Source: Deltaproteobacteria bacterium | GTDB taxonomy: Bacteria > Myxococcota_A > Polyangia > JAAYKL01 | Length of the DNA: 64,000 nt | Direction: 5' to 3' | Assembly: GCA_030595125.1 (NCBI GenBank) | Contig: JAUVDV010000011.1 | Location: forward strand, 1-64,000 | Shown here: positions 1 through 64,000 of the stretch, one piece after another | Position numbering within the stretch: the stretch's first letter is position 1 | Layout of the letters: each line of letters begins with the position of its first letter | The notes under the pieces: generated by a model | Database searches by the model: none | Told to the model about the DNA's origin: nothing | What the model saw: only the letters and a program-made list of their open reading frames with translations | Translations under genes and position numbers: made by a program

Positions 1-2003
1 CCCTCTTTGACTGCGAGATCCACGCCGACGGTGATGTACTGGATCGGCGCGCCGATATCGGTCAATCGGAGGACCGCCGTGATGATGCCGAAGATCGCTG
101 CGCCGGCCATCATGCCCGAGGCGATGAGGATCCCCTGCTCCGATCGGGCCTTTCGCACCCGTTCGGAACCCCCGGTTTTACCCACAATGAACGCGGTGAA
201 CGCTCCGAGCAGGACTGCCATGTTGATCCCCATTGGCAGGTACATGCCCAGGGCGAACGCCAGCATGGGTACGCCGCCCATGTACAGGATGATCGCCATG
301 ATGGCGCCGAGACCGTACAGGAGCCACGGTTGCTTGGCCGGGTCGTCGAGCAATCCCTTGCTCACCGCGGCGATCATGTTGGCCTGGGGCGCCGGGAGCT
401 GCTCCTGGTTGGAGACCATCTCACCGGTCTCCTCGTCCTCGATGACGAAATGATAGCTTGAATTCATTACCGGGATCACGAAGGCGACCACCAGGGCTGC
501 CACGGCGATTCCCAGGAATTTCCAGCGCTCCTGCTGGCGCGGTGTGGCGCCGATCCAGTAACCGATCTTGAAGTCGGAGATGAGCGCCCCGGAAGTGGAC
601 AGCGCGGTGCAGACCGCCGTTCCGACGATGAGCGCCACGAACATTCCTCCCTCGCCCTTGAGGCCGAAGGCGACCAGGATGAGGATTGTGAACACCACCG
701 TGATGAGAGTCATGCCCGAGACCGGGTTAACACCGACGATGGCAATTGCCTGAGCGGCCACCGGGGTGAACAGGAACGAGAGAATGAAGCCGACCACCGC
801 GCCGACCACCGCGTATCCAAGGCTGGCGGTCATGCTGTAGGTCTCGCCCGTCGCGGAATCGACTGTGATCAGGGCGACGATAAAGAACAGAATCGCCATG
901 AGCACCGCCATCGCAAGCTGGATGAGGAGCACGTTCTTGGGGTTCATGTCGATCTCGGTGCGGGGTTCGTCCGATTTCTTTGTTCCGCCCTTGAGCCCCT
1001 TGAAGCCAAGGGAGATGGAGCCGAACACGATGTTGCCCATCCGAATGATGCCGATGATGCCCGACACGGCGATTGCGCCGATGCCGATGGGCTTGACGAA
1101 CGCGCCGAAGATGGCGCCGGAGCTCATGTTTGAGATCTCGTAGGCCTTGCCGGCAAAATCGAACGCCTCCACCTGGGAGCCGAACATGAAGATCATCGGC
1201 ACCATCACCAGCACCGCGAGGACCGATCCCGACGCGATGATGGACGCGTACTTGAGGCCGATGATGTAGCCAAGACCGAACAGGGCGGCCAGTCCGAAGA
1301 TGGAGATCTCGAACCCGGCGCCCGCCATGGCCTCACCCGCGCCTCCGAGGAGGGCGGTGGTGTTGATGACCATGGGCCAGGTGTGCATTCCCTCGATGAG
1401 GAAGTCGAAAACAGCGCCCATGAGGAAGGCGAAGATGAGCACCTTGCCCGCCGTGGGACCGCTGGACTCGCCCGAGCACAGGATCTCGTTGACCGCCGTG
1501 GCTTCGGGGAAAGGAAGATCCCCGTGCAGGTCTTTGACGAAGTACTTTCTCAACGGAATGATGAGCACGACGCCAAGGGAGCCGCCGATGAAGCAAGCCA
1601 GGAAGATCTGCCACCACTCGGGCTCCAGGCCGTTGATGTATATGGCTGGCACCAGGAACGCCGCCCCCGCAGCCACGACTCCCGAGGCCTGGCCGATGGA
1701 CTGGACGATCACGTTTTCAAGGATGGTGCTCTTGATGCTTCGCAGCTTGCCGAAGAAGATGGCGAGGATGGCGATCGGTATGGATGCCTCGATGCCGTTT
1801 CCCGCTCGCAGGGCGATGTAGATGCACGCGGCTGCGAAGATGATCGTCATCACGAGGCCCACGGACACGGACCATCTGGTGACCTCCGCCCGCAAGTCCC
1901 CGGGCGCAACGATCGGTTTGTAAACCTCTCCCTCCTCGAGCTTGCGGTAGGCGTTGTCGGGCAGGAGCTTGGTTCGTTTGGTCGGAGCGTTCAACTCAGC
2001 CAT
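1..2003 (-). CDS. OPT family oligopeptide transporter (3' end outside window)
   Basis: The reverse strand is open from an ATG at 2003 to the window edge, 667 codons. An AGGAGAG ribosome site lies about 5 bases before the ATG. A short hydrophilic N-terminus (LLPDNAYRKLEEGEVYKP) is followed by many hydrophobic segments with the Gly/Ala/Pro-rich pattern of OPT transporters, including LPFPEATAVNEIL, a family hallmark. OPT proteins import oligopeptides, or in some lineages metal-siderophore complexes, by proton symport across the inner membrane. Family members are about 600-700 residues, so only the C-terminal tail is missing. The M24 peptidase gene ends 32 bases upstream on the same strand, which favours peptides as substrate. 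Family assignment is firm; the substrate is inferred. Confidence 0.87.
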   Translation of the reverse strand, partial: MAELNAPTKRTKLLPDNAYRKLEEGEVYKPIVAPGDLRAEVTRWSVSVGLVMTIIFAAACIYIALRAGNGIEASIPIAILAIFFGKLRSIKSTILENVIVQSIGQASGVVAAGAAFLVPAIYINGLEPEWWQIFLACFIGGSLGVVLIIPLRKYFVKDLHGDLPFPEATAVNEILCSGESSGPTAGKVLIFAFLMGAVFDFLIEGMHTWPMVINTTALLGGAGEAMAGAGFEISIFGLAALFGLGYIIGLKYASIIASGSVLAVLVMVPMIFMFGSQVEAFDFAGKAYEISNMSSGAIFGAFVKPIGIGAIAVSGIIGIIRMGNIVFGSISLGFKGLKGGTKKSDEPRTEIDMNPKNVLLIQLAMAVLMAILFFIVALITVDSATGETYSMTASLGYAVVGAVVGFILSFLFTPVAAQAIAIVGVNPVSGMTLITVVFTILILVAFGLKGEGGMFVALIVGTAVCTALSTSGALISDFKIGYWIGATPRQQERWKFLGIAVAALVVAFVIPVMNSSYHFVIEDEETGEMVSNQEQLPAPQANMIAAVSKGLLDDPAKQPWLLYGLGAIMAIILYMGGVPMLAFALGMYLPMGINMAVLLGAFTAFIVGKTGGSERVRKARSEQGILIASGMMAGAAIFGIITAVLRLTDIGAPIQYITVGVDLAVKE

Positions 2004-2035
2004 TCGTCTCTCCTTGACCGGTGATCAGCTCTCTT

Positions 2036-3211
2036 TTACAGGAGCATGATTTTGGTCTGTGGTTCTGACAGGTAACGGACACCGTCCTTTGTTACAACTA
2101 CGATCTCTTCCATGGTGGCTACCCCGTGCCCCGGGACGGTGATCCTGGGCTCGAGCGTATAGCACTGTCCCTCCTCGACGATCGAGTCGGGTCTGGTTCC
2201 GTATCTTTCCCACGCGGGGCAAAGAAGGCCGGCGCCGTCGTGGGCATGGCGTCCGATCTGGTGCCCCAGGGCGTGGGGATATTCATCGAACCCCAGGGAG
2301 GTGATGTGCCCCCGGGCCACTGCGTCCACTTCCTTGCCCTTTACGCCGGGCTTGAGGAACTCCCCGGACATGCGGATGGCGTCGCGAATCCCGTTGAAGG
2401 CCTTCATCACTATTGCCGGGGGCTCCATCTCGCCGGGTTTCAGGCAGTACCATGTGCGCTGCAGATCGGAGCAGTACCCCTCGAAACGCATCCCGAAGTC
2501 GACGTTCATGAGGTGGCCGGGCTCCATTGTGCGATCCGTCGGTCCGGCGTGGGCGCCGGCGGACTCGGGACCTGTGAACACCGCCGGGCAGTGATCCTCA
2601 TCCCAGGCGCGCTCGAGACCCTTGTCCTCCATGATTTTCACCATGACTGCCGCGATCTCCTTCTCGGTCATGCCTGTCCGGATATGGTCGTTCATCTTTG
2701 CGAACAGATCCACCGTTTCGGTGCAGGCCCGCTCGATATTGCGTATCTCCGGCTCGGTCTTTCGCGATCGGAGCCGAGACACAACGCCCTCCGAGGAGAT
2801 CAATCGATTGGCGTAAGGTGTGCCCTCGAGAATATTGCAAAGAAGCAGGTACTGGCCGTGGGTCAGCCCATCGGCGGTTTCGTCGTTCACCGAGAAGTTG
2901 ATGGCGATTTTTTTTGGGTCGAGCTTCTTGAGAGTTTCGATCAGCGGTTCGGTGATGCCCTTAACATAAGGCACGATCTCGTTGTATATCCCCAATTCCT
3001 CGTGAGCCGCCGTGTCGAGGGAGCCGAGGATGGCTATCTTTTCGCCACCCTTGCCAATGAGGAAGGCCGAAGCCCAGGTAACGTTTCCGCCGACCACCAG
3101 ATCCAGGGAAGGGTCGTGGACGGTGGAGGATTCCCGGGTGAAGATCATCCAGAGGTCGATGTTCAGTTCCTGCAATATGGAAATGGACTGCTCGATCTTG
3201 TCGCGGATCAT
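2036..3211 (-). CDS. M24 family metallopeptidase (Xaa-Pro aminopeptidase/dipeptidase type)
   Basis: 391 residues with no signal peptide, so cytoplasmic. An N-terminal creatinase-like domain (about 1-150) precedes a pita-bread M24 domain (about 155-391). All five expected metal ligands are visible: Asp in VDFG, Asp in CSDLQRTW, His in HALGHQIG, Glu in YTLEP and Glu in ATMEEIV. Family enzymes cleave N-terminal residues before proline or split X-Pro dipeptides with a dinuclear metal centre. The gene is followed 32 bases later by the OPT transporter, so imported peptides are probably its substrates. Exact specificity (PepP, PepQ or other) cannot be read from sequence. Confidence 0.9.
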   Translation of the reverse strand: MIRDKIEQSISILQELNIDLWMIFTRESSTVHDPSLDLVVGGNVTWASAFLIGKGGEKIAILGSLDTAAHEELGIYNEIVPYVKGITEPLIETLKKLDPKKIAINFSVNDETADGLTHGQYLLLCNILEGTPYANRLISSEGVVSRLRSRKTEPEIRNIERACTETVDLFAKMNDHIRTGMTEKEIAAVMVKIMEDKGLERAWDEDHCPAVFTGPESAGAHAGPTDRTMEPGHLMNVDFGMRFEGYCSDLQRTWYCLKPGEMEPPAIVMKAFNGIRDAIRMSGEFLKPGVKGKEVDAVARGHITSLGFDEYPHALGHQIGRHAHDGAGLLCPAWERYGTRPDSIVEEGQCYTLEPRITVPGHGVATMEEIVVVTKDGVRYLSEPQTKIMLL

Positions 3212-3286
3212 GTTCAGGTGCCTTTCGTGTCGAAAGCATACAGTATTGGTGTGTCGCGCCGATGTAAAGTCATAGGATTCGATTTG

Positions 3287-3334
3287 AAATGGAAACCATT
3301 TGTTTCACGATTTCACTGTGTTTGGTAAATTACC
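3287..3334. promoter_or_regulatory. Two short palindromes in the divergent intergenic region
   Basis: The 196 bases between the peptidase start (3211) and the TPR-protein start (3408) hold AAATGG-N3-CCATTT at 3287-3301 and GGTAAATTACC at 3324-3334. Such dyads between divergent genes are typical operators, but I recognise no regulator. I saw no convincing -35/-10 pair and no sigma-54 site here. Confidence 0.3.
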
Positions 3335-3407
3335 GAAAAGAAGTGCCGATTTAAGCACAATATTTCGATATGATTGTCGATAGTAATGAACCCGTGAAAG
3401 GACTGCC

Positions 3408-4373
3408 ATGAACGGCAAGAAAATGATCCGGACGGTATCGATGGTTGCAGCGCTGGTGCTCCTTTGCCCCGCCGCCCCGCGTGCTGACGACGCCAAGGTT
3501 GAATACGACAAGGGAGTGGCGGCCTTTACGGGGGAGCGATACAAGGAAGCCGCGCAGGCGTTTCGCAAGGCGCACGAGCTGAAACCGAGCTGGAAGCTGT
3601 TTTTCAATATCGGGCAGAGCGAGGCGGCCGCCAAGCGGAGTGGTCTCGCGCTGGAGTCGTTCGAGTCTTACCTGGCGCAGGGTGGCGACGATGTGCCGGA
3701 AGCCAGGCGGGAAGAAGTGCTCGTGGAGGTGGAGCGGCTTCGCAAGATGGTTGGCATGGCGGAGATCCACGCTCCCGAGGGGGCTGCGGTCTTTGTGGAT
3801 GGTGTCGATCGGGGTGTGGCGCCCTTGCTTGGCAAGCTCCCGGTCGCAGCCGGCATCAAGCACACGGCCTGGGCAGTGATCGATGGCAGTAAACTTCCAC
3901 AGAAGGCTTTCAAGGTTACCGGGGGCGATACTGTCAAGGTCGACCTTGCGGTGAATGTCGACAAGGATTCCGAGCCGGTGGATCCCGATCCGGAACCAAT
4001 CGACCCCGGGGAGTCGGGTGAAGGATCCTCCGGCATGATCAAGATCGGATGGGTCGCCGTGGGTGTGGGAGGTGCGCTGCTGATAGGCGGAGCAATAACC
4101 GGTGGCATGGCCCTCAACCTGGACAGCGATCTCCATAACGATTGCGACGAGGGAGGGCACTGCCTCGATGATCGTCAACCCGACATCGACAAGCTCAATA
4201 CCCTGTCGTTGACCACTGACATTCTCATGGGCATTGGCGCCGCCGCTGCGGTGACCGGAGTCGTTCTTCTGATCGTCGGCCACAAGAAAAAAGGCGAAAA
4301 CGAGGAACCCGTGGCGCTGGCACCCGCGTTCGCGCCGGGGTTCGCCGGTGCGGTCATTCAGGGGAGGTTTTAG
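3408..4373 (+). CDS. Secreted/membrane TPR and PEGA-like protein
   Basis: 321 residues. A signal peptide (about 1-26, ending APRA) is followed by TPR-like helices (YDKGVAAFTGERYKEAAQAFRKAHEL, about 32-100). Then comes a PEGA-like segment (VFVDGVDRGVAPL), an acidic Pro/Asp linker (DPDPEPIDPGESGE) and two hydrophobic segments near 225-245 and 280-300. This architecture is common in Myxococcota, where it is generally unannotated and may scaffold envelope complexes. GAAAGGA precedes the ATG. The lipoprotein gene starts 3 bases after the stop, so the two are probably co-translated. No specific function is assigned. Confidence 0.8.
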   Translation: MNGKKMIRTVSMVAALVLLCPAAPRADDAKVEYDKGVAAFTGERYKEAAQAFRKAHELKPSWKLFFNIGQSEAAAKRSGLALESFESYLAQGGDDVPEARREEVLVEVERLRKMVGMAEIHAPEGAAVFVDGVDRGVAPLLGKLPVAAGIKHTAWAVIDGSKLPQKAFKVTGGDTVKVDLAVNVDKDSEPVDPDPEPIDPGESGEGSSGMIKIGWVAVGVGGALLIGGAITGGMALNLDSDLHNDCDEGGHCLDDRQPDIDKLNTLSLTTDILMGIGAAAAVTGVVLLIVGHKKKGENEEPVALAPAFAPGFAGAVIQGRF

Positions 4374-4375
4374 TA

Positions 4376-5815
4376 ATGAGCATTCTTATAAGAAAAACAG
4401 TTCTTCTCATGGGGGTGGTTGCATTCCTGGCCGGATGCAGCTTCATCACGGGAGACTACCACGCGGATCTGGACGGTTCGGTCGACACGGATACGGACGC
4501 CGATACGGACACAGACACGGACACAGACACCGACACGGACACCGACACGGACACAGACACAGACACGGATACCGACACCGACACAGACACGGATACCGAC
4601 ACGGACACTGACACCGAGACGGACACCTATCAACCGGAGATTCGCGTCGTAGTGAACGACGGCTCCACCAACACCGAGATCCAGACCGGGGATGAGGTGG
4701 ATTTCGGGGATGTCGGTGTGGACGGTGAGACAAGCGGCCTGTACACGGTTACGATTCACAACGACGGGGACGGAGATCTGCAGATGTCCACGCCGACGAT
4801 TTCGGGAACCGATGTCACCAGCTGGGTCCTCAATACGTCTGGCTTCGTTGATTTCGTGAGTCCCGGGGACGACACTTCTTTTACCCTGGAGGCGGATTCA
4901 GCGGACTTCGGTTCCCTTGTCGCCACGGTAAACATCATTAATGACGACCCGGATGAGGATCCCTTTGAGATCGATCTGGCGGTGGAAGGCACGGACATCA
5001 CTCCTCCCATGCCGGGCGGCGGGGCTTCGACGCTGACCTTCACCAACGTCTTGCCCGCCCAGGCGACTGTCAGCTGGACGGTAGCATGGGACAATCTCGA
5101 TTCGGCTGCCAATCTCGAGTACAGGGTGTACACATCGCTTTCAAACAATATCACCACTCTCGCCGATGTGATTGCCAACGGGACGCCTGCGAGTGCCTGG
5201 ACATTCAACGTCACTACCCTCGACGCGACCGGCCTCTTGCCGAATACAATGTATTACATCAACGTGCTGGTGCGGGATCTCGCGGCGAATGAAGCGGCGT
5301 ACAGCATGGGATCGATGACCACCGCGAACCCGGTCTTCATGTTCAGTACGCCGGCGTCGAACGGGTTTGTTCTCGATCGCGGCGCCGGGGATTCAGCGTG
5401 TGTGTCCGCCAGGGATGCCACCTACTCGACCCTCCCGAGCACCTACGTCAAGATGTTTCTCTCTTTTAATAGTGGCGATGTCATTGCCGACATGCCCACT
5501 GTCCACTCGGTCCCGACCGACAGGTTCATGACCGGGCCGACCGGGGAAATAATCTCCTCCGACTGGGCCGGGATGCTCGACGGAAATATCGACCAACCGC
5601 TGAACAGCGCCGGCATAGTCACCGGCACGTACTGGTGGAGCGGCTCCAATTCCTCTGGAGCATTGTCCTCGGACAATTGCAACAACTGGAATCCCACGGC
5701 CATGGAAGAGGGGACTATCGGTAACAATGGAACCACGGCTCCCGGTTGGATCGGAGCAACAACACAGTCGTGCCTTTCCTCCACCGCCCAGTTCGTCTGC
5801 CTGGCCTGGGATTAG
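4376..5815 (+). CDS. Surface lipoprotein with Thr-Asp repeat linker, choice-of-anchor-D-like, FN3-like and DUF1554-like domains
   Basis: 479 residues. The signal peptide ends in the lipobox LAGC, so the mature protein begins at a lipidated Cys near residue 21. An almost pure Thr-Asp tract (about 37-83) acts as an extended acidic stalk. A beta-sandwich follows (VDFGDVGVDGETSGLYTVTI, about 90-210), resembling the choice-of-anchor D/HYDIN type, then an FN3-like segment (about 215-320). The C-terminus, with Trp, Gly and Cys in WWSGS...CNNW and FVCLAWD, resembles DUF1554/endostatin-like lectin folds. It is probably displayed on the outer membrane. Ligand unknown; domain calls are by pattern only. 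Confidence 0.8.
   Translation: MSILIRKTVLLMGVVAFLAGCSFITGDYHADLDGSVDTDTDADTDTDTDTDTDTDTDTDTDTDTDTDTDTDTDTDTDTDTETDTYQPEIRVVVNDGSTNTEIQTGDEVDFGDVGVDGETSGLYTVTIHNDGDGDLQMSTPTISGTDVTSWVLNTSGFVDFVSPGDDTSFTLEADSADFGSLVATVNIINDDPDEDPFEIDLAVEGTDITPPMPGGGASTLTFTNVLPAQATVSWTVAWDNLDSAANLEYRVYTSLSNNITTLADVIANGTPASAWTFNVTTLDATGLLPNTMYYINVLVRDLAANEAAYSMGSMTTANPVFMFSTPASNGFVLDRGAGDSACVSARDATYSTLPSTYVKMFLSFNSGDVIADMPTVHSVPTDRFMTGPTGEIISSDWAGMLDGNIDQPLNSAGIVTGTYWWSGSNSSGALSSDNCNNWNPTAMEEGTIGNNGTTAPGWIGATTQSCLSSTAQFVCLAWD
4481..4630 (+). repeat. Simple-sequence tract encoding (Thr-Asp)n
   Basis: About 150 bases built from GACAC(G/A/C) and GATAC(C/G) units, encoding roughly two dozen Thr-Asp pairs in the lipoprotein at 4376. 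The units are imperfect at third codon positions. This suggests an old tract maintained at the protein level, though slippage could still change its length in 6-base steps without shifting the frame. Confidence 0.85.
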
Positions 5816-5841
5816 TGTCCGGTTCCGGGATCCGCGCGGCC

Positions 5842-8127
5842 ATGAAGGCGTGGAGGGGCGGTGAGCTTCGCGGCGAGATCGCAGTAGACGTAACCTTTCC
5901 GGCCAGGGAAGCGGTGACCGCGCCATATCCGGGCTGGTTGTCCCCCAAAGTGTCGGACGCACTGTCGGTCGAGGGTGTGAAGTCGCCGTACCGTCACCAG
6001 GTGGAGGCCTGGAACCTGCTTGAGGACGGGTCCAACATTGTTGTGGCCACCCCGACGGCGTCCGGCAAGACCCTCTGCTACAACGTTCCGGTTCTCCACA
6101 CGCTGGCGGTCGACCCCGCGGCGACGGCGCTCTACCTGTTTCCCACCAAGGCCCTCGCGAGGGATCAGGAGGCCGTCATTCGAGATCTTTCCCGGGCCGC
6201 AGATGTGAACTCGGCGGCGTTGGTGTACGACGGGGACACGCCTGTCGACGAGCGTAGAACAGCCAGGAAAAACTCGCGCATTCTCATCACCAACCCGGAC
6301 ATGCTCCATATAGGGATCCTTCCCCACCACGCGTCCTGGGCGCGTTTCTTTGCCGGCCTTCGCTATGTGGTGGTGGACGAGCTGCACCAGTACCGCGGCG
6401 TCTTTGGCTCCCACGTTGCGAACGTTATTCGGCGGTTGATGAGGGTGGCCGGCTTTCACGGATCCACACCTGTATTCGCCACCTGTTCGGCGACCATAGG
6501 AAACCCGACGGAGCTGGCCCGCAATGTCATCGGCGGCGAGTTTCAATTGATCTCCGACAGCGGCGCGCCCACCGGCCAGCGACAATCGGTCGTGTACAAT
6601 CCGGAGGTGGTGGATCCCATACTGGGAACCCGTCGCTCCGCGTTGAAGGTGGCCGCCAGGATCGCCGGGGACCTGGTGGAAAACCGCGTTGCCACCCTCG
6701 TGTTTTGCCAGACCAGGCTCGGTGTGGAGATGACCCTCCGGTACCTGCGCGATCGAATAAAGAAAAGGGGGGGGGATCCTGAGCGGGTCCGCGGTTACCG
6801 GGGCGGCTATCTGCCCACCTTGCGCAGGGAGATCGAGAACGCGCTGAGGCACGGTGAACTCGACGCGGTGGTGGCGACCAACGCCCTCGAACTCGGCATA
6901 GACGTGGGGGAGCTGGATGCGGTGGTGCTCGCCGGGTATCCCGGGACGATAGCGGCCACTCACCAGCGCTCGGGCAGGGCAGGCAGACGACAGTCGCCCT
7001 CCATCGCGGTGATGGTCGCAAGATCGAATCCACTCGATCAGTTCCTCGCCCGCGAGCCGGCATATCTCCTGGAGTCGTCACCGGAGCTGGCCCTGGTGCA
7101 GCCGGACAATGTGGAGATACTTCTGGATCACCTTCGCTGCGCCGCGTTCGAGGTACCCTTCACGGCGAGTGAGTCCTTCGGGGCGATCTCCGTTGAAGAC
7201 ACCGAAGCGGCGCTCGATTATCTGGCGAAGGAGGGTTCGCTGTCCCGGTCCATGGATCGGTATTTCTACATGGGCAACACCTACCCGGCGGCGGAAATAG
7301 GATTGCGCAGCGTGGGCGGCGAGGCAGTGGTGGTGATGGATATGGACAACGATGAGCCGCTGGCCCGGGTGGATCCGGTGGCGGCGCGCCTGGAACTCCA
7401 CGAGCATGCTATCTACCAGCACGAGGGGCGGACCTACCACGTTGAGCGCTTCGATCACGAGGCGGGTAGGGCGTACGTTCGCCCGGTGGAGCCCGTCTAC
7501 TACACTACCCCGGTGGTTCACCACACCCTCGAAGTAGTGGATGTCGCAAAGCGAAAGGCCCTTGCCACAGGTGAGGTCGGCAGCGGTGACGTGCGGGTGA
7601 TAGACGATATTACCGGATTCAAGAAGCTTAAATTCAACACCCACGAAAACCTGGGGTTCGGGGACGTTCGCTTGCCTCCCGTCTTGTTGGAGACCGATGG
7701 AACCTGGTTGACCCTGGGTAATTCGTTGCCGCGGCCCATCCGGGATCTGGCTCAAGGAGATCTGATGGCGGGCTTCGAGGGGCTGGCCCACGCGGTTCAT
7801 CAGGTGGCATCCCTGAGATTGATGTGCGATCCCCGTGATATTTCCACAGTTGTCCAGGCATCCAATGAAGCCGTTGAAGATGTGTCCGATTTTCTTCAGC
7901 CGGCGATCTACATTTACGATGTCCACTCCGGAGGCGTCGGCCTGAGCGCGAGGGCGTTCGAGGAGGCGAGGCCGATGCTCGAAGACGCCCTTCGACTTGT
8001 GACCGGATGCGTCTGTGACACGGGTTGCCCGTCCTGTTGCGGTCCGACCATCGACAATGGTCCCCCCGTCAAGCAGATAGCCCGCATGATAGCCGTGGCG
8101 CTGCTCGGGCACGGGGGCGACTCATGA
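5842..8127 (+). CDS. mrfA: DEAD/DEAH helicase with C-terminal Cys cluster, MrfA/YprA type
   Basis: About 760 residues. Superfamily 2 motifs are visible in order: Walker A TPTASGKT, DELH box (VVDELHQYRG), SAT (TCSATIGNP) and motif VI QRSGRAGR. The C-terminal part carries the cysteine cluster GCVCDTGCPSCCGP expected of DUF1998/MrfA/Hrq1-like helicases. B. subtilis MrfA (YprA) works with the exonuclease MrfB (YprB) in repair of mitomycin C damage, and the next gene here is YprB-like with an ATGA overlap, supporting the same job. Start uncertain: I chose ATG 5842. A GTG at 5815 overlapping the upstream TAG is also possible. Neither has a good ribosome site. Confidence 0.87.
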   Translation: MKAWRGGELRGEIAVDVTFPAREAVTAPYPGWLSPKVSDALSVEGVKSPYRHQVEAWNLLEDGSNIVVATPTASGKTLCYNVPVLHTLAVDPAATALYLFPTKALARDQEAVIRDLSRAADVNSAALVYDGDTPVDERRTARKNSRILITNPDMLHIGILPHHASWARFFAGLRYVVVDELHQYRGVFGSHVANVIRRLMRVAGFHGSTPVFATCSATIGNPTELARNVIGGEFQLISDSGAPTGQRQSVVYNPEVVDPILGTRRSALKVAARIAGDLVENRVATLVFCQTRLGVEMTLRYLRDRIKKRGGDPERVRGYRGGYLPTLRREIENALRHGELDAVVATNALELGIDVGELDAVVLAGYPGTIAATHQRSGRAGRRQSPSIAVMVARSNPLDQFLAREPAYLLESSPELALVQPDNVEILLDHLRCAAFEVPFTASESFGAISVEDTEAALDYLAKEGSLSRSMDRYFYMGNTYPAAEIGLRSVGGEAVVVMDMDNDEPLARVDPVAARLELHEHAIYQHEGRTYHVERFDHEAGRAYVRPVEPVYYTTPVVHHTLEVVDVAKRKALATGEVGSGDVRVIDDITGFKKLKFNTHENLGFGDVRLPPVLLETDGTWLTLGNSLPRPIRDLAQGDLMAGFEGLAHAVHQVASLRLMCDPRDISTVVQASNEAVEDVSDFLQPAIYIYDVHSGGVGLSARAFEEARPMLEDALRLVTGCVCDTGCPSCCGPTIDNGPPVKQIARMIAVALLGHGGDS

Positions 8128-9374
8128 GCAAGATTCAATCCAGGCTGGAGCGGCGAAAACTCTCGGGGACGACCGAGACGACCGGTGATCCTAAATCGCA
8201 GATCATCGAGCAGCTCAAGCGCCGGATGGAGAAGATATCCCGCCCCCTTCACGACCCGGCTACAGACGGCGACGAGCAAGATCTGCCCGGGGAAGAGGTC
8301 GAGACCCCGTTCGGACCGGTGCTGGTCAACACTGTCGAATATGCGCCGGATCGGCACCATGGTCGCGAGCCGGTTTCGGGTTTTCTGTCTGTCGGGGAAG
8401 GCCTGGCCGTGCTCGGCGGGAACGAGTCCCTCGCCGGTCTGGATCCGACCGGAGCGCTCTTTCTGGACACGGAGACCACCGGCCTGAGCGGCGGCACCGG
8501 TACCCTTGCTTTTCTGGTGGGTGTCGGTTGTCTGCGAAGAGACGGCGTGTTCCTGCTGGAGCAGGTGTTCTGCAGAAATCCCACGGAAGAGCAGGCACAG
8601 CTGGAGATCCTGTCGTCCAGGCTCCGCGACGCCGACTACCTCGTAACCTTCAACGGGCGCGCTTTCGACGTTCCATTGCTCAACACACGCTTCGTGATGA
8701 ACCGGATGACCAATCCCGGAGCGGCGCTGCCGCACCTGGATCTCCTCCATGTAGCGAGGAGGATTTTCAAAAGGCGCCTCGACGATCGAAGTCTGACTGC
8801 TCTGGAGAGGGCGGTGCTGGGATTTCACAGAGAGGGCGATATTCCCGGTCACGCAATCCCCGCCGCGTATACCGACTACCTGAGGGGAGGCTCCACTCGC
8901 GACATGAAGGCGGTCCTGTCCCACAACGGTCTGGATCTGCTGGCCCTCGCGGCTCTCGGTGGTGTGCTGGAGAGAATGTACTCGAACCCAACCGCCGTGG
9001 AGCACGCGGTGGATCACCTTGGCCTTGCGCGTGCAGCCATGGAGGCGGGACGAGATGACGCGATGGATCATCACCTGGCCCGGGCCGGTGATCTGACGAG
9101 CGGTAGCGAGCGATGTGACGCATTGCACATGGCCGCCCGCCACGCGGCCAGAAACAAACGCTTCGATCAGGCGAGGGATCTCTGGGAGCAGATAGTGGAA
9201 ATCGATTCCGCAGACGGCACGGCCCACCTCGCGCTGGCAAAGCATTTCGAGCATTGCGAGAAGGATTACGACAGGGCCCTGGTGCACGCGCGCGAAACGG
9301 TAGAGGTCGAGGGGGACGAGGGAAACGCCCATCGCATGGCGAGGATCGAAAGGAAGAAGAAGAAAGATGAATAG
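8124..9374 (+). CDS. mrfB: DnaQ-like exonuclease with C-terminal TPR, MrfB/YprB type
   Basis: 416 residues, starting at the ATG that overlaps the helicase stop (ATGA). The RNase H-like fold shows DxE in FLDTETTGLSGGTG, the second acidic motif in TFNGRAFDVPLL, and HNGLD with His and Asp four residues apart as the last motif. These match the DEDDh set described for B. subtilis MrfB. A Lys/Arg-rich segment lies at the N-terminus and TPR-like helices follow after about residue 290. Predicted to degrade a DNA strand after helicase action in interstrand-crosslink or bulky-adduct repair. Family and pairing are well supported; the damage specificity is inferred from Bacillus. Confidence 0.85.
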   Translation: MSKIQSRLERRKLSGTTETTGDPKSQIIEQLKRRMEKISRPLHDPATDGDEQDLPGEEVETPFGPVLVNTVEYAPDRHHGREPVSGFLSVGEGLAVLGGNESLAGLDPTGALFLDTETTGLSGGTGTLAFLVGVGCLRRDGVFLLEQVFCRNPTEEQAQLEILSSRLRDADYLVTFNGRAFDVPLLNTRFVMNRMTNPGAALPHLDLLHVARRIFKRRLDDRSLTALERAVLGFHREGDIPGHAIPAAYTDYLRGGSTRDMKAVLSHNGLDLLALAALGGVLERMYSNPTAVEHAVDHLGLARAAMEAGRDDAMDHHLARAGDLTSGSERCDALHMAARHAARNKRFDQARDLWEQIVEIDSADGTAHLALAKHFEHCEKDYDRALVHARETVEVEGDEGNAHRMARIERKKKKDE

Positions 9375-10449
9375 AACGACTGCTGACCCCATCCCGGCCT
9401 TCCCCTGCGTGGGGAAGGGGAAGTGGTTGGAAACCCGCGTTTTATTGTTTGTGCTGTGCGCCGGGTGCTCGGGTACCGCTCCCGTCGGAGAAGCGAACGC
9501 GGCGCAGGACGGTTCCCATGAGGTTCAGATCCCCGAGATTTCGACGCCGCAAGAGGTGGTGGAGCCTGCGGCACAGGACAAACCCAAAGAGGGCAAGGAC
9601 AAACCTGAAGAAGTGGAAATCGAGAATCCGGTTTTCGAGGCGCGAACCATTCGATTCGCCTGGTGTCCAAAGAAGACCGTGGCCGATGCGTACGAGATGT
9701 CGGATCCTGCGGATCAGCATCGCATTGTGCTCACGCCCGGTGTTGTGAAGGGAGGATCGTATCCGGTGGTGGTGGGATTTCACGGTCAGCCCAGGCGCGG
9801 CAGGAATCCGCGGGACTACAACTTCCCAACCCCGGTGCGCGATGTGGTGGTGAAGATGGTGAAAGACGGCGAGATAAAACCGGTCATCCTGGTGCTGCCC
9901 GTGTTTCGTTTTGTGGGCGGCAACTGGCCCTGGTTCGATCCGCGCGCGTTTCGGGTAGAGGTGGAGAAGTTGCTCGCGGCGCAGGAGATTGAGGGAACTG
10001 ACTGGTTCGCATTCGGGCACTCGGGGGCGGCGGGCTGCGGCGGCGCGGGGCTCAACCAGGCTCACCTGATGCGTCCCAGGGCGGTCGGTTTTTTCGACAC
10101 ATGCCTGGGAAAGGGATGGGCGAAGGAAATCGCGCAACTGGAAAAGGCGGGCATACGAACACTAAACGTTCACTCTGTGGAGACAGCAGGATTCAGGCCC
10201 CGCCAGCGACCGGAGTATCAGTCAACATTCGATTTCGGGCGCGCCTACGGGCCCGTAGGAATGAAGCCCGTGAGCTGTCCTGCGGTTCACCCGGGCGCCG
10301 CGTTGCGAGACCAGGAGTTCCGCTGTGCGCGATCGAAAAGCGGCCTGACAGAAGGTTTCGTGGTTGATAGCGGCGAGGGAGTCGAGGCCCATAAAGCGAT
10401 AGTCGAACCCGCAGTGCGGTTCTTCCTGGCCGAATTCGCCGGTCTGTAA
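9367..10449 (+). CDS. Alpha/beta-hydrolase-fold putative lipoprotein esterase
   Basis: 360 residues from the ATG at 9367, which overlaps mrfB by 8 bases. A TTG at 9427 behind GGGAAGGGGAAG would give a shorter signal sequence (LETRVLLFVLCAGC) with a non-ideal lipobox at the Cys. The body has a beta strand plus oxyanion-type segment (YPVVVGFHGQP), a nucleophile elbow GHSGAAG (GxSxG) and a late His in EAHKAIVEP. This is consistent with an esterase or PHB-depolymerase-like hydrolase. A Lys/Glu/Pro linker (about 70-90) suggests envelope attachment. Substrate unknown. Its link to the repair pair may be only positional. Confidence 0.7.
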   Translation: MNRTTADPIPAFPCVGKGKWLETRVLLFVLCAGCSGTAPVGEANAAQDGSHEVQIPEISTPQEVVEPAAQDKPKEGKDKPEEVEIENPVFEARTIRFAWCPKKTVADAYEMSDPADQHRIVLTPGVVKGGSYPVVVGFHGQPRRGRNPRDYNFPTPVRDVVVKMVKDGEIKPVILVLPVFRFVGGNWPWFDPRAFRVEVEKLLAAQEIEGTDWFAFGHSGAAGCGGAGLNQAHLMRPRAVGFFDTCLGKGWAKEIAQLEKAGIRTLNVHSVETAGFRPRQRPEYQSTFDFGRAYGPVGMKPVSCPAVHPGAALRDQEFRCARSKSGLTEGFVVDSGEGVEAHKAIVEPAVRFFLAEFAGL

Positions 10450-10474
10450 TCAGTCGCTTTTCAGGGAAAACCGA

Positions 10475-10951
10475 TTACCAATTCGAGCAGCCCACCCAAC
10501 CGTAGTAGGTTGAATGGTATTCACAAATGTTCGACGGGCCGCAGGGGGCTGCGTAGTATCCGTTGTAGCAGCCCACCGCTGTGGTCAGATCCTGGGAACA
10601 GCAACCGTAGTCGCCGTTTTCGGTGGAGAAGGCCCAGGCGCCCGGAGTGCAATCACCCGGTATGGTGTCGGGACAGCAGACCATCCCCGGGGTTATCAAC
10701 GCTTCCGCCTCGCAAGGCGAGAGGTCAGTGTCCGTGTCGGTATCGGAATCCGTATCCGAGTCGGTATCGGAATCTGTATCCGAGTCTGTATCCGAATCGG
10801 AATCAGAATCAGAATCGGAATCCGAATCGGAGTCTGCGTCCGTATCGGCGCCGCTGTCGGGAAGGAACGGTGGCGAATCGGAGCAGCCGGAGGCGACAAG
10901 CCCGATGGCAAGGAACAGTGCCATCCATACGATCGAATTAATGGCCTTCAT
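10475..10951 (-). CDS. Small Cys-rich lipoprotein with Ser-Asp/Thr-Asp stalk
   Basis: 158 residues. The signal peptide ends VASGC (lipobox), followed by a stalk of alternating Ser-Asp then Thr-Asp pairs (about 35-78). A compact C-terminal domain of about 80 residues has some ten cysteines (VCCPD, GCCSQD, NICEYH, WVGCSNW), probably disulfide bonded outside the cell. I recognise no family. The gene converges on the hydrolase at 9367 with a 25-base gap and shares its stalk style with the lipoproteins at 4376 and 38453. Confidence 0.72.
   Translation of the reverse strand: MKAINSIVWMALFLAIGLVASGCSDSPPFLPDSGADTDADSDSDSDSDSDSDSDTDSDTDSDTDSDTDSDTDTDTDLSPCEAEALITPGMVCCPDTIPGDCTPGAWAFSTENGDYGCCSQDLTTAVGCYNGYYAAPCGPSNICEYHSTYYGWVGCSNW
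10723..10850 (-). repeat. Simple-sequence tract encoding (Ser-Asp)n(Thr-Asp)n
   Basis: About 128 bases of GA(T/C)-TC(C/G/T) and GA(T/C)-AC(A/C/G) dicodons inside the lipoprotein at 10475. The tract switches from Ser-Asp to Thr-Asp part-way, which suggests two expansion events. The frame is preserved in 6-base steps. Confidence 0.8.
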
Positions 10952-11025
10952 GATTCTCTCCTTAAATTGATAACTTACTGCACAATTATACCAGTGACAT
11001 TACCATTGCATAATGGACCATTTTT

Positions 11026-12456
11026 TTACGGACAGCTATCCGGGACGGGCGTGCACAAGTCGTCGAGGTTGCTGTGTACATCTATCGAAACGGGTCCGCT
11101 GGTGATCTGGTCCAGTACCTCACACACCTCGCAGTCGGGAAGAATGTCGTTTTCGTAGATCGAAAACTCATCCCCCACCGAGGTGAGCGCGCTCAGGCCG
11201 TCCAGGTTGGCGAGGGCGGGGTTGTCACGGATCCACAAGTCATCCCCCGCCGAGGTGATCCCGCTCAGGCCATCCAAGTTTACGAGGGATTCGTTATTGC
11301 CGAGTGCGAGGTCCTCGCCCACCGGGCCTGCGATCCCGCTCAGGCCATCAACGTTTAAAAGATCATCGTTGTTTGCGATCCACAAGTCCCCACCCACCGA
11401 AGTGAGCCCACTCGGCCCGTCCAGATCGGTCAGGGCGGTGTTGGCAATGATCCACAAGTCTCCATCCACCGAGCCGGTGACACCGTTCAGGCCGGCCAGG
11501 CTGGTCAGAGAGGTGTTGCCTTCAATCCACAAGCCCCACTCCACCGAGGTGACTCCACTCAGGCCGTTCAGGTTTGTCAGGGCTTCGTTACAGTAGAGTA
11601 TCAAATCACCCACCGAGGTGAGCGTGCTCAGGCCGTCCAGGTTTTCCAGGGCGGCGTTTTCGTGGATTTTTAGTTCCCCACCCACCGAAGTCAGGGCGCT
11701 CAGTCCATTCAGACTCGCCAGGGTGGCATTCTCCAGTATTTGCAAGTACTCGCCCACCGAGGTGAGGGCGCCCAGGCCGTTCAGGTTGGGGAGGGCGTGG
11801 TTGTTTTCGATAACCAGGTGCACACCGGTCGAGGTGAGCGCGCTCAACCCGCCCATGTCGATGAGGGCGTTGTTGTTGTAGATGTTCAGGGTCCCGCCCA
11901 CCGAGTCGAGTGCGTTCAGGCCGTTCAGGTTCGTCAGGGCGGAGTTGCGCCAGATTCGCAAATTTCCATCCACCGAAATGAGTGCGTTCAGGCCGTCCAG
12001 GCTGGTGATGGCGTCGTTATTTTCGATCAACAAGTCCCCATCCACCAAAGTGAGTGCGCTCAGGCCGTCCAGGCTGGTGATGGCGTCGTTGCGTTCGATC
12101 AACAAGTCCTCACCCACCGAAGTGAGTGCGTTCAGGCCGTCCAGGCTGGTAAGGGCGTCGTTGTTGTCGATGGACAGGTGCTCACCCACCGAGGCGAGGC
12201 AATTCAACTCGCTCAAGTCGGTGCACAAGGAGCAGTTGATTCCAAGGTCTCCGGAGATCGACGTGTATCCCGCGAGGGTTGCAAGATCCGGTTGTTCGGT
12301 GATCTCAAAATCGCCGCTGTACTCTCCCAGGTTGCACTCGACCGGCCCGGTATCCGTGTCGGTCCCACCGTCGTCACTGCCCGACGAGTCGTCCGAACAA
12401 CTTGCGACTGCCACGGCCAGCACCAGAACCAGGGAAAGATTCTTGATGTCGATCAT
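11026..12456 (-). CDS. Leucine-rich-repeat lipoprotein
   Basis: 476 residues. The signal peptide ends in VASC and leads into a Gly/Ser/Asp-rich linker (DDSSGSDDGGTDTDTG). About 15 repeats of roughly 24 residues follow, with consensus L-x-S-L-D-G-L-x-A-L-T-S-V-G-x-D-L-x-I-x-x-N-x-A. This is the pattern of bacterial LRR and receptor-L-domain-like solenoids. Cys pairs cap the array at both ends (CSLC near the start, CEVC near the end). Such proteins usually bind proteins or glycans at the cell surface; the partner is unknown. The nearest gene on the same strand is the hybrid kinase ending at 12496, with no sign of functional coupling. Confidence 0.82.
   Translation of the reverse strand: MIDIKNLSLVLVLAVAVASCSDDSSGSDDGGTDTDTGPVECNLGEYSGDFEITEQPDLATLAGYTSISGDLGINCSLCTDLSELNCLASVGEHLSIDNNDALTSLDGLNALTSVGEDLLIERNDAITSLDGLSALTLVDGDLLIENNDAITSLDGLNALISVDGNLRIWRNSALTNLNGLNALDSVGGTLNIYNNNALIDMGGLSALTSTGVHLVIENNHALPNLNGLGALTSVGEYLQILENATLASLNGLSALTSVGGELKIHENAALENLDGLSTLTSVGDLILYCNEALTNLNGLSGVTSVEWGLWIEGNTSLTSLAGLNGVTGSVDGDLWIIANTALTDLDGPSGLTSVGGDLWIANNDDLLNVDGLSGIAGPVGEDLALGNNESLVNLDGLSGITSAGDDLWIRDNPALANLDGLSALTSVGDEFSIYENDILPDCEVCEVLDQITSGPVSIDVHSNLDDLCTPVPDSCP
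11110..12240 (-). repeat. Tandem ~72-base repeats coding for LRR units
   Basis: The DNA is visibly periodic at about 72 bases (for example the recurrent CCCACCGAAGTGAG and CAGGCCGTCCAG elements on the plus strand). It corresponds to the 24-residue protein repeats of the LRR lipoprotein. Neighbouring units are close enough in sequence to recombine and change copy number. Confidence 0.8.
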
Positions 12457-12495
12457 TTCAAACCCACCTCCGTTTATTGGGACGATCCCATTATA

Positions 12496-14490
12496 CTAGA
12501 CCTCATCCACGTCATCCTGCGCGTCGAGAATCTCGCGAACGACACTGCACAGGGAGTTGGAGTTGAAGGGCTTCTGGATGAAGGCGATCTTCTCCGCTGA
12601 TAACCCGTGGCGCAGGATATCGTCATCGTTATAGCCGGACATGAACAGAACCTTCAATCCACTGTGGATATCACTGAGGATCTCCGCTACCTCCCGCCCA
12701 CTGGCGCCCGGCATCACCACGTCGGTCAGCAGCAGGTCAATGCGCTCTTCCGATTGGTCCGAAACCTTGAGGGCTTGCGCCAGACCGTCCGCCTGCAGCA
12801 CCGAATAACCACCTTGTCTCTCCAGGATCCGGACAGTGAGATTCCGTACCGCCTCATCATCCTCCACCACCAGGATGACCTCTTCGCCGCCGGCAGGGGG
12901 CTCGCTCGGCAACTTCGACGGCTTGGTTGCGATGGTGTCGGGTTTCAGTCTGGGCAGGTAGATGGTGAAAGTGGTGCCCTTGCCGAGCCTGCTATCGACA
13001 CTGATGTCCCCGCCGCTCTGCTTGAGGATACCGTGGGTCGTTGACAGCCCGAGGCCCGTGCCCTTGCCCACTTCCTTCGTGGTGAAGAATGGATCGAACA
13101 CTCGGGAGCACGTCTCGGGGTCCATTCCCGTGCCGTTGTCCGAAACCGCGATCATCACGTAATGCCCGGGCTCCAGGTCCACGTTCTTTTCTGCGGACGA
13201 CTCATAGATCTCAACGTCAGAGGTTTCGATGGTGAGACAGCCGCCGGTGGGCATGGCGTCCCGCGCGTTGACCGCCAGGTTCATTATTACCTGCTCGATC
13301 TGTCCCGGATCGACCCGGACTTTTCCGATATTCCGCCCCGGTATGATCTCGAGATCGATATCCTCGCCGATCAAGCTCAGCATCTTGTTCATGCTCCCCA
13401 CGAGCGTGTTGAGGTCGAGTACCTTGGGCTGGAGAAGCTGGCGTCGGCTGAACGCCAGCAGCTGTCGAGTGAGATTTTTGGCTCGTTTGCCCGCCGTCTG
13501 TATGTCCAGCAGATCGTCCCGCAGTTCGCTCTTTTCAGGCACAGCCTCCAGCGCAAAGCCTACACTCGACTGAACAACCATCAGGAGGTTGTTGAAGTCG
13601 TGGGCAACACCACCGGCCAGCCTCCCCACAGCCTCCAATCTCTGCGATTGGCGGAGCTGCTCTCCCAGCTGCACGCGCCTGGTGATGTCGCGGGAAACAC
13701 CCAGAATGCCCTGCAGGTTTTTCTGCCCGTCGGTTATGGGGTCGATGGAGATCTCTACCCAGATGACAGTGCCGTCCTTGCAAATCTGCTCGAGCTCGTA
13801 CCTGTCCGGCAGATCGAAAGATTCACCTTGCCGGTATGCCTGGATGAAATCCGCCAGTACTTTTTTGGCGGTTTCCAACGACTCCGGTGTCAGGGATGCG
13901 CCCATCGGGTGGTTCATGATTTCTTGAGGATTATATCCGCTCAATCTTTCTATAGAAGGGCTCACATATGTGTAGTTGCCCTCCAGATCCATTGTCCAAA
14001 TTACGTCCGAGGAGTTCTCGGCAAGCAGACGATATCGTCGTTCGCTCTTCTCCAGAACCTGCCGGACCATGACTTGTTTGGTGATATCCTGAATAGTTCC
14101 GATGGTGCGGATGGGTTTGTCGGATTCGTCTAACAAATGCTCGCCCTGCAGGCTGACGTGCCTGGTTTTTCCGCCTGTAGTCTCGAGGCGATGCATGAAA
14201 TCAAATGGCTTTCTTGCCATGGCCGAGCCCGCCAGGGTCTGATCCACGAAATCCCGGTCTTCCGGATGGATAGTGTCGAGGAACATCTTGTAGAAGATCT
14301 GTTGCTGCTGTGGTTCCAGATCGAAGATGCGATAGGCTTCATCCGACCAGTACATCTCCTTCGTGTTGAGATCCATTTCCCAGTTGCCGATATGGGCGAT
14401 ACGCTGGGCCTCGCTCAACCTCGCCTGGCTTTCCAGGAGCCGCGCCTCATTCTCTTTCTGCTTGTGTTTTGAATCCTGCGATTTCGCCAT
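12496..14490 (-). CDS. Hybrid sensor histidine kinase (PAS-PAS-HisKA-HATPase-REC), soluble
   Basis: 664 residues without membrane segments. Two PAS/PAC domains (about 25-145 and 150-275) precede the dimerisation domain with phospho-acceptor His297 (GGVAHDFNN). The ATPase domain shows the N box (MNLAVNARDAMP), G1 (VSDNGTGMD) and G2 (GKGTGLGLS). A C-terminal receiver (about 540-660) has VVEDDE and the phospho-Asp in LLTDVVMPG. Such kinases sense small cytoplasmic cues through PAS and pass phosphate to a separate partner. No cognate response regulator is adjacent, so it is an orphan here. The same kinase type recurs at 60480. Confidence 0.9.
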   Translation of the reverse strand: MAKSQDSKHKQKENEARLLESQARLSEAQRIAHIGNWEMDLNTKEMYWSDEAYRIFDLEPQQQQIFYKMFLDTIHPEDRDFVDQTLAGSAMARKPFDFMHRLETTGGKTRHVSLQGEHLLDESDKPIRTIGTIQDITKQVMVRQVLEKSERRYRLLAENSSDVIWTMDLEGNYTYVSPSIERLSGYNPQEIMNHPMGASLTPESLETAKKVLADFIQAYRQGESFDLPDRYELEQICKDGTVIWVEISIDPITDGQKNLQGILGVSRDITRRVQLGEQLRQSQRLEAVGRLAGGVAHDFNNLLMVVQSSVGFALEAVPEKSELRDDLLDIQTAGKRAKNLTRQLLAFSRRQLLQPKVLDLNTLVGSMNKMLSLIGEDIDLEIIPGRNIGKVRVDPGQIEQVIMNLAVNARDAMPTGGCLTIETSDVEIYESSAEKNVDLEPGHYVMIAVSDNGTGMDPETCSRVFDPFFTTKEVGKGTGLGLSTTHGILKQSGGDISVDSRLGKGTTFTIYLPRLKPDTIATKPSKLPSEPPAGGEEVILVVEDDEAVRNLTVRILERQGGYSVLQADGLAQALKVSDQSEERIDLLLTDVVMPGASGREVAEILSDIHSGLKVLFMSGYNDDDILRHGLSAEKIAFIQKPFNSNSLCSVVREILDAQDDVDEV

Positions 14491-14539
14491 TTATTGTTCC
14501 GTGATTTTCAGCGAGGCATTCATATCAAAAACCATCGTC

Positions 14540-15931
14540 TCACAATACGGGCGACCTGAAAACGACCATCCTCTCCAGGGTCATGTCCCGCATGGAGTGG
14601 CCGATGCCGCCGAGCCCCAGACCCGATTGACGGTGTCCTCCGAAGGGCATCCAATCCACCCGGAAAGCCGTGTGGTCGTTGACCATGACCGTCATCCCGT
14701 CCAGCCTGCGGGAGGCGTCGAGGGCGAACTCCAGATCGCGAGTGAAGACCGATGCCTGAAAGAACACGTCCGGATCGTTTGCCCTGCGGATGGCGTCGTC
14801 CCGATCCGAGTAGCGATAGATGGCGACCACCGGGCCGAAGACCTCCTCCCTGGACAGCCGCACGTCGTCCGGAGGATCAAGTACCACCGTGGGCTCGTAG
14901 CAAGTTTGTGAGATCTTCTTGCCCCCGCACAAAAGCTTGCCGCCTCGCGCTACGGCTTCTTCTACCCACTCGTGTACCCGGTCCACCTCCTGGGGCACTA
15001 TCAGCGGTCCCACTTCGGTCGATTCGTCCAGGGGGTCCCCCACCTTCAGCTTGCCGGCCTGCTCGACAAATTTGGCGTTGAACTCATCGGCGATGCTCTC
15101 ATCAACGAATATCCGCTGCACGGAGACGCAGACCTGTCCCGCGTGGTAGAAACCGCCCTTCACCAGCAGGGGAATAGCGTCGTCGATGTCTGCGGTTCGC
15201 TCCACGATGACCGGCGCCACCCCGCCGTGCTCCAGGGAGCACGATGCGCCCGGCGCCAGCCTGGATCGCAGGTGCCAGCCCACTTTTCCCGAACCGATGA
15301 AGGTCAGAAAAGAGATCCTGGGATCGGAAACGATCTTCTCGGCCACCCGGTTTTCGCAGAGCATCATCGAGCACCACTCTGGTGGCAGACCCGCCTCGTG
15401 CAGAATATTTACGACGCTTTGACACGACATCGGCGTCGTCGAAGCGGGCTTGACCATCACCGGGCAACCGGCAGCGACCGCGGTCACCACCTGGTGAATA
15501 ATGAGGTTGAACGGATGGTTGAACGCGCTGATGGCGAACACGACACCCCGAGGATCCCGATAAGTATTGGCCGTCCGGTTGACTGAAGTCGACGTGACAC
15601 CCATGGGGATCTCATGCCCGCCGAGCTTCCAGATCTCCTTGACGGCTACCTTGACGCCCTCGATTGCGCGATTGATCTCCACGATCGAATCCACGAGAGG
15701 TTTCCCTCCCTCCATTGCGGCCTGCCGCGCGAGATCGCCGGACCGGGATTCCATGATCGCCGCCGCGCGCTCGAGGATGGCGATACGCTCATGGGCGGCC
15801 AGCCACCGGGACCGATCCCGGTGAAGTGAGTGACAAGCCTCCAGGATCTCGAACGCGGTGGATTCACTTATGCGATCGATTGTCTTGATGGGTGAACGAT
15901 CATAGGCCGAAACCACTTTGATTGCTGTCAT
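14540..15931 (-). CDS. NAD(P)+-dependent aldehyde dehydrogenase
   Basis: About 463 residues from the ATG at 15931, which is preceded by GAGGAA. An in-frame extension upstream to 15982 lacks a ribosome site. Family motifs are clear: Glu in SLEHGGVAPVIV, catalytic Cys in FYHAGQVCVSVQRI, Asn in AISAFNHPFN, and EEVFGPVVAIY near the C-terminus. It oxidises an aldehyde to the acid or acyl-CoA. The layout resembles non-acylating or GAPN/lactaldehyde-type members, but the substrate cannot be assigned. It follows the RRM gene on the same strand at about 110 bases and is followed by the hybrid kinase. Confidence 0.88.
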   Translation of the reverse strand: MTAIKVVSAYDRSPIKTIDRISESTAFEILEACHSLHRDRSRWLAAHERIAILERAAAIMESRSGDLARQAAMEGGKPLVDSIVEINRAIEGVKVAVKEIWKLGGHEIPMGVTSTSVNRTANTYRDPRGVVFAISAFNHPFNLIIHQVVTAVAAGCPVMVKPASTTPMSCQSVVNILHEAGLPPEWCSMMLCENRVAEKIVSDPRISFLTFIGSGKVGWHLRSRLAPGASCSLEHGGVAPVIVERTADIDDAIPLLVKGGFYHAGQVCVSVQRIFVDESIADEFNAKFVEQAGKLKVGDPLDESTEVGPLIVPQEVDRVHEWVEEAVARGGKLLCGGKKISQTCYEPTVVLDPPDDVRLSREEVFGPVVAIYRYSDRDDAIRRANDPDVFFQASVFTRDLEFALDASRRLDGMTVMVNDHTAFRVDWMPFGGHRQSGLGLGGIGHSMRDMTLERMVVFRSPVL

Positions 15932-16041
15932 GGTGTTCCTCGTTCCCAAACCCCATCCCGTCCTGCAGACAAATTGGTGCAAAGACCGGAGCGGCCCTGG
16001 ATGAATTGTGTTGTGTGAAGTTTACTGCTGAAGGGGGGAAT

Positions 16042-16329
16042 CTACCAGCGACCGCCGCCGCCGCCGCCGCGATTGTCGTCGCGCCTCTTGTCTTGCGCTT
16101 CGTTGACGGTGATTTCACGACCGTCGAGGCTGGTTCCGTTCATCTCGGAAATCGCCTTGTCGGCGGCTTCCGTATCTTCGAATGTAATGAAACCGAAACC
16201 TCGGGAGCGTCCCGTGTTTCGATCAGTGATGACCTTTGCTTCGGTGATCTCTCCAAAACGACTGAACGCATCGGACAGCTCGGCATCGGCGGTGTTCCAG
16301 GACAGGTTTCCTACGAATAGCTTCTTCAT
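16042..16329 (-). CDS. Small glycine-tailed RNA-binding protein (single RRM)
   Basis: 95 residues. One RRM domain fills residues 1-78, with RNP2 (LFVGNLSW) and RNP1 (RSRGFGFITF). A short tail KRRDDNRGGGGGGRW follows. Bacterial proteins of this type (Rbp in cyanobacteria and similar small RRM proteins in deltaproteobacteria) bind single-stranded RNA and are often cold- or stress-induced. The leader carries a 6-bp stem with an 8-base loop just before the ribosome site. Confidence 0.92.
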   Translation of the reverse strand: MKKLFVGNLSWNTADAELSDAFSRFGEITEAKVITDRNTGRSRGFGFITFEDTEAADKAISEMNGTSLDGREITVNEAQDKRRDDNRGGGGGGRW

Positions 16330-16348
16330 TTCTCTCTCTTTTCTCCGT

Positions 16349-16368
16349 GGACGTGTTTCATTACGTCC
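16349..16368 (-). promoter_or_regulatory. Stem-loop in the 5' leader of the RRM gene
   Basis: GGACGT and ACGTCC are perfectly complementary around an 8-base loop, ending about 20 bases before the RRM start codon. It could affect ribosome access or be a self-binding site, as for some RRM proteins. Another dyad, CGCCCAA-C-TTGGGCG, lies further upstream near 16408-16422. Confidence 0.4.
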
Positions 16369-16532
16369 GTCAATTAATCGCCGGCCATTTGCCGACTATT
16401 GGTCTCGCCCAACTTGGGCGTTTACCCCAAAAATCAATCTCGCTGATGTCAACGAGTTATCCTTCATATATTCAAATCACATTTTTCGCAACAATAAGTG
16501 AGTAGTGGAAAATTACGGTGTCGACAGCTGCT

Positions 16533-17147
16533 TCAGGTGAGCGCGATGAGACGATCGCGAACGATCGCACGGGATCTCTTGAGGCGTGACTTGACCGCCT
16601 CCGAGGTCATGTCGAACTTCTCGGCGAGATCGGCGATGGAGATTTCCTCGATATCGTGGGCCTTCAGCAGGCTGCGGTTGGGCTCGTCCAGGGCCTCGAT
16701 TTCATTGTTCACAATGGTCAGTCTCTGGGCCATGATGAGCCTGATCTCCTGGTCCGGACTGGAGTCGGCGAAGGCCATGCCGCCGTCCTGCTCGTCCATG
16801 GAAACGTTTGTCGATGGGTCGTTCTTCTTGCCTCTCCTCAAGCGCGAGCACGATGTCATCACGATTCGCCGCAGCCACGCCTCGACGGGGGAGTCGCCCC
16901 GGTATCCATCGAGGCCGCTCAGTGTGGCGAGCATCGCCTCCTGGAAGGCGTCCGACCCCAGGCTGTCGTCCTTGCAGTAGTATTTGGCGAATCGGGTGAG
17001 CCTGCCTGCGAAGCACTCGACTATCTGGGCGAACAGGGACTCGTCCACATCGGCCTCTCTCACCGCCCGCGCGAAGTCCGGGCAGCGGGGCATGGTTCTG
17101 CCGGTGGTGTCGGTGCCGAGATCAGTTGGTTTGTTGTCGTCGTTCAT
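16533..17147 (-). CDS. ECF-like sigma-70 family RNA polymerase sigma factor
   Basis: 204 residues. Region 2 covers about 40-100 (FAGRLTRFAKYYCKDDSLGSDAFQEAML..LDGYRGDSPVEAWLRRIV) and region 4 covers about 145-200 (LDEPNRSLLKAHDIEEISIADLAEKFDMTSEAVKSRLKRSR, a helix-turn-helix). No region 3 is present, as in ECF sigmas. No anti-sigma gene is adjacent, so control must lie elsewhere. The gene is divergent from the sigma-54 activator at 17234 with 86 bases between them. Confidence 0.87.
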   Translation of the reverse strand: MNDDNKPTDLGTDTTGRTMPRCPDFARAVREADVDESLFAQIVECFAGRLTRFAKYYCKDDSLGSDAFQEAMLATLSGLDGYRGDSPVEAWLRRIVMTSCSRLRRGKKNDPSTNVSMDEQDGGMAFADSSPDQEIRLIMAQRLTIVNNEIEALDEPNRSLLKAHDIEEISIADLAEKFDMTSEAVKSRLKRSRAIVRDRLIALT

Positions 17148-17233
17148 TACACCCCTTGTTTGATCGTTTATACATCGCCGTCAACATCTTGGAATCCTTG
17201 TGATACACTCTGTCGCTTCACAAGGGGACGTGT

Positions 17234-18709
17234 ATGTCGACGATCAAGAAAGACGAGTTCGGCTTCTTTGGACAGGCGAACTGGTCGGGAACCACGAGGC
17301 GACTGTTGCCGTCTCTGCTGGAACACGGCCTGGTCGAGGCGATGCTGGACTTGCTGGAGGAAGGGATCGTCGTTCATGACGAGAGTCGGAAAATACTTCT
17401 GGTCAACACTGCGACGGAGAAGATCACGGGATGTTCCCGAGGTGAGATTCTCGGAAGGGATTGCCACGATGTGTTCGCGCCAAACGGCCTGTGCGGCGCC
17501 GGGTGCGCGTTCAAGGACGGGAAGGAGCCCCACAACGTAAAGCGCGCACACGAGGTGACCTTCACGAGGCCGGACGGTGAGGTGAAGCGGATAAGGGTCT
17601 CGTCCACGCGGACTTCGATCAACGCGGGAAAAGAGGGCGTGATCGCCATCGTCAAGGATCTCACAGAGGTGAGCAACCTCAGATGGCAGATCGACAAGCA
17701 CAGGGAGTTTCATGGAATGATCGGCACCTCCGGCGTGATGGGTGAGATCTTCGAAACCATACGTGCCGTCGGCCCCTCCGACTATTCAGTGTTGATTACC
17801 GGGGAGAGCGGCACCGGCAAGGAGCTGGTCGCCGGAGCGATACACCGGGAGAGCCGCAGGAAAGCCGGTCCGTTCGTTCCGGTGAATTGCGGTGCGCTGC
17901 CCGACAACATTCTGGAGAGTGAACTCTTCGGCCATGTGAGGGGGGCGTTCACCGGCGCCATTCGCGACAAGAAGGGGCGCTTCACCCTTGCCGACGGCGG
18001 CACCATTTTCCTCGACGAGATAGGAGATCTGCCCCTGAACACGCAGGCCAAATTGTTGCGTGTGCTCCAGGAAAAGACAATCGAACCGGTCGGTGGCGAG
18101 AAGTCAATCAATGTCGATGTCCGGGTGGTGTCCGCCACGAACAGGAATTTGCGAAAGATGGTGAAGGAGGGCGGATTCAGGGAAGACCTGTACTACAGGC
18201 TGTGTGTTGTTCCCCTGGAGTTGCCTCCCCTTCGAGAGAGGAAAAAGGATATCCCGTTGATAGTTGACGGGGTGATGAAAAAGGTGTGCGCGCAGAACGG
18301 CAAGGAGAACTATCGCATCGACGACCAGGCAATGCGATTGTTGATATCCTACAACTGGCCCGGCAATGTACGCGAGCTCATAAACTCACTTCAGTTCGCC
18401 TCGGTCCGCTGCCCGGACGACAGGATCACGGCCGATCACCTGCCGCTGGAAATTCGAGATCCCGTCGATTTCGGTTCCACCGGGTCCGAGCCGACCTATC
18501 GAAGCCATTCGAGCCTTCCACCGGAGCCCGCACTCGGAGTTGCTGAGCGTGGGGCACGAAAAGGTCGTAACAAGTTGAACCTCGAGTCGGTCGAGCACGC
18601 CCTGGCACAAACTGCCGGGAACAAGCTGAAGGCGGCGAAGCTGCTCGGGGTCGGGCGAGCCACGCTCTATCGTTTTCTCGATCAGCGAAAAGAGAATTCC
18701 GGACACTAG
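17234..18709 (+). CDS. Sigma-54-dependent transcriptional activator with Cys-bearing PAS domain
   Basis: 491 residues: PAS domain (about 33-150), AAA+ domain (about 160-390) and Fis-type helix-turn-helix (about 440-488, AAKLLGVGRATLYRFL). Walker A GESGTGKE is at 190-197. The sigma-54 contact loop GAFTGA is at 237-242, so it can remodel the sigma-54 holoenzyme. The PAS domain has Cys67, Cys77, Cys87 and Cys91 (CHDVFAPNGLCGAGC), a spacing suited to redox or metal sensing. It lacks a receiver domain, so it senses directly. The gene lies immediately upstream of the superoxide reductase/rubrerythrin operon and its candidate sigma-54 promoter. It is the best candidate for the regulator of the TGAGACA sites in this window. 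Confidence 0.92.
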   Translation: MSTIKKDEFGFFGQANWSGTTRRLLPSLLEHGLVEAMLDLLEEGIVVHDESRKILLVNTATEKITGCSRGEILGRDCHDVFAPNGLCGAGCAFKDGKEPHNVKRAHEVTFTRPDGEVKRIRVSSTRTSINAGKEGVIAIVKDLTEVSNLRWQIDKHREFHGMIGTSGVMGEIFETIRAVGPSDYSVLITGESGTGKELVAGAIHRESRRKAGPFVPVNCGALPDNILESELFGHVRGAFTGAIRDKKGRFTLADGGTIFLDEIGDLPLNTQAKLLRVLQEKTIEPVGGEKSINVDVRVVSATNRNLRKMVKEGGFREDLYYRLCVVPLELPPLRERKKDIPLIVDGVMKKVCAQNGKENYRIDDQAMRLLISYNWPGNVRELINSLQFASVRCPDDRITADHLPLEIRDPVDFGSTGSEPTYRSHSSLPPEPALGVAERGARKGRNKLNLESVEHALAQTAGNKLKAAKLLGVGRATLYRFLDQRKENSGH

Positions 18710-18717
18710 CCCACAAG

Positions 18718-18756
18718 TGAGACACCTGACTGAGACAGTTTTGCGAGACAGGTGTC
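18718..18756 (+). promoter_or_regulatory. Candidate activator sites: three TGAGACA-like repeats
   Basis: TGAGACA at 18718-18724 and 18731-18737 and CGAGACA at 18744-18750 form direct repeats with a 13-base period. The outer edges also form an inverted repeat (GACACCTG at 18721, CAGGTGTC at 18749). They end about 66 bases before the -24 element at 18822, a normal distance for enhancer sites. The same motif occurs at 29327-29360 and 34311-34329. Confidence 0.65.
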
Positions 18757-18821
18757 CCCGATTCCGGGCAAGCTTTTCCGGATCTTCGCCCGGGCTTTGC
18801 CAAACCGAGCATTAAAAAATA

Positions 18822-18837
18822 TGGCACGCCGTTCGCA
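18822..18837 (+). promoter_or_regulatory. Candidate sigma-54 promoter for the dfx operon
   Basis: TGGCACG-CCGT-TCGC matches the -24/-12 consensus TGGCACG-N4-TTGC at all but one position and keeps the essential GG and GC at correct spacing. Transcription would start near 18848, upstream of the small gene at 18887 and of dfx. Confidence 0.6.
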
Positions 18838-18886
18838 ATGCATCCTCCTGACCGATGATGAACAGGGCGCGAAAGGCGATGAGACA

Positions 18887-19093
18887 GTGACTGAACCTTT
18901 TAACGAAAACCTCCTGAGAACAATCCGATTGACCCGGGAAATGCTGGCCCTCGCCGACGAGGGAGATCGGGATCGAAACGACGATTCCTGCGGGATCATC
19001 TACGGAATACTGAGGGATTCGGCCTATCGATTGAGGAAGCTCGTTGAAACGGAGTGCGAGAAACACAAGACGGCGAGCAAATGGGACGCATAG
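18887..19093 (+). CDS. Small conserved-looking protein of unknown function
   Basis: 68 residues from a GTG at 18887, beginning TEPFNENLLRTIRLTREM. The frame is open further upstream (to 18752), but those starts lie on or before the candidate sigma-54 promoter and transcript start near 18848, so I prefer this start. The protein is charged and helical, ending with LRKLVETECEKHK, and has a single mid-region Cys (DDSCGIIYGIL). It is the first gene of the presumed dfx operon. I do not recognise the family. Confidence 0.5.
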   Translation: MTEPFNENLLRTIRLTREMLALADEGDRDRNDDSCGIIYGILRDSAYRLRKLVETECEKHKTASKWDA

Positions 19094-19174
19094 ACGAATT
19101 GTAAAAAAAACAAGGAAATAATACTCTCAGGCTGCTCACCAGAAAAACCGGGGAATAAATCAAGGAGGGATGAG

Positions 19175-19561
19175 ATGGCTATCAAAAGATTGCAAGTATT
19201 CAAGTGTGAATTGTGCGGAAACATCGTTGAGGCGATTCATGAAGGCGGCGGGAGTCTCGTGTGCTGCGGTCAGCCCATGAAACTCTACGAGGAGAATTCC
19301 GTGGACGCGGCCGTGGAGAAGCACGTGCCCGTAGTCGAGAAGATAGAAGGTGGGTACAAGGTCAAGGTGGGTGACGTGGCTCATCCCATGGGAGATGAAC
19401 ACTACATCGAGTGGATCGAGATCATCGCTGGCGGCAAAGCCTATCGCGAGTTTCTCGAGCCGGGTAGCGTGCCGGAGGCATCATTCCTCATCGACGCATC
19501 GGAAGTGGCCGTTCGTTCGTACTGCAATCTGCACGGGCTCTGGAAGAGCGGCGACCAATGA
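19175..19561 (+). CDS. dfx: Desulfoferrodoxin / superoxide reductase (2Fe-SOR)
   Basis: 128 residues. The N-terminal desulforedoxin domain binds Fe(Cys)4 ([11 protein letters not shown]...LVCCGQPM). The C-terminal domain carries the catalytic Fe(His4Cys) site: [24 protein letters not shown], and Cys-Asn-x-His in YCNLHGLW. It reduces superoxide to hydrogen peroxide without releasing oxygen, an anaerobe's alternative to superoxide dismutase, using electrons from rubredoxin. A strong AAGGAGG site precedes the ATG. It overlaps the following ferritin-like gene (ATGA). Peroxide removal could fall to the rubrerythrin encoded next in the operon. Confidence 0.97.
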
Positions 19562-20046
19562 GCGCCGTATTCAATGCCGAAGAAGTCCTGGAGATCGCTG
19601 TTCAGATCGAGAAGATCGGCGCTGCGTTCTACCGCCGGGCGGCAGAGATCGTGAAAGACCCGGCCGAAAAAAAGATGCTCGAAGATCTCGCTGTCATGGA
19701 GGACGGCCATGAAATCGGATTCGAGAACATGCGGGCGGATCCGGATATCCTGTCCCTGTTGATCGGTGATCCCGAGGGCGAAGCCGCGCTCTACTTGAGA
19801 GCCTTTGCGAGCGGTAACGTCTTTCCAAGGGACGTGAACTCCGCCTTTGATCTCGACGACAGCGTTACTATCGAGGTGATTCTGACCAAGGCGATAAAGA
19901 TGGAGCTCGAATCGATTGCGTTCTATCAGGGCATCAAGGATGCAATGTCGAATGATCTCGGCAGGAAAAAAGTCGAGGACATCATCCGCGAAGAGCGGCA
20001 GCACGTCACCATACTTAGCGAGAAGCTCGCTGCGGCGCTCTCCTAG
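19558..20046 (+). CDS. Rubrerythrin-like diiron (ferritin-like) protein without rubredoxin domain
   Basis: 162 residues in a four-helix-bundle pattern. There are two Glu pairs and two ExxH motifs: [29 protein letters not shown] and [10 protein letters not shown], as in the erythrin half of rubrerythrin. Probably reduces peroxide or oxygen, or handles iron. It overlaps dfx by 4 bases and is followed by full-length rubrerythrin. The middle segment (80-105) is an insertion relative to minimal erythrins. Confidence 0.85.
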
Positions 20047-20091
20047 GGGAAATCAATAGCTCAACAAGACAGCCGAAGAAGGAGTGGAAAT

Positions 20092-20667
20092 ATGCCAAGT
20101 GTAAAAGGTACCCAGACAGAGAAAAACCTGCTCACCGCATTTGCGGGCGAGTCCCAGGCGCGCAACCGCTACACGTTCTTTGCCAGCAAGGCCAAAAAGG
20201 ACGGCTACGTGCAGATCGCGGCAATTTTTACAGAGACGGCAGACCAGGAGAAGGAGCACGCCAAGCGGCTCTTCAAATTCCTCGAGGGCGGCGAGTTGGA
20301 GATCACCGCCGGCTTTCCGGCCGGGGTCATCGGCACCACATACGAGAACCTGATGGAATCGGCGGCTGGCGAAAACTTTGAGCACACCGAGATGTATCCC
20401 GGATTTGCCAAGGTGGCCCGGGAGGAGGGCCTCGACGTTATAGCAGCAGTATTCGAAGCGATCGCCGTGGCCGAAAAACAGCACGAAAAACAGTACAAAG
20501 ATCTCGCGCAGAATATCGAGGCGGGTCGGGTCTTCAAGCGAGACGGCAAGGTGTTCTGGATTTGTCGCAACTGTGGTTACCTGCACGAGGGAACCGAGGC
20601 GCCCGAAACCTGTCCGGCTTGTGTGCATCCCCAGGCTCACTTCGAGGTTCTGGGAGAGAACTGGTAA
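20092..20667 (+). CDS. rbr: Rubrerythrin (peroxide reductase)
   Basis: 191 residues, the classic length. The diiron four-helix domain (1-150) has ligands in FAGESQARNRY, DQEKEHAKRLF, FEHTEMYPGF and VAEKQHEKQY. A C-terminal rubredoxin domain follows with WICRNCGYLHEG and PETCPACVHP. The diiron site reduces hydrogen peroxide to water and the rubredoxin site feeds it electrons. It sits in the same operon as superoxide reductase, giving a two-step superoxide-to-water route. GAAGGAG precedes the start. Confidence 0.97.
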   Translation: MPSVKGTQTEKNLLTAFAGESQARNRYTFFASKAKKDGYVQIAAIFTETADQEKEHAKRLFKFLEGGELEITAGFPAGVIGTTYENLMESAAGENFEHTEMYPGFAKVAREEGLDVIAAVFEAIAVAEKQHEKQYKDLAQNIEAGRVFKRDGKVFWICRNCGYLHEGTEAPETCPACVHPQAHFEVLGENW

Positions 20668-20673
20668 AAGACG

Positions 20674-22158
20674 ATGGAGATCTCGGCAAAAACAAAAATA
20701 AACGACCTTCTCAAGGCGCATCCGTTCCTTGAGGATTTTCTCGTACAGTACAATCCGAAGTTCAAGCTGCTGGGGAAAAGGGCGATGCGGGCCATAGTCG
20801 GGCGAGTGGCCAACCTGAAGTTGGTAGCCTCGATTGGGGAGGTCGATCTGCCCACGTTCCTGGACGATATTTCAAGGGAAATCGAGCGCAAGACAGGAGA
20901 GACGGTGGCTGTCGGCGATCTCGATCTGGATGACCAGTTCAGCAAGACTGAGCGCATGGCCTTGCTCAAGCAGGTCATCAAAGATCTCCATGACGGCGGC
21001 GACCTCGGTGAAGCAAAGGAGAAGTTCGCCCTTGCGGTAGGGAACGTCAACACCTCCGAGATCGCGCAGATGGAGGAGCAGTTGATCCGCGAAGGCCTGG
21101 CGGTAGAGGAGGTTCAGCGGCTCTGCGATGTTCACGTGGGAGCGTTCAGCCAGATGCTCGATGAGCACGACGATCTGAAGATGCCTTCGGGCCACCCGGT
21201 GCATACCTACATGGAGGATAACCGGCGCATTGAGACGCTATTGGACGAGCTGAACAAGCACGCGCGAAAAATTGAAAGCGACGAAGGCGTAATGGACGAA
21301 ATCGGTCGCACGATAGAAGCGCTTGGAGGCATCGATAACCACTATACGCGAAAAGAAAACCAGCTCTTTCCACTTCTCGAGAAACATGGGGTAACGGCGC
21401 CGCCAAAAGTGATGTGGGGGATTCACGACGAGATACGAGGCTCTCTCAAGAAAGTGCGTCAAGTCCTGGACAAGAGAGATGCGCAGGCGCTCCCCCAGGC
21501 TGCTGCCGAGCTATCGCGCACTGCGGCCGAGATGATCTACAAGGAGGAGAAGGTGCTCTTCCCGCTATCCTTTGAAACGTTGACCGAAGAGGATTGGCAG
21601 GAAGTAAGGCGTGGTGAGGACGAGCTTGGATATGCATTTGCGCAGCCGGGGAGCGACTGGCCCGAGACATCCGATGAGGCCGGTGAGGTAGCTCTTCCCG
21701 CCGGCGCCGGGTCGCTACTCTCTCTCGATACAGGGTCGCTTTCACCGGAGCAGATCAACCTGATGCTGACTCACCTTCCACTGGACATCTCTTTTGTCGA
21801 TGAGAACGACGAGGTTTGTTACTACTCGGGGGGCGAGCGCCACTTTCCACGCAGCCCTGCGGTTATCGGCCGCAAGGTGCAAAACTGCCACCCGCCGGGG
21901 AGCGTACATATCGTTGAACGCATTTTGGACGAGTTCAAGGCGGGAAAAGAGAACACTGCCGAGTTCTGGATTCAGCTTCACGGAAAATTTCTGCACATCA
22001 GGTACTTTGCGCTGAGAGACGCCGATGGCACCTACCGCGGCTGCCTCGAGGCAGGACAAGATATCACCGAAATTCGCAAGCTCGAAGGCGAGCAGAGGCT
22101 GCTGAACTGGGAAAAGGGAGGTAAAGATGAAAACGAGGGAGATAACAAACGGAGTTAA
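20674..22158 (+). CDS. DUF1858-DUF438-hemerythrin-PAS multidomain protein
   Basis: 494 residues. An N-terminal DUF1858-like segment (INDLLKAHPFLEDFLVQYNPKFKLL) is followed by DUF438 (about 90-170). A hemerythrin/HHE diiron domain (about 180-325) has ligands in HPVHTYMEDNRRIE, IDNHYTRKENQLFPLLEKH and EEKVLFPL. A C-terminal PAS (about 360-480) contains VDENDEVCYYSGGERHFPRSP. The fused domains suggest binding oxygen or NO at the diiron site and signalling or repair. Related DUF438 proteins have been linked to iron-sulfur protection and NO detoxification. It overlaps the flavodiiron gene by 32 bases, implying coupled expression. Confidence 0.85.
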   Translation: MEISAKTKINDLLKAHPFLEDFLVQYNPKFKLLGKRAMRAIVGRVANLKLVASIGEVDLPTFLDDISREIERKTGETVAVGDLDLDDQFSKTERMALLKQVIKDLHDGGDLGEAKEKFALAVGNVNTSEIAQMEEQLIREGLAVEEVQRLCDVHVGAFSQMLDEHDDLKMPSGHPVHTYMEDNRRIETLLDELNKHARKIESDEGVMDEIGRTIEALGGIDNHYTRKENQLFPLLEKHGVTAPPKVMWGIHDEIRGSLKKVRQVLDKRDAQALPQAAAELSRTAAEMIYKEEKVLFPLSFETLTEEDWQEVRRGEDELGYAFAQPGSDWPETSDEAGEVALPAGAGSLLSLDTGSLSPEQINLMLTHLPLDISFVDENDEVCYYSGGERHFPRSPAVIGRKVQNCHPPGSVHIVERILDEFKAGKENTAEFWIQLHGKFLHIRYFALRDADGTYRGCLEAGQDITEIRKLEGEQRLLNWEKGGKDENEGDNKRS

Positions 22159-23326
22159 CTGGTTGGGCGCTATTGATTGGGATCGCCGTCTGTTCGACTC
22201 CCTGATCCCATTGCCCGACGGCACGAGTTACAACGCCTACCTCATCGAGGGAAGCGAGAAGACCGCACTAATAGACACGGTCGATCCTCCCATGACCGAC
22301 ACACTGATGGGGCAATTGGAAGATGTTCTCAGGATAGATTACGTCATTTCCAATCACGCCGAAGCGGACCACTCCGGGGCGATACCAGCGGTCCTTGCGA
22401 AGTACCCTGACGCAAAGCTACTCTGTTCGAAGCCGGCAAAAGCAATACTCATCGAGTCGCTGGCCATTTCCGAGGACAGGATGAGGGTTGTGGAAGACGG
22501 TGAGCGGCTGTCTCTTGGAGATAAAAACCTCCAGTTTATCTACACGCCGTGGGTGCACTGGCCGGAGACCATGGTCACCTACCTCGAGGAGAATGCAATT
22601 CTCTTCAGTTGCGACTTCTTCGGCTCTCACATTGCCGGCAGTGACCTCTATGCTACGGACGAAGGCCGCGTGTACGAAGCAGCAAAGCGGTACTTCGCCG
22701 AAATTATGCTGCCTTTCCGCGCACAGATCCGAAAGAATCTCGAGAAGCTCTCCACCTATGACATCTCGATGATCGCACCAAGCCACGGGCCGATTTATCA
22801 ACGACCCAAATTCATCGTCGATGCCTACGATAAATGGGCGAGCGACCGGGTAAAAAATCTCGTTGTCGTTCCATACGTGTCCATGCACGGCAGCACGCGA
22901 AAGATGGTTGAATACCTCGCAAGCTCACTGATGGAGCGGGGTGTGGCGGTACAGCAGTTCGATTTAACAACGACCGATATCGGCAAGCTGGCAATGGCGC
23001 TCGTCGACGCCGCCACGATCGTGATAGGCACACCTACCGTGCTTGGCGGTCCCCATCCGACCGCGGCTTATGCCGCGCTCCTCGCCAACGCGCTGCGAGC
23101 CAAGGCGAAGTTCCTGTCGGTTGTCGGTTCCTACGGATGGGGTGGTAAATCCGTGGAGACCCTCGCCGGGATGATCCCGAAACTGAAGGTAGAAGTTCTG
23201 AACCCCGTACTGTGCAAGGGGGCGCCCAACGAGGAAACGCGTCGCGCACTGGACGCGTTATCTGCCGAGATTGAGAAAAGGCACGCGGGAGAAATTGTAT
23301 CAAATCAGTCGAGGGTTCCGGCTTAA
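22127..23326 (+). CDS. A-type flavodiiron protein (NO and/or O2 reductase)
   Basis: 399 residues. The metallo-beta-lactamase-like diiron domain (1-250) has HAEADH, WVHWPETM, Asp in SCDFFGSH and His in PSHGPIY, so all ligands are present. A flavodoxin domain (about 255-390) carries the FMN loops VSMHGSTRKM and GTPTVLGGPHP. Reduces oxygen to water or NO to nitrous oxide using electrons from rubredoxin. Cytoplasmic. GGGAGG precedes the start. A second paralogue lies at 37241 with different ligand-flanking residues (HSEMDH), so the two may prefer different substrates. Confidence 0.95.
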   Translation: MKTREITNGVNWLGAIDWDRRLFDSLIPLPDGTSYNAYLIEGSEKTALIDTVDPPMTDTLMGQLEDVLRIDYVISNHAEADHSGAIPAVLAKYPDAKLLCSKPAKAILIESLAISEDRMRVVEDGERLSLGDKNLQFIYTPWVHWPETMVTYLEENAILFSCDFFGSHIAGSDLYATDEGRVYEAAKRYFAEIMLPFRAQIRKNLEKLSTYDISMIAPSHGPIYQRPKFIVDAYDKWASDRVKNLVVVPYVSMHGSTRKMVEYLASSLMERGVAVQQFDLTTTDIGKLAMALVDAATIVIGTPTVLGGPHPTAAYAALLANALRAKAKFLSVVGSYGWGGKSVETLAGMIPKLKVEVLNPVLCKGAPNEETRRALDALSAEIEKRHAGEIVSNQSRVPA

Positions 23327-23354
23327 CAGTGAACGCCAAAGAAAGGACGCTGCG

Positions 23355-23729
23355 ATGAAACCAAAATACGACCATGCAATTTCGTTTCTGTGGGTGAAAG
23401 ATTGGGACCGCGCACTGCGCTTTTACGGGGACACATTGGGTTTTGGCAAAGTGTACGAGAACGATGGCTGGGCCGAGTTCAAAATCCCAGGTGTCAAAGA
23501 TTCGTTTATCGCAATCAACCGGTGGGCGGTTGACAGCGCATTGCCGAAGAATAACTTCATCACGCTGCGCGTGTTGGATCTGATGGAGTTCAAGAAATAT
23601 CTCGAGTCCAAAAGTGTACATATCAAGGGTGATGTTGAGGAGCACGTGGACGAGGGACAGGGCCTGCGCATGTTCAAGTTCTTTGATCCCGACCGCAACG
23701 TTCTCACCGCCGCGCAGATCGACATCTGA
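23355..23729 (+). CDS. VOC/glyoxalase-fold protein
   Basis: 124 residues from the ATG at 23355, which has AAAGGA upstream. The frame extends back into the flavodiiron gene, but that start is not credible. It has a paired beta-alpha-beta-beta-beta fold of the vicinal oxygen chelate family: HAISFLWVKDWDRALRFYGDTLGF at the start and FFDPDRNVL near the end. Members bind metals or hydrophobic small molecules (glyoxalases, dioxygenases, antibiotic-binding proteins). As last gene of the dfx operon it may handle an oxidation product. No specific function assigned. Confidence 0.82.
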   Translation: MKPKYDHAISFLWVKDWDRALRFYGDTLGFGKVYENDGWAEFKIPGVKDSFIAINRWAVDSALPKNNFITLRVLDLMEFKKYLESKSVHIKGDVEEHVDEGQGLRMFKFFDPDRNVLTAAQIDI

Positions 23730-23752
23730 GTTTATGCTATGTCCTCAAGGAA

Positions 23753-25171
23753 CTATGGCCGGCCTTTGAGGTGTTTCACGTCATCCCACGCTTCGGGCAG
23801 CGGCTTGATCTTGGCGCTGGTGAGGTTCTTCCCCCCTGACCCCGGAACGTAGACCGGTGATCCGTGGCCATTTTTCTCGACCTCTTCCGCCAGTCTGATG
23901 AAGTGCTGGTAAGTTTTCTTGAGTTCGTAGAACCCGTGCCACCAGGCGTAATCCGGACCCATCATGGCCGAGCCCATGCGCGCCCGCCGTCCTTCGTGGT
24001 GCCAGTACTCATAGTATACCCACTCGATCTCCTCGTCGAAGACCGGCCACTTGGTCAGCATGTCCTTTTTGTAAAGCTCATCCATGCGTGTCTTGACCGG
24101 CTTGAAGTAGTTTTCGTTGTAGTTCTCGATAGCCTTGTCATAACGCGCCAGATAGTTTTCGGACCAGCGGCGTGAGTGGCACTGGCGGCAGACAGTGACC
24201 ATGTTTTCTCTTTCCTTGTCGCCGTCCCTGTCCTTGTTCAGAACCGTCAGGGGAGCCTGGCTCTCCCACTTGAGCCGGACGGAAAGCTCATGTGATGTGG
24301 CGAGCGGGCCAATGCCGGACATATGACAAACTGCGCATGTCGGCGCGGTGAAATCCGATCCCGGCTCCCAGATATCCGGCGCCACATCGAACTTCCACTC
24401 GCTGTTTTCGGCCAGGTAACGCTTGCCGTGCTTGGACTCAAAGTAAATCTCGTTCTGCGGATGATCCGGTCCCATGTGGCATTGACCGCAAGTCTCGGGC
24501 TTGCGCGCCTCGGCGATGGAGAAGCGGTGCGTGGTGTGACAAGTAGTGCACGTGCCGAGCGAACCGTCCGGGTTCTTGCGTCCGCAACCCTCGTTGGGCC
24601 AGTTGAGATCAGTCAACTTGCCGTCCGAGATGTCCGAGCCGTGGCACGCGTAGCAGCCCACGGCCCGTTCCACGTCGTTTGTCATGCCCTTGAGCCAGGG
24701 GTCCTGTATCTTGTCTGCCGTGATATGCCACGTGCGAGCATGTTTCGATTTTTTGAATTGTTCGGCCTCTTGAGGATGGCACCTCGCGCAGTCTTCCGGA
24801 GTGACAATGGAAGTGATTTTTACATCGTCGTACTTCTCGGTTCCCGGGCAGTCGACGGCATCCTTGTCCGTAATCAGGGCCTTGTGGCAGTCGAGGCAAG
24901 TGACGTTGGACCGGGCGTGCAAGGAGTGAGACCAGTCACGCACCTTGCCCTGTTCCTCCTTGGCGTGGCAAGCGATGCACTCGCGCTCCAGGTCGGTAAG
25001 GCCGCGCACCACCTTGATCTCCTTTGCGAGTTGAGGCGCTGCTCCGAGTGCTGATCCGCCGGTCGCTTTGGTTGGTTTTTGCACTTCCTTTTCAACCGCG
25101 ATAAGCAGCCCGACGACTACCGAGGCAGCGACGAATCCGGCCAGAGTCATGAGGAACAGTTTACTTTTCAT
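23753..25171 (-). CDS. Octahaem cytochrome c, hydroxylamine-oxidoreductase family (HaoA-like)
   Basis: 472 residues with an N-terminal membrane/signal segment (about 5-26). Eight CxxCH haem motifs are visible: CIACH, CLDCH, CARCH, CYACH, CTTCH, CGQCH, CAVCH and CRQCH. The C-terminal helical part contains YYEYWHHEGRRARMG and MGPDYAWWHGFYEL, as in HAO-family proteins. In ammonia oxidisers HAO oxidises hydroxylamine. In Campylobacterota a relative (epsilon-Hao) paired with a quinol-oxidising cytochrome reduces nitrite or hydroxylamine. The NapC/NrfH-type partner encoded just upstream (11-base overlap) favours the reductive direction here. Whether the HAO cross-linking Tyr is present needs an alignment. 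Confidence 0.88.
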   Translation of the reverse strand: MKSKLFLMTLAGFVAASVVVGLLIAVEKEVQKPTKATGGSALGAAPQLAKEIKVVRGLTDLERECIACHAKEEQGKVRDWSHSLHARSNVTCLDCHKALITDKDAVDCPGTEKYDDVKITSIVTPEDCARCHPQEAEQFKKSKHARTWHITADKIQDPWLKGMTNDVERAVGCYACHGSDISDGKLTDLNWPNEGCGRKNPDGSLGTCTTCHTTHRFSIAEARKPETCGQCHMGPDHPQNEIYFESKHGKRYLAENSEWKFDVAPDIWEPGSDFTAPTCAVCHMSGIGPLATSHELSVRLKWESQAPLTVLNKDRDGDKERENMVTVCRQCHSRRWSENYLARYDKAIENYNENYFKPVKTRMDELYKKDMLTKWPVFDEEIEWVYYEYWHHEGRRARMGSAMMGPDYAWWHGFYELKKTYQHFIRLAEEVEKNGHGSPVYVPGSGGKNLTSAKIKPLPEAWDDVKHLKGRP

Positions 25172-25739
25172 TTTTCATCTCCCGGGTAGCGGCCACCCCT
25201 CTTTTGTCAAACAGATAACGATGGAACTCGCCGTGGAATTCGTCCTTGTGGCAGTCCACACACTTCCTTTTTCCATCCATGCGCTGGTACGCCCGGTGGG
25301 CGATAATCATTTTGATCGACCCGCCACCCGGAGTGAGGTTGTCGTGGCATCTTCTGCACGCGCTGTCGTGAGAGTGCTTGCGGGCGCTCTCCTTTAACCC
25401 TTCCCAATCCATCTCATACGGATCCGCCTCCCCGAACAGGTGGGCCCAGATGTCTGTAACGCCGTCACGGGTCTTGGTGCGAATCATGGGAAGAATGTCG
25501 GGTTCGATGTGGCAGTCCGAGCACTTCGCCACAATGCCGTGCTCGTTTTGATAGTGTGGGGACTTCATCCAACCCTGCTCGGCGACGAGCTGCATCTCAT
25601 GACAGGAGGTGCAGAACTCCGTGGTCGACGTGATGACTATCGTCTGACCAACGGCCAAAATCCCCAGCGCGCCGACAAGCGCTCCTGCGGCGAGCAGCCT
25701 GAATGTCTTTGTCTTCAGAAAAGAAAGTATCTTGCCCAA
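25161..25739 (-). CDS. NapC/NrfH-family tetrahaem membrane cytochrome c (HaoC-like)
   Basis: 192 residues starting at TTG 25739. One N-terminal transmembrane helix (about 12-35) anchors a periplasmic domain with four haem motifs: CTSCH, CSDCH, CRRCH and CVDCH. The family takes electrons from menaquinol and passes them to a periplasmic reductase. Its gene directly abuts the cysE stop and overlaps the octahaem gene by 11 bases, so it is the likely electron donor to the HaoA-like protein, as in haoCA pairs. Confidence 0.9.
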   Translation of the reverse strand: MGKILSFLKTKTFRLLAAGALVGALGILAVGQTIVITSTTEFCTSCHEMQLVAEQGWMKSPHYQNEHGIVAKCSDCHIEPDILPMIRTKTRDGVTDIWAHLFGEADPYEMDWEGLKESARKHSHDSACRRCHDNLTPGGGSIKMIIAHRAYQRMDGKRKCVDCHKDEFHGEFHRYLFDKRGVAATREMKNEK

Positions 25740-26660
25740 CTATATTCCGCCTCCACGCTCGAATCGATCTTGCCGGACCTGGGCCTGGGTAATGCGACTT
25801 TCAGGGGACACACTTCGAGTTAACCATACATTACCCCCGATTACCGATCCACGCCCGATGGTCACCCTTCCGAGAATCGTTGCGCCCGAATAAATGACGG
25901 CATCGTCTTCCACGACAGGATGGCGCTGGATCCCCTTTATCGGGTTGCCGTTCTCGTCGAGGGGCAGGCTCTTGGCGCCCAGCGTGACGCCTTGGTAGAT
26001 ACGCACGCGGTCGCCGATCTCGCAGGTCTCGCCGATGACCACTCCGGTGCCGTGATCGATGAAAAACTTCTCACCGATGGTGGCCCCCGGATGGATGTCG
26101 ATTCCGGTGATGCTGTGGGCGTGCTCGGTGATGATTCGCGGGATGAGCGGCACCTCCAGGAGATACAGCTCGTGGGCCAGCCGGTAGTTTGTAATCGCCT
26201 GGATACCCGGATAACAGAAGATCGCCTCACCGGCGCTTGTGGCTGCCGGATCGCCCTCGTAGGCTGCCGCGACGTCAGTGGAAAGGAGCGCGCGGATGCG
26301 CGGCAAGCGGGAGAGGAACGTATGCGTGATGCTCATGGACTCGTCTTCGCATTCGGCGCAGCGGTACGTTGTGTCCTGCGGGCAGACAAAGCACAGACCT
26401 CGCCGGATCTGTTCCTGCAGAGTCCGAAGCACCCGGTCGAGGGTCGACCCGAGATGGAACTGCAGGCTCTGCGCGCTCAGCTCGGATGTGCCGAAGTACC
26501 CGGGAAAGAGGACCGAACGGAGATCTTCTACCATGTCGATGAGCACGTTCCTCGACGGCAGGTCTGCTCTTCGGTTCCCCCGCAATAGCCATCGGGACTC
26601 ACCGTTGCACTGGCTGCAAAGCTCGTCGACAACTTCTTTCAGATCTATTTCACTCATCAC
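25740..26660 (-). CDS. cysE: Serine O-acetyltransferase with internal CxxC pair
   Basis: 306 residues. The C-terminal left-handed beta-helix hexapeptide domain (about 175-290: [30 protein letters not shown]) carries the catalytic His in HGTG. It makes O-acetylserine for cysteine synthase. The protein ends GGGI; a C-terminal Ile is what inserts into the CysK active site in the cysteine synthase complex. An unusual CFVC-x8-CAEC cluster near residues 90-105 could bind a metal. It overlaps cysK by 11 bases. No gap separates it from the haem protein gene that follows. Confidence 0.9.
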
Positions 26661-27585
26661 CGTCCTCGAAAAGCCATGTTGAAAGATAGCGCTCGCCCGT
26701 GTCCGGCACGATCGCGACGATCATCTTTTCCTCGTTTTCCGGTCGCTTCGCGAGTTCGAGCGCGGCCCAGACATTTGCTCCTGACGAGATACCGGCGAGG
26801 ATGCCCTCTTCCCTGGCGAGTCGACGGGCCATCTTGCCGGCGTCCTCATGCCGCACCTTGATGATCTCGTCCAGGATGTCCGCGTTCAGTACCTCGGGCA
26901 CAAATCCCGCGCCGATGCCCTGGATCTTGTGGGGACCGGGCTGCCCGCCGGACAGCACCGCCGATTCGACCGGCTCTACCGCGACCGCCTGGAAGCCGGG
27001 CTTGCGATCCTTGAGCGCCTCGGCCACCCCGGTGATCGTTCCTCCGGTTCCCACCCCGGCGACCAGGATGTCCACATTGCCGTCGGTGTCTGCCCAGATC
27101 TCCTGCGCGGTGGTTCGACGATGGACCTCGGGATTGGCCGGGTTCGAAAACTGCTGCAGCATTATGTAAGAGTCGTTCGCCTCGACGAGTTCCGTTGCCT
27201 TGTCGATCGCCCCCTTCATGCCCTGCGCGCCCGGTGTGAGCGCGATCTTTGCGCCGAATGCCACAAGGAGCTTGCGGCGTTCGATGCTCATCGTGTCAGG
27301 CATGGTCAATACGAGCCGGTATCCCCGAGCCGCGCAGATGAATGCGAGGGCGATTCCCGTGTTGCCGCTGGTCGGTTCCACGATCACGGTGTCTTCTTTG
27401 ATGAGCCCGTCGCGTTCGGCTGCCTCGATCATGGCCAGGCCGATTCTGTCCTTGACGCTGGAACACGGGTTGAACGACTCGACTTTTACAAGAACGTCTG
27501 CATTGAGCTCGCCCGTCACGCGGTTCAAACGCAAGATGGGTGTCCGGCCCACGAGATCGGTAATACTGCCAGCAATTTGCCCCAT
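26650..27585 (-). CDS. cysK: Cysteine synthase A (O-acetylserine sulfhydrylase)
   Basis: 311 residues, the family norm. The PLP lysine is in [11 protein letters not shown], the substrate loop in [11 protein letters not shown], the phosphate-binding glycines in [10 protein letters not shown] and the C-terminal Ser in GISSGAN. It combines O-acetylserine with sulfide to give cysteine. It overlaps the serine acetyltransferase gene, which is unusual only in that both are embedded in a cytochrome operon. The extra cysteine could serve iron-sulfur repair or thiol supply under stress (inference). Confidence 0.96.
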
Positions 27586-27623
27586 CAGGTACCTCTCTAT
27601 TTATCTCTACATTAATGTCCATC

Positions 27624-27652
27624 TTAATGGTAGGCATTCATCGGGGAGTCAA
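27624..27652 (-). promoter_or_regulatory. Possible internal sigma-70 promoter before cysK
   Basis: On the minus strand TTGACT, a 17-base spacer and CATTAA precede cysK by about 40 bases. The -35 overlaps the end of the cytochrome gene. A CATTAATG palindrome lies just downstream. It would allow cysK-cysE expression apart from the longer operon. A weak match only. Confidence 0.3.
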
Positions 27653-28059
27653 TTGTTTTCTGCGCCTTCCTCGATCCATTGCTTGAGGGCCTGGATCCGA
27701 TCCTCGGTGAGGGCCGGGAATATCTTCGGCGGCATGTTGGGCACAGCCGTCTTCTCCACCGAGGTGATAATCTTGCTGCCTTCAGGATCGCCGGGCCTGA
27801 TGAAACCGGCGGTCTTGCCGCCCTTCACCACGTCTTCGTAGTTGAGGATGCTCAGATCTCCGTCCGCGTCCTCGCCGTGGCAGCGGATGCAGTGATCCAT
27901 CAAGATGGGATGGACGGTCTTTGAGAATGAGATCTTTCCCTCGTCCGTCTTGTTCACCTCGATAGGATCGGTGCTTCCGCCGGCCGAGGCGCAACTTGTC
28001 AACGCAAGCGACAGCGCCGGCAGCGCCGTCAACGCGACGATAATGATCGTTTTTTTCAC
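27649..28059 (-). CDS. Monohaem c-type cytochrome lipoprotein
   Basis: 136 residues from the GTG at 28059, chosen because AAAGGAGG lies 6 bases upstream. A longer frame to 28089 has no such site. The signal peptide ends in a lipobox-like LTSC. One haem site CIRCH is followed by a likely axial Met in VPNMPPKIF. It resembles the single-haem domains in which CxxCH is preceded by FSKTVHPILMDHC. Probably a periplasmic electron carrier or sensor tethered to a membrane. Position between an outer-membrane protein and the cys/hao genes suggests it serves the HaoA-like system. Confidence 0.82.
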   Translation of the reverse strand: MKKTIIIVALTALPALSLALTSCASAGGSTDPIEVNKTDEGKISFSKTVHPILMDHCIRCHGEDADGDLSILNYEDVVKGGKTAGFIRPGDPEGSKIITSVEKTAVPNMPPKIFPALTEDRIQALKQWIEEGAENN

Positions 28060-28098
28060 GTCAAACCTCCTTTTGGAAAAATGGGTCATCGAACATTT

Positions 28099-28719
28099 TT
28101 ACTTTGCAAAACGGAACGTAGCATCGAGGGTTCCGCCCGCGACAAGGCCGCGGTGGTTGTCCGGATCGTCGACCGAAAACAGGGGCGCCACGTAGGGGCT
28201 CAGGCCGAGCTGGAAATTGAAGGTTTTACCCGGGCGCTTGAAGTCGAGTCCAAAGTAGCCTCCAATCCGTGGCCCCAGAGCCCAGAAAGACGGTCCCCGC
28301 TCTTCGCCGGAGGGTCCCGATTTGTAATCCGGTCCGTAGTGCAGGGCGATTCCGAGGCTCGGACCCACGATGATATCGACGTCTCCCCCTTGCGGATGCC
28401 TGAAGTTCAGGACGACCTCCGGTTCGAATTGCAACATCTTGAAAGCCGCGGCAAAGAGAATCGGTCTCATGAGCGGCACATTTACCAGGACGCTGATTTG
28501 TTCGGTGACTCCGATTTCGGTAAAAACCGAGATCTCCAACGCCATCCCCCCCTTTGCTCCGGGAGGGCTTGCCACGCACATCCTCACGTCGTCATAGCGT
28601 GCGCCGGCCTGTGCCTTGATGCCGAAAACTACCTGATCGCTATATGATTGCTCCTGAGCGCTGCTGTTGGCCGGGAATGTGACCAGGACCAACATCGCGA
28701 TAAAAAGCATTTTGGCCAT
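28099..28719 (-). CDS. Putative outer-membrane beta-barrel protein
   Basis: 206 residues from the ATG at 28719, which overlaps the thioesterase stop (TGATG). The signal peptide (1-22) ends NSSA. The mature part alternates hydrophobic and polar residues in strand-sized blocks (QVVFGIKAQAGARYDDV, FNFQLGLSPYVAPLFSV) and ends with a Phe-rich strand (GTLDATFRFAK), typical of small barrels. No family recognised. Probably envelope located. Confidence 0.7.
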   Translation of the reverse strand: MAKMLFIAMLVLVTFPANSSAQEQSYSDQVVFGIKAQAGARYDDVRMCVASPPGAKGGMALEISVFTEIGVTEQISVLVNVPLMRPILFAAAFKMLQFEPEVVLNFRHPQGGDVDIIVGPSLGIALHYGPDYKSGPSGEERGPSFWALGPRIGGYFGLDFKRPGKTFNFQLGLSPYVAPLFSVDDPDNHRGLVAGGTLDATFRFAK

Positions 28720-29192
28720 CACGTTGTCTCTTGTCTGTGTTCCAACATCCTTTGGTGGATTGCCCGTGTTTCTTCCCAATCCTTTTTCTCTTCATCTGTG
28801 CTCGGCTCGAAACTCGGTACCCGTTGGGGTTTGCTGTCGGCGTCGATCGCCACCATGAACACAGTTCCGACGCAGCAGGGGCGGCGATCCCAATGCGCCT
28901 TGTCCAGGGCAAAGACCTGCACTTTCACTCCGCAGGTGTGAGTGGAGACATAGACCACCTGCGCCACCACTTCGGCGATTTCGCCCTTCTTGACAGCGGC
29001 TCGAAACTCGAGCGTATCCAGAGAGGCGGTGACGAAATTACAGCGCGCAAAACGCGCAGCTGCCAGGCCGGCTGCCCTGTCGACCAGGGCCAGGATCTTG
29101 CCGCCGAAAGCTGTTCCGTACGGATTGGTGTCGCCCGGAAAAATTTCTTCAAAGATAGAGATAGGCGATGTATCGAGATCGCTTTTCTTCAT
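28719..29192 (-). CDS. Acyl-CoA thioesterase (hotdog fold, YciA/BACH type)
   Basis: 157 residues in one hotdog domain: GDTNPYGTAFGGKILALVDRAAGLAAARFA (helix and catalytic loop), then FVTASLDTLEFRAAVKKGE and a final VFMVAIDADSKPQRVPSF. Hydrolyses acyl-CoA. It is the first gene of the minus-strand run that continues through cysK-cysE to the haem proteins. It is preceded by a candidate sigma-54 promoter at 29250-29265. Why a thioesterase leads this operon is not evident. Confidence 0.88.
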   Translation of the reverse strand: MKKSDLDTSPISIFEEIFPGDTNPYGTAFGGKILALVDRAAGLAAARFARCNFVTASLDTLEFRAAVKKGEIAEVVAQVVYVSTHTCGVKVQVFALDKAHWDRRPCCVGTVFMVAIDADSKPQRVPSFEPSTDEEKKDWEETRAIHQRMLEHRQETT

Positions 29193-29249
29193 TTCAAAAT
29201 CCTCAAGACTTCTCAGGCGAAGCCGATTGCCTGACCACTGTCAGGCGTT

Positions 29250-29265
29250 TGCATACAACATGCCA
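29250..29265 (-). promoter_or_regulatory. Candidate sigma-54 promoter (minus strand) for the thioesterase-to-haoA operon
   Basis: On the minus strand TGGCATG-TTGT-ATGC keeps the GG (-24) and GC (-12) with two mismatches to consensus. The predicted start near 29238 lies 46 bases before the thioesterase ATG. The activator palindrome at 29340-29360 is about 75 bases upstream. Confidence 0.5.
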
Positions 29266-29326
29266 GGACGGGTACCCGGAATTTACCTGGAATTACTGGT
29301 CATCATGCCCCAAATATTGGAATAAC

Positions 29327-29360
29327 GAGACAGTTATTTTGAGACAGACCATGTCTCAAT
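29327..29360. promoter_or_regulatory. Candidate activator sites: TGAGACA palindrome
   Basis: TTGAGACA-N5-TGTCTCAA at 29340-29360 is a perfect 8-bp dyad, with an extra CGAGACA at 29327-29333. It lies almost midway between two divergent sigma-54 promoters (-24 elements at 29265 and 29431), about 71-75 bases from each. This is the arrangement expected for shared enhancer sites. The 303-base gap 29193-29495 holds only these elements. Confidence 0.7.
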
Positions 29361-29430
29361 AAGCGGATGTAGAAGTCGACTCGCCGCGACAACGCGTTGA
29401 AATGATTAGTAGACTTCGGTAACAGGGCAG

Positions 29431-29446
29431 TGGCACACTGATTGCG
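29431..29446 (+). promoter_or_regulatory. Sigma-54 promoter for the ferritin-like/iorAB operon
   Basis: TGGCACA-CTGA-TTGC differs from consensus at one position. Start near 29457, about 40 bases before the ATG at 29496, and a GGGAGGGG ribosome site follows. Confidence 0.75.
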
Positions 29447-29495
29447 TAAAGGGGAACCGTCAAAAAAACAAGCCTGAACGTGGGAGGGGTGCGCT

Positions 29496-30011
29496 ATGTC
29501 GAACGAAGCGATAGAGAAGGTGGCCGATGGCCTGTTGAAGGCGATACGTGCCGAACGGGAAGGTCAGCATTTCTACCTGATGGCTGCAAAGACGTGCCAG
29601 GATCCCATGGGACGGGAGGTCTTCGAGCAGCTGGCCGCAGAAGAACTCGGCCATGCAAAATTTCTGCAAATGCAATATCAGTCCGTGCTCGACACCGGCA
29701 AGCCCGACGAGAACCTCAAGCTCGGACCACAAATGGATCTCTCGGGGCCGAATCCGATTTTTTCCGATCAAATCCGGTCCCGCCTGAAGGATGCCCATTT
29801 CGAGATGACCGCGTTGTCGGTCGGCGCGCAGCTCGAGCTCGACGCCCAGAAGTATTACCTGGAAAGGGCGGCCGAATCGGAGGTTATTTATATCAAGACG
29901 TTCTATTCGGAGCTCGCCGACTGGGAGGCGGGCCACTACCGCGCCCTGCTCACCCAACAGGAATCGCTCAAAGAGGATTACTGGTCGGGTGATGGGTTTG
30001 CTCCGTTCTAG
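29496..30011 (+). CDS. Rubrerythrin-like diiron (ferritin-like) protein
   Basis: 171 residues with the four-helix diiron pattern: AIRAEREGQHFY, AAEELGHAKFL, GAQLELDAQKYY and DWEAGHYRALL. No rubredoxin domain. It is the first gene behind a good sigma-54 promoter and lies 19 bases before iorA, so it is co-expressed with a ferredoxin-linked oxidoreductase that could supply low-potential electrons. Probable peroxide/oxygen reductase or iron handling. Confidence 0.85.
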   Translation: MSNEAIEKVADGLLKAIRAEREGQHFYLMAAKTCQDPMGREVFEQLAAEELGHAKFLQMQYQSVLDTGKPDENLKLGPQMDLSGPNPIFSDQIRSRLKDAHFEMTALSVGAQLELDAQKYYLERAAESEVIYIKTFYSELADWEAGHYRALLTQQESLKEDYWSGDGFAPF

Positions 30012-30030
30012 GTGAAAAGAGAGTGAAAAA

Positions 30031-31923
30031 ATGGCCAAGTTGAAAGACATGTTGGTGAAGCGCGAGTCGTGGTCTGACCTGATTATGGGCAACTACGCGG
30101 TTGCCAGGGCGATGATCGACACCGGGACCAGGGTGATCACCACCTTCCCCGGGTCTCCGACGCCGGAGATCGCGGCGGCCCTCGATTCGGTCGACAGGGA
30201 CAAGCGCGATTACTACTTCGAGTACTCCACCAACGAGAAGGTGGCCCTGGAGGTTGCGGCGGGAGCCTCGCTGAACGGGCATCTCTCCACCGTCTTTTTC
30301 AAGTCGGTGGGGTTGAACGTGGCGTCTGACTCCCTCATACAGCTGGCGCTGATGGAGCTGATCGGCGGCATGGTGATCATTCTCGGTGACGACCCGGGAG
30401 CAAACTCGTCCCAGAACGAGCAGGACAACCGATGGTTTGCCAGAATGTCGTACATCCCGATGCTGGAGCCGGCCAATCCCCAGGAGGCATACGACATGTA
30501 CCGGGAGGCGGTCAGGCTCTCGAAGGAGCGAAGGATCCCGATCTTTCTGCGCATGACGACCCACGTGTGTCACGCGCGGGAAGTCGTGAAATTCAATGGC
30601 ATCGAGACCGGCGCCCCGGACTGGACCCCCGGGTTCGACGCTGCCAACGGGCCTTATGTTCCCATCGTCAGCGCCGTCTTCCCGCTCAAGCGAAAGGCTC
30701 TGGCCAAGCTGGCCGACTTCGAGGAGCTGGGCAACGAGTGCAAGCTGAACGAAGCGCTCGCGCCAAACGGTTCGAAACCCGTCGACGGGAAGAGGCTCGG
30801 CGTGATCTCCTCTGCGCTTGTGGCAATGTCGGTGCTGGAGAATCTCGAAGAAACCAGGGCATCCGTGGATCTGCTCAAACTCGGGATAACCTACCCCCTT
30901 CCTCGCAAGATGATCGTCGAATTTCTGGCCGACCGCGACGAGGTGCTGGTTCTCGAGGAGCTGGATTCGGTGCTGGAGAACGAGATCAAGGCGGCCGCGT
31001 GGGATGCCGGCGTCGATTGCAAGATCCTCTCTCGGAAGGACCGCGAGGACTTCATGGGCGAGTTGGGGCCCAGAAGGACGATGAAGATCCTGTCCGATGT
31101 CTGGCCATCGATTTTTGATGCCCCCGCCGAGATTGTCCCCTCGAAGGAGATCTCTCCACGACTTCCCCAGATGTGCCCCGGCTGCGGTCACAGATCGGCC
31201 TTCCACGCCATTCGCAAGGCCCTCGAGGACGACACCATAACCGTGGCCGACATCGGCTGCCACTCCCTGGGCTTCATGCCTCCGTACAACATGGGAGAGG
31301 TGCTGTTCTCCATGGGACACGGCCTCTCCACCGCCTCGGGGTTGTCTATTGGAAACGACACGAGAAAGGTGCTCACCTTTATCGGCGACTCCACCCTGAT
31401 CCACGCGGGGCTGCCGGGAATCGTCAACGCCGCCAACCACGATCACAATATCACGCTGGTGCTCATGGACAACGGCACCACCGCCATGACCGGTCACCAG
31501 CCCCGGTTCGGGTCCGGCGAGGTCGGGGACAAGATCCCCTTCGTCCCGTTGCTGGAGGCCCTCGGGGTGAAATTCATCAGAGAAACGGACACATACAAAC
31601 AGGCAACTCTCACCCAGCACATCCGGGATGCCAACGCTCACAAGGGGTTCGCCATGGTGATCGCGCGGCACCCGTGCATGCTCAAGTTCACGCGTAAACA
31701 GCGCAAGGATATGCCAGACTTGAAGATGCCGAACGTGCGGGTCGACCAGGAGAAGTGCGAGCGAATTTACGAGTGCGTCGCCGAATTTGGTTGCCCGTCG
31801 TTCCAGAAAAACGAGGACGGCTCGGTGACGGTCAGCGAAGAGCTTTGCATAGGAGATGGTTCTTGCCTGCAGACCTGTCCGGCGCAGGCACTGTGGCGCC
31901 CAAAGCCCGGAGGTGGCAAATGA
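30031..31923 (+). CDS. iorA: Indolepyruvate:ferredoxin oxidoreductase, alpha subunit
   Basis: 630 residues, close to the family norm. The pyrimidine-binding domain (about 15-190: GNYAVARAMIDTGTRVITTFPGSPTPEI) and the thiamine-diphosphate domain with GDSTLIHAGLPGIVNAANHDHN are present. The C-terminus has two cysteine clusters (KCERIYECVAEFGCPS and CIGDGSCLQTCP) for iron-sulfur centres. With IorB it oxidatively decarboxylates aryl pyruvates to aryl-acetyl-CoA and reduces ferredoxin. Ends with ATGA overlap to iorB. Confidence 0.95.
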   Translation: MAKLKDMLVKRESWSDLIMGNYAVARAMIDTGTRVITTFPGSPTPEIAAALDSVDRDKRDYYFEYSTNEKVALEVAAGASLNGHLSTVFFKSVGLNVASDSLIQLALMELIGGMVIILGDDPGANSSQNEQDNRWFARMSYIPMLEPANPQEAYDMYREAVRLSKERRIPIFLRMTTHVCHAREVVKFNGIETGAPDWTPGFDAANGPYVPIVSAVFPLKRKALAKLADFEELGNECKLNEALAPNGSKPVDGKRLGVISSALVAMSVLENLEETRASVDLLKLGITYPLPRKMIVEFLADRDEVLVLEELDSVLENEIKAAAWDAGVDCKILSRKDREDFMGELGPRRTMKILSDVWPSIFDAPAEIVPSKEISPRLPQMCPGCGHRSAFHAIRKALEDDTITVADIGCHSLGFMPPYNMGEVLFSMGHGLSTASGLSIGNDTRKVLTFIGDSTLIHAGLPGIVNAANHDHNITLVLMDNGTTAMTGHQPRFGSGEVGDKIPFVPLLEALGVKFIRETDTYKQATLTQHIRDANAHKGFAMVIARHPCMLKFTRKQRKDMPDLKMPNVRVDQEKCERIYECVAEFGCPSFQKNEDGSVTVSEELCIGDGSCLQTCPAQALWRPKPGGGK

Positions 31924-32510
31924 GTTCGTTCAACATTTACATGTGCGGAGTCGGGGGCCAGGGCATCGGCATGCTTGCGGAGGTACTGTCCCGGGCGTGT
32001 CTCGACGCCGGTCACAAGATCATGGGGTGTGACACCCACGGGCTGGCTCAGCGCGGAGGGATCGTCGTCTCCCATCTGCGGATTGGTGTGGAGGCGAGGA
32101 CTCCACGAGTGCCGGATGGGAATGCCAATCTGGTGATCGCTCTGGAGCGCCTCGAAGCCCTCCGGGCCGCCGACGCCATGCTCGCAAACAGCGGCACAGT
32201 GATTTACTACGATACTATCTATCAGCCTATTCACGTCCGGATGGGGAAGACGAGCTACCCCGAGGCGGACGCGCTGGAAGAGAAGGTCAAGACCAGGGGC
32301 GGCAAGGTGGAGCGCGTTCAACTCGATGGCATCGAGGATCCGAGGATGCAGAACGTGGCCCTTCTGGGACGGCTGGCGGCGACGGGTGTCGTCGAAGGGG
32401 TGAGCGCACAGATAATCGAGCAGGCCCTGCGCGATGCATTGCCCGCAAAAGCGCTCGGCGCAAACCTGGCCGTCTTCGAACAGGCGGCTGAGAAAATCGA
32501 TCAGCAATAG
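31920..32510 (+). CDS. iorB: Indolepyruvate:ferredoxin oxidoreductase, beta (gamma-domain) subunit
   Basis: 196 residues starting at the ATG overlapping the iorA stop. The open frame extends further back inside iorA but that is not a real start. It has the 2-oxoacid oxidoreductase gamma-type fold: NIYMCGVGGQGIGMLAEVL with the GxGGQG motif, DTHGLAQRGGIVVSHLRIG and NLVIALERLEALRA. Partner of IorA. Confidence 0.94.
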   Translation: MSSFNIYMCGVGGQGIGMLAEVLSRACLDAGHKIMGCDTHGLAQRGGIVVSHLRIGVEARTPRVPDGNANLVIALERLEALRAADAMLANSGTVIYYDTIYQPIHVRMGKTSYPEADALEEKVKTRGGKVERVQLDGIEDPRMQNVALLGRLAATGVVEGVSAQIIEQALRDALPAKALGANLAVFEQAAEKIDQQ

Positions 32511-32531
32511 GCTCGGGTTCAAGATTCGGTG

Positions 32532-33665
32532 ATGAAAAACGACAAAGCAAGAATCGAGATAGCCGGTCATCCTCATTACAGTTTTGACGTGGCCGGGGGT
32601 GGATCTCTGTTTGAGGCGCTGTGTGCGCAAAACATCTCCATTCCCTCTGCCTGCGGCGGGCATGGTTTCTGTGGCCTCTGCAGGGTCAAGGTGTTGCGTG
32701 GCGGCGGCGAAAGGACGCCTGGCGAGCAGACGCATATCACCGGCGATCTTGTTCGGGAGGGGATGCGCCTGTCGTGCCAGGTCAAAGTCGAGCAGGATAT
32801 AGAGATCGAGCTACCGCCCGAGGTGTTCAATGCAAAGAAGTGGCGTTGCAAGGTGCGATCCAGCCGCAACGTGGCCACTTTCATCAAGGAGATCGTACTC
32901 GATCTTCCTGACAACGAGGAGCCGGCGTTCCGTGCCGGCAGTTATGTTCAAGTCGAGTGCCCGCCCCACACCGTCCGTTATCGGGACTTCGACATCGACG
33001 AGAAGTATCGGGGCGAATGGGACAGGCGCGAACTCTTGCACCATGTCTCGACCTGCGCCCGGACGATTACACGCACATATTCTCTGGCCAACTACCCCGG
33101 CGAGCAGGGAATCATCATGCTCAACGTGCGCATCGCCGCCCCACCGCGCGAAGCCCTGCACGTCCGTCCGGGTATCGCATCGTCCTATGTCTTCAGCCTC
33201 AAACCCGGTGACGAGGTCGACGTCAGCGGTCCTTTTGGAAACTTCTTTGCCGGGGATACCGATGCAGAGATGTGCTTCGTGGCCGGGGGAGCCGGGATGG
33301 CGCCCATGCGTTCACACATATTGGATCAGCTCAGACGCCTGAAGACGACGAGGAAGGTGACATTCTGGTACGGCGCGAGGAGTCTCTCGGACGCGTTCTA
33401 CGTGGATGAATTCGATAGCCTGGCGCGTGAACACGACAACTTCGACTGGACATTGGCGCTATCTGCTTTGGCTCGCGAAGACAAATGGAAAGGCGACACG
33501 GGATTGATCCACCGCGTCCTCCATGACAATTATCTGAAGAACCACCCCACGCCGGGAAACATCGAGTACTACCTTTGCGGACCGCCGGCCATGAACGCGG
33601 CGGTCACGAAGATGCTGGCGAACCTGGGAGTCGAAAAGAAGAACATCATGTTCGATGATTTTTAG
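32532..33665 (+). CDS. NqrF-like 2Fe-2S/FAD oxidoreductase lacking the membrane anchor
   Basis: 377 residues. An N-terminal plant-type 2Fe-2S domain has Cys41, Cys47, Cys50 and Cys82 (CGGHGFCGLC...LSCQV). A ferredoxin reductase-like FAD domain (RTYSLANYP) and NAD domain (MCFVAGGAGMAPMRSHIL, YLCGPPAMNAAV) follow. It matches subunit F of the sodium-pumping NADH:quinone reductase, but the N-terminal transmembrane helix is absent and no other nqr genes are near. Following iorAB by about 20 bases, it may move electrons between NADH and iron-sulfur or diiron partners. Start at ATG 32532; a GTG at 32529 is equivalent. Confidence 0.88.
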   Translation: MKNDKARIEIAGHPHYSFDVAGGGSLFEALCAQNISIPSACGGHGFCGLCRVKVLRGGGERTPGEQTHITGDLVREGMRLSCQVKVEQDIEIELPPEVFNAKKWRCKVRSSRNVATFIKEIVLDLPDNEEPAFRAGSYVQVECPPHTVRYRDFDIDEKYRGEWDRRELLHHVSTCARTITRTYSLANYPGEQGIIMLNVRIAAPPREALHVRPGIASSYVFSLKPGDEVDVSGPFGNFFAGDTDAEMCFVAGGAGMAPMRSHILDQLRRLKTTRKVTFWYGARSLSDAFYVDEFDSLAREHDNFDWTLALSALAREDKWKGDTGLIHRVLHDNYLKNHPTPGNIEYYLCGPPAMNAAVTKMLANLGVEKKNIMFDDF

Positions 33666-33692
33666 CCGGACTGTTTGATGTGCCGCGCCCTG

Positions 33693-34202
33693 TTATCCCG
33701 CTTCGACATCGAATTCGGGGATATCGAACCAGAAGCCGTTGCCCTTTACCGCATCGAGCTCTGCGTTGACCAGCGCCAGGTGTCCGGATTCGATCTCGAC
33801 GAAACGGCTGAAGAAGCTTTTTGCCTCGTCCGGGAGCTTCTCCACCAGCCCGGCGTAGAACTGGCTGGTTTCGGCCTCGATTGCAGCAGCCGTTTCCAGG
33901 GCGCCGAGTTCGGCAGTGGCGGTTTTTTTCACGTCGCCGCTCGCCAGCTTGCCGACCTCCTTTTCGATCCAGTCGAGGGAGGGTAGAGTGGTTTCGAGAT
34001 CTTCCGCCGAGAGCTTGTTGCCTTCCTTCCACTCCTTGAGCTTCATCTCCAGGTACTTGACGTGATCGTTCTCCTCGCCGGCCATGAGTCCAAATACCCT
34101 GCGGGCAACGGGATCCTTGGCGGCAGCCTGGGATTCAACGTAGTGCTCGCGAATTCTGACCTCATACTCGATCGCCGTTATTATCGCTTCTTCAATTTGC
34201 AT
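33693..34202 (-). CDS. Rubrerythrin-like diiron (ferritin-like) protein
   Basis: 169 residues with two diiron helix pairs: AIEYEVRIREHYVES, GEENDHVKYLE, AIEAETSQFYAGL and EIESGHLALV. No rubredoxin domain. Convergent with the NqrF-like gene and divergent from another ferritin-like gene at 34404. They share an intergenic region with TGAGACA sites and two sigma-54-like promoters. Confidence 0.83.
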   Translation of the reverse strand: MQIEEAIITAIEYEVRIREHYVESQAAAKDPVARRVFGLMAGEENDHVKYLEMKLKEWKEGNKLSAEDLETTLPSLDWIEKEVGKLASGDVKKTATAELGALETAAAIEAETSQFYAGLVEKLPDEAKSFFSRFVEIESGHLALVNAELDAVKGNGFWFDIPEFDVEAG

Positions 34203-34244
34203 GTCACTTCATCCTTTCATGAATTCGGGCTCGCAACAGCACGT

Positions 34245-34260
34245 AGCAAATCTCAGGCCA
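34245..34260 (-). promoter_or_regulatory. Candidate sigma-54 promoter (minus strand) for the ferritin-like gene at 33693
   Basis: On the minus strand TGGCCTG-AGAT-TTGCT keeps GG and GC with two mismatches in the -24 box. Predicted start is near 34233, about 30 bases before the ATG. Confidence 0.5.
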
Positions 34261-34310
34261 AGAGCGGGGTGCCCCCCATTGCTAATAATGTATCATTGTT
34301 GACGCTCTTT

Positions 34311-34329
34311 TGAGACAATTACTGAGACA
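34311..34329 (+). promoter_or_regulatory. Candidate activator sites: two TGAGACA repeats
   Basis: TGAGACA at 34311-34317 and 34323-34329 are direct repeats with a 12-base period. They lie between the minus-strand promoter at 34245-34260 and the plus-strand promoter at 34358-34373, only about 29 bases before the latter -24 box. Confidence 0.65.
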
Positions 34330-34357
34330 CTTTTCTCGATATCCAGGGCAAAACGGG

Positions 34358-34373
34358 TGGCACGGTGTTTGCT
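34358..34373 (+). promoter_or_regulatory. Sigma-54 promoter for the ferritin-like/nitronate monooxygenase genes
   Basis: TGGCACG-GTGT-TTGCT is a full consensus match. Transcription start is expected near 34385, just ahead of AAGGAG and the ATG at 34404. Confidence 0.8.
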
Positions 34374-34403
34374 GTAGTTGGGGCAAAGTACAAGGAGAAA
34401 ACA

Positions 34404-34919
34404 ATGGATAGAATGACGTCTATAGAATTGGCCATACGCAACGAGCACACAGAGATGGAGTACTATCTGGAGCAAGCGCGTCGGTCCAAAAACCCGGTGG
34501 CGAAATTGCTCTTCGAAACTCTGGCGGCGGACGAAAAGGAGCATATGGTTCGTATCGAGGGGTTGCATCGCAAGCTCACTGCAGACGGATCATGGCCGGA
34601 CGACCTCCCGATAGAGGTGGCGGGCACCGAAATTCTGGGGCGGGTCAACAAGCTCATGGAAAAGAAGGACACCTCTGCCTCGCACGACGATGATGATATT
34701 GCGGCCCTGGAGAAAGCCGCGAAGGGGGAGGCGGATGGATCCAGGTTTTACAAGGAGTTGGCGCAGGTTTGCGATAACCAAAAGGAGAAAAAATTCTTCG
34801 AGTTCCTCGCGAAGATCGAGCGCGAGCACCTGCTTTCCATACAGGATTCCCTCTTCTACCTGAGGGATCCGGATGCCTGGTTCGAGGAAAAAGGTCGTTC
34901 CAGTTTCGACGGTGGCTAG
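34404..34919 (+). CDS. Rubrerythrin-like diiron (ferritin-like) protein
   Basis: 171 residues from ATG 34404, preceded by AAGGAG. An earlier in-frame ATG at 34365 lies inside the promoter and is excluded. Ligand motifs: IRNEHTEMEYYLEQ, AADEKEHMVRIEG, AAKGEADGSRFYKEL and KIEREHLLSIQ. It differs from its paralogues by an acidic/His insertion (SHDDDDIAA). It directly precedes the nitronate monooxygenase gene. Confidence 0.84.
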   Translation: MDRMTSIELAIRNEHTEMEYYLEQARRSKNPVAKLLFETLAADEKEHMVRIEGLHRKLTADGSWPDDLPIEVAGTEILGRVNKLMEKKDTSASHDDDDIAALEKAAKGEADGSRFYKELAQVCDNQKEKKFFEFLAKIEREHLLSIQDSLFYLRDPDAWFEEKGRSSFDGG

Positions 34920-35886
34920 TGCGAGACAGGGAAGTTCGGTCACCCGCGTAACCGATCTCTTCGGAATTGAGTATCCGATCGTGCAAGGCGGAATGGTCTG
35001 GGCATCGGGTTGGCGGCTGGCGGCGGCGGTTTCCAATGCAGGGGGCCTGGGCCTCATCGGGGCCGGCTCGATGAAACCTGAGCTGCTGGACGAACACGTC
35101 GTGAAACTCAGGGCGGCGTGTAAAAAGCCCTTCGGCGTGAACATACCCGTTTCCAACAAGTGGGCCGGCGATCTGATCGATGTATGCCTGCGTAACAAGG
35201 TGCCGATAGTCTTCATTTCCGCCGGCGGTCCCGGCGTGCACACCGATCGGCTGAAAGCGGCAGGCGTGAAGGTGGCGCATGTGGTGCCCAGCGACAAGCT
35301 TGCTCGCAAGGCGGAATCAGCCGGGTGTGACGCGGTCGTCGCGGAGGGCACCGAGGCGGGTGGTCACAACGGGCTCCAGGAGATGACGAGCATGGTTTTG
35401 TGGCCGTCGGTTGTGGACGCCGTGAAGATTCCGGTCATCGCTGCAGGCGGTATTGCGGACGGTCGTGGGATGGCTGCAGCCTTTGCGCTCGGTGCGCAGG
35501 GAGTTCAGGTGGGGACCCGCTACGCGCTCACCGAGGAGTCCAGCGCCCACGATGCGTACAAGGAGGCCGTCTTGCGATCCGAGCAGGGAGACATACCCCT
35601 GTACCTGCGCTCGTACATGCCGACACGGGCGATAGCCAACGACTACGTGAAATCGGCCATTGCCGCACAACGGGACGGCGCCACCGACGGGGAACTCGCG
35701 CGGATTCGGGGCGTGGGGCGATCGAGAATGGGGATCTTCGAGGGAGATCTCGAACAGGGCGAGCTGGAGATCGGCCAGGTGGGTAGCAGCGTGGATGGGA
35801 TTGTTTCCGCCAGAGAAGTCACTCTGGAGATGATCGCCCAATACAAACGGGTGATCGAGCGATTGTCATATGAGATGACACCATGA
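34912..35886 (+). CDS. Nitronate monooxygenase (NMO/2-nitropropane dioxygenase family)
   Basis: About 324 residues in an FMN-binding TIM barrel. Motifs: GIEYPIVQGGMVWASG at the start, GTEAGGHNG with the catalytic His region, PVIAAGGIADGRGMAAAFALGAQGVQVGTRY for FMN phosphate binding. Oxidises alkyl nitronates; some relatives are enoyl reductases (FabK-like). No strong ribosome site is seen. I chose GTG 34912 (8-base overlap with the ferritin-like gene); ATG 34873 is possible. Co-transcription from the sigma-54 promoter at 34358 is likely. Confidence 0.87.
   Translation: MASARQGSSVTRVTDLFGIEYPIVQGGMVWASGWRLAAAVSNAGGLGLIGAGSMKPELLDEHVVKLRAACKKPFGVNIPVSNKWAGDLIDVCLRNKVPIVFISAGGPGVHTDRLKAAGVKVAHVVPSDKLARKAESAGCDAVVAEGTEAGGHNGLQEMTSMVLWPSVVDAVKIPVIAAGGIADGRGMAAAFALGAQGVQVGTRYALTEESSAHDAYKEAVLRSEQGDIPLYLRSYMPTRAIANDYVKSAIAAQRDGATDGELARIRGVGRSRMGIFEGDLEQGELEIGQVGSSVDGIVSAREVTLEMIAQYKRVIERLSYEMTP
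35864..35880 (+). promoter_or_regulatory. Palindrome upstream of the rubredoxin promoter
   Basis: TGTCAT-N5-ATGACA lies at the 3' end of the nitronate monooxygenase gene, 44 bases before the -24 box at 35924. It is where an enhancer site would sit but does not contain an intact TGAGACA, so it may bind the same activator weakly or a different one. Confidence 0.4.
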
Positions 35887-35923
35887 ACTCGATTTTAATT
35901 GGGGTGGCGCTCATCTGATGTTT

Positions 35924-35939
35924 TGGCACGCGTGTTGCA
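35924..35939 (+). promoter_or_regulatory. Sigma-54 promoter for the rubredoxin-ferritin-flavodiiron operon
   Basis: TGGCACG-CGTG-TTGCA is a perfect consensus match. Predicted start near 35950, about 60 bases before the rubredoxin ATG. Confidence 0.8.
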
Positions 35940-36008
35940 AAAACATTTGGCAAGCTCTCAACGCTCATGTAGATCGTTATGCACGGGCAAAAATATGGAG
36001 ATTTCAAA

Positions 36009-36167
36009 ATGAAAAAGTACGAATGCGATGCATGCGGTTGGGTCTACGACGAGGAAAAGGGTCACCCGGCGAGCGGGGTCAAGCCGGGGACCAAGTTTGA
36101 GGATATTCCCGAGGATTGGGTATGCCCCTTGTGCGGTGTCGGCAAGGACGGCTTCAGCGAAGTGTGA
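36009..36167 (+). CDS. Rubredoxin
   Basis: 52 residues, standard length, starting at ATG 36009 with GGAG upstream. The Fe(Cys)4 ligands are in [15 protein letters not shown] and [13 protein letters not shown]. Small electron carrier that feeds superoxide reductase, rubrerythrin and flavodiiron proteins, all of which occur in this window. It is the first gene of an operon with two ferritin-family genes and a flavodiiron gene. Confidence 0.97.
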
Positions 36168-36196
36168 GCAACAGTACGGCGAACAAGGAGGAGCAA

Positions 36197-36652
36197 ATGA
36201 GTGAACTCAAGACCGTCGATGAGATATTGAACTATGCCATCCAGATGGAGCAAGACGCTGTCGATCTCTACACAGATCTCGCCGGCAAGGTTACGAGCGA
36301 GGCGACAAAGAAGACCTTTCTGGAATACGCGAACGAAGAGCGCGGCCACAAGGCCAAGCTCGAGAGGGTGAAGGGCGGCAAAAAACTCATCGACGCGGAG
36401 CAAAAAATCCAGGATCTCAAGATCTCCGACTATACCAATGACGTGGTGCTGGGCGACACCCCCAGCTATCAGGATGTGCTCCTCTTCGCCATCAAACAGG
36501 AGAAGCAGGCCTACAGGCTCTACATGGACCTGGCGGCGGCCACCGGCGACGCCGGGCTCAAGGAGACCATGATCGGCCTGGCCAACGAAGAGGCGAAGCA
36601 CAAGCTCAGGTTCGAGATCGAGTACGACGACCACGTACTCGTTGAAAACTAG
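36197..36652 (+). CDS. Rubrerythrin-like diiron (ferritin-like) protein
   Basis: 151 residues from ATG 36197 behind AAGGAGGAG. Duplicated-looking halves: YAIQMEQDAVDLYTDL with ANEERGHKAKLE, and FAIKQEKQAYRLYMDL with ANEEAKHKLRFE. Together these give the diiron site of the erythrin fold. Placed 29 bases after rubredoxin, which can serve as its electron donor in place of a fused domain. Confidence 0.88.
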   Translation: MSELKTVDEILNYAIQMEQDAVDLYTDLAGKVTSEATKKTFLEYANEERGHKAKLERVKGGKKLIDAEQKIQDLKISDYTNDVVLGDTPSYQDVLLFAIKQEKQAYRLYMDLAAATGDAGLKETMIGLANEEAKHKLRFEIEYDDHVLVEN

Positions 36653-36719
36653 ATCACATAACAACAATTTGTCGCCTGAGCACGATTCCATCAACGGTTT
36701 CTTTGAGGAGGAACATGCA

Positions 36720-37241
36720 ATGTTGGACAAGAAAATAGAAGAGGCCATAAACGGCCAGATAAACGCCGAGATATATTCATCGTACCTGTACTACTCGATG
36801 TCGGCGTACTTCGATTCCGTGAGTTTGAGTGGTTTTGCCCACTGGATGCGCGCGCAGGCGCTGGAGGAGATGACGCACACTCACAAGTTCTTTGGTTACA
36901 TCAACAACCGCGGAGGCAGGGTGGTGCTCTCTGCTATTGAAGCACCGCAGCTGGAATGGGATTCGCCCACCGCGGTGGCCGAACATGTTTACAATCACGA
37001 AGTGCTTGTCTCCGGGCTGATAAACAAGCTGATGGATCTCGCGCTGTCGGTGAGCGACCACGCCACCGTCAACTTCCTTCAGTGGTTTATCGCTGAGCAG
37101 GTGGAGGAGGAGGCGTCGGCGGATGAAGTGGTGCAGAAGTTGAAGCTCGTCGACAAGAAAGAGGGAGGCCTGTTCATGCTCGACCAGGAGATGGGCAAGC
37201 GCGCATTCACCCTGCCGCCCGAGTTGACTGGAGGCGCGTGA
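36720..37241 (+). CDS. ftnA: Non-haem ferritin
   Basis: 173 residues from ATG 36720, with GAGGAGG 8 bases upstream. Ferroxidase residues are visible in NAEIYSSYLYYSMSAYF, ALEEMTHTHKF and QVEEEASADEV; FLQWFIAEQ is also typical. Forms a 24-subunit iron-storage shell that removes free Fe(II) and so limits Fenton chemistry. The stop overlaps the next start. Confidence 0.96.
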   Translation: MLDKKIEEAINGQINAEIYSSYLYYSMSAYFDSVSLSGFAHWMRAQALEEMTHTHKFFGYINNRGGRVVLSAIEAPQLEWDSPTAVAEHVYNHEVLVSGLINKLMDLALSVSDHATVNFLQWFIAEQVEEEASADEVVQKLKLVDKKEGGLFMLDQEMGKRAFTLPPELTGGA

Positions 37242-38434
37242 TGGACTCGTCGTTCAGGGCGGTCAAGATCTCCGATAGCGTCTACTGGGTGGGCGCGATC
37301 GATTGGGGTGTGCGCAGCTTTCACGGGTACCTCACCTCGCGCGGAACCACGTACAACGCGTTTCTGGTGATCGCGGACAAGGTGACCCTGATTGATACGG
37401 TGAAGGCGAGCTTTGGCGAGGAGATGATGGCCAGGATCTCTTCGGTCATCGATCCGAGCAAGATCGACTTCATCATCTCCAACCACTCGGAGATGGATCA
37501 CACGGGCTATCTCCCGCAGGCGATACAAGCGATGAACCCCAGTCGGGTTTTCGCGTCCCCGATGGGACAAAAAGCCCTGGGGATGCACTTTCACTGGGAT
37601 CAGGAAATTGAGGTGGTGAAGACCGGCGACAAGATAGACCTGGGCAACAAGACTCTGAGCTTCGTGGAGGCCCGGATGCTCCACTGGCCCGACAGCATGT
37701 TGACGTACCTCGAGGAAGAGGGCGTCCTCTTTACCAACGACGTTTTTGGCATGCACATAGCTTCGAGCGAGCGCTTCGCCGACGAGATCGACCCGTCGGT
37801 ATTGAAGTACGAGGGCGCCAAGTACTACGCAAACATCATCTTGCATCTTTCTCCCATCGTAACGAAGTTCCTCGAGAAGCTTCCTTCATTCAACCTGGAC
37901 ATGAAGATCATTGCGCCGGATCACGGGCCTGTCTGGAGGCGTGACCTGAATCAGGTTGTGGAGTGGTACTCGGGCTGGGCCGAGCAGAAACCGACGAACA
38001 AGGCCGTGGTGGTCTTCGACTCGATGTGGGAGAGCACAGCCAGGATGGCGCGGGCGGTGGGCGACGGTCTCACTGAAAACGGCGCCTCGGTCAAGCTCAT
38101 GCCTCTTGGCGGATCCCACCGGAGCGACGTAATTACCGAGTTGCTGGATGCCGGCGCGCTGCTGGTGGGCTCGCCGACCATCAACAATCAGATCTACCCA
38201 ACTGTCGCGGACGTGATGAACTACCTGAAGGGTCTCAAGCCCCAAAATCTCATCGGCGCAACCTTTGGTTCCTACGGCTGGAGCGGCGAGGCGGTGAAGC
38301 ATCTGGATCAGATCATGCAAGACATGAAAGTTGATCTGGTACAGGAGGGATTGCGGGTGAAATACGTTCCGGCCGAGGAAGACCTGGCAACATGCAGAGA
38401 TCTGGGCGCCCGGGTGGCGAGCAAGATGTTATGA
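37241..38434 (+). CDS. A-type flavodiiron protein (second copy)
   Basis: 397 residues from ATG 37241 (GGAGG 6 bases upstream; a GTG at 37238 is less well spaced). The diiron ligands are in HSEMDHTG, MLHWPDSM, TNDVFGMH and PDHGPVW. The C-terminal flavodoxin domain has DSMWESTARMA and GSPTINNQIYPT. Reduces oxygen and/or NO. Last gene of the rubredoxin operon, so its electron donor is probably the co-encoded rubredoxin. Clearly diverged from the copy at 22127. Confidence 0.96.
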   Translation: MDSSFRAVKISDSVYWVGAIDWGVRSFHGYLTSRGTTYNAFLVIADKVTLIDTVKASFGEEMMARISSVIDPSKIDFIISNHSEMDHTGYLPQAIQAMNPSRVFASPMGQKALGMHFHWDQEIEVVKTGDKIDLGNKTLSFVEARMLHWPDSMLTYLEEEGVLFTNDVFGMHIASSERFADEIDPSVLKYEGAKYYANIILHLSPIVTKFLEKLPSFNLDMKIIAPDHGPVWRRDLNQVVEWYSGWAEQKPTNKAVVVFDSMWESTARMARAVGDGLTENGASVKLMPLGGSHRSDVITELLDAGALLVGSPTINNQIYPTVADVMNYLKGLKPQNLIGATFGSYGWSGEAVKHLDQIMQDMKVDLVQEGLRVKYVPAEEDLATCRDLGARVASKML

Positions 38435-38452
38435 TATCATCTTTCAACAAAG

Positions 38453-40183
38453 GTGAAAAACATGAAGTATTTGTTATTGATAACTCTGGCAACCGTGTCG
38501 ATCTGGGGTGGGTGCTCGAAAAATAACGACGGTGGCGGCTCGGACGCTGGCACCGATACTGACACCGATTCCGATACAGACGTTGATACAGACACAGATA
38601 CCGACATTGGCTGCGATCTTGACTCGGCAACCCCACCCTGGCCAGACTGGGTGCCGCCCTGGCCGGGCGAGGGTTTCAACGCCACCCAGAACACTACCTT
38701 CCGGGCCTTCGATAGCGGAGCGGCCATCACCGATCTGTCGGTAACGAACGACGCAACCAGCGCCGTGGTGATGTGGGCCACCCCCGGCGAGGCCGACTCG
38801 ACCATCGGTTGGGGGACAGACGTCGACACCTGCCCGACAGGCTATCATCGCACAGGTGGACGACGGGAGCACCGACTGGCGATCGGTCCCCTGCAGCCTG
38901 ACACAGAGTACTTCGTGACGATACGCTCGTCGGACGGCAGCGAGGAGGACAAGGACACGATCAGCTTCTCCACGCTCGCCGAGGCGTCGGCCACCGAACT
39001 GTCGGTGTGTACAACCATCGACACGCCGGGCGACTACCGCCTGGTGGCTGACGTTATCGCCGATTGCACCTGTATGACCATCGAAGCCGATGGCGTGAAT
39101 CTCGATCTGGGTTGGCACACCATCACCTACGCTGACACCGAAACCGGCGCTCAATGCCATGGCGTCGTCGTGGAGGGCAACGATGCCCAGGTGTTTAACG
39201 GTATCGTCGAGCAGAGCAACAACGGCGGGGGCGATCTATACAGCCATGCGGTGCGGATCTACGGCGCGGATCACATCAGCATCGATCAGCTGTGGTTGCA
39301 CGTGGTCGGCTCCGACGCTTTTGGGCTGCGCTCCATGTACAGCAATGATGTCCTGGTCAACCACGTGTTGGTAGTGTCCGAGGTCCAGGACGTCACTGAT
39401 CGCCACTACCCGGGCAATCGAGGCATCGCTCTCGACCTGCCCGACGAGGGTCCCGGTGAGGTGATGGACTGCATCTTGTTCGGCGTGCCCCACTGGGGAA
39501 TTTTCATGACCGGTGGCGATCGGCTGAGCACGGCGCCGACCACCGGGCAGACGCGTCGTATCGGCAACAACCACGTGTTTGCCGACATGCACGCCACCAA
39601 TGGCTATGGGCTCGGCGTGCATGCAAACCACGTCGAAGTTGATCACAACGAGGTTCGTCCGCTCCACAACGGCCGGGCCCTGCACTACACCCGCAGCAAC
39701 GGCCACATTCACCACAACATCATCGAGGCGGTCGAGTTGATCGCCGGCGATGTGAGCCAGGGCTACGCTTACTACTCGGATCTGGGCGATTCGGCCTCAC
39801 CTCATGATGCGAGCGTCTGCAGCTGGGTTGTAGCCCATGGCATCCGCGTCGAGGGCGGCAACTTCGGAGTGGTGGATCACAACGAGGTCTACACCTTCAG
39901 TCTCGCCGACGTTAGCTTCGGCGCAACCTCACTCAACATCAGTACGGACAGCGGCGCCCAGGGGGGCATAGAGGTCCACCACAATCAGTTTACCGCTCAC
40001 GAGGCCGCCGGCTCGATCTCCTGCGGCGGCGGGCTGCCGATGGTCGCCGGCTGGGTTCGTGGCGAGCCGCCGGTGCTGCCTGCGGATCTGCACGACAACC
40101 GGTTTGTGTCCAACGGCGACACGCTGGTAATCGAGAGCTCCGATCTCGCCACCAGTACAGACGACGAGGAGATCCAGCAGTAG
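38453..40183 (+). CDS. Lipoprotein with Thr-Asp stalk, FN3-like domain and right-handed beta-helix
   Basis: 576 residues. The signal peptide ends in IWGGC (lipobox). A short Thr-Asp/Ser-Asp stalk (about 34-52) leads to an FN3/purple-phosphatase-like sandwich (about 80-180: TSAVVMWATPGEADSTIGWG). A long parallel beta-helix follows (about 185-560), marked by repeated short strands with Asn/His ladders (VEVDHNEVRPLHNGR, GHIHHNIIEA, GVVDHNEVYTF, IEVHHNQFTAH). Such helices often bind or cleave polysaccharide. No catalytic triad is recognised. Surface exposed by inference. Confidence 0.82.
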   Translation: MKNMKYLLLITLATVSIWGGCSKNNDGGGSDAGTDTDTDSDTDVDTDTDTDIGCDLDSATPPWPDWVPPWPGEGFNATQNTTFRAFDSGAAITDLSVTNDATSAVVMWATPGEADSTIGWGTDVDTCPTGYHRTGGRREHRLAIGPLQPDTEYFVTIRSSDGSEEDKDTISFSTLAEASATELSVCTTIDTPGDYRLVADVIADCTCMTIEADGVNLDLGWHTITYADTETGAQCHGVVVEGNDAQVFNGIVEQSNNGGGDLYSHAVRIYGADHISIDQLWLHVVGSDAFGLRSMYSNDVLVNHVLVVSEVQDVTDRHYPGNRGIALDLPDEGPGEVMDCILFGVPHWGIFMTGGDRLSTAPTTGQTRRIGNNHVFADMHATNGYGLGVHANHVEVDHNEVRPLHNGRALHYTRSNGHIHHNIIEAVELIAGDVSQGYAYYSDLGDSASPHDASVCSWVVAHGIRVEGGNFGVVDHNEVYTFSLADVSFGATSLNISTDSGAQGGIEVHHNQFTAHEAAGSISCGGGLPMVAGWVRGEPPVLPADLHDNRFVSNGDTLVIESSDLATSTDDEEIQQ

Positions 40184-40209
40184 GCCGGAAGACCGGACAG
40201 GCCAGCCGA

Positions 40210-40992
40210 ATGAAATTACCGGATAACAACAACTCAGTACTTGGTCCGCCCCACAGCGTTTTTGAGGAACTGTACGCAAGGTACAACCATCGCGAGTTCG
40301 TGCATCCGGATCCGCTCGAGTTTCTTTACGCATATGACGATCTTCGCGATCGGGAGATCGTGGCGCTCATCGCATCTTCCCTCGCCTATGGTCGAGTTCA
40401 ACAAATTTTGAAGAGCGTATCGATTGTGCTCGAGACGATCGGTTCTCCCCTGCGCTATGTTCAAACCACTTCAAGGTCAAAGATGAAGCGTCACTTTCGC
40501 GATTTCAAGCACCGTTTCACAACCGGCGACGAGGTGGCCGATCTCCTCTGTGGCATCGAGCGTGTGCTTGAAAAACACGGATCGCTTGAAAATTGCTTTG
40601 CCCTCGGAATCGACAGGAAAGACAATAATGTGAAAAGCGCGCTTTGCCACTTTGCGCGCGAGTTGACCGCGCCTGTCGGCAACAAAAAAACGAGCCTGAT
40701 TCCGGATCCCCAGAAGGGCAGCGCCTGCAAACGGCTCAACCTGATGTTGCGATGGATGGTGAGAAAAGATGAGGTGGATCCGGGTGGATGGGATCAGATC
40801 GACACATCCATGCTGATAGTCCCGCTGGATGTCCACATGCACCGCATCGCGATCGAGCACGGCCTGACCAGGCGCAAGAACGCCGACATGAGGACCGCGC
40901 TCGAAATTACAGATGCCTTTGCCGGGTACTCACCGAAAGATCCCGTTAGATACGACTTTGCGCTGACTCGCCCCTCAATAGGCGGTCACTGA
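40210..40992 (+). CDS. TIGR02757 (DUF2400) family protein
   Basis: 260 residues, the family length. Characteristic segments: PLEFLYAYDDLRDREIVALIASSLAYGRVQQI, then GSACKRLNLMLRWMVRKDEVDPGGWDQI, and PLDVHMHRIAIEHGLTRRKNADMRTALEIT. The family is widespread but functionally uncharacterised; the layout somewhat recalls helix-hairpin-helix DNA glycosylases. It converges with the sensor kinase at 40994, one base between stops, and no terminator is visible. Confidence 0.9.
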   Translation: MKLPDNNNSVLGPPHSVFEELYARYNHREFVHPDPLEFLYAYDDLRDREIVALIASSLAYGRVQQILKSVSIVLETIGSPLRYVQTTSRSKMKRHFRDFKHRFTTGDEVADLLCGIERVLEKHGSLENCFALGIDRKDNNVKSALCHFARELTAPVGNKKTSLIPDPQKGSACKRLNLMLRWMVRKDEVDPGGWDQIDTSMLIVPLDVHMHRIAIEHGLTRRKNADMRTALEITDAFAGYSPKDPVRYDFALTRPSIGGH

Positions 40993-40993
40993 T

Positions 40994-42106
40994 TCAGGAG
41001 TTCAGGGCCAGATACAGAGTGAAACGAACACCCATGCCGGTGTTTTTCGCCTCGATGGTTCCGCCGTGCTGCTCGGCTATTCTCGAAGATATGGAGAGCC
41101 CCAACCCGGTGCTGTCCCCCCCACTGTAGAAGGGATCGAAAAGTCTCTCGATCTGTTCTTCGGGAACCGGCGGTCCGCTGTTCTCGATGCACATGAGAGC
41201 GCCCGGCTCGCCATCGACAACTCTCGTCGACACGGACAGGAGGATTGTCCCTCCCTCATCACCGATGGCCTTTATGGCGTTCAACGCAATATTGAGTCCT
41301 ATCTGCGCCAGTGCGTCGAGATCGCCCCTGACCAGGATGGGCTCGGCCGAAATTCTCGTCTCGAGCGCGATGCTCTTTTGCCTGGCCTGCGCTCCCACGA
41401 GCTCAACCACACGTCTGGCCACGTCCCCGAGGTCCAGCGTGGTTGTTTCGATGGGAACGGGCTTGGCAAAGCTCAAAAAGCGCTCCGAGACTTTTTGAAG
41501 GCGGCCGATCTCCTGCTTGTGGATCTCCCACATCCTGTGCTCATCGGCGCTTTTGGGAATGAGAGGATCAATTATCTCTGCCGTACCCGCCAGGGAGTGA
41601 AGCGGATTCTTGACCTCATGCGCTATCCCCGCGACCACCTCGCCCAGAGCGCTCAATCGACCCGCCCGCACAAGTTGACCTGTCAGGCGTCGCTGTTCGT
41701 CGAGCGCATCTTCCAGTTGAGATCGTCGACTGCGTTCCTTGTCGGACAGATATCCGGCCACGGCGGCGACAATGAAATACAGTAAAATCTCCATTGCCTT
41801 TTCGATGCTTCTGGCAGGATCGAAGTGATGCACGAGGACAAACGCGTGTGGAACATACGCCGCCGATACGACAGCCGCACTCACCAGACCTCCGAGCAAC
41901 CCGGAACGCAGCGCTGCGATAACGATCGGCAAGTAATATACGCGTCGCAAGACATCGTGAACCCAGTGGTATTCGTGAGATGTGCCGTAATGAAGAGCGG
42001 TGACTATTGCTATTGGCAACCACACCGCCACCAGCATCAACGGCGATAGTATTCTGCCGGCTGCAGATGCGCCGGGTCTGTTTTCAGCTTTTTTTGGAGA
42101 TGCCAT
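40994..42106 (-). CDS. Membrane sensor histidine kinase
   Basis: 370 residues. Three to four transmembrane helices (about 20-125) with little periplasmic sequence; the loop between the first two has His residues (LHYGTSHEYHWVH) that could bind a metal. HisKA follows with the phospho-His in GIAHEVKNPLHSL, then HATPase with LNIALNAIKAI and GDSTGLGLSIS. It overlaps the upstream NtrC-type regulator gene by 23 bases, so they form one two-component pair. Its neighbourhood points to copper/silver or other metal sensing. Confidence 0.92.
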   Translation of the reverse strand: MASPKKAENRPGASAAGRILSPLMLVAVWLPIAIVTALHYGTSHEYHWVHDVLRRVYYLPIVIAALRSGLLGGLVSAAVVSAAYVPHAFVLVHHFDPARSIEKAMEILLYFIVAAVAGYLSDKERSRRSQLEDALDEQRRLTGQLVRAGRLSALGEVVAGIAHEVKNPLHSLAGTAEIIDPLIPKSADEHRMWEIHKQEIGRLQKVSERFLSFAKPVPIETTTLDLGDVARRVVELVGAQARQKSIALETRISAEPILVRGDLDALAQIGLNIALNAIKAIGDEGGTILLSVSTRVVDGEPGALMCIENSGPPVPEEQIERLFDPFYSGGDSTGLGLSISSRIAEQHGGTIEAKNTGMGVRFTLYLALNS

Positions 42107-43454
42107 ACTTTTGCATCCGGTACGCCAGAACGTGCCTGGGAATCATAAGGTAGACAGCCGCGCGGGAAACGTTTCCGTTCTTCAACTCCAATACGCGTTC
42201 AATCACACTCTTTTCGAGATCGAGAAGAGAGAGGCCGTCTTCTGGCAGCGGGGGTAGAACAGCGAACGCCAGGTTACTGTCCCGACCGTCGGATCGCATC
42301 CGTGATGGAAGGTCGTTTTCGCTGAGAGACTCCCCGGTGGCCAGCAGGACAAGACGCTGACAGACGTTCTCCAGCTCTCGCACGTTGCCCGGCCAATCGT
42401 AATTTTCAAGAGTTTTGAGGAGATCCTCGGGAATCGCCAGGCTGTCGTTCTGTCCGTGCAGCGCGACGAAGTGTCGCGCCAGTGGTTCCACGTCCTTGCG
42501 CCGATCGCGAAGAGGCGGCACCTCTACCTCCACTACGTTTATTCTGTAATACAAATCCTCCCTGAACCTGCCGGTCGCCACTTCGGTCTTCAGGTCACTG
42601 TTTGTTGCCGCTATTATTCGCACATCCACCGGCACCGGCACGTCGTCGCCAAGAACGTCAACAACCTTTTCCTGTATGACCCTGAGTAATTTGCCCTGCA
42701 GCGCGCCAGGCAGATCCGAGATCTCATCCATGAACAGAGTCCCGCCGGCGGCTTGCCGGAACCGTCCCATCCGATCCTTGTGCGCTCCCGTGAAGGCGCC
42801 CTTGCTGTGGCCGAACAGCTCGGACTCGAGTAGCTCCGACGGTATCGCCGCGGCGTTGACCGCGACAAAGGGCGCGTGAGCCCGGTCGCTCCTGGCATGA
42901 ATACGCCGGGCTACCAGCTCCTTACCCGTTCCGCTCTCTCCTGATACCAGTACCGTGGCATCGGATCGGGCAACGCGATCGGCCATTGCTATTGTTCGCT
43001 CCATTGGTCCGGAGTTGTGCAAAATTGGTCGCTCGACTCGGGCGGTCTTTATCCGCAGGTGCCTGACCTCCTGGGTGAGATCCCTGTTGGAAAGGGCCCT
43101 TGCCACCGTGAGAAGCAAATGCTCGCGGTTGAAAGGCTTTCCGATAAAGTCGTAGGCGCCGGCCTTCATAGCCTCGACAGCCAGCTCAACGTTGCCGTAG
43201 GCGGTGATCACCAGCACGGGCGTATCCGCCGAGCGCTTCTTCACCTGCGCGAGCACCTCCATCCCCGAGATGCCCGGCATGCGCACATCGGTTATCACCA
43301 GATCGTGTCGCTGAGGATCGAAGATCTCGATCCCCTGGTCTCCGGTTGCAGCTACGTCCACACTGTACCCGGCCTTCTCGAGATTGAAGGCCCCCATCTC
43401 CCTTCCGGATGCGTCATCTTCTATGAAAAGAATTCTGCTTGCCTTTTGAGTCAT
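42084..43454 (-). CDS. NtrC-type sigma-54 response regulator
   Basis: 456 residues from ATG 43454 (MTQKASRILF). An upstream extension exists but is not supported. Receiver domain (1-120) with IEDD and phospho-acceptor Asp56 (LVITDVRMPG). AAA+ domain with Walker A GESGTGKE, GAFTGA and WPGNVREL. Fis-type helix-turn-helix at the C-terminus (GNVSRAAVYLMIPRHVLAYRMQ). It probably activates the divergent sigma-54 promoters at 43923-43938 and 44099-44114 by binding the palindromes between them. Confidence 0.93.
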   Translation of the reverse strand: MTQKASRILFIEDDASGREMGAFNLEKAGYSVDVAATGDQGIEIFDPQRHDLVITDVRMPGISGMEVLAQVKKRSADTPVLVITAYGNVELAVEAMKAGAYDFIGKPFNREHLLLTVARALSNRDLTQEVRHLRIKTARVERPILHNSGPMERTIAMADRVARSDATVLVSGESGTGKELVARRIHARSDRAHAPFVAVNAAAIPSELLESELFGHSKGAFTGAHKDRMGRFRQAAGGTLFMDEISDLPGALQGKLLRVIQEKVVDVLGDDVPVPVDVRIIAATNSDLKTEVATGRFREDLYYRINVVEVEVPPLRDRRKDVEPLARHFVALHGQNDSLAIPEDLLKTLENYDWPGNVRELENVCQRLVLLATGESLSENDLPSRMRSDGRDSNLAFAVLPPLPEDGLSLLDLEKSVIERVLELKNGNVSRAAVYLMIPRHVLAYRMQKYGISKKS

Positions 43455-43556
43455 GTATATGAATTTACCCCTCTCCAAACCCAATGCAAAGGATTGACTC
43501 CGATGCCGCATATCGGCGATGTGCGTGGAAGAAGTTTGGCGGAGTCGCAAGACAAT

Positions 43557-43868
43557 CTATTTCGCGGAGTTGATGAACTTTTCCGGGTTCGCGTCGAACT
43601 GCGGTTTGCACCCGCCGCAGCAGAAGACGTAGTACTTTCCCTTGTACTTTGTGAACTCGGTCGTATTGCGCACAGTGAAATCGTGCCCCGTTACCAGGCA
43701 CCTGGCCTTTGTTCCAGGAGCGGGCATCTTGTCGAACGCCGCTGGTGCACCGGCTCCCTCCGGAACGCTTGTAACTTCTTCACCGTTACCAGATGCCGGA
43801 TCGGCGTTTGCCTGGTTTCCGAAAGCCGCCGCCAGTACTATTGCAAAGATCACAATTATCGGTTTCAT
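43557..43868 (-). CDS. Secreted YHS-domain protein
   Basis: 103 residues from ATG 43868, with AAGGAGA upstream. The frame extends further but without support. Signal peptide (1-22, ending NANA), short Pro/Glu linker, then a YHS domain: ARCLVTGHDFTV, YKGKYYVFCCGGCKPQFDANPEKF. YHS domains occur in metal-handling proteins and are often found with copper/silver efflux genes. The Cys residues CLVTGH and CCGGC could bind Cu(I) or Ag(I). It has its own sigma-54 promoter divergent from the cus operon. Confidence 0.87.
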   Translation of the reverse strand: MKPIIVIFAIVLAAAFGNQANADPASGNGEEVTSVPEGAGAPAAFDKMPAPGTKARCLVTGHDFTVRNTTEFTKYKGKYYVFCCGGCKPQFDANPEKFINSAK

Positions 43869-43922
43869 TTTCGTTCTCCTTTTCAGTGCTGAATGTCCAG
43901 CGAGTCTGTTTCCCCGAATACT

Positions 43923-43938
43923 GGCAATCGTCGTGCCA
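43923..43938 (-). promoter_or_regulatory. Sigma-54 promoter (minus strand) for the YHS gene
   Basis: On the minus strand TGGCACG-ACGA-TTGCC is a full consensus match. Start near 43911, about 43 bases before the YHS ATG. Confidence 0.8.
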
Positions 43939-43998
43939 ATAATGAGGGCCGCTTTTCCGTCAAGATTTCCACCAGCCACCGCAGGCCTTCGACAAACG

Positions 43999-44034
43999 TT
44001 CACAATAATGTGAATCGGTATTGAGAATATTCTC
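43999..44034. promoter_or_regulatory. Palindromes between divergent sigma-54 promoters
   Basis: TTCACA-ATAA-TGTGAA (43999-44014) and GAGAATATTCTC (44023-44034) are perfect dyads. They lie about 61 bases from the minus-strand -24 box and 65 bases from the plus-strand -24 box. This fits shared enhancer sites for the NtrC-type regulator encoded next door. Confidence 0.65.
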
Positions 44035-44098
44035 GAATTATTGAGCCCCGCCCCGCCCGGCCGATCGGCTCCCGGCGGCAAACGCTGGATGACTTCAG

Positions 44099-44114
44099 TG
44101 GCACGAACCTTGCC
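44099..44114 (+). promoter_or_regulatory. Sigma-54 promoter for the cus-type operon
   Basis: TGGCACG-AACC-TTGCC is a full consensus match. Start near 44125, giving a leader of about 14 bases containing GGAGG before the ATG at 44139. Confidence 0.82.
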
Positions 44115-44138
44115 CATGTACTTGGGTGGAGGATTCAG

Positions 44139-45464
44139 ATGCTCTTCAAGTTATCAAATTTTTCAACGGCTCTTCTGATAGCCATCACCACATGGCCCTC
44201 TCTTCTTTGGGCGAATGACGACATGGAGCAGCCGGCGGCCGAAACGGTCGAGATGGACAGGCTTGTCGATGAGGTGGTTCGCGTCAATCCAAGGCTGACT
44301 GCGATGGAGCGACAGGTCGCGGCTCTGAGAGAAAAAGCAGTTGCGGTGCAGACGTTGATGGACCCCATGATTGCCGTGGAGTATTCCAATTTCCCCTGGA
44401 ACACCTGGGCCCTGGGGGATTCTCCGATGACGGGAATACAGGTCAAGGTGGCGCAGACCCTTCCGTTCCCCGGCAAGAACGAGCGAAGAGAGGCAACGGC
44501 CCTGGCGCAGGCCGAAGTGAAGAGCCTGGAACGAGAGGAGTTGACCGTACAGCTCCGGGCCGCAGTGAAACAGAATTATCTGGCCCTGACCCTCGTACGC
44601 CAGTTGCGCGGCCTGTCTGAAGAACACATTGTCTCCATCGAGAAGCTCCTTGCGCGTGTCCGATTGAGATACGAGGTTGGAAAGGGTAACCAAAAAGACA
44701 TTCTGGGTCTCGAGTTACTCGGGGACAAGCTTGAAGATGAACTCGAGGATTTCGCAAGCAACGATCGGGAGCTTACGGCATCGATAAACAGCGCGCTCCA
44801 CAGAGACGCCAGGACATCAATAGCAACTCCGAAAGAGTCGGCTTCGGTATCGCCGGGTCACTCATACGAACAACTCCTCGAGCTCGCGCGGCAGTACCGG
44901 CCGAAGCTCGCTGTTTTCGAGCAGCGTTCCAGAGCCTCAAAGCTCGCCGCTGACCAGGCCGAATGGGAGCGTCGCCCGGATTTCACTGTCTGGCTCGGTT
45001 ATCGTTTTCGCATTGAAGCAGGCATGGATGATGGAACGGACTTCTTGTCCATAGGCGCTTCTGTACCGCTGCCGTTTGATTTTCTGGACACCGCGGATGC
45101 AAGGAAAGCCGGACAGTTAGAGCTGGCACAGGCCGCGCAGCATGGCAGGAGCGGCGCGCTGGACGACATTGCCTTTGGTCTGGAAAAGAGTCTCGCCGCT
45201 TGGCGAAGAGCGCTGTCAAAGGAAGAGACATATCGCGAGACGCTCGTGCCGCAGGCGCGAAGGACGCTGGACGCCGCCCTGTTGGCCTATGAGACGGATC
45301 GGACCGATTTTTTCTCCATCTATCGTGCCGAGCTGGACCTCATTGCGTTCGAGCGGACGATACGTACGGCCCGAATAACTACAGCGAAAATGAAGGTCGC
45401 CGTTGAAGCGCTGGTGGGAACGGACCTCGATGCCGCTGCTCGCGAACAGGAGAAAGCAAGGTGA
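44139..45464 (+). CDS. cusC: TolC-family outer-membrane factor (CusC-like)
   Basis: 441 residues. Signal peptide (1-24), then long helical segments (VNPRLTAMERQVAALREKAVAVQTLMDPMI; EERELTVQLRAAVKQNYLALTLVRQLRG) and strands typical of outer-membrane efflux proteins. No lipobox Cys. First gene of a three-gene HME-RND operon with GTGA overlap to the adaptor. Forms the outer channel for metal export. The copper/silver assignment rests on the permease and adaptor. Confidence 0.85.
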   Translation: MLFKLSNFSTALLIAITTWPSLLWANDDMEQPAAETVEMDRLVDEVVRVNPRLTAMERQVAALREKAVAVQTLMDPMIAVEYSNFPWNTWALGDSPMTGIQVKVAQTLPFPGKNERREATALAQAEVKSLEREELTVQLRAAVKQNYLALTLVRQLRGLSEEHIVSIEKLLARVRLRYEVGKGNQKDILGLELLGDKLEDELEDFASNDRELTASINSALHRDARTSIATPKESASVSPGHSYEQLLELARQYRPKLAVFEQRSRASKLAADQAEWERRPDFTVWLGYRFRIEAGMDDGTDFLSIGASVPLPFDFLDTADARKAGQLELAQAAQHGRSGALDDIAFGLEKSLAAWRRALSKEETYRETLVPQARRTLDAALLAYETDRTDFFSIYRAELDLIAFERTIRTARITTAKMKVAVEALVGTDLDAAAREQEKAR

Positions 45465-46735
45465 AGACTATGAAGAAGAACACGAGGAAGATCATCATAG
45501 TTGGAGCGGTGATCCTGTTGCTCGGCGGCGGTGCCCTGGCTGCGTACAAGCCCGTGTACGAAGATGAAGGTGAGAGTCCGGATGGAGATGACGGCAAGGC
45601 GATAACGATCGATCCGGTAGTGGTTCAGAATATGGGCGTGAGGGTGGCGAAGGTGGAGCACGGTCCCATATTCAGGCATGTCCGCACCATCGGAGAGGTG
45701 GTGGTCGCCGAGGACGAGGTCTCGGTTGTGAACCTGCGGTTCAGTGGATGGATTGAAAAGATCTTCGCCGACGAGACAGGTCAAGAGATCAAGAAGGGGC
45801 AGGCCCTGTTCGCCGTTTACTCTCCAGAATTGGTCGCCGCACAGGAAGAGTATCTCCTGGCGGTCCGCGCGGATGGGCCGGACAGCCGGTTGGCCCGCTC
45901 GACGGCGCGGAGATTGGAGCTCTGGGGAATAGGATCGAGATACTTGAAGCGGATTGTAAACAAGGGCAGGGCTTCGCGAAATATCACGATTACCTCTCCG
46001 CGATCCGGCTACGTGCTGCACAAAAACGTGGTTGAGGGAGCGCGAATTCAGGCAGGCGAAGATCTGTACAGAATCGGAAATCTCGATCGCATCTGGGTAA
46101 ACGCGGAGATCTACGAGCACGACGCAGCATGGGTCAGCGTTGGTCAGAAGGCCACTATGGAGTTGTCCTTCCAGGGCGGCAAGACCTGGGACGGGACTGT
46201 GTCCTATGTATATCCCACGCTGAACTCCAGAACTCGTACCCTTACGATCAGGCTCGAGTTCGAGAACGACGGTTTGAATTTGAAACCGGGGATGCTCGCG
46301 ACGGTCCGGATCGAGACGCGGCGCAAGGACCACGCAACGACGGTCCCATCTGAAGCGGTATTACATTCCGGTGAACGACGCCTCGTGTTTCTGGTCAAGG
46401 GTTACGGCAAGTACGAGCCGCGCGATGTTGTTACCGGGCTGGTGGCCGACAACAACAGAACCGAAATTATTAAAGGACTGACCAGCGGTACAGAAGTTGT
46501 TGTCTCCGGACAGTTCCTCCTGGATTCGGAGAGCCAGCTTCAGGAGGCGGTGCAAAAGCTGCTGGCAGCCCGCCTGCAAGTCAAAAAGGGACACGCAGGA
46601 AAAGAAGATCAAGTCGAAGCGGAGGCACAAACGGCCATGAACTACTGGACCTGCCCCATGCATCCCGAGGTGGTTCAGGAAGCCCCGGGAGCCTGCCCGC
46701 AGTGCGGCATGGATCTGGTGGAGAAGAAGTTATGA
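45461..46735 (+). CDS. cusB: RND efflux periplasmic adaptor with C-terminal heavy-metal-binding domain (CusB-like)
   Basis: 424 residues from GTG 45461 (AGGAG about 9 bases before; ATG 45470 is the alternative). An N-terminal anchor helix (about 10-30) precedes barrel-sandwich and beta-barrel segments (RFSGWIEKIFADETGQEIKKGQALFAVYSPEL; PGMLATVRIE). The last 30 residues form a heavy-metal-binding domain, WTCPMHPEVVQEAPGACPQCGMDLVEKK, typical of copper/silver systems. Bridges the inner-membrane pump and outer-membrane channel and may hand metal to the pump. ATGA overlap with the permease. Confidence 0.9.
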   Translation: MKTMKKNTRKIIIVGAVILLLGGGALAAYKPVYEDEGESPDGDDGKAITIDPVVVQNMGVRVAKVEHGPIFRHVRTIGEVVVAEDEVSVVNLRFSGWIEKIFADETGQEIKKGQALFAVYSPELVAAQEEYLLAVRADGPDSRLARSTARRLELWGIGSRYLKRIVNKGRASRNITITSPRSGYVLHKNVVEGARIQAGEDLYRIGNLDRIWVNAEIYEHDAAWVSVGQKATMELSFQGGKTWDGTVSYVYPTLNSRTRTLTIRLEFENDGLNLKPGMLATVRIETRRKDHATTVPSEAVLHSGERRLVFLVKGYGKYEPRDVVTGLVADNNRTEIIKGLTSGTEVVVSGQFLLDSESQLQEAVQKLLAARLQVKKGHAGKEDQVEAEAQTAMNYWTCPMHPEVVQEAPGACPQCGMDLVEKKL

Positions 46736-49700
46736 TTGGTTGGATAATAGAAAAGAGCGTCAAGAATCGATTCCTGGTCATGGTGTTTGTCGCCGTTGTA
46801 GTGGCGATGGGCGCTTGGGCGATGCTGAACACGCCGGTGGACGCCATCCCGGATTTATCCGATGTGCAGGTCATCGTCTTTACCGAGTATTCCGGCCAGT
46901 CGCCGCAAGTGGTCGAGGACCAGGTTACGTACCCACTGACCACCGCGATGTTGTCTGTGCCCTACGCAAAAACGGTACGCGGATACTCGTTCTTCGGGTT
47001 CTCCATGGTCTATGTGATCTTTGAAGATGGAACAGATCTGTATTGGGCCCGCTCGCGGGTGCTCGAATATCTGAACTTCGTCCAGGGGCGCTTGCCGGAA
47101 GGAACCACGCCGCAGATCGGCCCTGATGCGACCGGTGTGGGCTGGGTCTTTCAATATACTCTGACCTCTGATCGTCACGACCTGGCAGAGCTGAGATCAA
47201 TCCAGGACTGGTATTTGCGCTACGAGTTGATGAGTCTGCCCGGCGTCGCCGAGGTTGCCGGCGCAGGTGGGTACACCAGGCAGTATCAGGTGGAGGTCGA
47301 TCCCCTGAAGCTGCGCGCGTACGGACTCACCCTCGGGCAGATCAACATGGCGATTAAGGAGTCGAATATGGACGTGGGTGGGCGCCTCATCGAGATGGCC
47401 GAAACCGAGTTCATGGTGCGGGGGAAAGGATATATCGAGTCGATCGACGACCTGAAAAGGATCCCGGTTGCGGTAGACGTCAAGACGCACACTCCGATCA
47501 TGCTCTCGCAAGTGGCCAATATTGGACTCGGACCGGACATTCGGCGCGGTGTCATCGAGATGGGGGGCGAGGGTGAGGCTGTCTCCGGTATCGTCGTGAT
47601 GCGTTCGGGAGAAAACGCTCTGGAAGTCATCAAGGGAGTAAAGAAAAGACTGCAGGAACTCAAGGCAGGCTTGCCGGAGGGAATAGAGATCCATACCTCC
47701 TACGATCGATCATCTCTCATCATGCGCGCCATCGACACGCTGAAGACCAAACTGGTCGAGGAGATGATCGTCGTCGCAATAGTGATCATCCTGTTTCTGC
47801 TCCATGCGCGCTCGGCGCTCGTGGCGATCATCACGCTTCCGGCAGGAATTTTGATCAGCTTCGCGGTGATGAAACTGCTGGGAATAAGCGCCAACATCAT
47901 GAGCCTCGGTGGTATCGCCATAGCCATCGGGGTGATGGTGGATGCGTCTATCGTAATGGTCGAAAATCTCCATAAACACATGGAGAGAGACGTGGGGCTC
48001 TCGCATCAGGATGTCGTAATCAAGGCCGCAAAGGAGGTCGGTCCAGCCCTGTTCTTCTCGCTTTTGATCATCACCGTCAGTTTCTTACCGGTGTTCACCC
48101 TGGAACAACAAGAGGGCAGGCTCTTCTCGCCGCTGGCCTACACGAAGACATTCGCCATGGCCGCATCGGCTTTACTCGCGGTCACGATCATTCCCGTTCT
48201 GATGTACTACCTCGTGCGGGGGAAAATCTTGAGTGAGAAAAGACATCCGGTAAGCCGTTTCTTCATCTGGATCTACAAACCGAGTATTCGACTCGTTCTG
48301 AGATTCCCGGTCGCAACCATCCTGCTGGCGGTAGGAATAGCTGCGGCGTCGATCTGGCCGTACACCAGGCTCGGTTCCGAGTTTATGCCGCCGCTCAATG
48401 AGGGAGATCTGCTCTACATGCCGACCACGCCGCCGGGAATCAGCATAACCAAGGCAAAGGAGCTTTTGCAGCAAACCGACAAACTTATTGCGAAGCATCC
48501 CCAGGTGAAGCACGTGCTCGGCAAAATTGGACGAGCAGATACCGCCACCGACCCTGCGCCGCTGTCCATGATCGAGACTGTGATTCTGCTGAAAGACAAG
48601 TCGCAGTGGCCCAAGGGAAAGACCATCGAAGACATCATCGGAGAACTCGACGAGATGGTCCAATTCCCGGGGCTCACAAACTCGTGGACCATGCCGATCA
48701 AGACGCGTATCGACATGCTGGCCACCGGCATCAAGACGCCGGTCGGCATCAAGCTGATGGGAGATGACCTCGGCCAGCTCTCCGAGATCGGAGAGAAGAT
48801 TGAGGCGATGCTGAGAGAACTTCCCGATACCGCGTCTGCATATTCCGAAAGGGTCGTTGGTGGGAATTACGTGGACATCAAGATCCGGCGAGAGGATGCG
48901 GCGCGATACGGCCTTCGGGTCGCGCATGTTCAGGAAGTGGTGAGAAGCGCCATCGGCGGAATGAACGTGAGCTGGACAGTGGAGGGCCTCGAACGATATC
49001 CGATCAACGTGCGCTACCCGAGAGAGCTGAGAAACAATGTGCAAAAGCTCAGGGAGTTGACCGTCCCCACACCCATGGGGCACGCGGTGGCTCTTGCGCA
49101 AGTTGCCGACATCGAGATCGCCAGGGGGCCGCCGGCAATCAAGAGCGAGAACGCGCGCCGGACGGCGTGGATCTTTGTGGATCTGAAAACCTCCGATGTC
49201 GGCGGTTACGTCGAGAACGCGAAAAGGCTCATCTCCGAAAAGCTCGACCTTCCCAAAGGCGTCTCGATCGTCTGGTCGGGACAGTACGAATACATGGAGC
49301 GGGTCAGCGAACGGCTCTCCATGGTCATTCCCCTCACGCTGGTCGTTATCTTTGTGCTGCTATTTTTGCACTTTCGAAACGTGACGGAAAGCGCCATTGT
49401 CATGTTGACTTTGCCGTTCGCTCTCGTGGGCGGCGTCTGGCTTCTGTACTGGTTCGACTTCAACCTCTCGGTCGCCGTGGCCGTCGGCTTCATTGCGCTG
49501 GCCGGGCTGGCCGCCGAGACCGGCGTGGTCATGCTCGTCTATCTCGACGAGACCTTCGCTCGCTGGAAGGAAGAAGGACGAATCAGGACCATCGCCGACC
49601 TCAAGGCCATCGTCATCGAAGGCGCAGTGGACCGTGTCAGGCCCAAGCTCATGACCGTTATGACAACCACCATCGGTCTCTTGCCCATCATGTTCGGAAC

Positions 49701-49845
49701 CGAAACCGGTACTCGCATCATGAAACGTATCGCCGCGCCGATGGTCGGGGGAATGGTGTCTTCGACCATTCTCACGCTGGTGATCATCCCGGCGGTCTAT
49801 TTTCTGTGGAAGCGGATCCAGTGCAGAAAGGAGCTTGCCGGCTGA
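46732..49845 (+). CDS. cusA: HME-RND metal efflux permease (CusA-like)
   Basis: 1037 residues, family length. Twelve-helix RND layout with the two large periplasmic loops. Signatures: NTPVDAIPDLSDVQVIVFTEYSGQSPQVVEDQ near the N-terminus, GVGWVFQYTL, and NSWTMPIKTRIDMLATGIKTPVGIKLMG, which closely resemble CusA/SilA rather than CzcA. The proton-relay region LGGIAIAIGVMVDASIVMVEN is intact. Exports Cu(I)/Ag(I) using proton motive force. Starts at the ATG overlapping the cusB stop; convergent with the ATPase at 49876. Confidence 0.92.
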   Translation: MIGWIIEKSVKNRFLVMVFVAVVVAMGAWAMLNTPVDAIPDLSDVQVIVFTEYSGQSPQVVEDQVTYPLTTAMLSVPYAKTVRGYSFFGFSMVYVIFEDGTDLYWARSRVLEYLNFVQGRLPEGTTPQIGPDATGVGWVFQYTLTSDRHDLAELRSIQDWYLRYELMSLPGVAEVAGAGGYTRQYQVEVDPLKLRAYGLTLGQINMAIKESNMDVGGRLIEMAETEFMVRGKGYIESIDDLKRIPVAVDVKTHTPIMLSQVANIGLGPDIRRGVIEMGGEGEAVSGIVVMRSGENALEVIKGVKKRLQELKAGLPEGIEIHTSYDRSSLIMRAIDTLKTKLVEEMIVVAIVIILFLLHARSALVAIITLPAGILISFAVMKLLGISANIMSLGGIAIAIGVMVDASIVMVENLHKHMERDVGLSHQDVVIKAAKEVGPALFFSLLIITVSFLPVFTLEQQEGRLFSPLAYTKTFAMAASALLAVTIIPVLMYYLVRGKILSEKRHPVSRFFIWIYKPSIRLVLRFPVATILLAVGIAAASIWPYTRLGSEFMPPLNEGDLLYMPTTPPGISITKAKELLQQTDKLIAKHPQVKHVLGKIGRADTATDPAPLSMIETVILLKDKSQWPKGKTIEDIIGELDEMVQFPGLTNSWTMPIKTRIDMLATGIKTPVGIKLMGDDLGQLSEIGEKIEAMLRELPDTASAYSERVVGGNYVDIKIRREDAARYGLRVAHVQEVVRSAIGGMNVSWTVEGLERYPINVRYPRELRNNVQKLRELTVPTPMGHAVALAQVADIEIARGPPAIKSENARRTAWIFVDLKTSDVGGYVENAKRLISEKLDLPKGVSIVWSGQYEYMERVSERLSMVIPLTLVVIFVLLFLHFRNVTESAIVMLTLPFALVGGVWLLYWFDFNLSVAVAVGFIALAGLAAETGVVMLVYLDETFARWKEEGRIRTIADLKAIVIEGAVDRVRPKLMTVMTTTIGLLPIMFGTETGTRIMKRIAAPMVGGMVSSTILTLVIIPAVYFLWKRIQCRKELAG

Positions 49846-49875
49846 CGCTGTTCATCTCGGTCCAAAGATATGGCT

Positions 49876-51219
49876 CTATGCCGAAGGCTCGAGGGCGGGA
49901 TCCAGGAAGCGGGCAGCGAGGTAAAGGGGGTAGTATTGTTTGAGGCGGTTCGGGTTCAGGTTCATGTTTTGGGCGCTGAGTACAACTGCATAGGGAGGAG
50001 GGTACTTGCCCGAAAAGACCCGAAGGCTCTTGGCCTGGGTTACCCAGCCTGATTTGACCTCGACGGGAATGATCCGGCCCCTTGTTTCGCAGAGGAACTC
50101 CACCTCGGCGGAGGCCTCGCGCCAACACACCAGACTGTCCCGATCGGAGGCCACGAGTTCCTGGGCCACGAAGTTCTCGGCCAGGTAGCCCTTATAGGTT
50201 CCGAATTCGTAATCGAGAATAGCTTGAGGCGAGAGGCCCGCCAGGGCGCCGAGGATACCCACATCAAAAACAAACAGCTTGAAGACGTTGTCCCGCTCGT
50301 ATGCGGCAAAGGGGAGAAGTCCGCTGTTTACGATGGGCAGTTTTACGACCAGACCGGCTGTCGCCAGCCAGTCGATGGTGCTCGCCATTCCGGCGTACCC
50401 CCGGATGCCCGGCAGAACGCCCTTGAAAGAAAATTTTGGCGCGGAGCCGGTCACGTCCCGTCCGAGCTGGGCGGGCACCTGACTCCATAGACGGGTGAGG
50501 TGCATCGAGTTTTGCTTGCCCGAGTGCTTCGCCATGTCGGCCAGATAGGACTGAATCAGATCTTTCTGGAGCGACCGAACTGAGGGCAGTGCCCTGGGAA
50601 GATCGTCTCTGTTTCCAACAAACCCGGCCACCACCTCCGGCAGGCCACCTACGATCAAGTAGAGCTTGAAAACATCCCACAACCGCTCGTGCAAGATCTC
50701 CGAGCCAGGATTGTCGCTAATGATGGAGCGAAAGCCTTCGAGTAACAGGGGCTCGTCCCAGGCCATCAGGAACTCCTCAAAAGATAGAGGATACATAGAG
50801 ATGTGGGTGACCTTGCCCACCGGATACGAGGATTTCCCCAGCTGGACGCCAAGCAAGGATCCCGCTGCGGCGATGGCTAGCCGGGGCATCTGCTCAGCGA
50901 AATATTTGAGGCTTGTCAGAGCCTGTGGACACTGTTGGATTTCGTCGAGTATGAGCAGATCCTGCTCCAGGTTTATGACGGCGCCCAGTTCAAGTGAAAG
51001 ATCTCGGATGATTTGCTTTGGATCCAGACTGCCCGCAAATGCCTTCGCCACGCGTGCGTTCTCCTCGAAATTGATATAGCGGGTTGCCCGAAAATCAGAG
51101 GCGCCGAAGTGTTTCAGGGAGTAGGTCTTGCCGATCTGGCGAGTCCCCTGAAGGATCATTGGTTTTCGAGTCGGGTTCTTTCTCCAGCTTGAAAACCTGG
51201 CCTGGATCAGTCGCTTCAT
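49876..51219 (-). CDS. AAA ATPase of the DUF4143 family
   Basis: 447 residues. N-terminal AAA domain with Walker A GTRQIGKT and Walker B LLILDEIQQCP. The C-terminal DUF4143 part (about 200-420) ends in a nuclease-like E-x-F/E-V-K pattern (AEVEFLCETRG, IPVEVKSG). These proteins are common, patchily distributed and of unknown physiological role; toxin-antitoxin or defence links have been suggested. It sits between two metal-efflux operons with a distinctly AT-rich upstream region, so it may be a recent insertion. Confidence 0.88.
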   Translation of the reverse strand: MKRLIQARFSSWRKNPTRKPMILQGTRQIGKTYSLKHFGASDFRATRYINFEENARVAKAFAGSLDPKQIIRDLSLELGAVINLEQDLLILDEIQQCPQALTSLKYFAEQMPRLAIAAAGSLLGVQLGKSSYPVGKVTHISMYPLSFEEFLMAWDEPLLLEGFRSIISDNPGSEILHERLWDVFKLYLIVGGLPEVVAGFVGNRDDLPRALPSVRSLQKDLIQSYLADMAKHSGKQNSMHLTRLWSQVPAQLGRDVTGSAPKFSFKGVLPGIRGYAGMASTIDWLATAGLVVKLPIVNSGLLPFAAYERDNVFKLFVFDVGILGALAGLSPQAILDYEFGTYKGYLAENFVAQELVASDRDSLVCWREASAEVEFLCETRGRIIPVEVKSGWVTQAKSLRVFSGKYPPPYAVVLSAQNMNLNPNRLKQYYPLYLAARFLDPALEPSA

Positions 51220-51225
51220 GGGTAA

Positions 51226-51254
51226 AAAGTATCATTTTGTATAAAAGTTATCAA
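51226..51254 (-). promoter_or_regulatory. Possible sigma-70 promoter of the DUF4143 ATPase
   Basis: On the minus strand TTGATA, 17-base spacer and TACTTT lie in an AT-rich stretch. The -10 ends 6 bases before the ATG at 51219, which would make the transcript leaderless or nearly so. Confidence 0.4.
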
Positions 51255-51354
51255 GCATAATGTCCTGAATGGGTAATAAGTGGTATGACTTTTTCACTAA
51301 TCGGGGAGAAAATGCGGCCAGTTTGAGTCTCGGGTCTTGCTCCTCCACATAAGA

Positions 51355-54300
51355 TCAGTCGGATGTCTCAACAGCAATCCTGGGCGCAAACAGCAGATAC
51401 AAAGACGGCAATACGAACATGGTCAGCAAGGTCGCTGTGATGAGACCGCCGATGACAACCACGGCGAGCGGCCGTTGAACGTCAGCGCCGGGGCCGACGG
51501 CATAAACCATGGGGGCTATTCCCAGCACCGTAGTCGCGGCGGTCATCAGGAGCGCGCGAAAGCGCAGGCCGCATGCTTCAACGATTGCTTCACGTATCGG
51601 TCGTCCACTTTCTCGAAGCTGATTTATGAAGGTTACCAGCACTGTTCCATTTTGCACCGCCACCCCGAACAGGGCGATGAATCCAACAGTGGATGGAACG
51701 TTGAGAGTGATTCCAAACAGGAGCATGGACAGGACCCCTCCCACCAGCGCAAACGGCAGGTTTATCAAAACCAGAGCGGCGGATTTCAGGTTACCAAGCG
51801 CAGAAATCAGCATGAGAAAGATCAATAGAATGGACATCGGTACGACGACACTCAGGCGTTTCATGGCGCGCTGCTGACTCTCGAAGGTTCCGCCGTATTC
51901 GAGCCAGTAACCCGGGGGCAGGTCATCAGAGATGTTCTGCAATCGGCGCTGCGTCTCGGACACGAAACTCCCCAGATCACGTCCGCGAATGTTCGTCTCG
52001 ACTACAACCCGGCGCATGTTGTTCTCGCGGCTGATCTGGGCCGGGCCTTCCACGCGCCGAATTTCTGCCACTCGCTCCAGCGGCACCCTGGCTCCGCTCG
52101 GGGAGTGAAGTAAAAGGCGGTTGATCGCCTCGATGCTGTTGCGGCGACCTATCGGAAGACGCACGTTGACGCCGAAGCGCATTTGTCCATCGACCATCTC
52201 GGTGGCCACCTTGCCGCCGACGGCTGTTTCGACGAGCCCGTTCAGATCCGCCATGTTCAACTTGTAGCGGGCCATCTCCCGACGATCAGGGATGATCTCC
52301 AGCTGGCTGAACCCGGCGACCTGCTCGACGGTCACGTCCTTTGCGCCGGGAATGCCTCGCAGGACAGCCGCGATCAAGTAGGCCTTTTCTTTGAGAAGAT
52401 CGATGTCACGACCGAATACCTTGACGGCCAGGTCGCTCTTCACGCCGGAGATCAGTTCGTTGACGCGTAGCGCTATCGGCTGGCTGAAAGCCAATCGAAT
52501 ACCGGGAATGTGCCCAAGTTTCGTTTGAATATCCGCGACCAGTTGCTCGCTGTCTCGTCCGGTCGTCCACTCGGATTGGGGATGCAACATGATGAGCAGA
52601 TCGGTTTGTTCCGGTCCCATCGGGTCTTCCGAGATCTCTGCCCGACCGGTTTTGGACACGACCGTCCTGACCTCGGGAAAGGTCAACAACTCCTTTTCCA
52701 TGAATTCGGAGGTCTTGATAGAACCCGCCAAAGAAGCGTTTGGTAACCGAACCACGTTGACGGCGATAGCGCCCTCGTTCAATTCCGGCAGGAACTCCAT
52801 GCCCAGAAATGGAATTGAGGCCAGGGCCGCCATGAACATTACAACAGCCACGATGAGCGTGGCCTTCCGGTGATTCAGCGTGGCGTTCAGAAGGCGGGTG
52901 TATCGCCTGCGCAGACCGGTAAAGATGCGCGATTCCCCGGCCGCCGGCCCCGATTTCATCAGGTACGAGAGGACGACCGGGACAACAGTCAAGGCGGCGA
53001 TGAGCGAGCCCAGCATGGCAAAGATCATGGTCGTGGCCAGCGGCTTGAACATCTTGCCTTCCATGCCTTCCAGAGTGAACAACGGCACGAAAACCAACAC
53101 GATGATGAAGATGGAGAAAACGATGGGTCTGGCGACTTCCACCACCGCTCGAATAATGACCCGCGAGCGATCGTCATTGGGATTGTCGCGCAAATGCCGT
53201 GTGACATTCTCCGTGACGACGATCGAGCCGTCGACGACCATGCCGATGGCGATGGCGAGGCCTCCGAGCGTCATCAGGTTGGCGCTGAGTTCACCGAAAT
53301 CCATGAATGTGAAAGCCAGGAGGGCCGTAATTGGCAAGCTGAAAGCGGCTGTAATCGCAGCACGCAGGTTGCCGATAAGCAGGAAAAGGACGAGGACGAC
53401 GAAAAGTCCGCCTTGCAGCAACGCACTGCCGACCGTGCTGATAACAGCGGCGACCAGTTCGGTGCGGTCATAGAAAATGTTGAAACTCACACCTTCCGGC
53501 AAGGATTGCTTTATTGAAGGCAACGCGGCCTTGACACGCTCCACGACCTCCTTTGAGTTCTCACCTTTGAGCATGATTACCATTCCCGCAACGATCTCCC
53601 CCTTGCCGTCCCGCGATACGGCGCCGAGTCGGGTCATGTGGCTTTCCACCACATCTCCAATCTCGCGGATTGTGATGGGGGTGCCGTCCTGTGCGTGCAA
53701 TACGACGTTGCGAATATCTTCGCTGGAACCGAACAACCCCACGTTGCGGATATTCTCTTGCTCCCAGTCCTGAATAATGAAGGAGCCGCCGGCGTTGGCG
53801 TTGTTGGCCTCCAGCGACTCGACAACTTCGTCGAGTGTCAGGCGGTATTTCAAAAGTCGATCGGGATCAACGCGCACCTCAATTTGGCGCACCAATCCTC
53901 CAAAACTGTTGACCTCGTTGACACCGGGGATCGTTCGCAACCTTGGGGCCACCAGCCAATCCTGCATGGTGCGCAGCTCGGTCAGATTGTGATGGTCACT
54001 TTGCAGATTGTACTGGAGGACTTCACCCAGACCCGTGCTGATCGGTCCCATTTCCGGTTCCACTCCCGGCGGAAGCTGTTCCTTCGCCGCTTGCAGACGC
54101 TCGAAAACGAGTTGTCTGGCGAAATAGGTGTCTACATGATCCTCGAAGACGACGACTACCTGGGAGAGCCCCGTCTTTGACATGGAGCGCACAAGCTTGA
54201 CGTGCGGCAGTCCCCCCATGACGGTCTCGATGGGGAAGGTCACCTGCTGTTCAATGTCCAGCGGCCCGAGGCCTTCAGACTCTGTGAGGATCATGACCTG

Positions 54301-54423
54301 CTGGTTTGAGGCATCGGGGAACGCGTCTATGGGAAGGCGTACCCATGATATCAATCCAATCACAATGGATATAGCTGCGCCGATCAGCACCATCAGACGG
54401 CGGCGCATGATGAATTCAATCAT
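51355..54423 (-). CDS. czcA: HME-RND metal efflux permease (CzcA-like)
   Basis: 1022 residues from ATG 54423 behind GAGGAGAA. RND layout with IDAFPDASNQQVMILTESEGL, LGGLAIAIGMVVDGSIVVTEN (proton-relay region) and ISTGLGEVLQYNL, closer to CzcA/CnrA-type pumps than to CusA. Exports divalent cations such as Zn, Co, Cd or Ni; the ion cannot be fixed from sequence alone. Follows the adaptor gene by overlap of its leader, third gene of czcCBA. Confidence 0.9.
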   Translation of the reverse strand: MIEFIMRRRLMVLIGAAISIVIGLISWVRLPIDAFPDASNQQVMILTESEGLGPLDIEQQVTFPIETVMGGLPHVKLVRSMSKTGLSQVVVVFEDHVDTYFARQLVFERLQAAKEQLPPGVEPEMGPISTGLGEVLQYNLQSDHHNLTELRTMQDWLVAPRLRTIPGVNEVNSFGGLVRQIEVRVDPDRLLKYRLTLDEVVESLEANNANAGGSFIIQDWEQENIRNVGLFGSSEDIRNVVLHAQDGTPITIREIGDVVESHMTRLGAVSRDGKGEIVAGMVIMLKGENSKEVVERVKAALPSIKQSLPEGVSFNIFYDRTELVAAVISTVGSALLQGGLFVVLVLFLLIGNLRAAITAAFSLPITALLAFTFMDFGELSANLMTLGGLAIAIGMVVDGSIVVTENVTRHLRDNPNDDRSRVIIRAVVEVARPIVFSIFIIVLVFVPLFTLEGMEGKMFKPLATTMIFAMLGSLIAALTVVPVVLSYLMKSGPAAGESRIFTGLRRRYTRLLNATLNHRKATLIVAVVMFMAALASIPFLGMEFLPELNEGAIAVNVVRLPNASLAGSIKTSEFMEKELLTFPEVRTVVSKTGRAEISEDPMGPEQTDLLIMLHPQSEWTTGRDSEQLVADIQTKLGHIPGIRLAFSQPIALRVNELISGVKSDLAVKVFGRDIDLLKEKAYLIAAVLRGIPGAKDVTVEQVAGFSQLEIIPDRREMARYKLNMADLNGLVETAVGGKVATEMVDGQMRFGVNVRLPIGRRNSIEAINRLLLHSPSGARVPLERVAEIRRVEGPAQISRENNMRRVVVETNIRGRDLGSFVSETQRRLQNISDDLPPGYWLEYGGTFESQQRAMKRLSVVVPMSILLIFLMLISALGNLKSAALVLINLPFALVGGVLSMLLFGITLNVPSTVGFIALFGVAVQNGTVLVTFINQLRESGRPIREAIVEACGLRFRALLMTAATTVLGIAPMVYAVGPGADVQRPLAVVVIGGLITATLLTMFVLPSLYLLFAPRIAVETSD

Positions 54424-54434
54424 GTTGATTCTCC

Positions 54435-55742
54435 TCAATGTGCGCAGCCTGCGCCCATTTTCGAGCGCAGCACGTCGGATTTCATGAGAAAGGCGCCGTC
54501 GGCTATGATCACCTCGCTACCAGCGAGGCCATTTGTCACCTCGACAAGACCGTCAAAAGTCCTTCCTGTAACTATCGGCCGTCGCACGTAGTAGTCATCT
54601 TCGTGATGAATAAAGACAAAGGTTCGACGCTCATCTTCGAGCGTGGCGCTTTTCGGCACGGTAAGTACCTCCTTATCGCCGACAAGAAAGATCTTCACCC
54701 CGGCGAACATTCCGGCCAGCAAACGCCCTTTTTGATTTGGTACCGCGATGCGCACCTTGACGGTGCGAGACGATTCGCTCATGGCGGGGCTGACGAAATC
54801 CACGGTCCCTGGAAACTGTTCATCAGGGAAAGCCCTGACCTCTATTTGAGCGGTGAGATTCTCCTGCGCCTGCTCGTGCGTGACGCGTGCGACGTCCTGT
54901 TCGTAGAGATCGGCCCAGACCCACAACGAAGAGTTTTCGCCGATCGTCGCGATCGACGTCTCCGGTCTTGCTATCTCGCCTGCAACCGCGTGCATTTCGA
55001 GCACCGTGCCCGCCGCCGGTGCGCGCAAGACGAGCCTGCCCCTCGATTTGGCCCGGGTCAGCGCGCGGGCAGACGACGGGGTCTTGCCGAGCCTGACGAG
55101 CTTTCCGAATGCGCCATCTGTTCTGATCCGAGCCGCATCCAGTTCCTGTCTGGCCAGTAGCAGCTCTTTCTCCGATGAGATGGCTTCCTTTCTCAACGCC
55201 TCTACCCGGTCATGATTGCGTGAAGCGAGTTTGAGAATTCCCCGCGCCTCGAGATAAGTCGCCTCTGCATCACCCACAGCAACCGATTCGAACTCGATCA
55301 GAGGTTGGCCCGGCTCGACCTTGTCACCGAGCGTGACGTGGACCTTTCGGATGATCCCTTCTGTCTGGGTGCTCACATGAGTAACGCGCCGCTCGTCGAA
55401 CTGCACTTCTCCTGTGAGAGTCAGAGGAACGGTGACCGATTTCTTTTTGGGCTTCACGGTTTTCAGAAGGCCGCCGTCAAAGAGATTCGCGGAGGCTTTG
55501 ACAACTCCTACTTCATAGCGACAGTCGTCGCACTCATAGGTCTGGATGCTGTGCTCGCAGGAAGCGGCGAAGAGATCTGCAACCGGCAAGTCTAGGTCAG
55601 AGACCTCGTTCTCCTCGTGGTCCTCCTGGCCGTGGCCCTCATTGTCGTTGGCATCGACGTGTTTCTCTTCTGGCGAGCAGGCCGTCAGAGCCAGGGAAAC
55701 CAGCGCGCTGACAAGCAGATTCTTGTGAAATAGATTTTTCAT
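54435..55742 (-). CDS. czcB: RND efflux periplasmic adaptor lipoprotein with His/Cys N-terminal metal site (CzcB-like)
   Basis: 435 residues from ATG 55742 (GGGGAGGAA upstream; the much longer open frame inside czcC is not real). Signal peptide with lipobox LTAC. The mature N-terminus is His/Asp/Glu-rich (NDNEGHGQEDHEENE) and followed by CEHSIQTYECDDCRYEVGVVK, a probable metal-binding segment. Barrel-sandwich and alpha-hairpin regions come next. The ATGA-type overlap with czcC and the closeness of czcA indicate one operon. Confidence 0.9.
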   Translation of the reverse strand: MKNLFHKNLLVSALVSLALTACSPEEKHVDANDNEGHGQEDHEENEVSDLDLPVADLFAASCEHSIQTYECDDCRYEVGVVKASANLFDGGLLKTVKPKKKSVTVPLTLTGEVQFDERRVTHVSTQTEGIIRKVHVTLGDKVEPGQPLIEFESVAVGDAEATYLEARGILKLASRNHDRVEALRKEAISSEKELLLARQELDAARIRTDGAFGKLVRLGKTPSSARALTRAKSRGRLVLRAPAAGTVLEMHAVAGEIARPETSIATIGENSSLWVWADLYEQDVARVTHEQAQENLTAQIEVRAFPDEQFPGTVDFVSPAMSESSRTVKVRIAVPNQKGRLLAGMFAGVKIFLVGDKEVLTVPKSATLEDERRTFVFIHHEDDYYVRRPIVTGRTFDGLVEVTNGLAGSEVIIADGAFLMKSDVLRSKMGAGCAH

Positions 55743-56992
55743 TGTGATTCCTCCCCGGCAATTGCGCGTAGACGACTGCAGTCGATTTGCGCCTGGGCGA
55801 GTGTGCTGAGAAATTGTCCCCTGGTTTCGAGCAGAGTGCGGCGAGCGTCGATCACTTCGAGGAGAGTCGTCTCGCCGAGCTGATAGGTCCGTTCGATCAC
55901 CCGGGCAGCGGATTCGGCTCGCGGCAAGATACGCTTGTTGTAGCGGGTTGCCAGCATCGTGCCCGCCTGGCACTGCGACTGGGCTTCAATGGCGCGTATC
56001 TCGAGGTCGATCCGCTCGGATTCGAGTTTGTTCTTTTGCGCGGCCAACATTTGCTGTGAGCGTTGGATATTGCCCGTGTTCCAGTTCCACAATGGCAATT
56101 CGATTGCCAACCCGGCGCCGTATGCTCTGCGGTCCAACCCGTGATCCGTGAATACTTCGACGGCGAAGGACGGTACCCGTGCCCTGCGTTCAACGGTGAC
56201 GTTGGCCTCCAGCGCATTGACCCGCGCCCTGGCGGCATCCAACGTCGGGTGCTTCGCAGCTCTTTTTCTGGCCAGTTCCATTGTTATCGGGCCGGGAAGT
56301 TGGGTCAGGTCGGCTACTGCCACGAGTCGCTCGCCATCGTCGGAACCAAGCCATGTTGCGAGCGCAGCGCGACTGGCGATCATTGCCAATTCGGCGACTT
56401 CAAGCTCACCGGCGACCTTCTCTGCCTCCACCTCCACACGCGTTGCCTCGACCGGCCGGACCTCACCCTCCTCGACTCGCCGTCTGACGGTCGCCGATAG
56501 TGTGGCCATCTGGCCATCGAGGTCACCCAACGCGCCGACTCGCTCCTGCGAGTAGACGAGGGTCCAGAACAGGACGCGAAGTTGCAGCAGGACGCCACGG
56601 CGCAGCGCTTCGGTTTGCGCATCAGCAACATCCACCTTGGCGTGGGCAGCGTCCATCCTGGAGTTGCGCTGTGCGATCCAGCCAAGCGGGATCGAAAGAG
56701 CGAGCCCCCACTCAATCCCGGACGCGGAATTGTCTATCGGTTTTCCGTAAGCTGCCCTGGCCTCCACGCTCGGATTGGGTGCGGCCCGCTCCGCGTCTAC
56801 CGCAGCGTGTGCTGCCGCTATCTCGTGTCGGCCTGCGCCGATTTGCGGATGATCATCGACGAGTTTGACGATATCCTGCCAGGTGATTTCGATTTTTGGA
56901 TTCGCAGTAGCCTCCGGGGGCACGGCGATCAGAAACGAGATCATTACAACCGACCAGGGGACACAGGCCGGCACCAAGTTTAAGTTTTTCAT
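55739..56992 (-). CDS. czcC: TolC-family outer-membrane factor (CzcC-like)
   Basis: 417 residues. Signal peptide (1-31, ending ATA) and OEP repeats: VKLVDDHPQIGAGRHEIAAAHAAVDAER, PNPSVEARAAYG, LALSIPLGW, then a second half AKHPTLDAARARVNALEANV and IELPLWNWNTG. Outer-membrane channel of the czc system. First gene of the operon; a degenerate sigma-54-like site sits near 57022-57036 in the leader. Confidence 0.9.
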   Translation of the reverse strand: MKNLNLVPACVPWSVVMISFLIAVPPEATANPKIEITWQDIVKLVDDHPQIGAGRHEIAAAHAAVDAERAAPNPSVEARAAYGKPIDNSASGIEWGLALSIPLGWIAQRNSRMDAAHAKVDVADAQTEALRRGVLLQLRVLFWTLVYSQERVGALGDLDGQMATLSATVRRRVEEGEVRPVEATRVEVEAEKVAGELEVAELAMIASRAALATWLGSDDGERLVAVADLTQLPGPITMELARKRAAKHPTLDAARARVNALEANVTVERRARVPSFAVEVFTDHGLDRRAYGAGLAIELPLWNWNTGNIQRSQQMLAAQKNKLESERIDLEIRAIEAQSQCQAGTMLATRYNKRILPRAESAARVIERTYQLGETTLLEVIDARRTLLETRGQFLSTLAQAQIDCSRLRAIAGEESQ

Positions 56993-57122
56993 TTAACGTA
57001 TTCCTCAACATCAACGCCATCGCACAACACGAGCCATGCTTGACCGTTTCATCTTGTGTCGACAGATCGCCGGCTTCGCCGAATTGATCGAACGAAGGAC
57101 AAACTGTTTTCAGGTGAAAGGG

Positions 57123-57443
57123 TCAGGCTCGCGGTGGACGGTAGATGCCGGGGTGGATTCCGGAAGGAAGGGGGGCATCGAAAGAAAAGAATTCGTGCTT
57201 CGTAGTATTGGTGTCGGCTCGAACGAAGGTAGCCGCAAATGAACAAAGTGCGAAAATGTGTCCCGGGCAACAAAGGCACGGGCAGCCGTCGTCGCATGGT
57301 CCATCATCATCGCCGTCGGGACAGGGGGTTCCATCGCTATGAGACGCGTGGCTCTCATGTGGAGCTGTGACAGGCAACGCCGGAATGATGACGGAGACAA
57401 GAAGGATCGTCAGCACCAACAATGATGTGAGGTGTTTCGTCAT
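57123..57443 (-). CDS. Small secreted Cys/His/Asp-rich protein, probable metal binding
   Basis: 106 residues from ATG 57443. An N-terminal hydrophobic segment (about 6-28) acts as signal or anchor. Then comes a His/Asp cluster (HESHASHSDG) and a dense cysteine cluster (CPDGDDDGPCDDGCPCLCCPGH), followed by a second hydrophobic stretch (IFALCSFAATFV) and a tail ending PPRA. No family recognised. It lies between arsC and czcCBA on the same strand, so metal sensing, buffering or delivery is a reasonable guess. Confidence 0.68.
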   Translation of the reverse strand: MTKHLTSLLVLTILLVSVIIPALPVTAPHESHASHSDGTPCPDGDDDGPCDDGCPCLCCPGHIFALCSFAATFVRADTNTTKHEFFSFDAPLPSGIHPGIYRPPRA

Positions 57444-57488
57444 CGCCAATACATACTATCACGTTTGAACAGGTTGGCGACTAAATCA

Positions 57489-57890
57489 CTAGATAAAGTA
57501 GTCTTTGAGGCGGCGCTCGATTTCGTCGCGTACTTCGCAAAATGCGACGAGGCGTTCTTCGGGCGATCCGTTTACTGCGGCGGGGTCGGGCAAACCCCAG
57601 TGAATTTGTTCGACTGTTCGCAGAAAGACCGGACACACCTCATTGGCGCACAGAGTGATCACCGTGGTAACCGATTCGGTGTCAATGTCGTCAACGGTCT
57701 TGGAGAAGTGAGCGGAGATGTCGATGCCCTTGAGGGAGAGCGCCGCGATGGCCTCGGGTCTGACGGATGTCGGCGTGGATCCGGCGGAGGAAATCTTTAC
57801 GTCGGCCGGCGCCATTGCCCGTGCCAGCCCTTGCGCCATCTGGCTTCGGGCCGAGTTTGCGACGCACATGAACAGTATGTGTTTGCTCAT
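57489..57890 (-). CDS. arsC: Arsenate reductase, thioredoxin-coupled low-molecular-weight phosphatase type
   Basis: 133 residues from ATG 57890. The P-loop CVANSARS with Cys9 is the CX5RS nucleophile motif. TLCANEVCPVF supplies the resolving Cys pair, and GLPDPAAV contains the catalytic Asp. Reduces arsenate to arsenite with thioredoxin as donor. No arsenite exporter or ArsR is seen in the window, so an efflux partner must be elsewhere. 31 bases after the selenoperoxiredoxin gene. Confidence 0.93.
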   Translation of the reverse strand: MSKHILFMCVANSARSQMAQGLARAMAPADVKISSAGSTPTSVRPEAIAALSLKGIDISAHFSKTVDDIDTESVTTVITLCANEVCPVFLRTVEQIHWGLPDPAAVNGSPEERLVAFCEVRDEIERRLKDYFI

Positions 57891-57921
57891 GTAGTTAACA
57901 ATCCGCGAATCATAGTTTGCG

Positions 57922-58524
57922 TTACTCGTTGGGCTTCCACACCTTCCAGACATTGCCCACCAGTTCGGGGCCGACTTTCAGGATCGGCTTGCCCGGTTCC
58001 CAGCCGGCGGGGCAAACCTCCGCGCCCTTTGTGGCGCGAACGTGCTGGAAGGCCTGAACCTGCCGTATGGACTCGCTTACATTTCTTCCAACCGGCGGGG
58101 TCAGAATCTCCATCGCCTGAATGACTCCGTCCGGGTCGATAATGAAACGCCCCCTCACATCCACTCCCGAGGCTTCATCGTAGATACCGTACACCGATCC
58201 GATACGTCCGCCCGCGTCGGAGAGCATGGGGAAGGGGAATCCTCCGTCGACCATCTTGGACAGTTCCTGCTCCTGCCACATCTTGTGCACGAAACGACTG
58301 TCCGTGCTGCAAGACAGAACCTGTACGCCCAGCTTGTTGAACTCTTCGGCCTTGTCGGCGACCGCCGACAGCTCGGTCGGTCAGACGAAGGTGAAATCGC
58401 CGGGGTAGAAACAGAGGAAAACCCACTTGCCCCGGAAGTCCGAGAGTTTCACGTTTTTGAATCCGCCCTCGTGATATGCACCCGCGCCGAAATCGGGCGC
58501 TTCTTTTCCAACCATGACCTGCAT
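57922..58524 (-). CDS. Selenocysteine-containing 2-Cys-type peroxiredoxin (AhpC/PrxU)
   Basis: 200 residues if the in-frame TGA at 58381-58383 is read as selenocysteine (residue 48). Start ATG 58524 has AAAGGAGA 6 bases upstream. Before the TGA the protein reads [12 protein letters not shown]; after it [27 protein letters not shown]. In all cysteine homologues the missing residue is the peroxidatic Cys of FTFVCPTE. Both halves keep the same frame and full family similarity, including the C-terminal resolving region EVCPAGW. A SECIS-like hairpin follows the TGA. Reduces peroxides. Naive gene calling splits it into two ORFs. Confidence 0.93.
58354..58383 (-). promoter_or_regulatory. UGA selenocysteine codon and bacterial SECIS-like hairpin
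   Basis: On the minus strand the UGA (58383-58381) is followed by 11 bases and then GUCGGCGGUCGCCGAC (58369-58354), a 5-bp stem closing the loop CGGUCG. In E. coli fdhF the hairpin also begins 11 bases after UGA and its loop (AGGUCU) holds the same GGUC recognised by SelB. The bulged U of the fdhF stem is not evident here. Confidence 0.82.
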
Positions 58525-58658
58525 CTTCGTCTCCTTTTTCGTTTGGTCGCTCCCGGGCGATTCCGACGGTTCATTTTTGTGGTCGATCGGACCCTGGCCC
58601 GGTTCAACACAGCCCTGCGGTTTGTCTTCCGTCATGATCCTTCCTCTCTATACTTCGT

Positions 58659-60293
58659 TCAGTTCCCCTCCATCATTGCGGCGATATCACCCTGAACATC
58701 ACCGATGGGTTTGATGTCGAAATTCTCTACCAGTACTTTTACCACGTTGGGAGAGATAAAAGCGGGAAGAGTCGGGCCCAGGCGGATGCCCTTGACGCCC
58801 AGGTGCAGCAGCGCCAGAAGAACGGTCACGGCCTTCTGTTCGTACCATGCGATATCGAAAGAGATGGGCAGCTCGTTGATGTCGTCCAGCCCGAAGACCT
58901 CCTTGAGCTTGAGCGCCACCACGGCGAGTGAATAAGAATCGTTGCACTGTCCGGCGTCGAGGACCCGGGGAATTCCGCCGATGTCGCCCAGATCCAGCTT
59001 GTTGTAGCGGTATTTGGCGCAACCGGCAGTCAGGATGATGGTGTCCTTCGGCAGGTTTTGCGCCACCTCGGTGTAGTAGGAACGGCCCTTCTGGCGGCCG
59101 TCGCAGCCGGCCATTACCACGAATCGTTTGACGGCGCCGCTCTTGACCGCATCGACGATCTTGTCGGCCAGGGCCAGGATCTGTGCGTGGGCAAATCCGC
59201 CGGTGATCTGTCCCGACTCGAGCCCGGTGGGCGGCTCGCAGTTGCGGGCCATCTCGATGATGGCGGAGAAGTCCTTTTTGCCTCCCTGTGTTCGATCCTC
59301 GATGTGAGTCACGCCGGGATAGGCCACTCGTCCCGTGGTGAAGATGCGTTCTTTGTAGGTATCCTTGACCGGCATGATGCAATTGGTGGTGAGCAGGATG
59401 GGGCCGTTAAAGGAGGCGAACTCCTTTTGTTGCTGCCACCAGGCATTGCCGTAGTTGCCCACGAGGTGATCGTACTTCTTGAGAGCCGGATAGTAGTGGG
59501 CCGGCAGCATCTCGCCGTGGGTGTAGATGTCGACACCGGCGTCCACGCTCTGTTCGAGCAGTTCTTCCAGATCCTTGAGGTCATGGCCGGAGATCAGGAT
59601 GCCGGGGCGGTCGCGAACGCCGATTTCCACCTGGGTTATTTCCGGTTGACCGTAAGCAGCGTTGTTGGCCGTATCGAGCAGGGCCATGGCGGTCACAGCA
59701 AGCTCGCCCGCTTTCATGACCATGCCCACCATCTCGTCCTGTGTCAGGTCTTTCGTCGTGGAGGCCAGCGCCTCGAACAGGAAGTTGTAGATGGCTGGAT
59801 CCTCGTGGCCCAGCACGGCGGCGTGATCGGTGTATGCGGCGATGCCTTTCAGACCGTAGATCAGCAGCCAGCGAAGGGAGCGAATATCCTCGTTTTCGGT
59901 GGCCAATATGCCAACCGAGGCGGCCCGGTCCGAGTACGTGTCCGGAGCGCCTGTCCAGGTGGCGGCGTCGTGATCCGGCCCGGCGCCGTTGTGCAGAGCC
60001 CTGGTTTCGTCGCGCACTTTCAGTGCCTGGTCGATGACCTTTGAGACGTGATCCGCGTCGAAATCCACGTTGGTGATCGTGCTGAACAACCCCTCGGCAA
60101 CGAACCGACCGATTGAAAGCGGAACTTCCGTGCCGGCGTCTCGAGCCGCCTGCGCGTGCAGCGATATTCCCCTTAACGTGTAGATCAACAGGTCCTGAAG
60201 ATTGGAGGTGGGCTCTTCCTTGCCGCACACCCCTCGCTTCGCACAACCTATATTCTTGACGGTTTCCTGACACTGATAACAAAACATGGACAT
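58659..60293 (-). CDS. hcp: Hybrid cluster protein (hydroxylamine / NO reductase)
   Basis: 544 residues from ATG 60293 (AGGGAGA upstream; extension to 60377 unsupported). The N-terminal cluster C5-x2-C8-x8-C17-x5-C23 ([19 protein letters not shown]) is the class I spacing found in strict anaerobes. Later Cys/His/Glu ligands of the hybrid 4Fe-2O-2S cluster lie in [58 protein letters not shown]. Reduces hydroxylamine to ammonia in vitro and is implicated in NO reduction. No Hcr reductase gene is adjacent. It complements the HaoA-like and flavodiiron proteins. Confidence 0.96.
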
Positions 60294-60362
60294 TGCAGCA
60301 TCTCCCTTCTGAAGTCGTTCACGCCGCAAAAGGCGCGGTCGAAGTAATCTTGTGGCTTCATA

Positions 60363-60390
60363 CCCATAATGACCCAAACGCCCCTGTCAA
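60363..60390 (-). promoter_or_regulatory. Possible sigma-70 promoter of hcp
   Basis: On the minus strand TTGACA (60390-60385), a 16-base spacer and TATGGG (60368-60363) precede hcp by about 70 bases. The -35 is perfect, the -10 weak. No sigma-54 site is visible in the 186-base gap. Confidence 0.4.
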
Positions 60391-60479
60391 TACCCGGTAT
60401 CACCGAAGTTCGCTCGAATCCGATTCCCGGCTACTGCTTTGCATGTTTTTTTTAGGAGTACGGCAAAAACGCTGGTTTT

Positions 60480-62801
60480 TTACTTCGAATTGTCTTTCCG
60501 ATAGTCGATCACCTCACGGACCTTTTGAGCCAGCGAGTCTCCGCTGAAGGGCTTTTGCACGAAGTGCGTGTCCTTATCGAGGACGCCGTGGTGTACGATG
60601 GCGTTGTCGGTGTATCCGGACATGTACAGCACCTTCAACTCCGGCCGCGTGGTCAGCAGCTTCTGCGCCAGCGCCTTGCCGCCCATCCTGGGCATCACTA
60701 CGTCGGTCAATAACAGGTGGATCGGGCCCTCGTGCGTATTCGCCACGCCCTGTCCCTCCAGCCCGTCACGCGCCGCAAGCACATTGTAACCCTTCCTCTC
60801 GAGCATCCGCACGGCCAGCTTCAACACCGCCGCTTCATCCTCCACCACCAGCACTGTCTCGGTGCCGCGCGAGTCTGTGACCGGGGCCGGGGTGCTGGAT
60901 GCAGCCTTCTTCGTTGACGTTGACTTGGGTAAATAGATTTTGAAAGTCGTCCCCTTGCCGGGCTCGCTGTAGACCCAGATGTTGCCCCCGTGTTGCTTGA
61001 CGATGCCGTAAACAGTGGAGAGCCCGAGCCCGGTGCCCTTGTCCTTTTCCTTGGTGGTGAAGAACGGGTCGAAAACCTGCGCCGTAGTCTCTTTGTCCAT
61101 GCCGCTGCCCGTGTCACTCACCGCCAACATCACGTAAGGACCTGGCATGACGCCGACATGGTTGCGCGCGTATTCCTCGTCCAGCTCGATATTCGCGGTC
61201 TCGATGGTGAGCTTGCCCACCCCCGGCATGGCGTCGCGGGCGTTGACCGCCAGGTTCAGTACGATCTGCTCGATCTGCCCCGGGTCTGCTTCGACCTTCC
61301 ATATGTTTGGGTCCAGATCGGTTTCGATGTCGATGTCCTCGCCGATAAGGCGCCGAAGCATTTTGTCCAGGTCATCCAGGATCAGGTTCAGGTCGATCAC
61401 CTTGGTCTGGAGCATCTGCCGACGGCTGAACGCGAGGAGCTGACGGGTCAGCGACACGGCTCGATTGCCGGCGTCGTCGATATGGCGCACGTCATCGAGT
61501 AGTGGGTCTCCCTCACGCAGTTCAGAGGTCATGAGCGAGCACGATGACATAATGATTGTCAGCAGGTTGTTGAAATCGTGAGCCACACCCCCCGCCAGCC
61601 GACCGACCGACTCCATCTTCTGGGACTGGAGCAGCTGATCCTGGAGCTGCTTGCGCTCGGTGACGTCGCGCGTGGTTCCTATAATGCTGCGGGGACGTCC
61701 TTGATCGTCGCGAATAAAACCTGCCGTTACTTCGATGGGTATCGATCTGCCGTCCTTGTGTCTCGCTTCGAGTGAAATATTTGTGCCGCCTTGCGGATCC
61801 GCCAGCGATTTTTCTATCACTTCACGCGTTTTCTTTGCGGACTCGGGCGGCATCAAGGCCGCGAGCGGTTGACCAATCAGTTCCTCGGCCCGGTATCCCT
61901 GCATGTTCTCTACCGAAGGGCTTATATAGGTGAGGTTTCCCTCAAAATCCATTGTCCATATGACATCGGCGATGTTCTCGGCGAGAAATCGATATTTCTC
62001 CTCGCTCTCCAGCAACGCTTCTGCGGCCTGTTTGCGCTCGGTGACGTCGCGGGCGAGGCCGAGTACAATTTTGCGTCCCTGTATCTCTACGGGAACCGTG
62101 TGGATCTCTACCGTTACCTTTGTTCCGTCTTTTCTGTTCAGAACGAACTCGTCCGGCCCGGTGGGCAAACCAAGCCCATTCTTTAGAAGCAACGCAGCCG
62201 CTTTGGGGATTTGTCGAACGGAAAGAATGTCCAATTTCAGGAAGCTGCTACCGACAAGTTCCTTCGTCGAGTACCCGGTAATCCGTTCCGCCGCACGGTT
62301 TCCCGCGACAAACGTACCCTTCATGTCGTTCAGGTAATAGGCATCCGGCGCAAATTGGAAAAGCGTCCGGTACCGCTCCTCGCTCCCACGCAGTTCCTCC
62401 TCGGTCCGCTTGCGTTCGGTGATATCGGTGACCAGGTGGACCGCTCCATCGAACTTGCCGGTCGCGTCAATGATCGGATCCACAGTGACTTGAAGCCAGC
62501 TTTGGCCGACCTGAAGATCCATCGTTTCGCGCAAAAGGCTGTCTTTTGTTCGAACGCAGGGACATTCGGGGAGAGGTTTCGTTGTTCCATGTACGATTTC
62601 CCAGCAGCGCCGGCCGATCAGTTCACTGGATGGGCGATGAAACAGTTGCTCCGCCTTCTTGTTGGCGCGCAAGATGTGCTGGTCTTTGTCGAGAACAAAT
62701 ATTGCATCGTTCGAAGCGTCAAAGGTCTTTTGCCACTCCTTCGACGCTCGACCAAGCTCCTCAATGAGCTCGGACGTGGATCTTTTTTCGTCTTTCATCA
62801 A
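60480..62801 (-). CDS. Hybrid sensor histidine kinase (PAS x3-HisKA-HATPase-REC), soluble
   Basis: 773 residues, no membrane helices. Three PAS/PAC domains (about 12-130, 135-255, 265-385). HisKA has GGVAHDFNNLLTI, HATPase has LNLAVNARDAMP and GTGLGLSTVYG, and a C-terminal receiver has VVEDEAAV and LLTDVVMPRMGG. Closely related in design and wording to the kinase at 12496. The first PAS contains a Cys pair (LPECPCVRTKD). No separate regulator is adjacent. Confidence 0.9.
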   Translation of the reverse strand: MMKDEKRSTSELIEELGRASKEWQKTFDASNDAIFVLDKDQHILRANKKAEQLFHRPSSELIGRRCWEIVHGTTKPLPECPCVRTKDSLLRETMDLQVGQSWLQVTVDPIIDATGKFDGAVHLVTDITERKRTEEELRGSEERYRTLFQFAPDAYYLNDMKGTFVAGNRAAERITGYSTKELVGSSFLKLDILSVRQIPKAAALLLKNGLGLPTGPDEFVLNRKDGTKVTVEIHTVPVEIQGRKIVLGLARDVTERKQAAEALLESEEKYRFLAENIADVIWTMDFEGNLTYISPSVENMQGYRAEELIGQPLAALMPPESAKKTREVIEKSLADPQGGTNISLEARHKDGRSIPIEVTAGFIRDDQGRPRSIIGTTRDVTERKQLQDQLLQSQKMESVGRLAGGVAHDFNNLLTIIMSSCSLMTSELREGDPLLDDVRHIDDAGNRAVSLTRQLLAFSRRQMLQTKVIDLNLILDDLDKMLRRLIGEDIDIETDLDPNIWKVEADPGQIEQIVLNLAVNARDAMPGVGKLTIETANIELDEEYARNHVGVMPGPYVMLAVSDTGSGMDKETTAQVFDPFFTTKEKDKGTGLGLSTVYGIVKQHGGNIWVYSEPGKGTTFKIYLPKSTSTKKAASSTPAPVTDSRGTETVLVVEDEAAVLKLAVRMLERKGYNVLAARDGLEGQGVANTHEGPIHLLLTDVVMPRMGGKALAQKLLTTRPELKVLYMSGYTDNAIVHHGVLDKDTHFVQKPFSGDSLAQKVREVIDYRKDNSK

Positions 62802-62950
62802 TCCCCCAAGTAAAAGACTATTGCTTTCCCTTTACCACGGAAAGGTCAGTGAGTCTCGTCATGGGGAAACTGCATTCTTCGAAGACACGCCACAAAGATG
62901 TGGTACTATCCCCTGAAAGGTTCAAGTTAATCAGATGAATAGGGAGCTAA

Positions 62951-63124
62951 ATGGGAAATACCGGATTCTACAAGCACGAGAAACGACAAAAAGAGCTGGC
63001 CAAGCAAAAGAAGAAGAAGGAAAAGCTCGCCCGCAAACGGCAACGGGCCGAGGATCGGTCTCCGAACTCCAATGGGGAGGCCGCCGACCCGGTCGACGGC
63101 GATCCGGACGTCGAGACGCCGTAG
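62951..63124 (+). CDS. Tiny highly charged Lys-rich protein
   Basis: 57 residues, missed by length-filtered gene finders. Starts at ATG 62951 with GGGAG 4 bases upstream. Begins MGNTGFYKHEKRQKELAKQKKKKEK, followed by an acidic tail (GDPDVETP). Short proteins beginning with a GFYKxEK motif and a Lys/Arg-rich helix recur in deltaproteobacterial genomes; their role is unknown, possibly RNA or ribosome association. Confidence 0.72.
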   Translation: MGNTGFYKHEKRQKELAKQKKKKEKLARKRQRAEDRSPNSNGEAADPVDGDPDVETP

Positions 63125-63171
63125 GGTTGGGGGCCAAGTTGTTCTCAACCTGGAAAAGTCGCGTATTCTCA

Positions 63172-63200
63172 GTGACGCGCGGCGCGAACCGTACTATAAT
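63172..63200 (+). promoter_or_regulatory. Possible sigma-70 promoter in the gap 63125-63320
   Basis: GTGACG, a 17-base spacer and a perfect TATAAT. It lies about 120 bases before the small zinc-ribbon ORF and could serve it or an unannotated small RNA. Nothing else is evident in this 196-base gap. Confidence 0.4.
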
Positions 63201-63320
63201 GCATTCAAGTCCCGCCCGGTGGTCCGTGCGGTCCTTCGAGTCTGCGCGAAACACGTCCGGGCGATCGCGACGACTCTTCATCTGTGCCCAATGCTCGGGC
63301 TTGAGGAAAACTGGTAACCC

Positions 63321-63512
63321 TTGACCGCTCCACTGAAAAACCACACCGCTACCGAGCAGGATGTGCGCTCCGTTTCCTCGCGCCACAAGCGGCCCCCGCC
63401 GCATCCCACCCGCTCGGGTCGCGTCAGTTGCCTCCGGTGTGGCGACTACTTCACCTCCTGGGACCTGCGGCGCAACCGGTTGTGCCCGGCGTGCGCCAAG
63501 AAGCGCTGGTAG
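63321..63512 (+). CDS. Small zinc-ribbon protein
   Basis: 63 residues from TTG 63321, the first possible start after an in-frame TAA; GTG 63363 is an alternative giving 49 residues. A basic N-terminus precedes one Cys4 knuckle: CLRCGDYFTSWDLRRNRLCPACAKKRW. Probably binds zinc and perhaps nucleic acid. Start and expression are uncertain. Confidence 0.55.
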   Translation: MTAPLKNHTATEQDVRSVSSRHKRPPPHPTRSGRVSCLRCGDYFTSWDLRRNRLCPACAKKRW

Positions 63513-63519
63513 ATTTGGG

Positions 63520-63547
63520 TTGTCGGGGGGGAATCTCGGGCTAAATA
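63520..63547 (+). promoter_or_regulatory. Possible sigma-70 promoter of the third efflux operon
   Basis: TTGTCG, a 16-base spacer and TAAATA lie about 57 bases before the czcC-like start at 63604. Weak match. Confidence 0.3.
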
Positions 63548-63603
63548 GATCTACTTGGTTTCTCGTGCCTTTATCCATACCCTCACTCGAAGGAGTCGAT
63601 TAG

Positions 63604-64000
63604 ATGAAGTCCATTGTCAATATTTTACTGGCAAGTGCGGTGTTCTTCCCTTTTGAGGCCGTGAGCGGCGAATCCTCCTCCCAGCAGTTGGAACCGAAGA
63701 GGGCATCTTTCGATTCCGCTGTCTTGCAAGTACAAGGAGGGCCGCTCACCCTTGAGGGCGCGCTCGATATCGCGCTGAAAAACAACCCCAGCCTGGCCGC
63801 ATGGGGGCATCAGATTGCGGCAGATGAAGCTCTGCTTGAAGGAGACGAGGCGTATCCCAATCCCGAGCTGGGGGTGGATGTTGAAGATTTCCTCGGCTCC
63901 GGCGAGGCGCGGGGAGTGAATGCGCTCCAGGTCACCGCATCATTGAGTCAGGAGGTGCAGCTCGGAGGTAAGCCGGGCGCCCGCCGGGAGGTGAAGAAAG
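63604..64000 (+). CDS. TolC-family outer-membrane factor (CzcC-like), 5' part only
   Basis: 132 codons to the window edge, starting at ATG 63604 with AAGGAG 8 bases upstream. Signal peptide (1-22), then LTLEGALDIALKNNPSLAAWGHQI and AYPNPELGVDVEDFLGSGEARG, then SLSQEVQLGGKPGARREV. The Pro-Asn-Pro-Glu-Leu and ELGGK-type motifs are characteristic of CzcC-like channels of metal efflux systems. Probably the first gene of a third HME-RND operon continuing outside the window. Confidence 0.87.
   Translation, partial: MKSIVNILLASAVFFPFEAVSGESSSQQLEPKRASFDSAVLQVQGGPLTLEGALDIALKNNPSLAAWGHQIAADEALLEGDEAYPNPELGVDVEDFLGSGEARGVNALQVTASLSQEVQLGGKPGARREVKK

Follow-up and report, generated by a model that had tools for sequence, protein, structure and literature searches.

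In Escherichia coli, the sigma-54 activator NorR drives norVW (flavorubredoxin), a flavodiiron-type detoxification system, from an operator of the form GT-N7-AC. In Desulfovibrio vulgaris, the divergent sigma-54 operons orp1 and orp2 are served by a single activator, DVU2106, together with IHF, and palindromic activator sites lie upstream of the promoters, at reported positions of -131 and -88 (PMC3897727). A divergent sigma-54 architecture with one activator is therefore not new. The main text of the D. vulgaris sigma-54 regulome contains no rubrerythrin, desulfoferrodoxin or GAGACA/TGTCTC site (PMC4641369), and we found no earlier description in the open-access literature of the regulon presented below.

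The locus analyzed here lies in a 64,000-nucleotide stretch of deltaproteobacterial DNA (the window), in which positions 29193–29495 separate seven leftward genes (gaps of -52 to 63 bases) from four rightward genes (gaps of -4 to 19 bases). Control of all eleven from the two outward-facing promoters in this region is plausible. The likeness to orp1/orp2 is one of arrangement: in each case an anaerobe has divergent sigma-54 operons, a single activator and palindromic upstream sites. The genes, however, are not those of the orange protein complex, and whereas IHF sites have been shown for orp1/orp2, the window has only weak IHF-like matches, with a one-mismatch site at 29402 (minus strand) on the right arm and none as good in the left box–promoter interval. 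A preliminary description had proposed that one central operator exerts sigma-54 control in both directions. That proposal held up: the genome has a sigma-54 gene (PF04552 at G000:C158, 215.7 bits), the promoters are conserved, and the same box array precedes other sigma-54 promoters, both in the window and in many other genomes, which supports it as the best reading. We consider it likely that 29193–29495 is a bidirectional sigma-54 region at which a PAS-AAA+-Fis activator, most likely the product of 17234–18709, acts through an array of YGAGACA boxes on an O2/ROS (possibly also NO) regulon. The features are collected in Table 1.

Table 1. Coordinates of the genes, boxes and promoter elements of the putative regulon in the window.
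Feature	Position	Strand	Support
Probable cognate activator, PAS – AAA+ (GAFTGA) – Fis-type HTH	17234–18709	+	PF00158, PF13426, PF02954; orthologues, conserved cysteines
Three YGAGACA boxes, 13-base steps, directly 3' of activator gene	18718–18750	+	
-24/-12 element TGGCACGCCGTTCGCA, operon of 68-aa protein – desulfoferrodoxin – rubrerythrin	18822–18837	+	one base changed in L040, L042
Conserved 68-aa protein, helical hairpin, GTG start	18887–19093	+	AlphaFold2 mean pLDDT 93.2
Desulfoferrodoxin, two rubrerythrin-type proteins, DUF438-hemerythrin-PAS protein, flavodiiron protein	19175–23326	+	
Octahaem HAO-like cytochrome, eight CxxCH	23753–25171	-	PF13447; PDB 4qo5 E=5.6e-47, 1fgj E=7e-23
NapC/NirT-type membrane cytochrome	25161–25739	-	PF03264
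Hexapeptide acyltransferase, serine acetyltransferase-like (CysE)	25740–26660	-	PF00132
PLP enzyme, cysteine synthase-like (CysK)	26650–27585	-	PF00291
c-type cytochrome	27649–28089	-	PF07635
Conserved ~223-aa protein, no family match, uncertain start codon	28099–28770	-	60% relative in L049
4HBT-family thioesterase, leftward gene 1	28719–29192	-	PF03061
Leftward-operon -24/-12 element TGGCATGTTGTATGCA	29250–29265	-	unchanged in L040 and L042
Third YGAGACA box (CGAGACA) of the dyad's operator	29326–29332	+	
Dyad TTGAGACA-GACCA-TGTCTCAA, two convergent YGAGACA boxes	29339–29359	none	unique core, kept in two congeners
Rightward-operon -24/-12 element TGGCACACTGATTGCG	29431–29446	+	conserved in L040 and L042
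Ferritin/rubrerythrin-like protein, rightward gene 1	29496–30011	+	PF02915
Indolepyruvate:ferredoxin oxidoreductase alpha-like (IorA-like)	30031–31923	+	TIGR03336 528 bits, below cut-off 650.9
Oxidoreductase beta subunit-like (IorB-like)	31920–32510	+	PF01558
NqrF-like NADH reductase	32529–33665	+	TIGR01941 535 bits, above cut-off 295
-24/-12 element TGGCCTGAGATTTGCT, to rubrerythrin-like gene 33693–34202	34245–34260	-	
Two YGAGACA boxes, second divergent operator, 12-base step	34311–34329	+	
-24/-12 element TGGCACGGTGTTTGCT, to rubrerythrin-like gene starting near 34404	34358–34373	+	

Both -24/-12 elements of the central region keep the GG-N10-GC spacing and fit the sigma-54 promoter core with its TGGCAC/TTGC flanks. 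The dyad stands 73 bases from the minus element and 71 bases from the plus element, in agreement with the 71–75 bases first given. Matches of this kind are near chance level in the window (32 found, 26.7 expected), so we dropped match counts alone as evidence, and the promoters need contextual support. For both, such support comes from the recurring boxes and from conservation of promoters and dyad in two congeners (L040 and L042), in which the dyad arms are retained, the minus promoter shows no change and the plus promoter a single-base difference. One might suppose that only one promoter is truly sigma-54-dependent and served by the boxes, the other match being incidental and its operon otherwise driven; the chance-level count and the weaker -12 of the minus element (ATGC) would agree with this. 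The minus element is, however, unchanged across three genomes and part of a conserved block, and a phase-keeping indel of 10 bases lies between it and the boxes. We regard such a one-sided arrangement as improbable.

The indel is seen between the minus promoter and the first shared box, which are 62 bases apart in the window and 72 bases apart in the congeners. At the second divergent region (34203–34404), the corresponding distances are 52 and 62 bases. Two separate indels of exactly 10 bases, about one helical turn, are suggestive, though not proof, of upkeep of helical phase by a looping activator. Of the symmetric layout first described, the near-equal gaps stand for the window, but exact symmetry is not essential, as in L040 the two -24 starts are 93 and 82 bases away from the dyad centre. 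Only in the window's genus did we find the divergent thioesterase/ferritin arrangement. Relatives of the HAO-like protein outside the genus lacked the promoter–box pair, and an extension of the divergent HAO/ferritin layout beyond the genus through them was set aside.

The dyad itself (TTGAGACAGACCATGTCTCAA, 29339–29359) had been called a 21-base perfect dyad. Its 8-bp arms are perfect, but the 5-bp spacer is not palindromic, so the word fits the arms only. GAGACA-N3-12-TGTCTC occurs a single time in the 5,387,722-base genome, at this dyad. The dyad is real and conserved, yet it does not stand alone: it is one pair within a cluster of three YGAGACA boxes (at 29327 and 29341 on the plus strand and 29357 on the minus strand), and the congeners have four boxes, in mixed orientation, at the equivalent operator. 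Because of these four boxes, and of the direct repeats and mixed orientations at other sites, the dyad was ruled out as the operator unit.

Those other sites include two in the window. The box arrays at 18718–18750, which begins 9 bases after the activator stop codon, and at 34311–34329 both lie upstream of -24/-12 elements, at 18822 (plus strand) in the first case and at 34260 (minus) and 34358 (plus) in the second. At the 34358 promoter the boxes are nearer than usual (34–46 bases). Mechanically called open reading frames with starts in 18752–18886 and 34365–34403 run across the -24/-12 elements, and the genes therefore probably begin at 18887 (GTG) and 34404 (ATG). At least two GAGACA boxes were present 20–180 bases upstream of five of the nine strong -24/-12 sites in the window, against 0.073 expected at random positions. 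The region 29193–29495 appears to be one of at least three sites run by the nearby activator, and the preliminary description overlooked both this multi-site regulon and its probable activator at 17234–18709. A perfect -24/-12 element at 35924–35939, before a rubredoxin–rubrerythrin–ferritin–flavodiiron operon, has no YGAGACA boxes in the window; the counterpart of this operon in another genome (G003, locus L160) has four. A box triple in L007, from the window's own genome, has no -24/-12 element nearby.

The window also holds a divergent sigma-54-like pair at 43923–44114, with TGGCACGACGATTGCC at 43938 (minus), TGGCACGAACCTTGCC at 44099 (plus) and the palindrome GAGAATATTCTC between them at 44023–44034. 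On one side of it lies the gene of a YHS-domain protein and on the other an RND efflux operon (OEP, CusB-like with a heavy-metal domain, ACR_tran), and a histidine kinase and an NtrC-type regulator (40994–43550) adjoin it. This is probably a metal-responsive two-component system.

We compared 20 loci from GTDB species representatives, fetched with the conserved 68-aa gene, and used the 18 outside the genus to rank hexamers by the number of -24/-12-like sites with at least two copies upstream. GAGACA came first among 2080 hexamers, at 13 of 36 sites; the next unrelated hexamer reached 4, random positions gave a mean of 0.75 and a maximum of 5 in 2000 trials, and the stretches downstream of those promoters gave 1 of 34. 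As the loci were fetched through a gene that adjoins the activator, this ranking demonstrates coupling at activator-linked promoters, not a genome-wide regulon. C or T precedes 90% of the clustered boxes, which makes YGAGACA the operator unit. The boxes lie mostly 75–105 bases before the -24, as for an enhancer-type operator repeated roughly 80–150 bases upstream, and their commonest neighbour spacing is 10–14 bases in either orientation.

These positions bear on an alternative in which a repressor or a sigma-70-linked regulator uses the boxes as its operators and the -24/-12 matches are coincidental. In several relatives, boxes do lie upstream of the activator gene with no -24/-12 match nearby, and for that reason some boxes may repress. 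The boxes are nevertheless the top hexamer upstream of -24/-12 sites, mostly at the classic activator distance and not downstream, and we give the repressor explanation very little credence compared with activation from the boxes. The activator-upstream boxes are triples (L060:7942, L063:8034, L067:7928, L070:7999 and L074:7916), some just before TATGCTA-like -10 sequences. Autorepression is possible there; the window's own activator gene has no such upstream boxes.

A pattern scan of 59 genomes for dyads connected the operator to the activator. The dyad examined sat 20–220 bases before an outward -24/-12-like site in all seven genomes whose copy of the activator is at least 50% identical and in none of 14 others, three of which (G011, G012 and G013) have an activator relative at 44–47% (Fisher p ~9e-6, by hand calculation). 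In G003, box-plus-promoter hits fall on contigs other than the activator's, before a 68-aa gene/desulfoferrodoxin/rubrerythrin operon and a rubredoxin/rubrerythrin/ferritin/flavodiiron operon. Hits in G012 and G013 precede the 68-aa gene and rubrerythrins, and the G017 dyad lies 5' of a gene that reads, by inspection, as a hemerythrin-like protein. In L046–L048, which have the activator, no box pair was found at the usual distance; their boxes and the next promoter are ~540 bp apart. At L158 of G003, a divergent sigma-54 pair beside a succinate-dehydrogenase-like operon and a proline-dehydrogenase-like gene has only one box; it was left out of the counts.

The activator gene is ~11 kb from the central region. 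Its product has the AAA+ sigma-54 interaction domain with GAFTGA and the Fis-type HTH of a bacterial enhancer-binding protein. Its orthologues, mostly 47–57% identical, stand beside both the boxes and the 68-aa gene in the majority of loci; the boxes in turn adjoin both genes in nearly all loci, in several phyla. The region could be real and its boxes bound by another activator of the genome, with the gene at 17234 an unrelated neighbour. At least 26 proteins in the genome match the activator query, so the pairing of activator and boxes rests on synteny and co-occurrence, and binding of the 17234 product to the boxes is our inference. Against another activator stand the loci from several phyla in which the boxes adjoin orthologues of this one, and the dyad–promoter pairs, restricted to genomes with this activator at 50% identity or more. 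We think it unlikely that a different protein binds the boxes, and take the 17234–18709 product as the candidate.

Three PAS cysteines (C-x9/10-C-x3-C) are invariant among the aligned orthologues, which suggests a thiol/redox or Fe-S sensor; matches of the PAS domain in the PDB were generic. Like NorR, the protein would be a sigma-54 activator of flavodiiron-type detoxification, but it has a PAS rather than a GAF sensor and differs in its YGAGACA operator, and it scored 347.8 bits against the NorR model (cut-off 476). Its best NCBIfam match over PAS, AAA+ and HTH was PrdR, a PAS-containing sigma-54 regulator with different target genes, at 389.1 bits (cut-off 795). In six orthologues (L045, L046, L047, L048, L049 and L051), the alignment shows an N-terminal extension that, by inspection, resembles low-molecular-weight tyrosine phosphatase/arsenate reductase, a putative domain that the window's activator does not have.

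The small protein that adjoins the activator across several phyla is confidently predicted as a two-helix hairpin and had no match in Pfam or NCBIfam. Among the targets, the label haoA in the preliminary description is justified as far as homology goes: the octahaem cytochrome has eight CxxCH motifs and matches HAO (PDB 1fgj) and, most closely, 4qo5, a chain listed as a hypothetical multiheme protein. Its NapC/NirT partner hints at a reductive role. Seen alongside the sister operons, which encode desulfoferrodoxin, rubrerythrin, hemerythrin and flavodiiron proteins, the target content points to O2/ROS defence. NO or hydroxylamine may also come into play, given the HAO-like and flavodiiron proteins.

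The sequences themselves show the promoters, the boxes, their conservation, the target genes and, from genome to genome, a coupling to the activator, and these fit the following scheme. The PAS-AAA+-Fis activator, most likely that of 17234–18709, would bind the array of YGAGACA half-sites midway between the outward -24/-12 promoters. Its PAS domain would sense an oxidant, on which the protein would oligomerise through its AAA+ assembly, and ATP hydrolysis would open sigma-54 RNA polymerase at both promoters. The leftward output would run from the thioesterase to the HAO-like cytochrome and the rightward output from the ferritin-like to the NqrF-like protein. The same activator and boxes would drive the operon of the 68-aa protein, desulfoferrodoxin, rubrerythrin and flavodiiron protein and the divergent rubrerythrin pair, as one regulon.

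The overall design is of a known kind; what appears undescribed is the pairing of activator and operator, the set of targets and the 68-aa hairpin partner. On balance, we favour an undescribed sigma-54 regulon for O2/radical defence, with a Cys-rich PAS activator (a phosphatase-like fusion in relatives), flexible direct or inverted YGAGACA arrays and a dedicated 68-aa helical-hairpin partner, in Myxococcota/'Deltaproteobacteria', Zixiibacteriota and, from one genome, Desulfohalobiaceae. These anaerobic lineages have many sigma-54 activators, most of them without an assigned signal, operator or targets. For one activator family there is now an operator defined at the sequence level and a coherent set of targets, which makes binding, signal and the small partner protein directly testable. 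If the reading is true, oxygen-defence genes of uncultured anaerobes would be under sigma-54 control.
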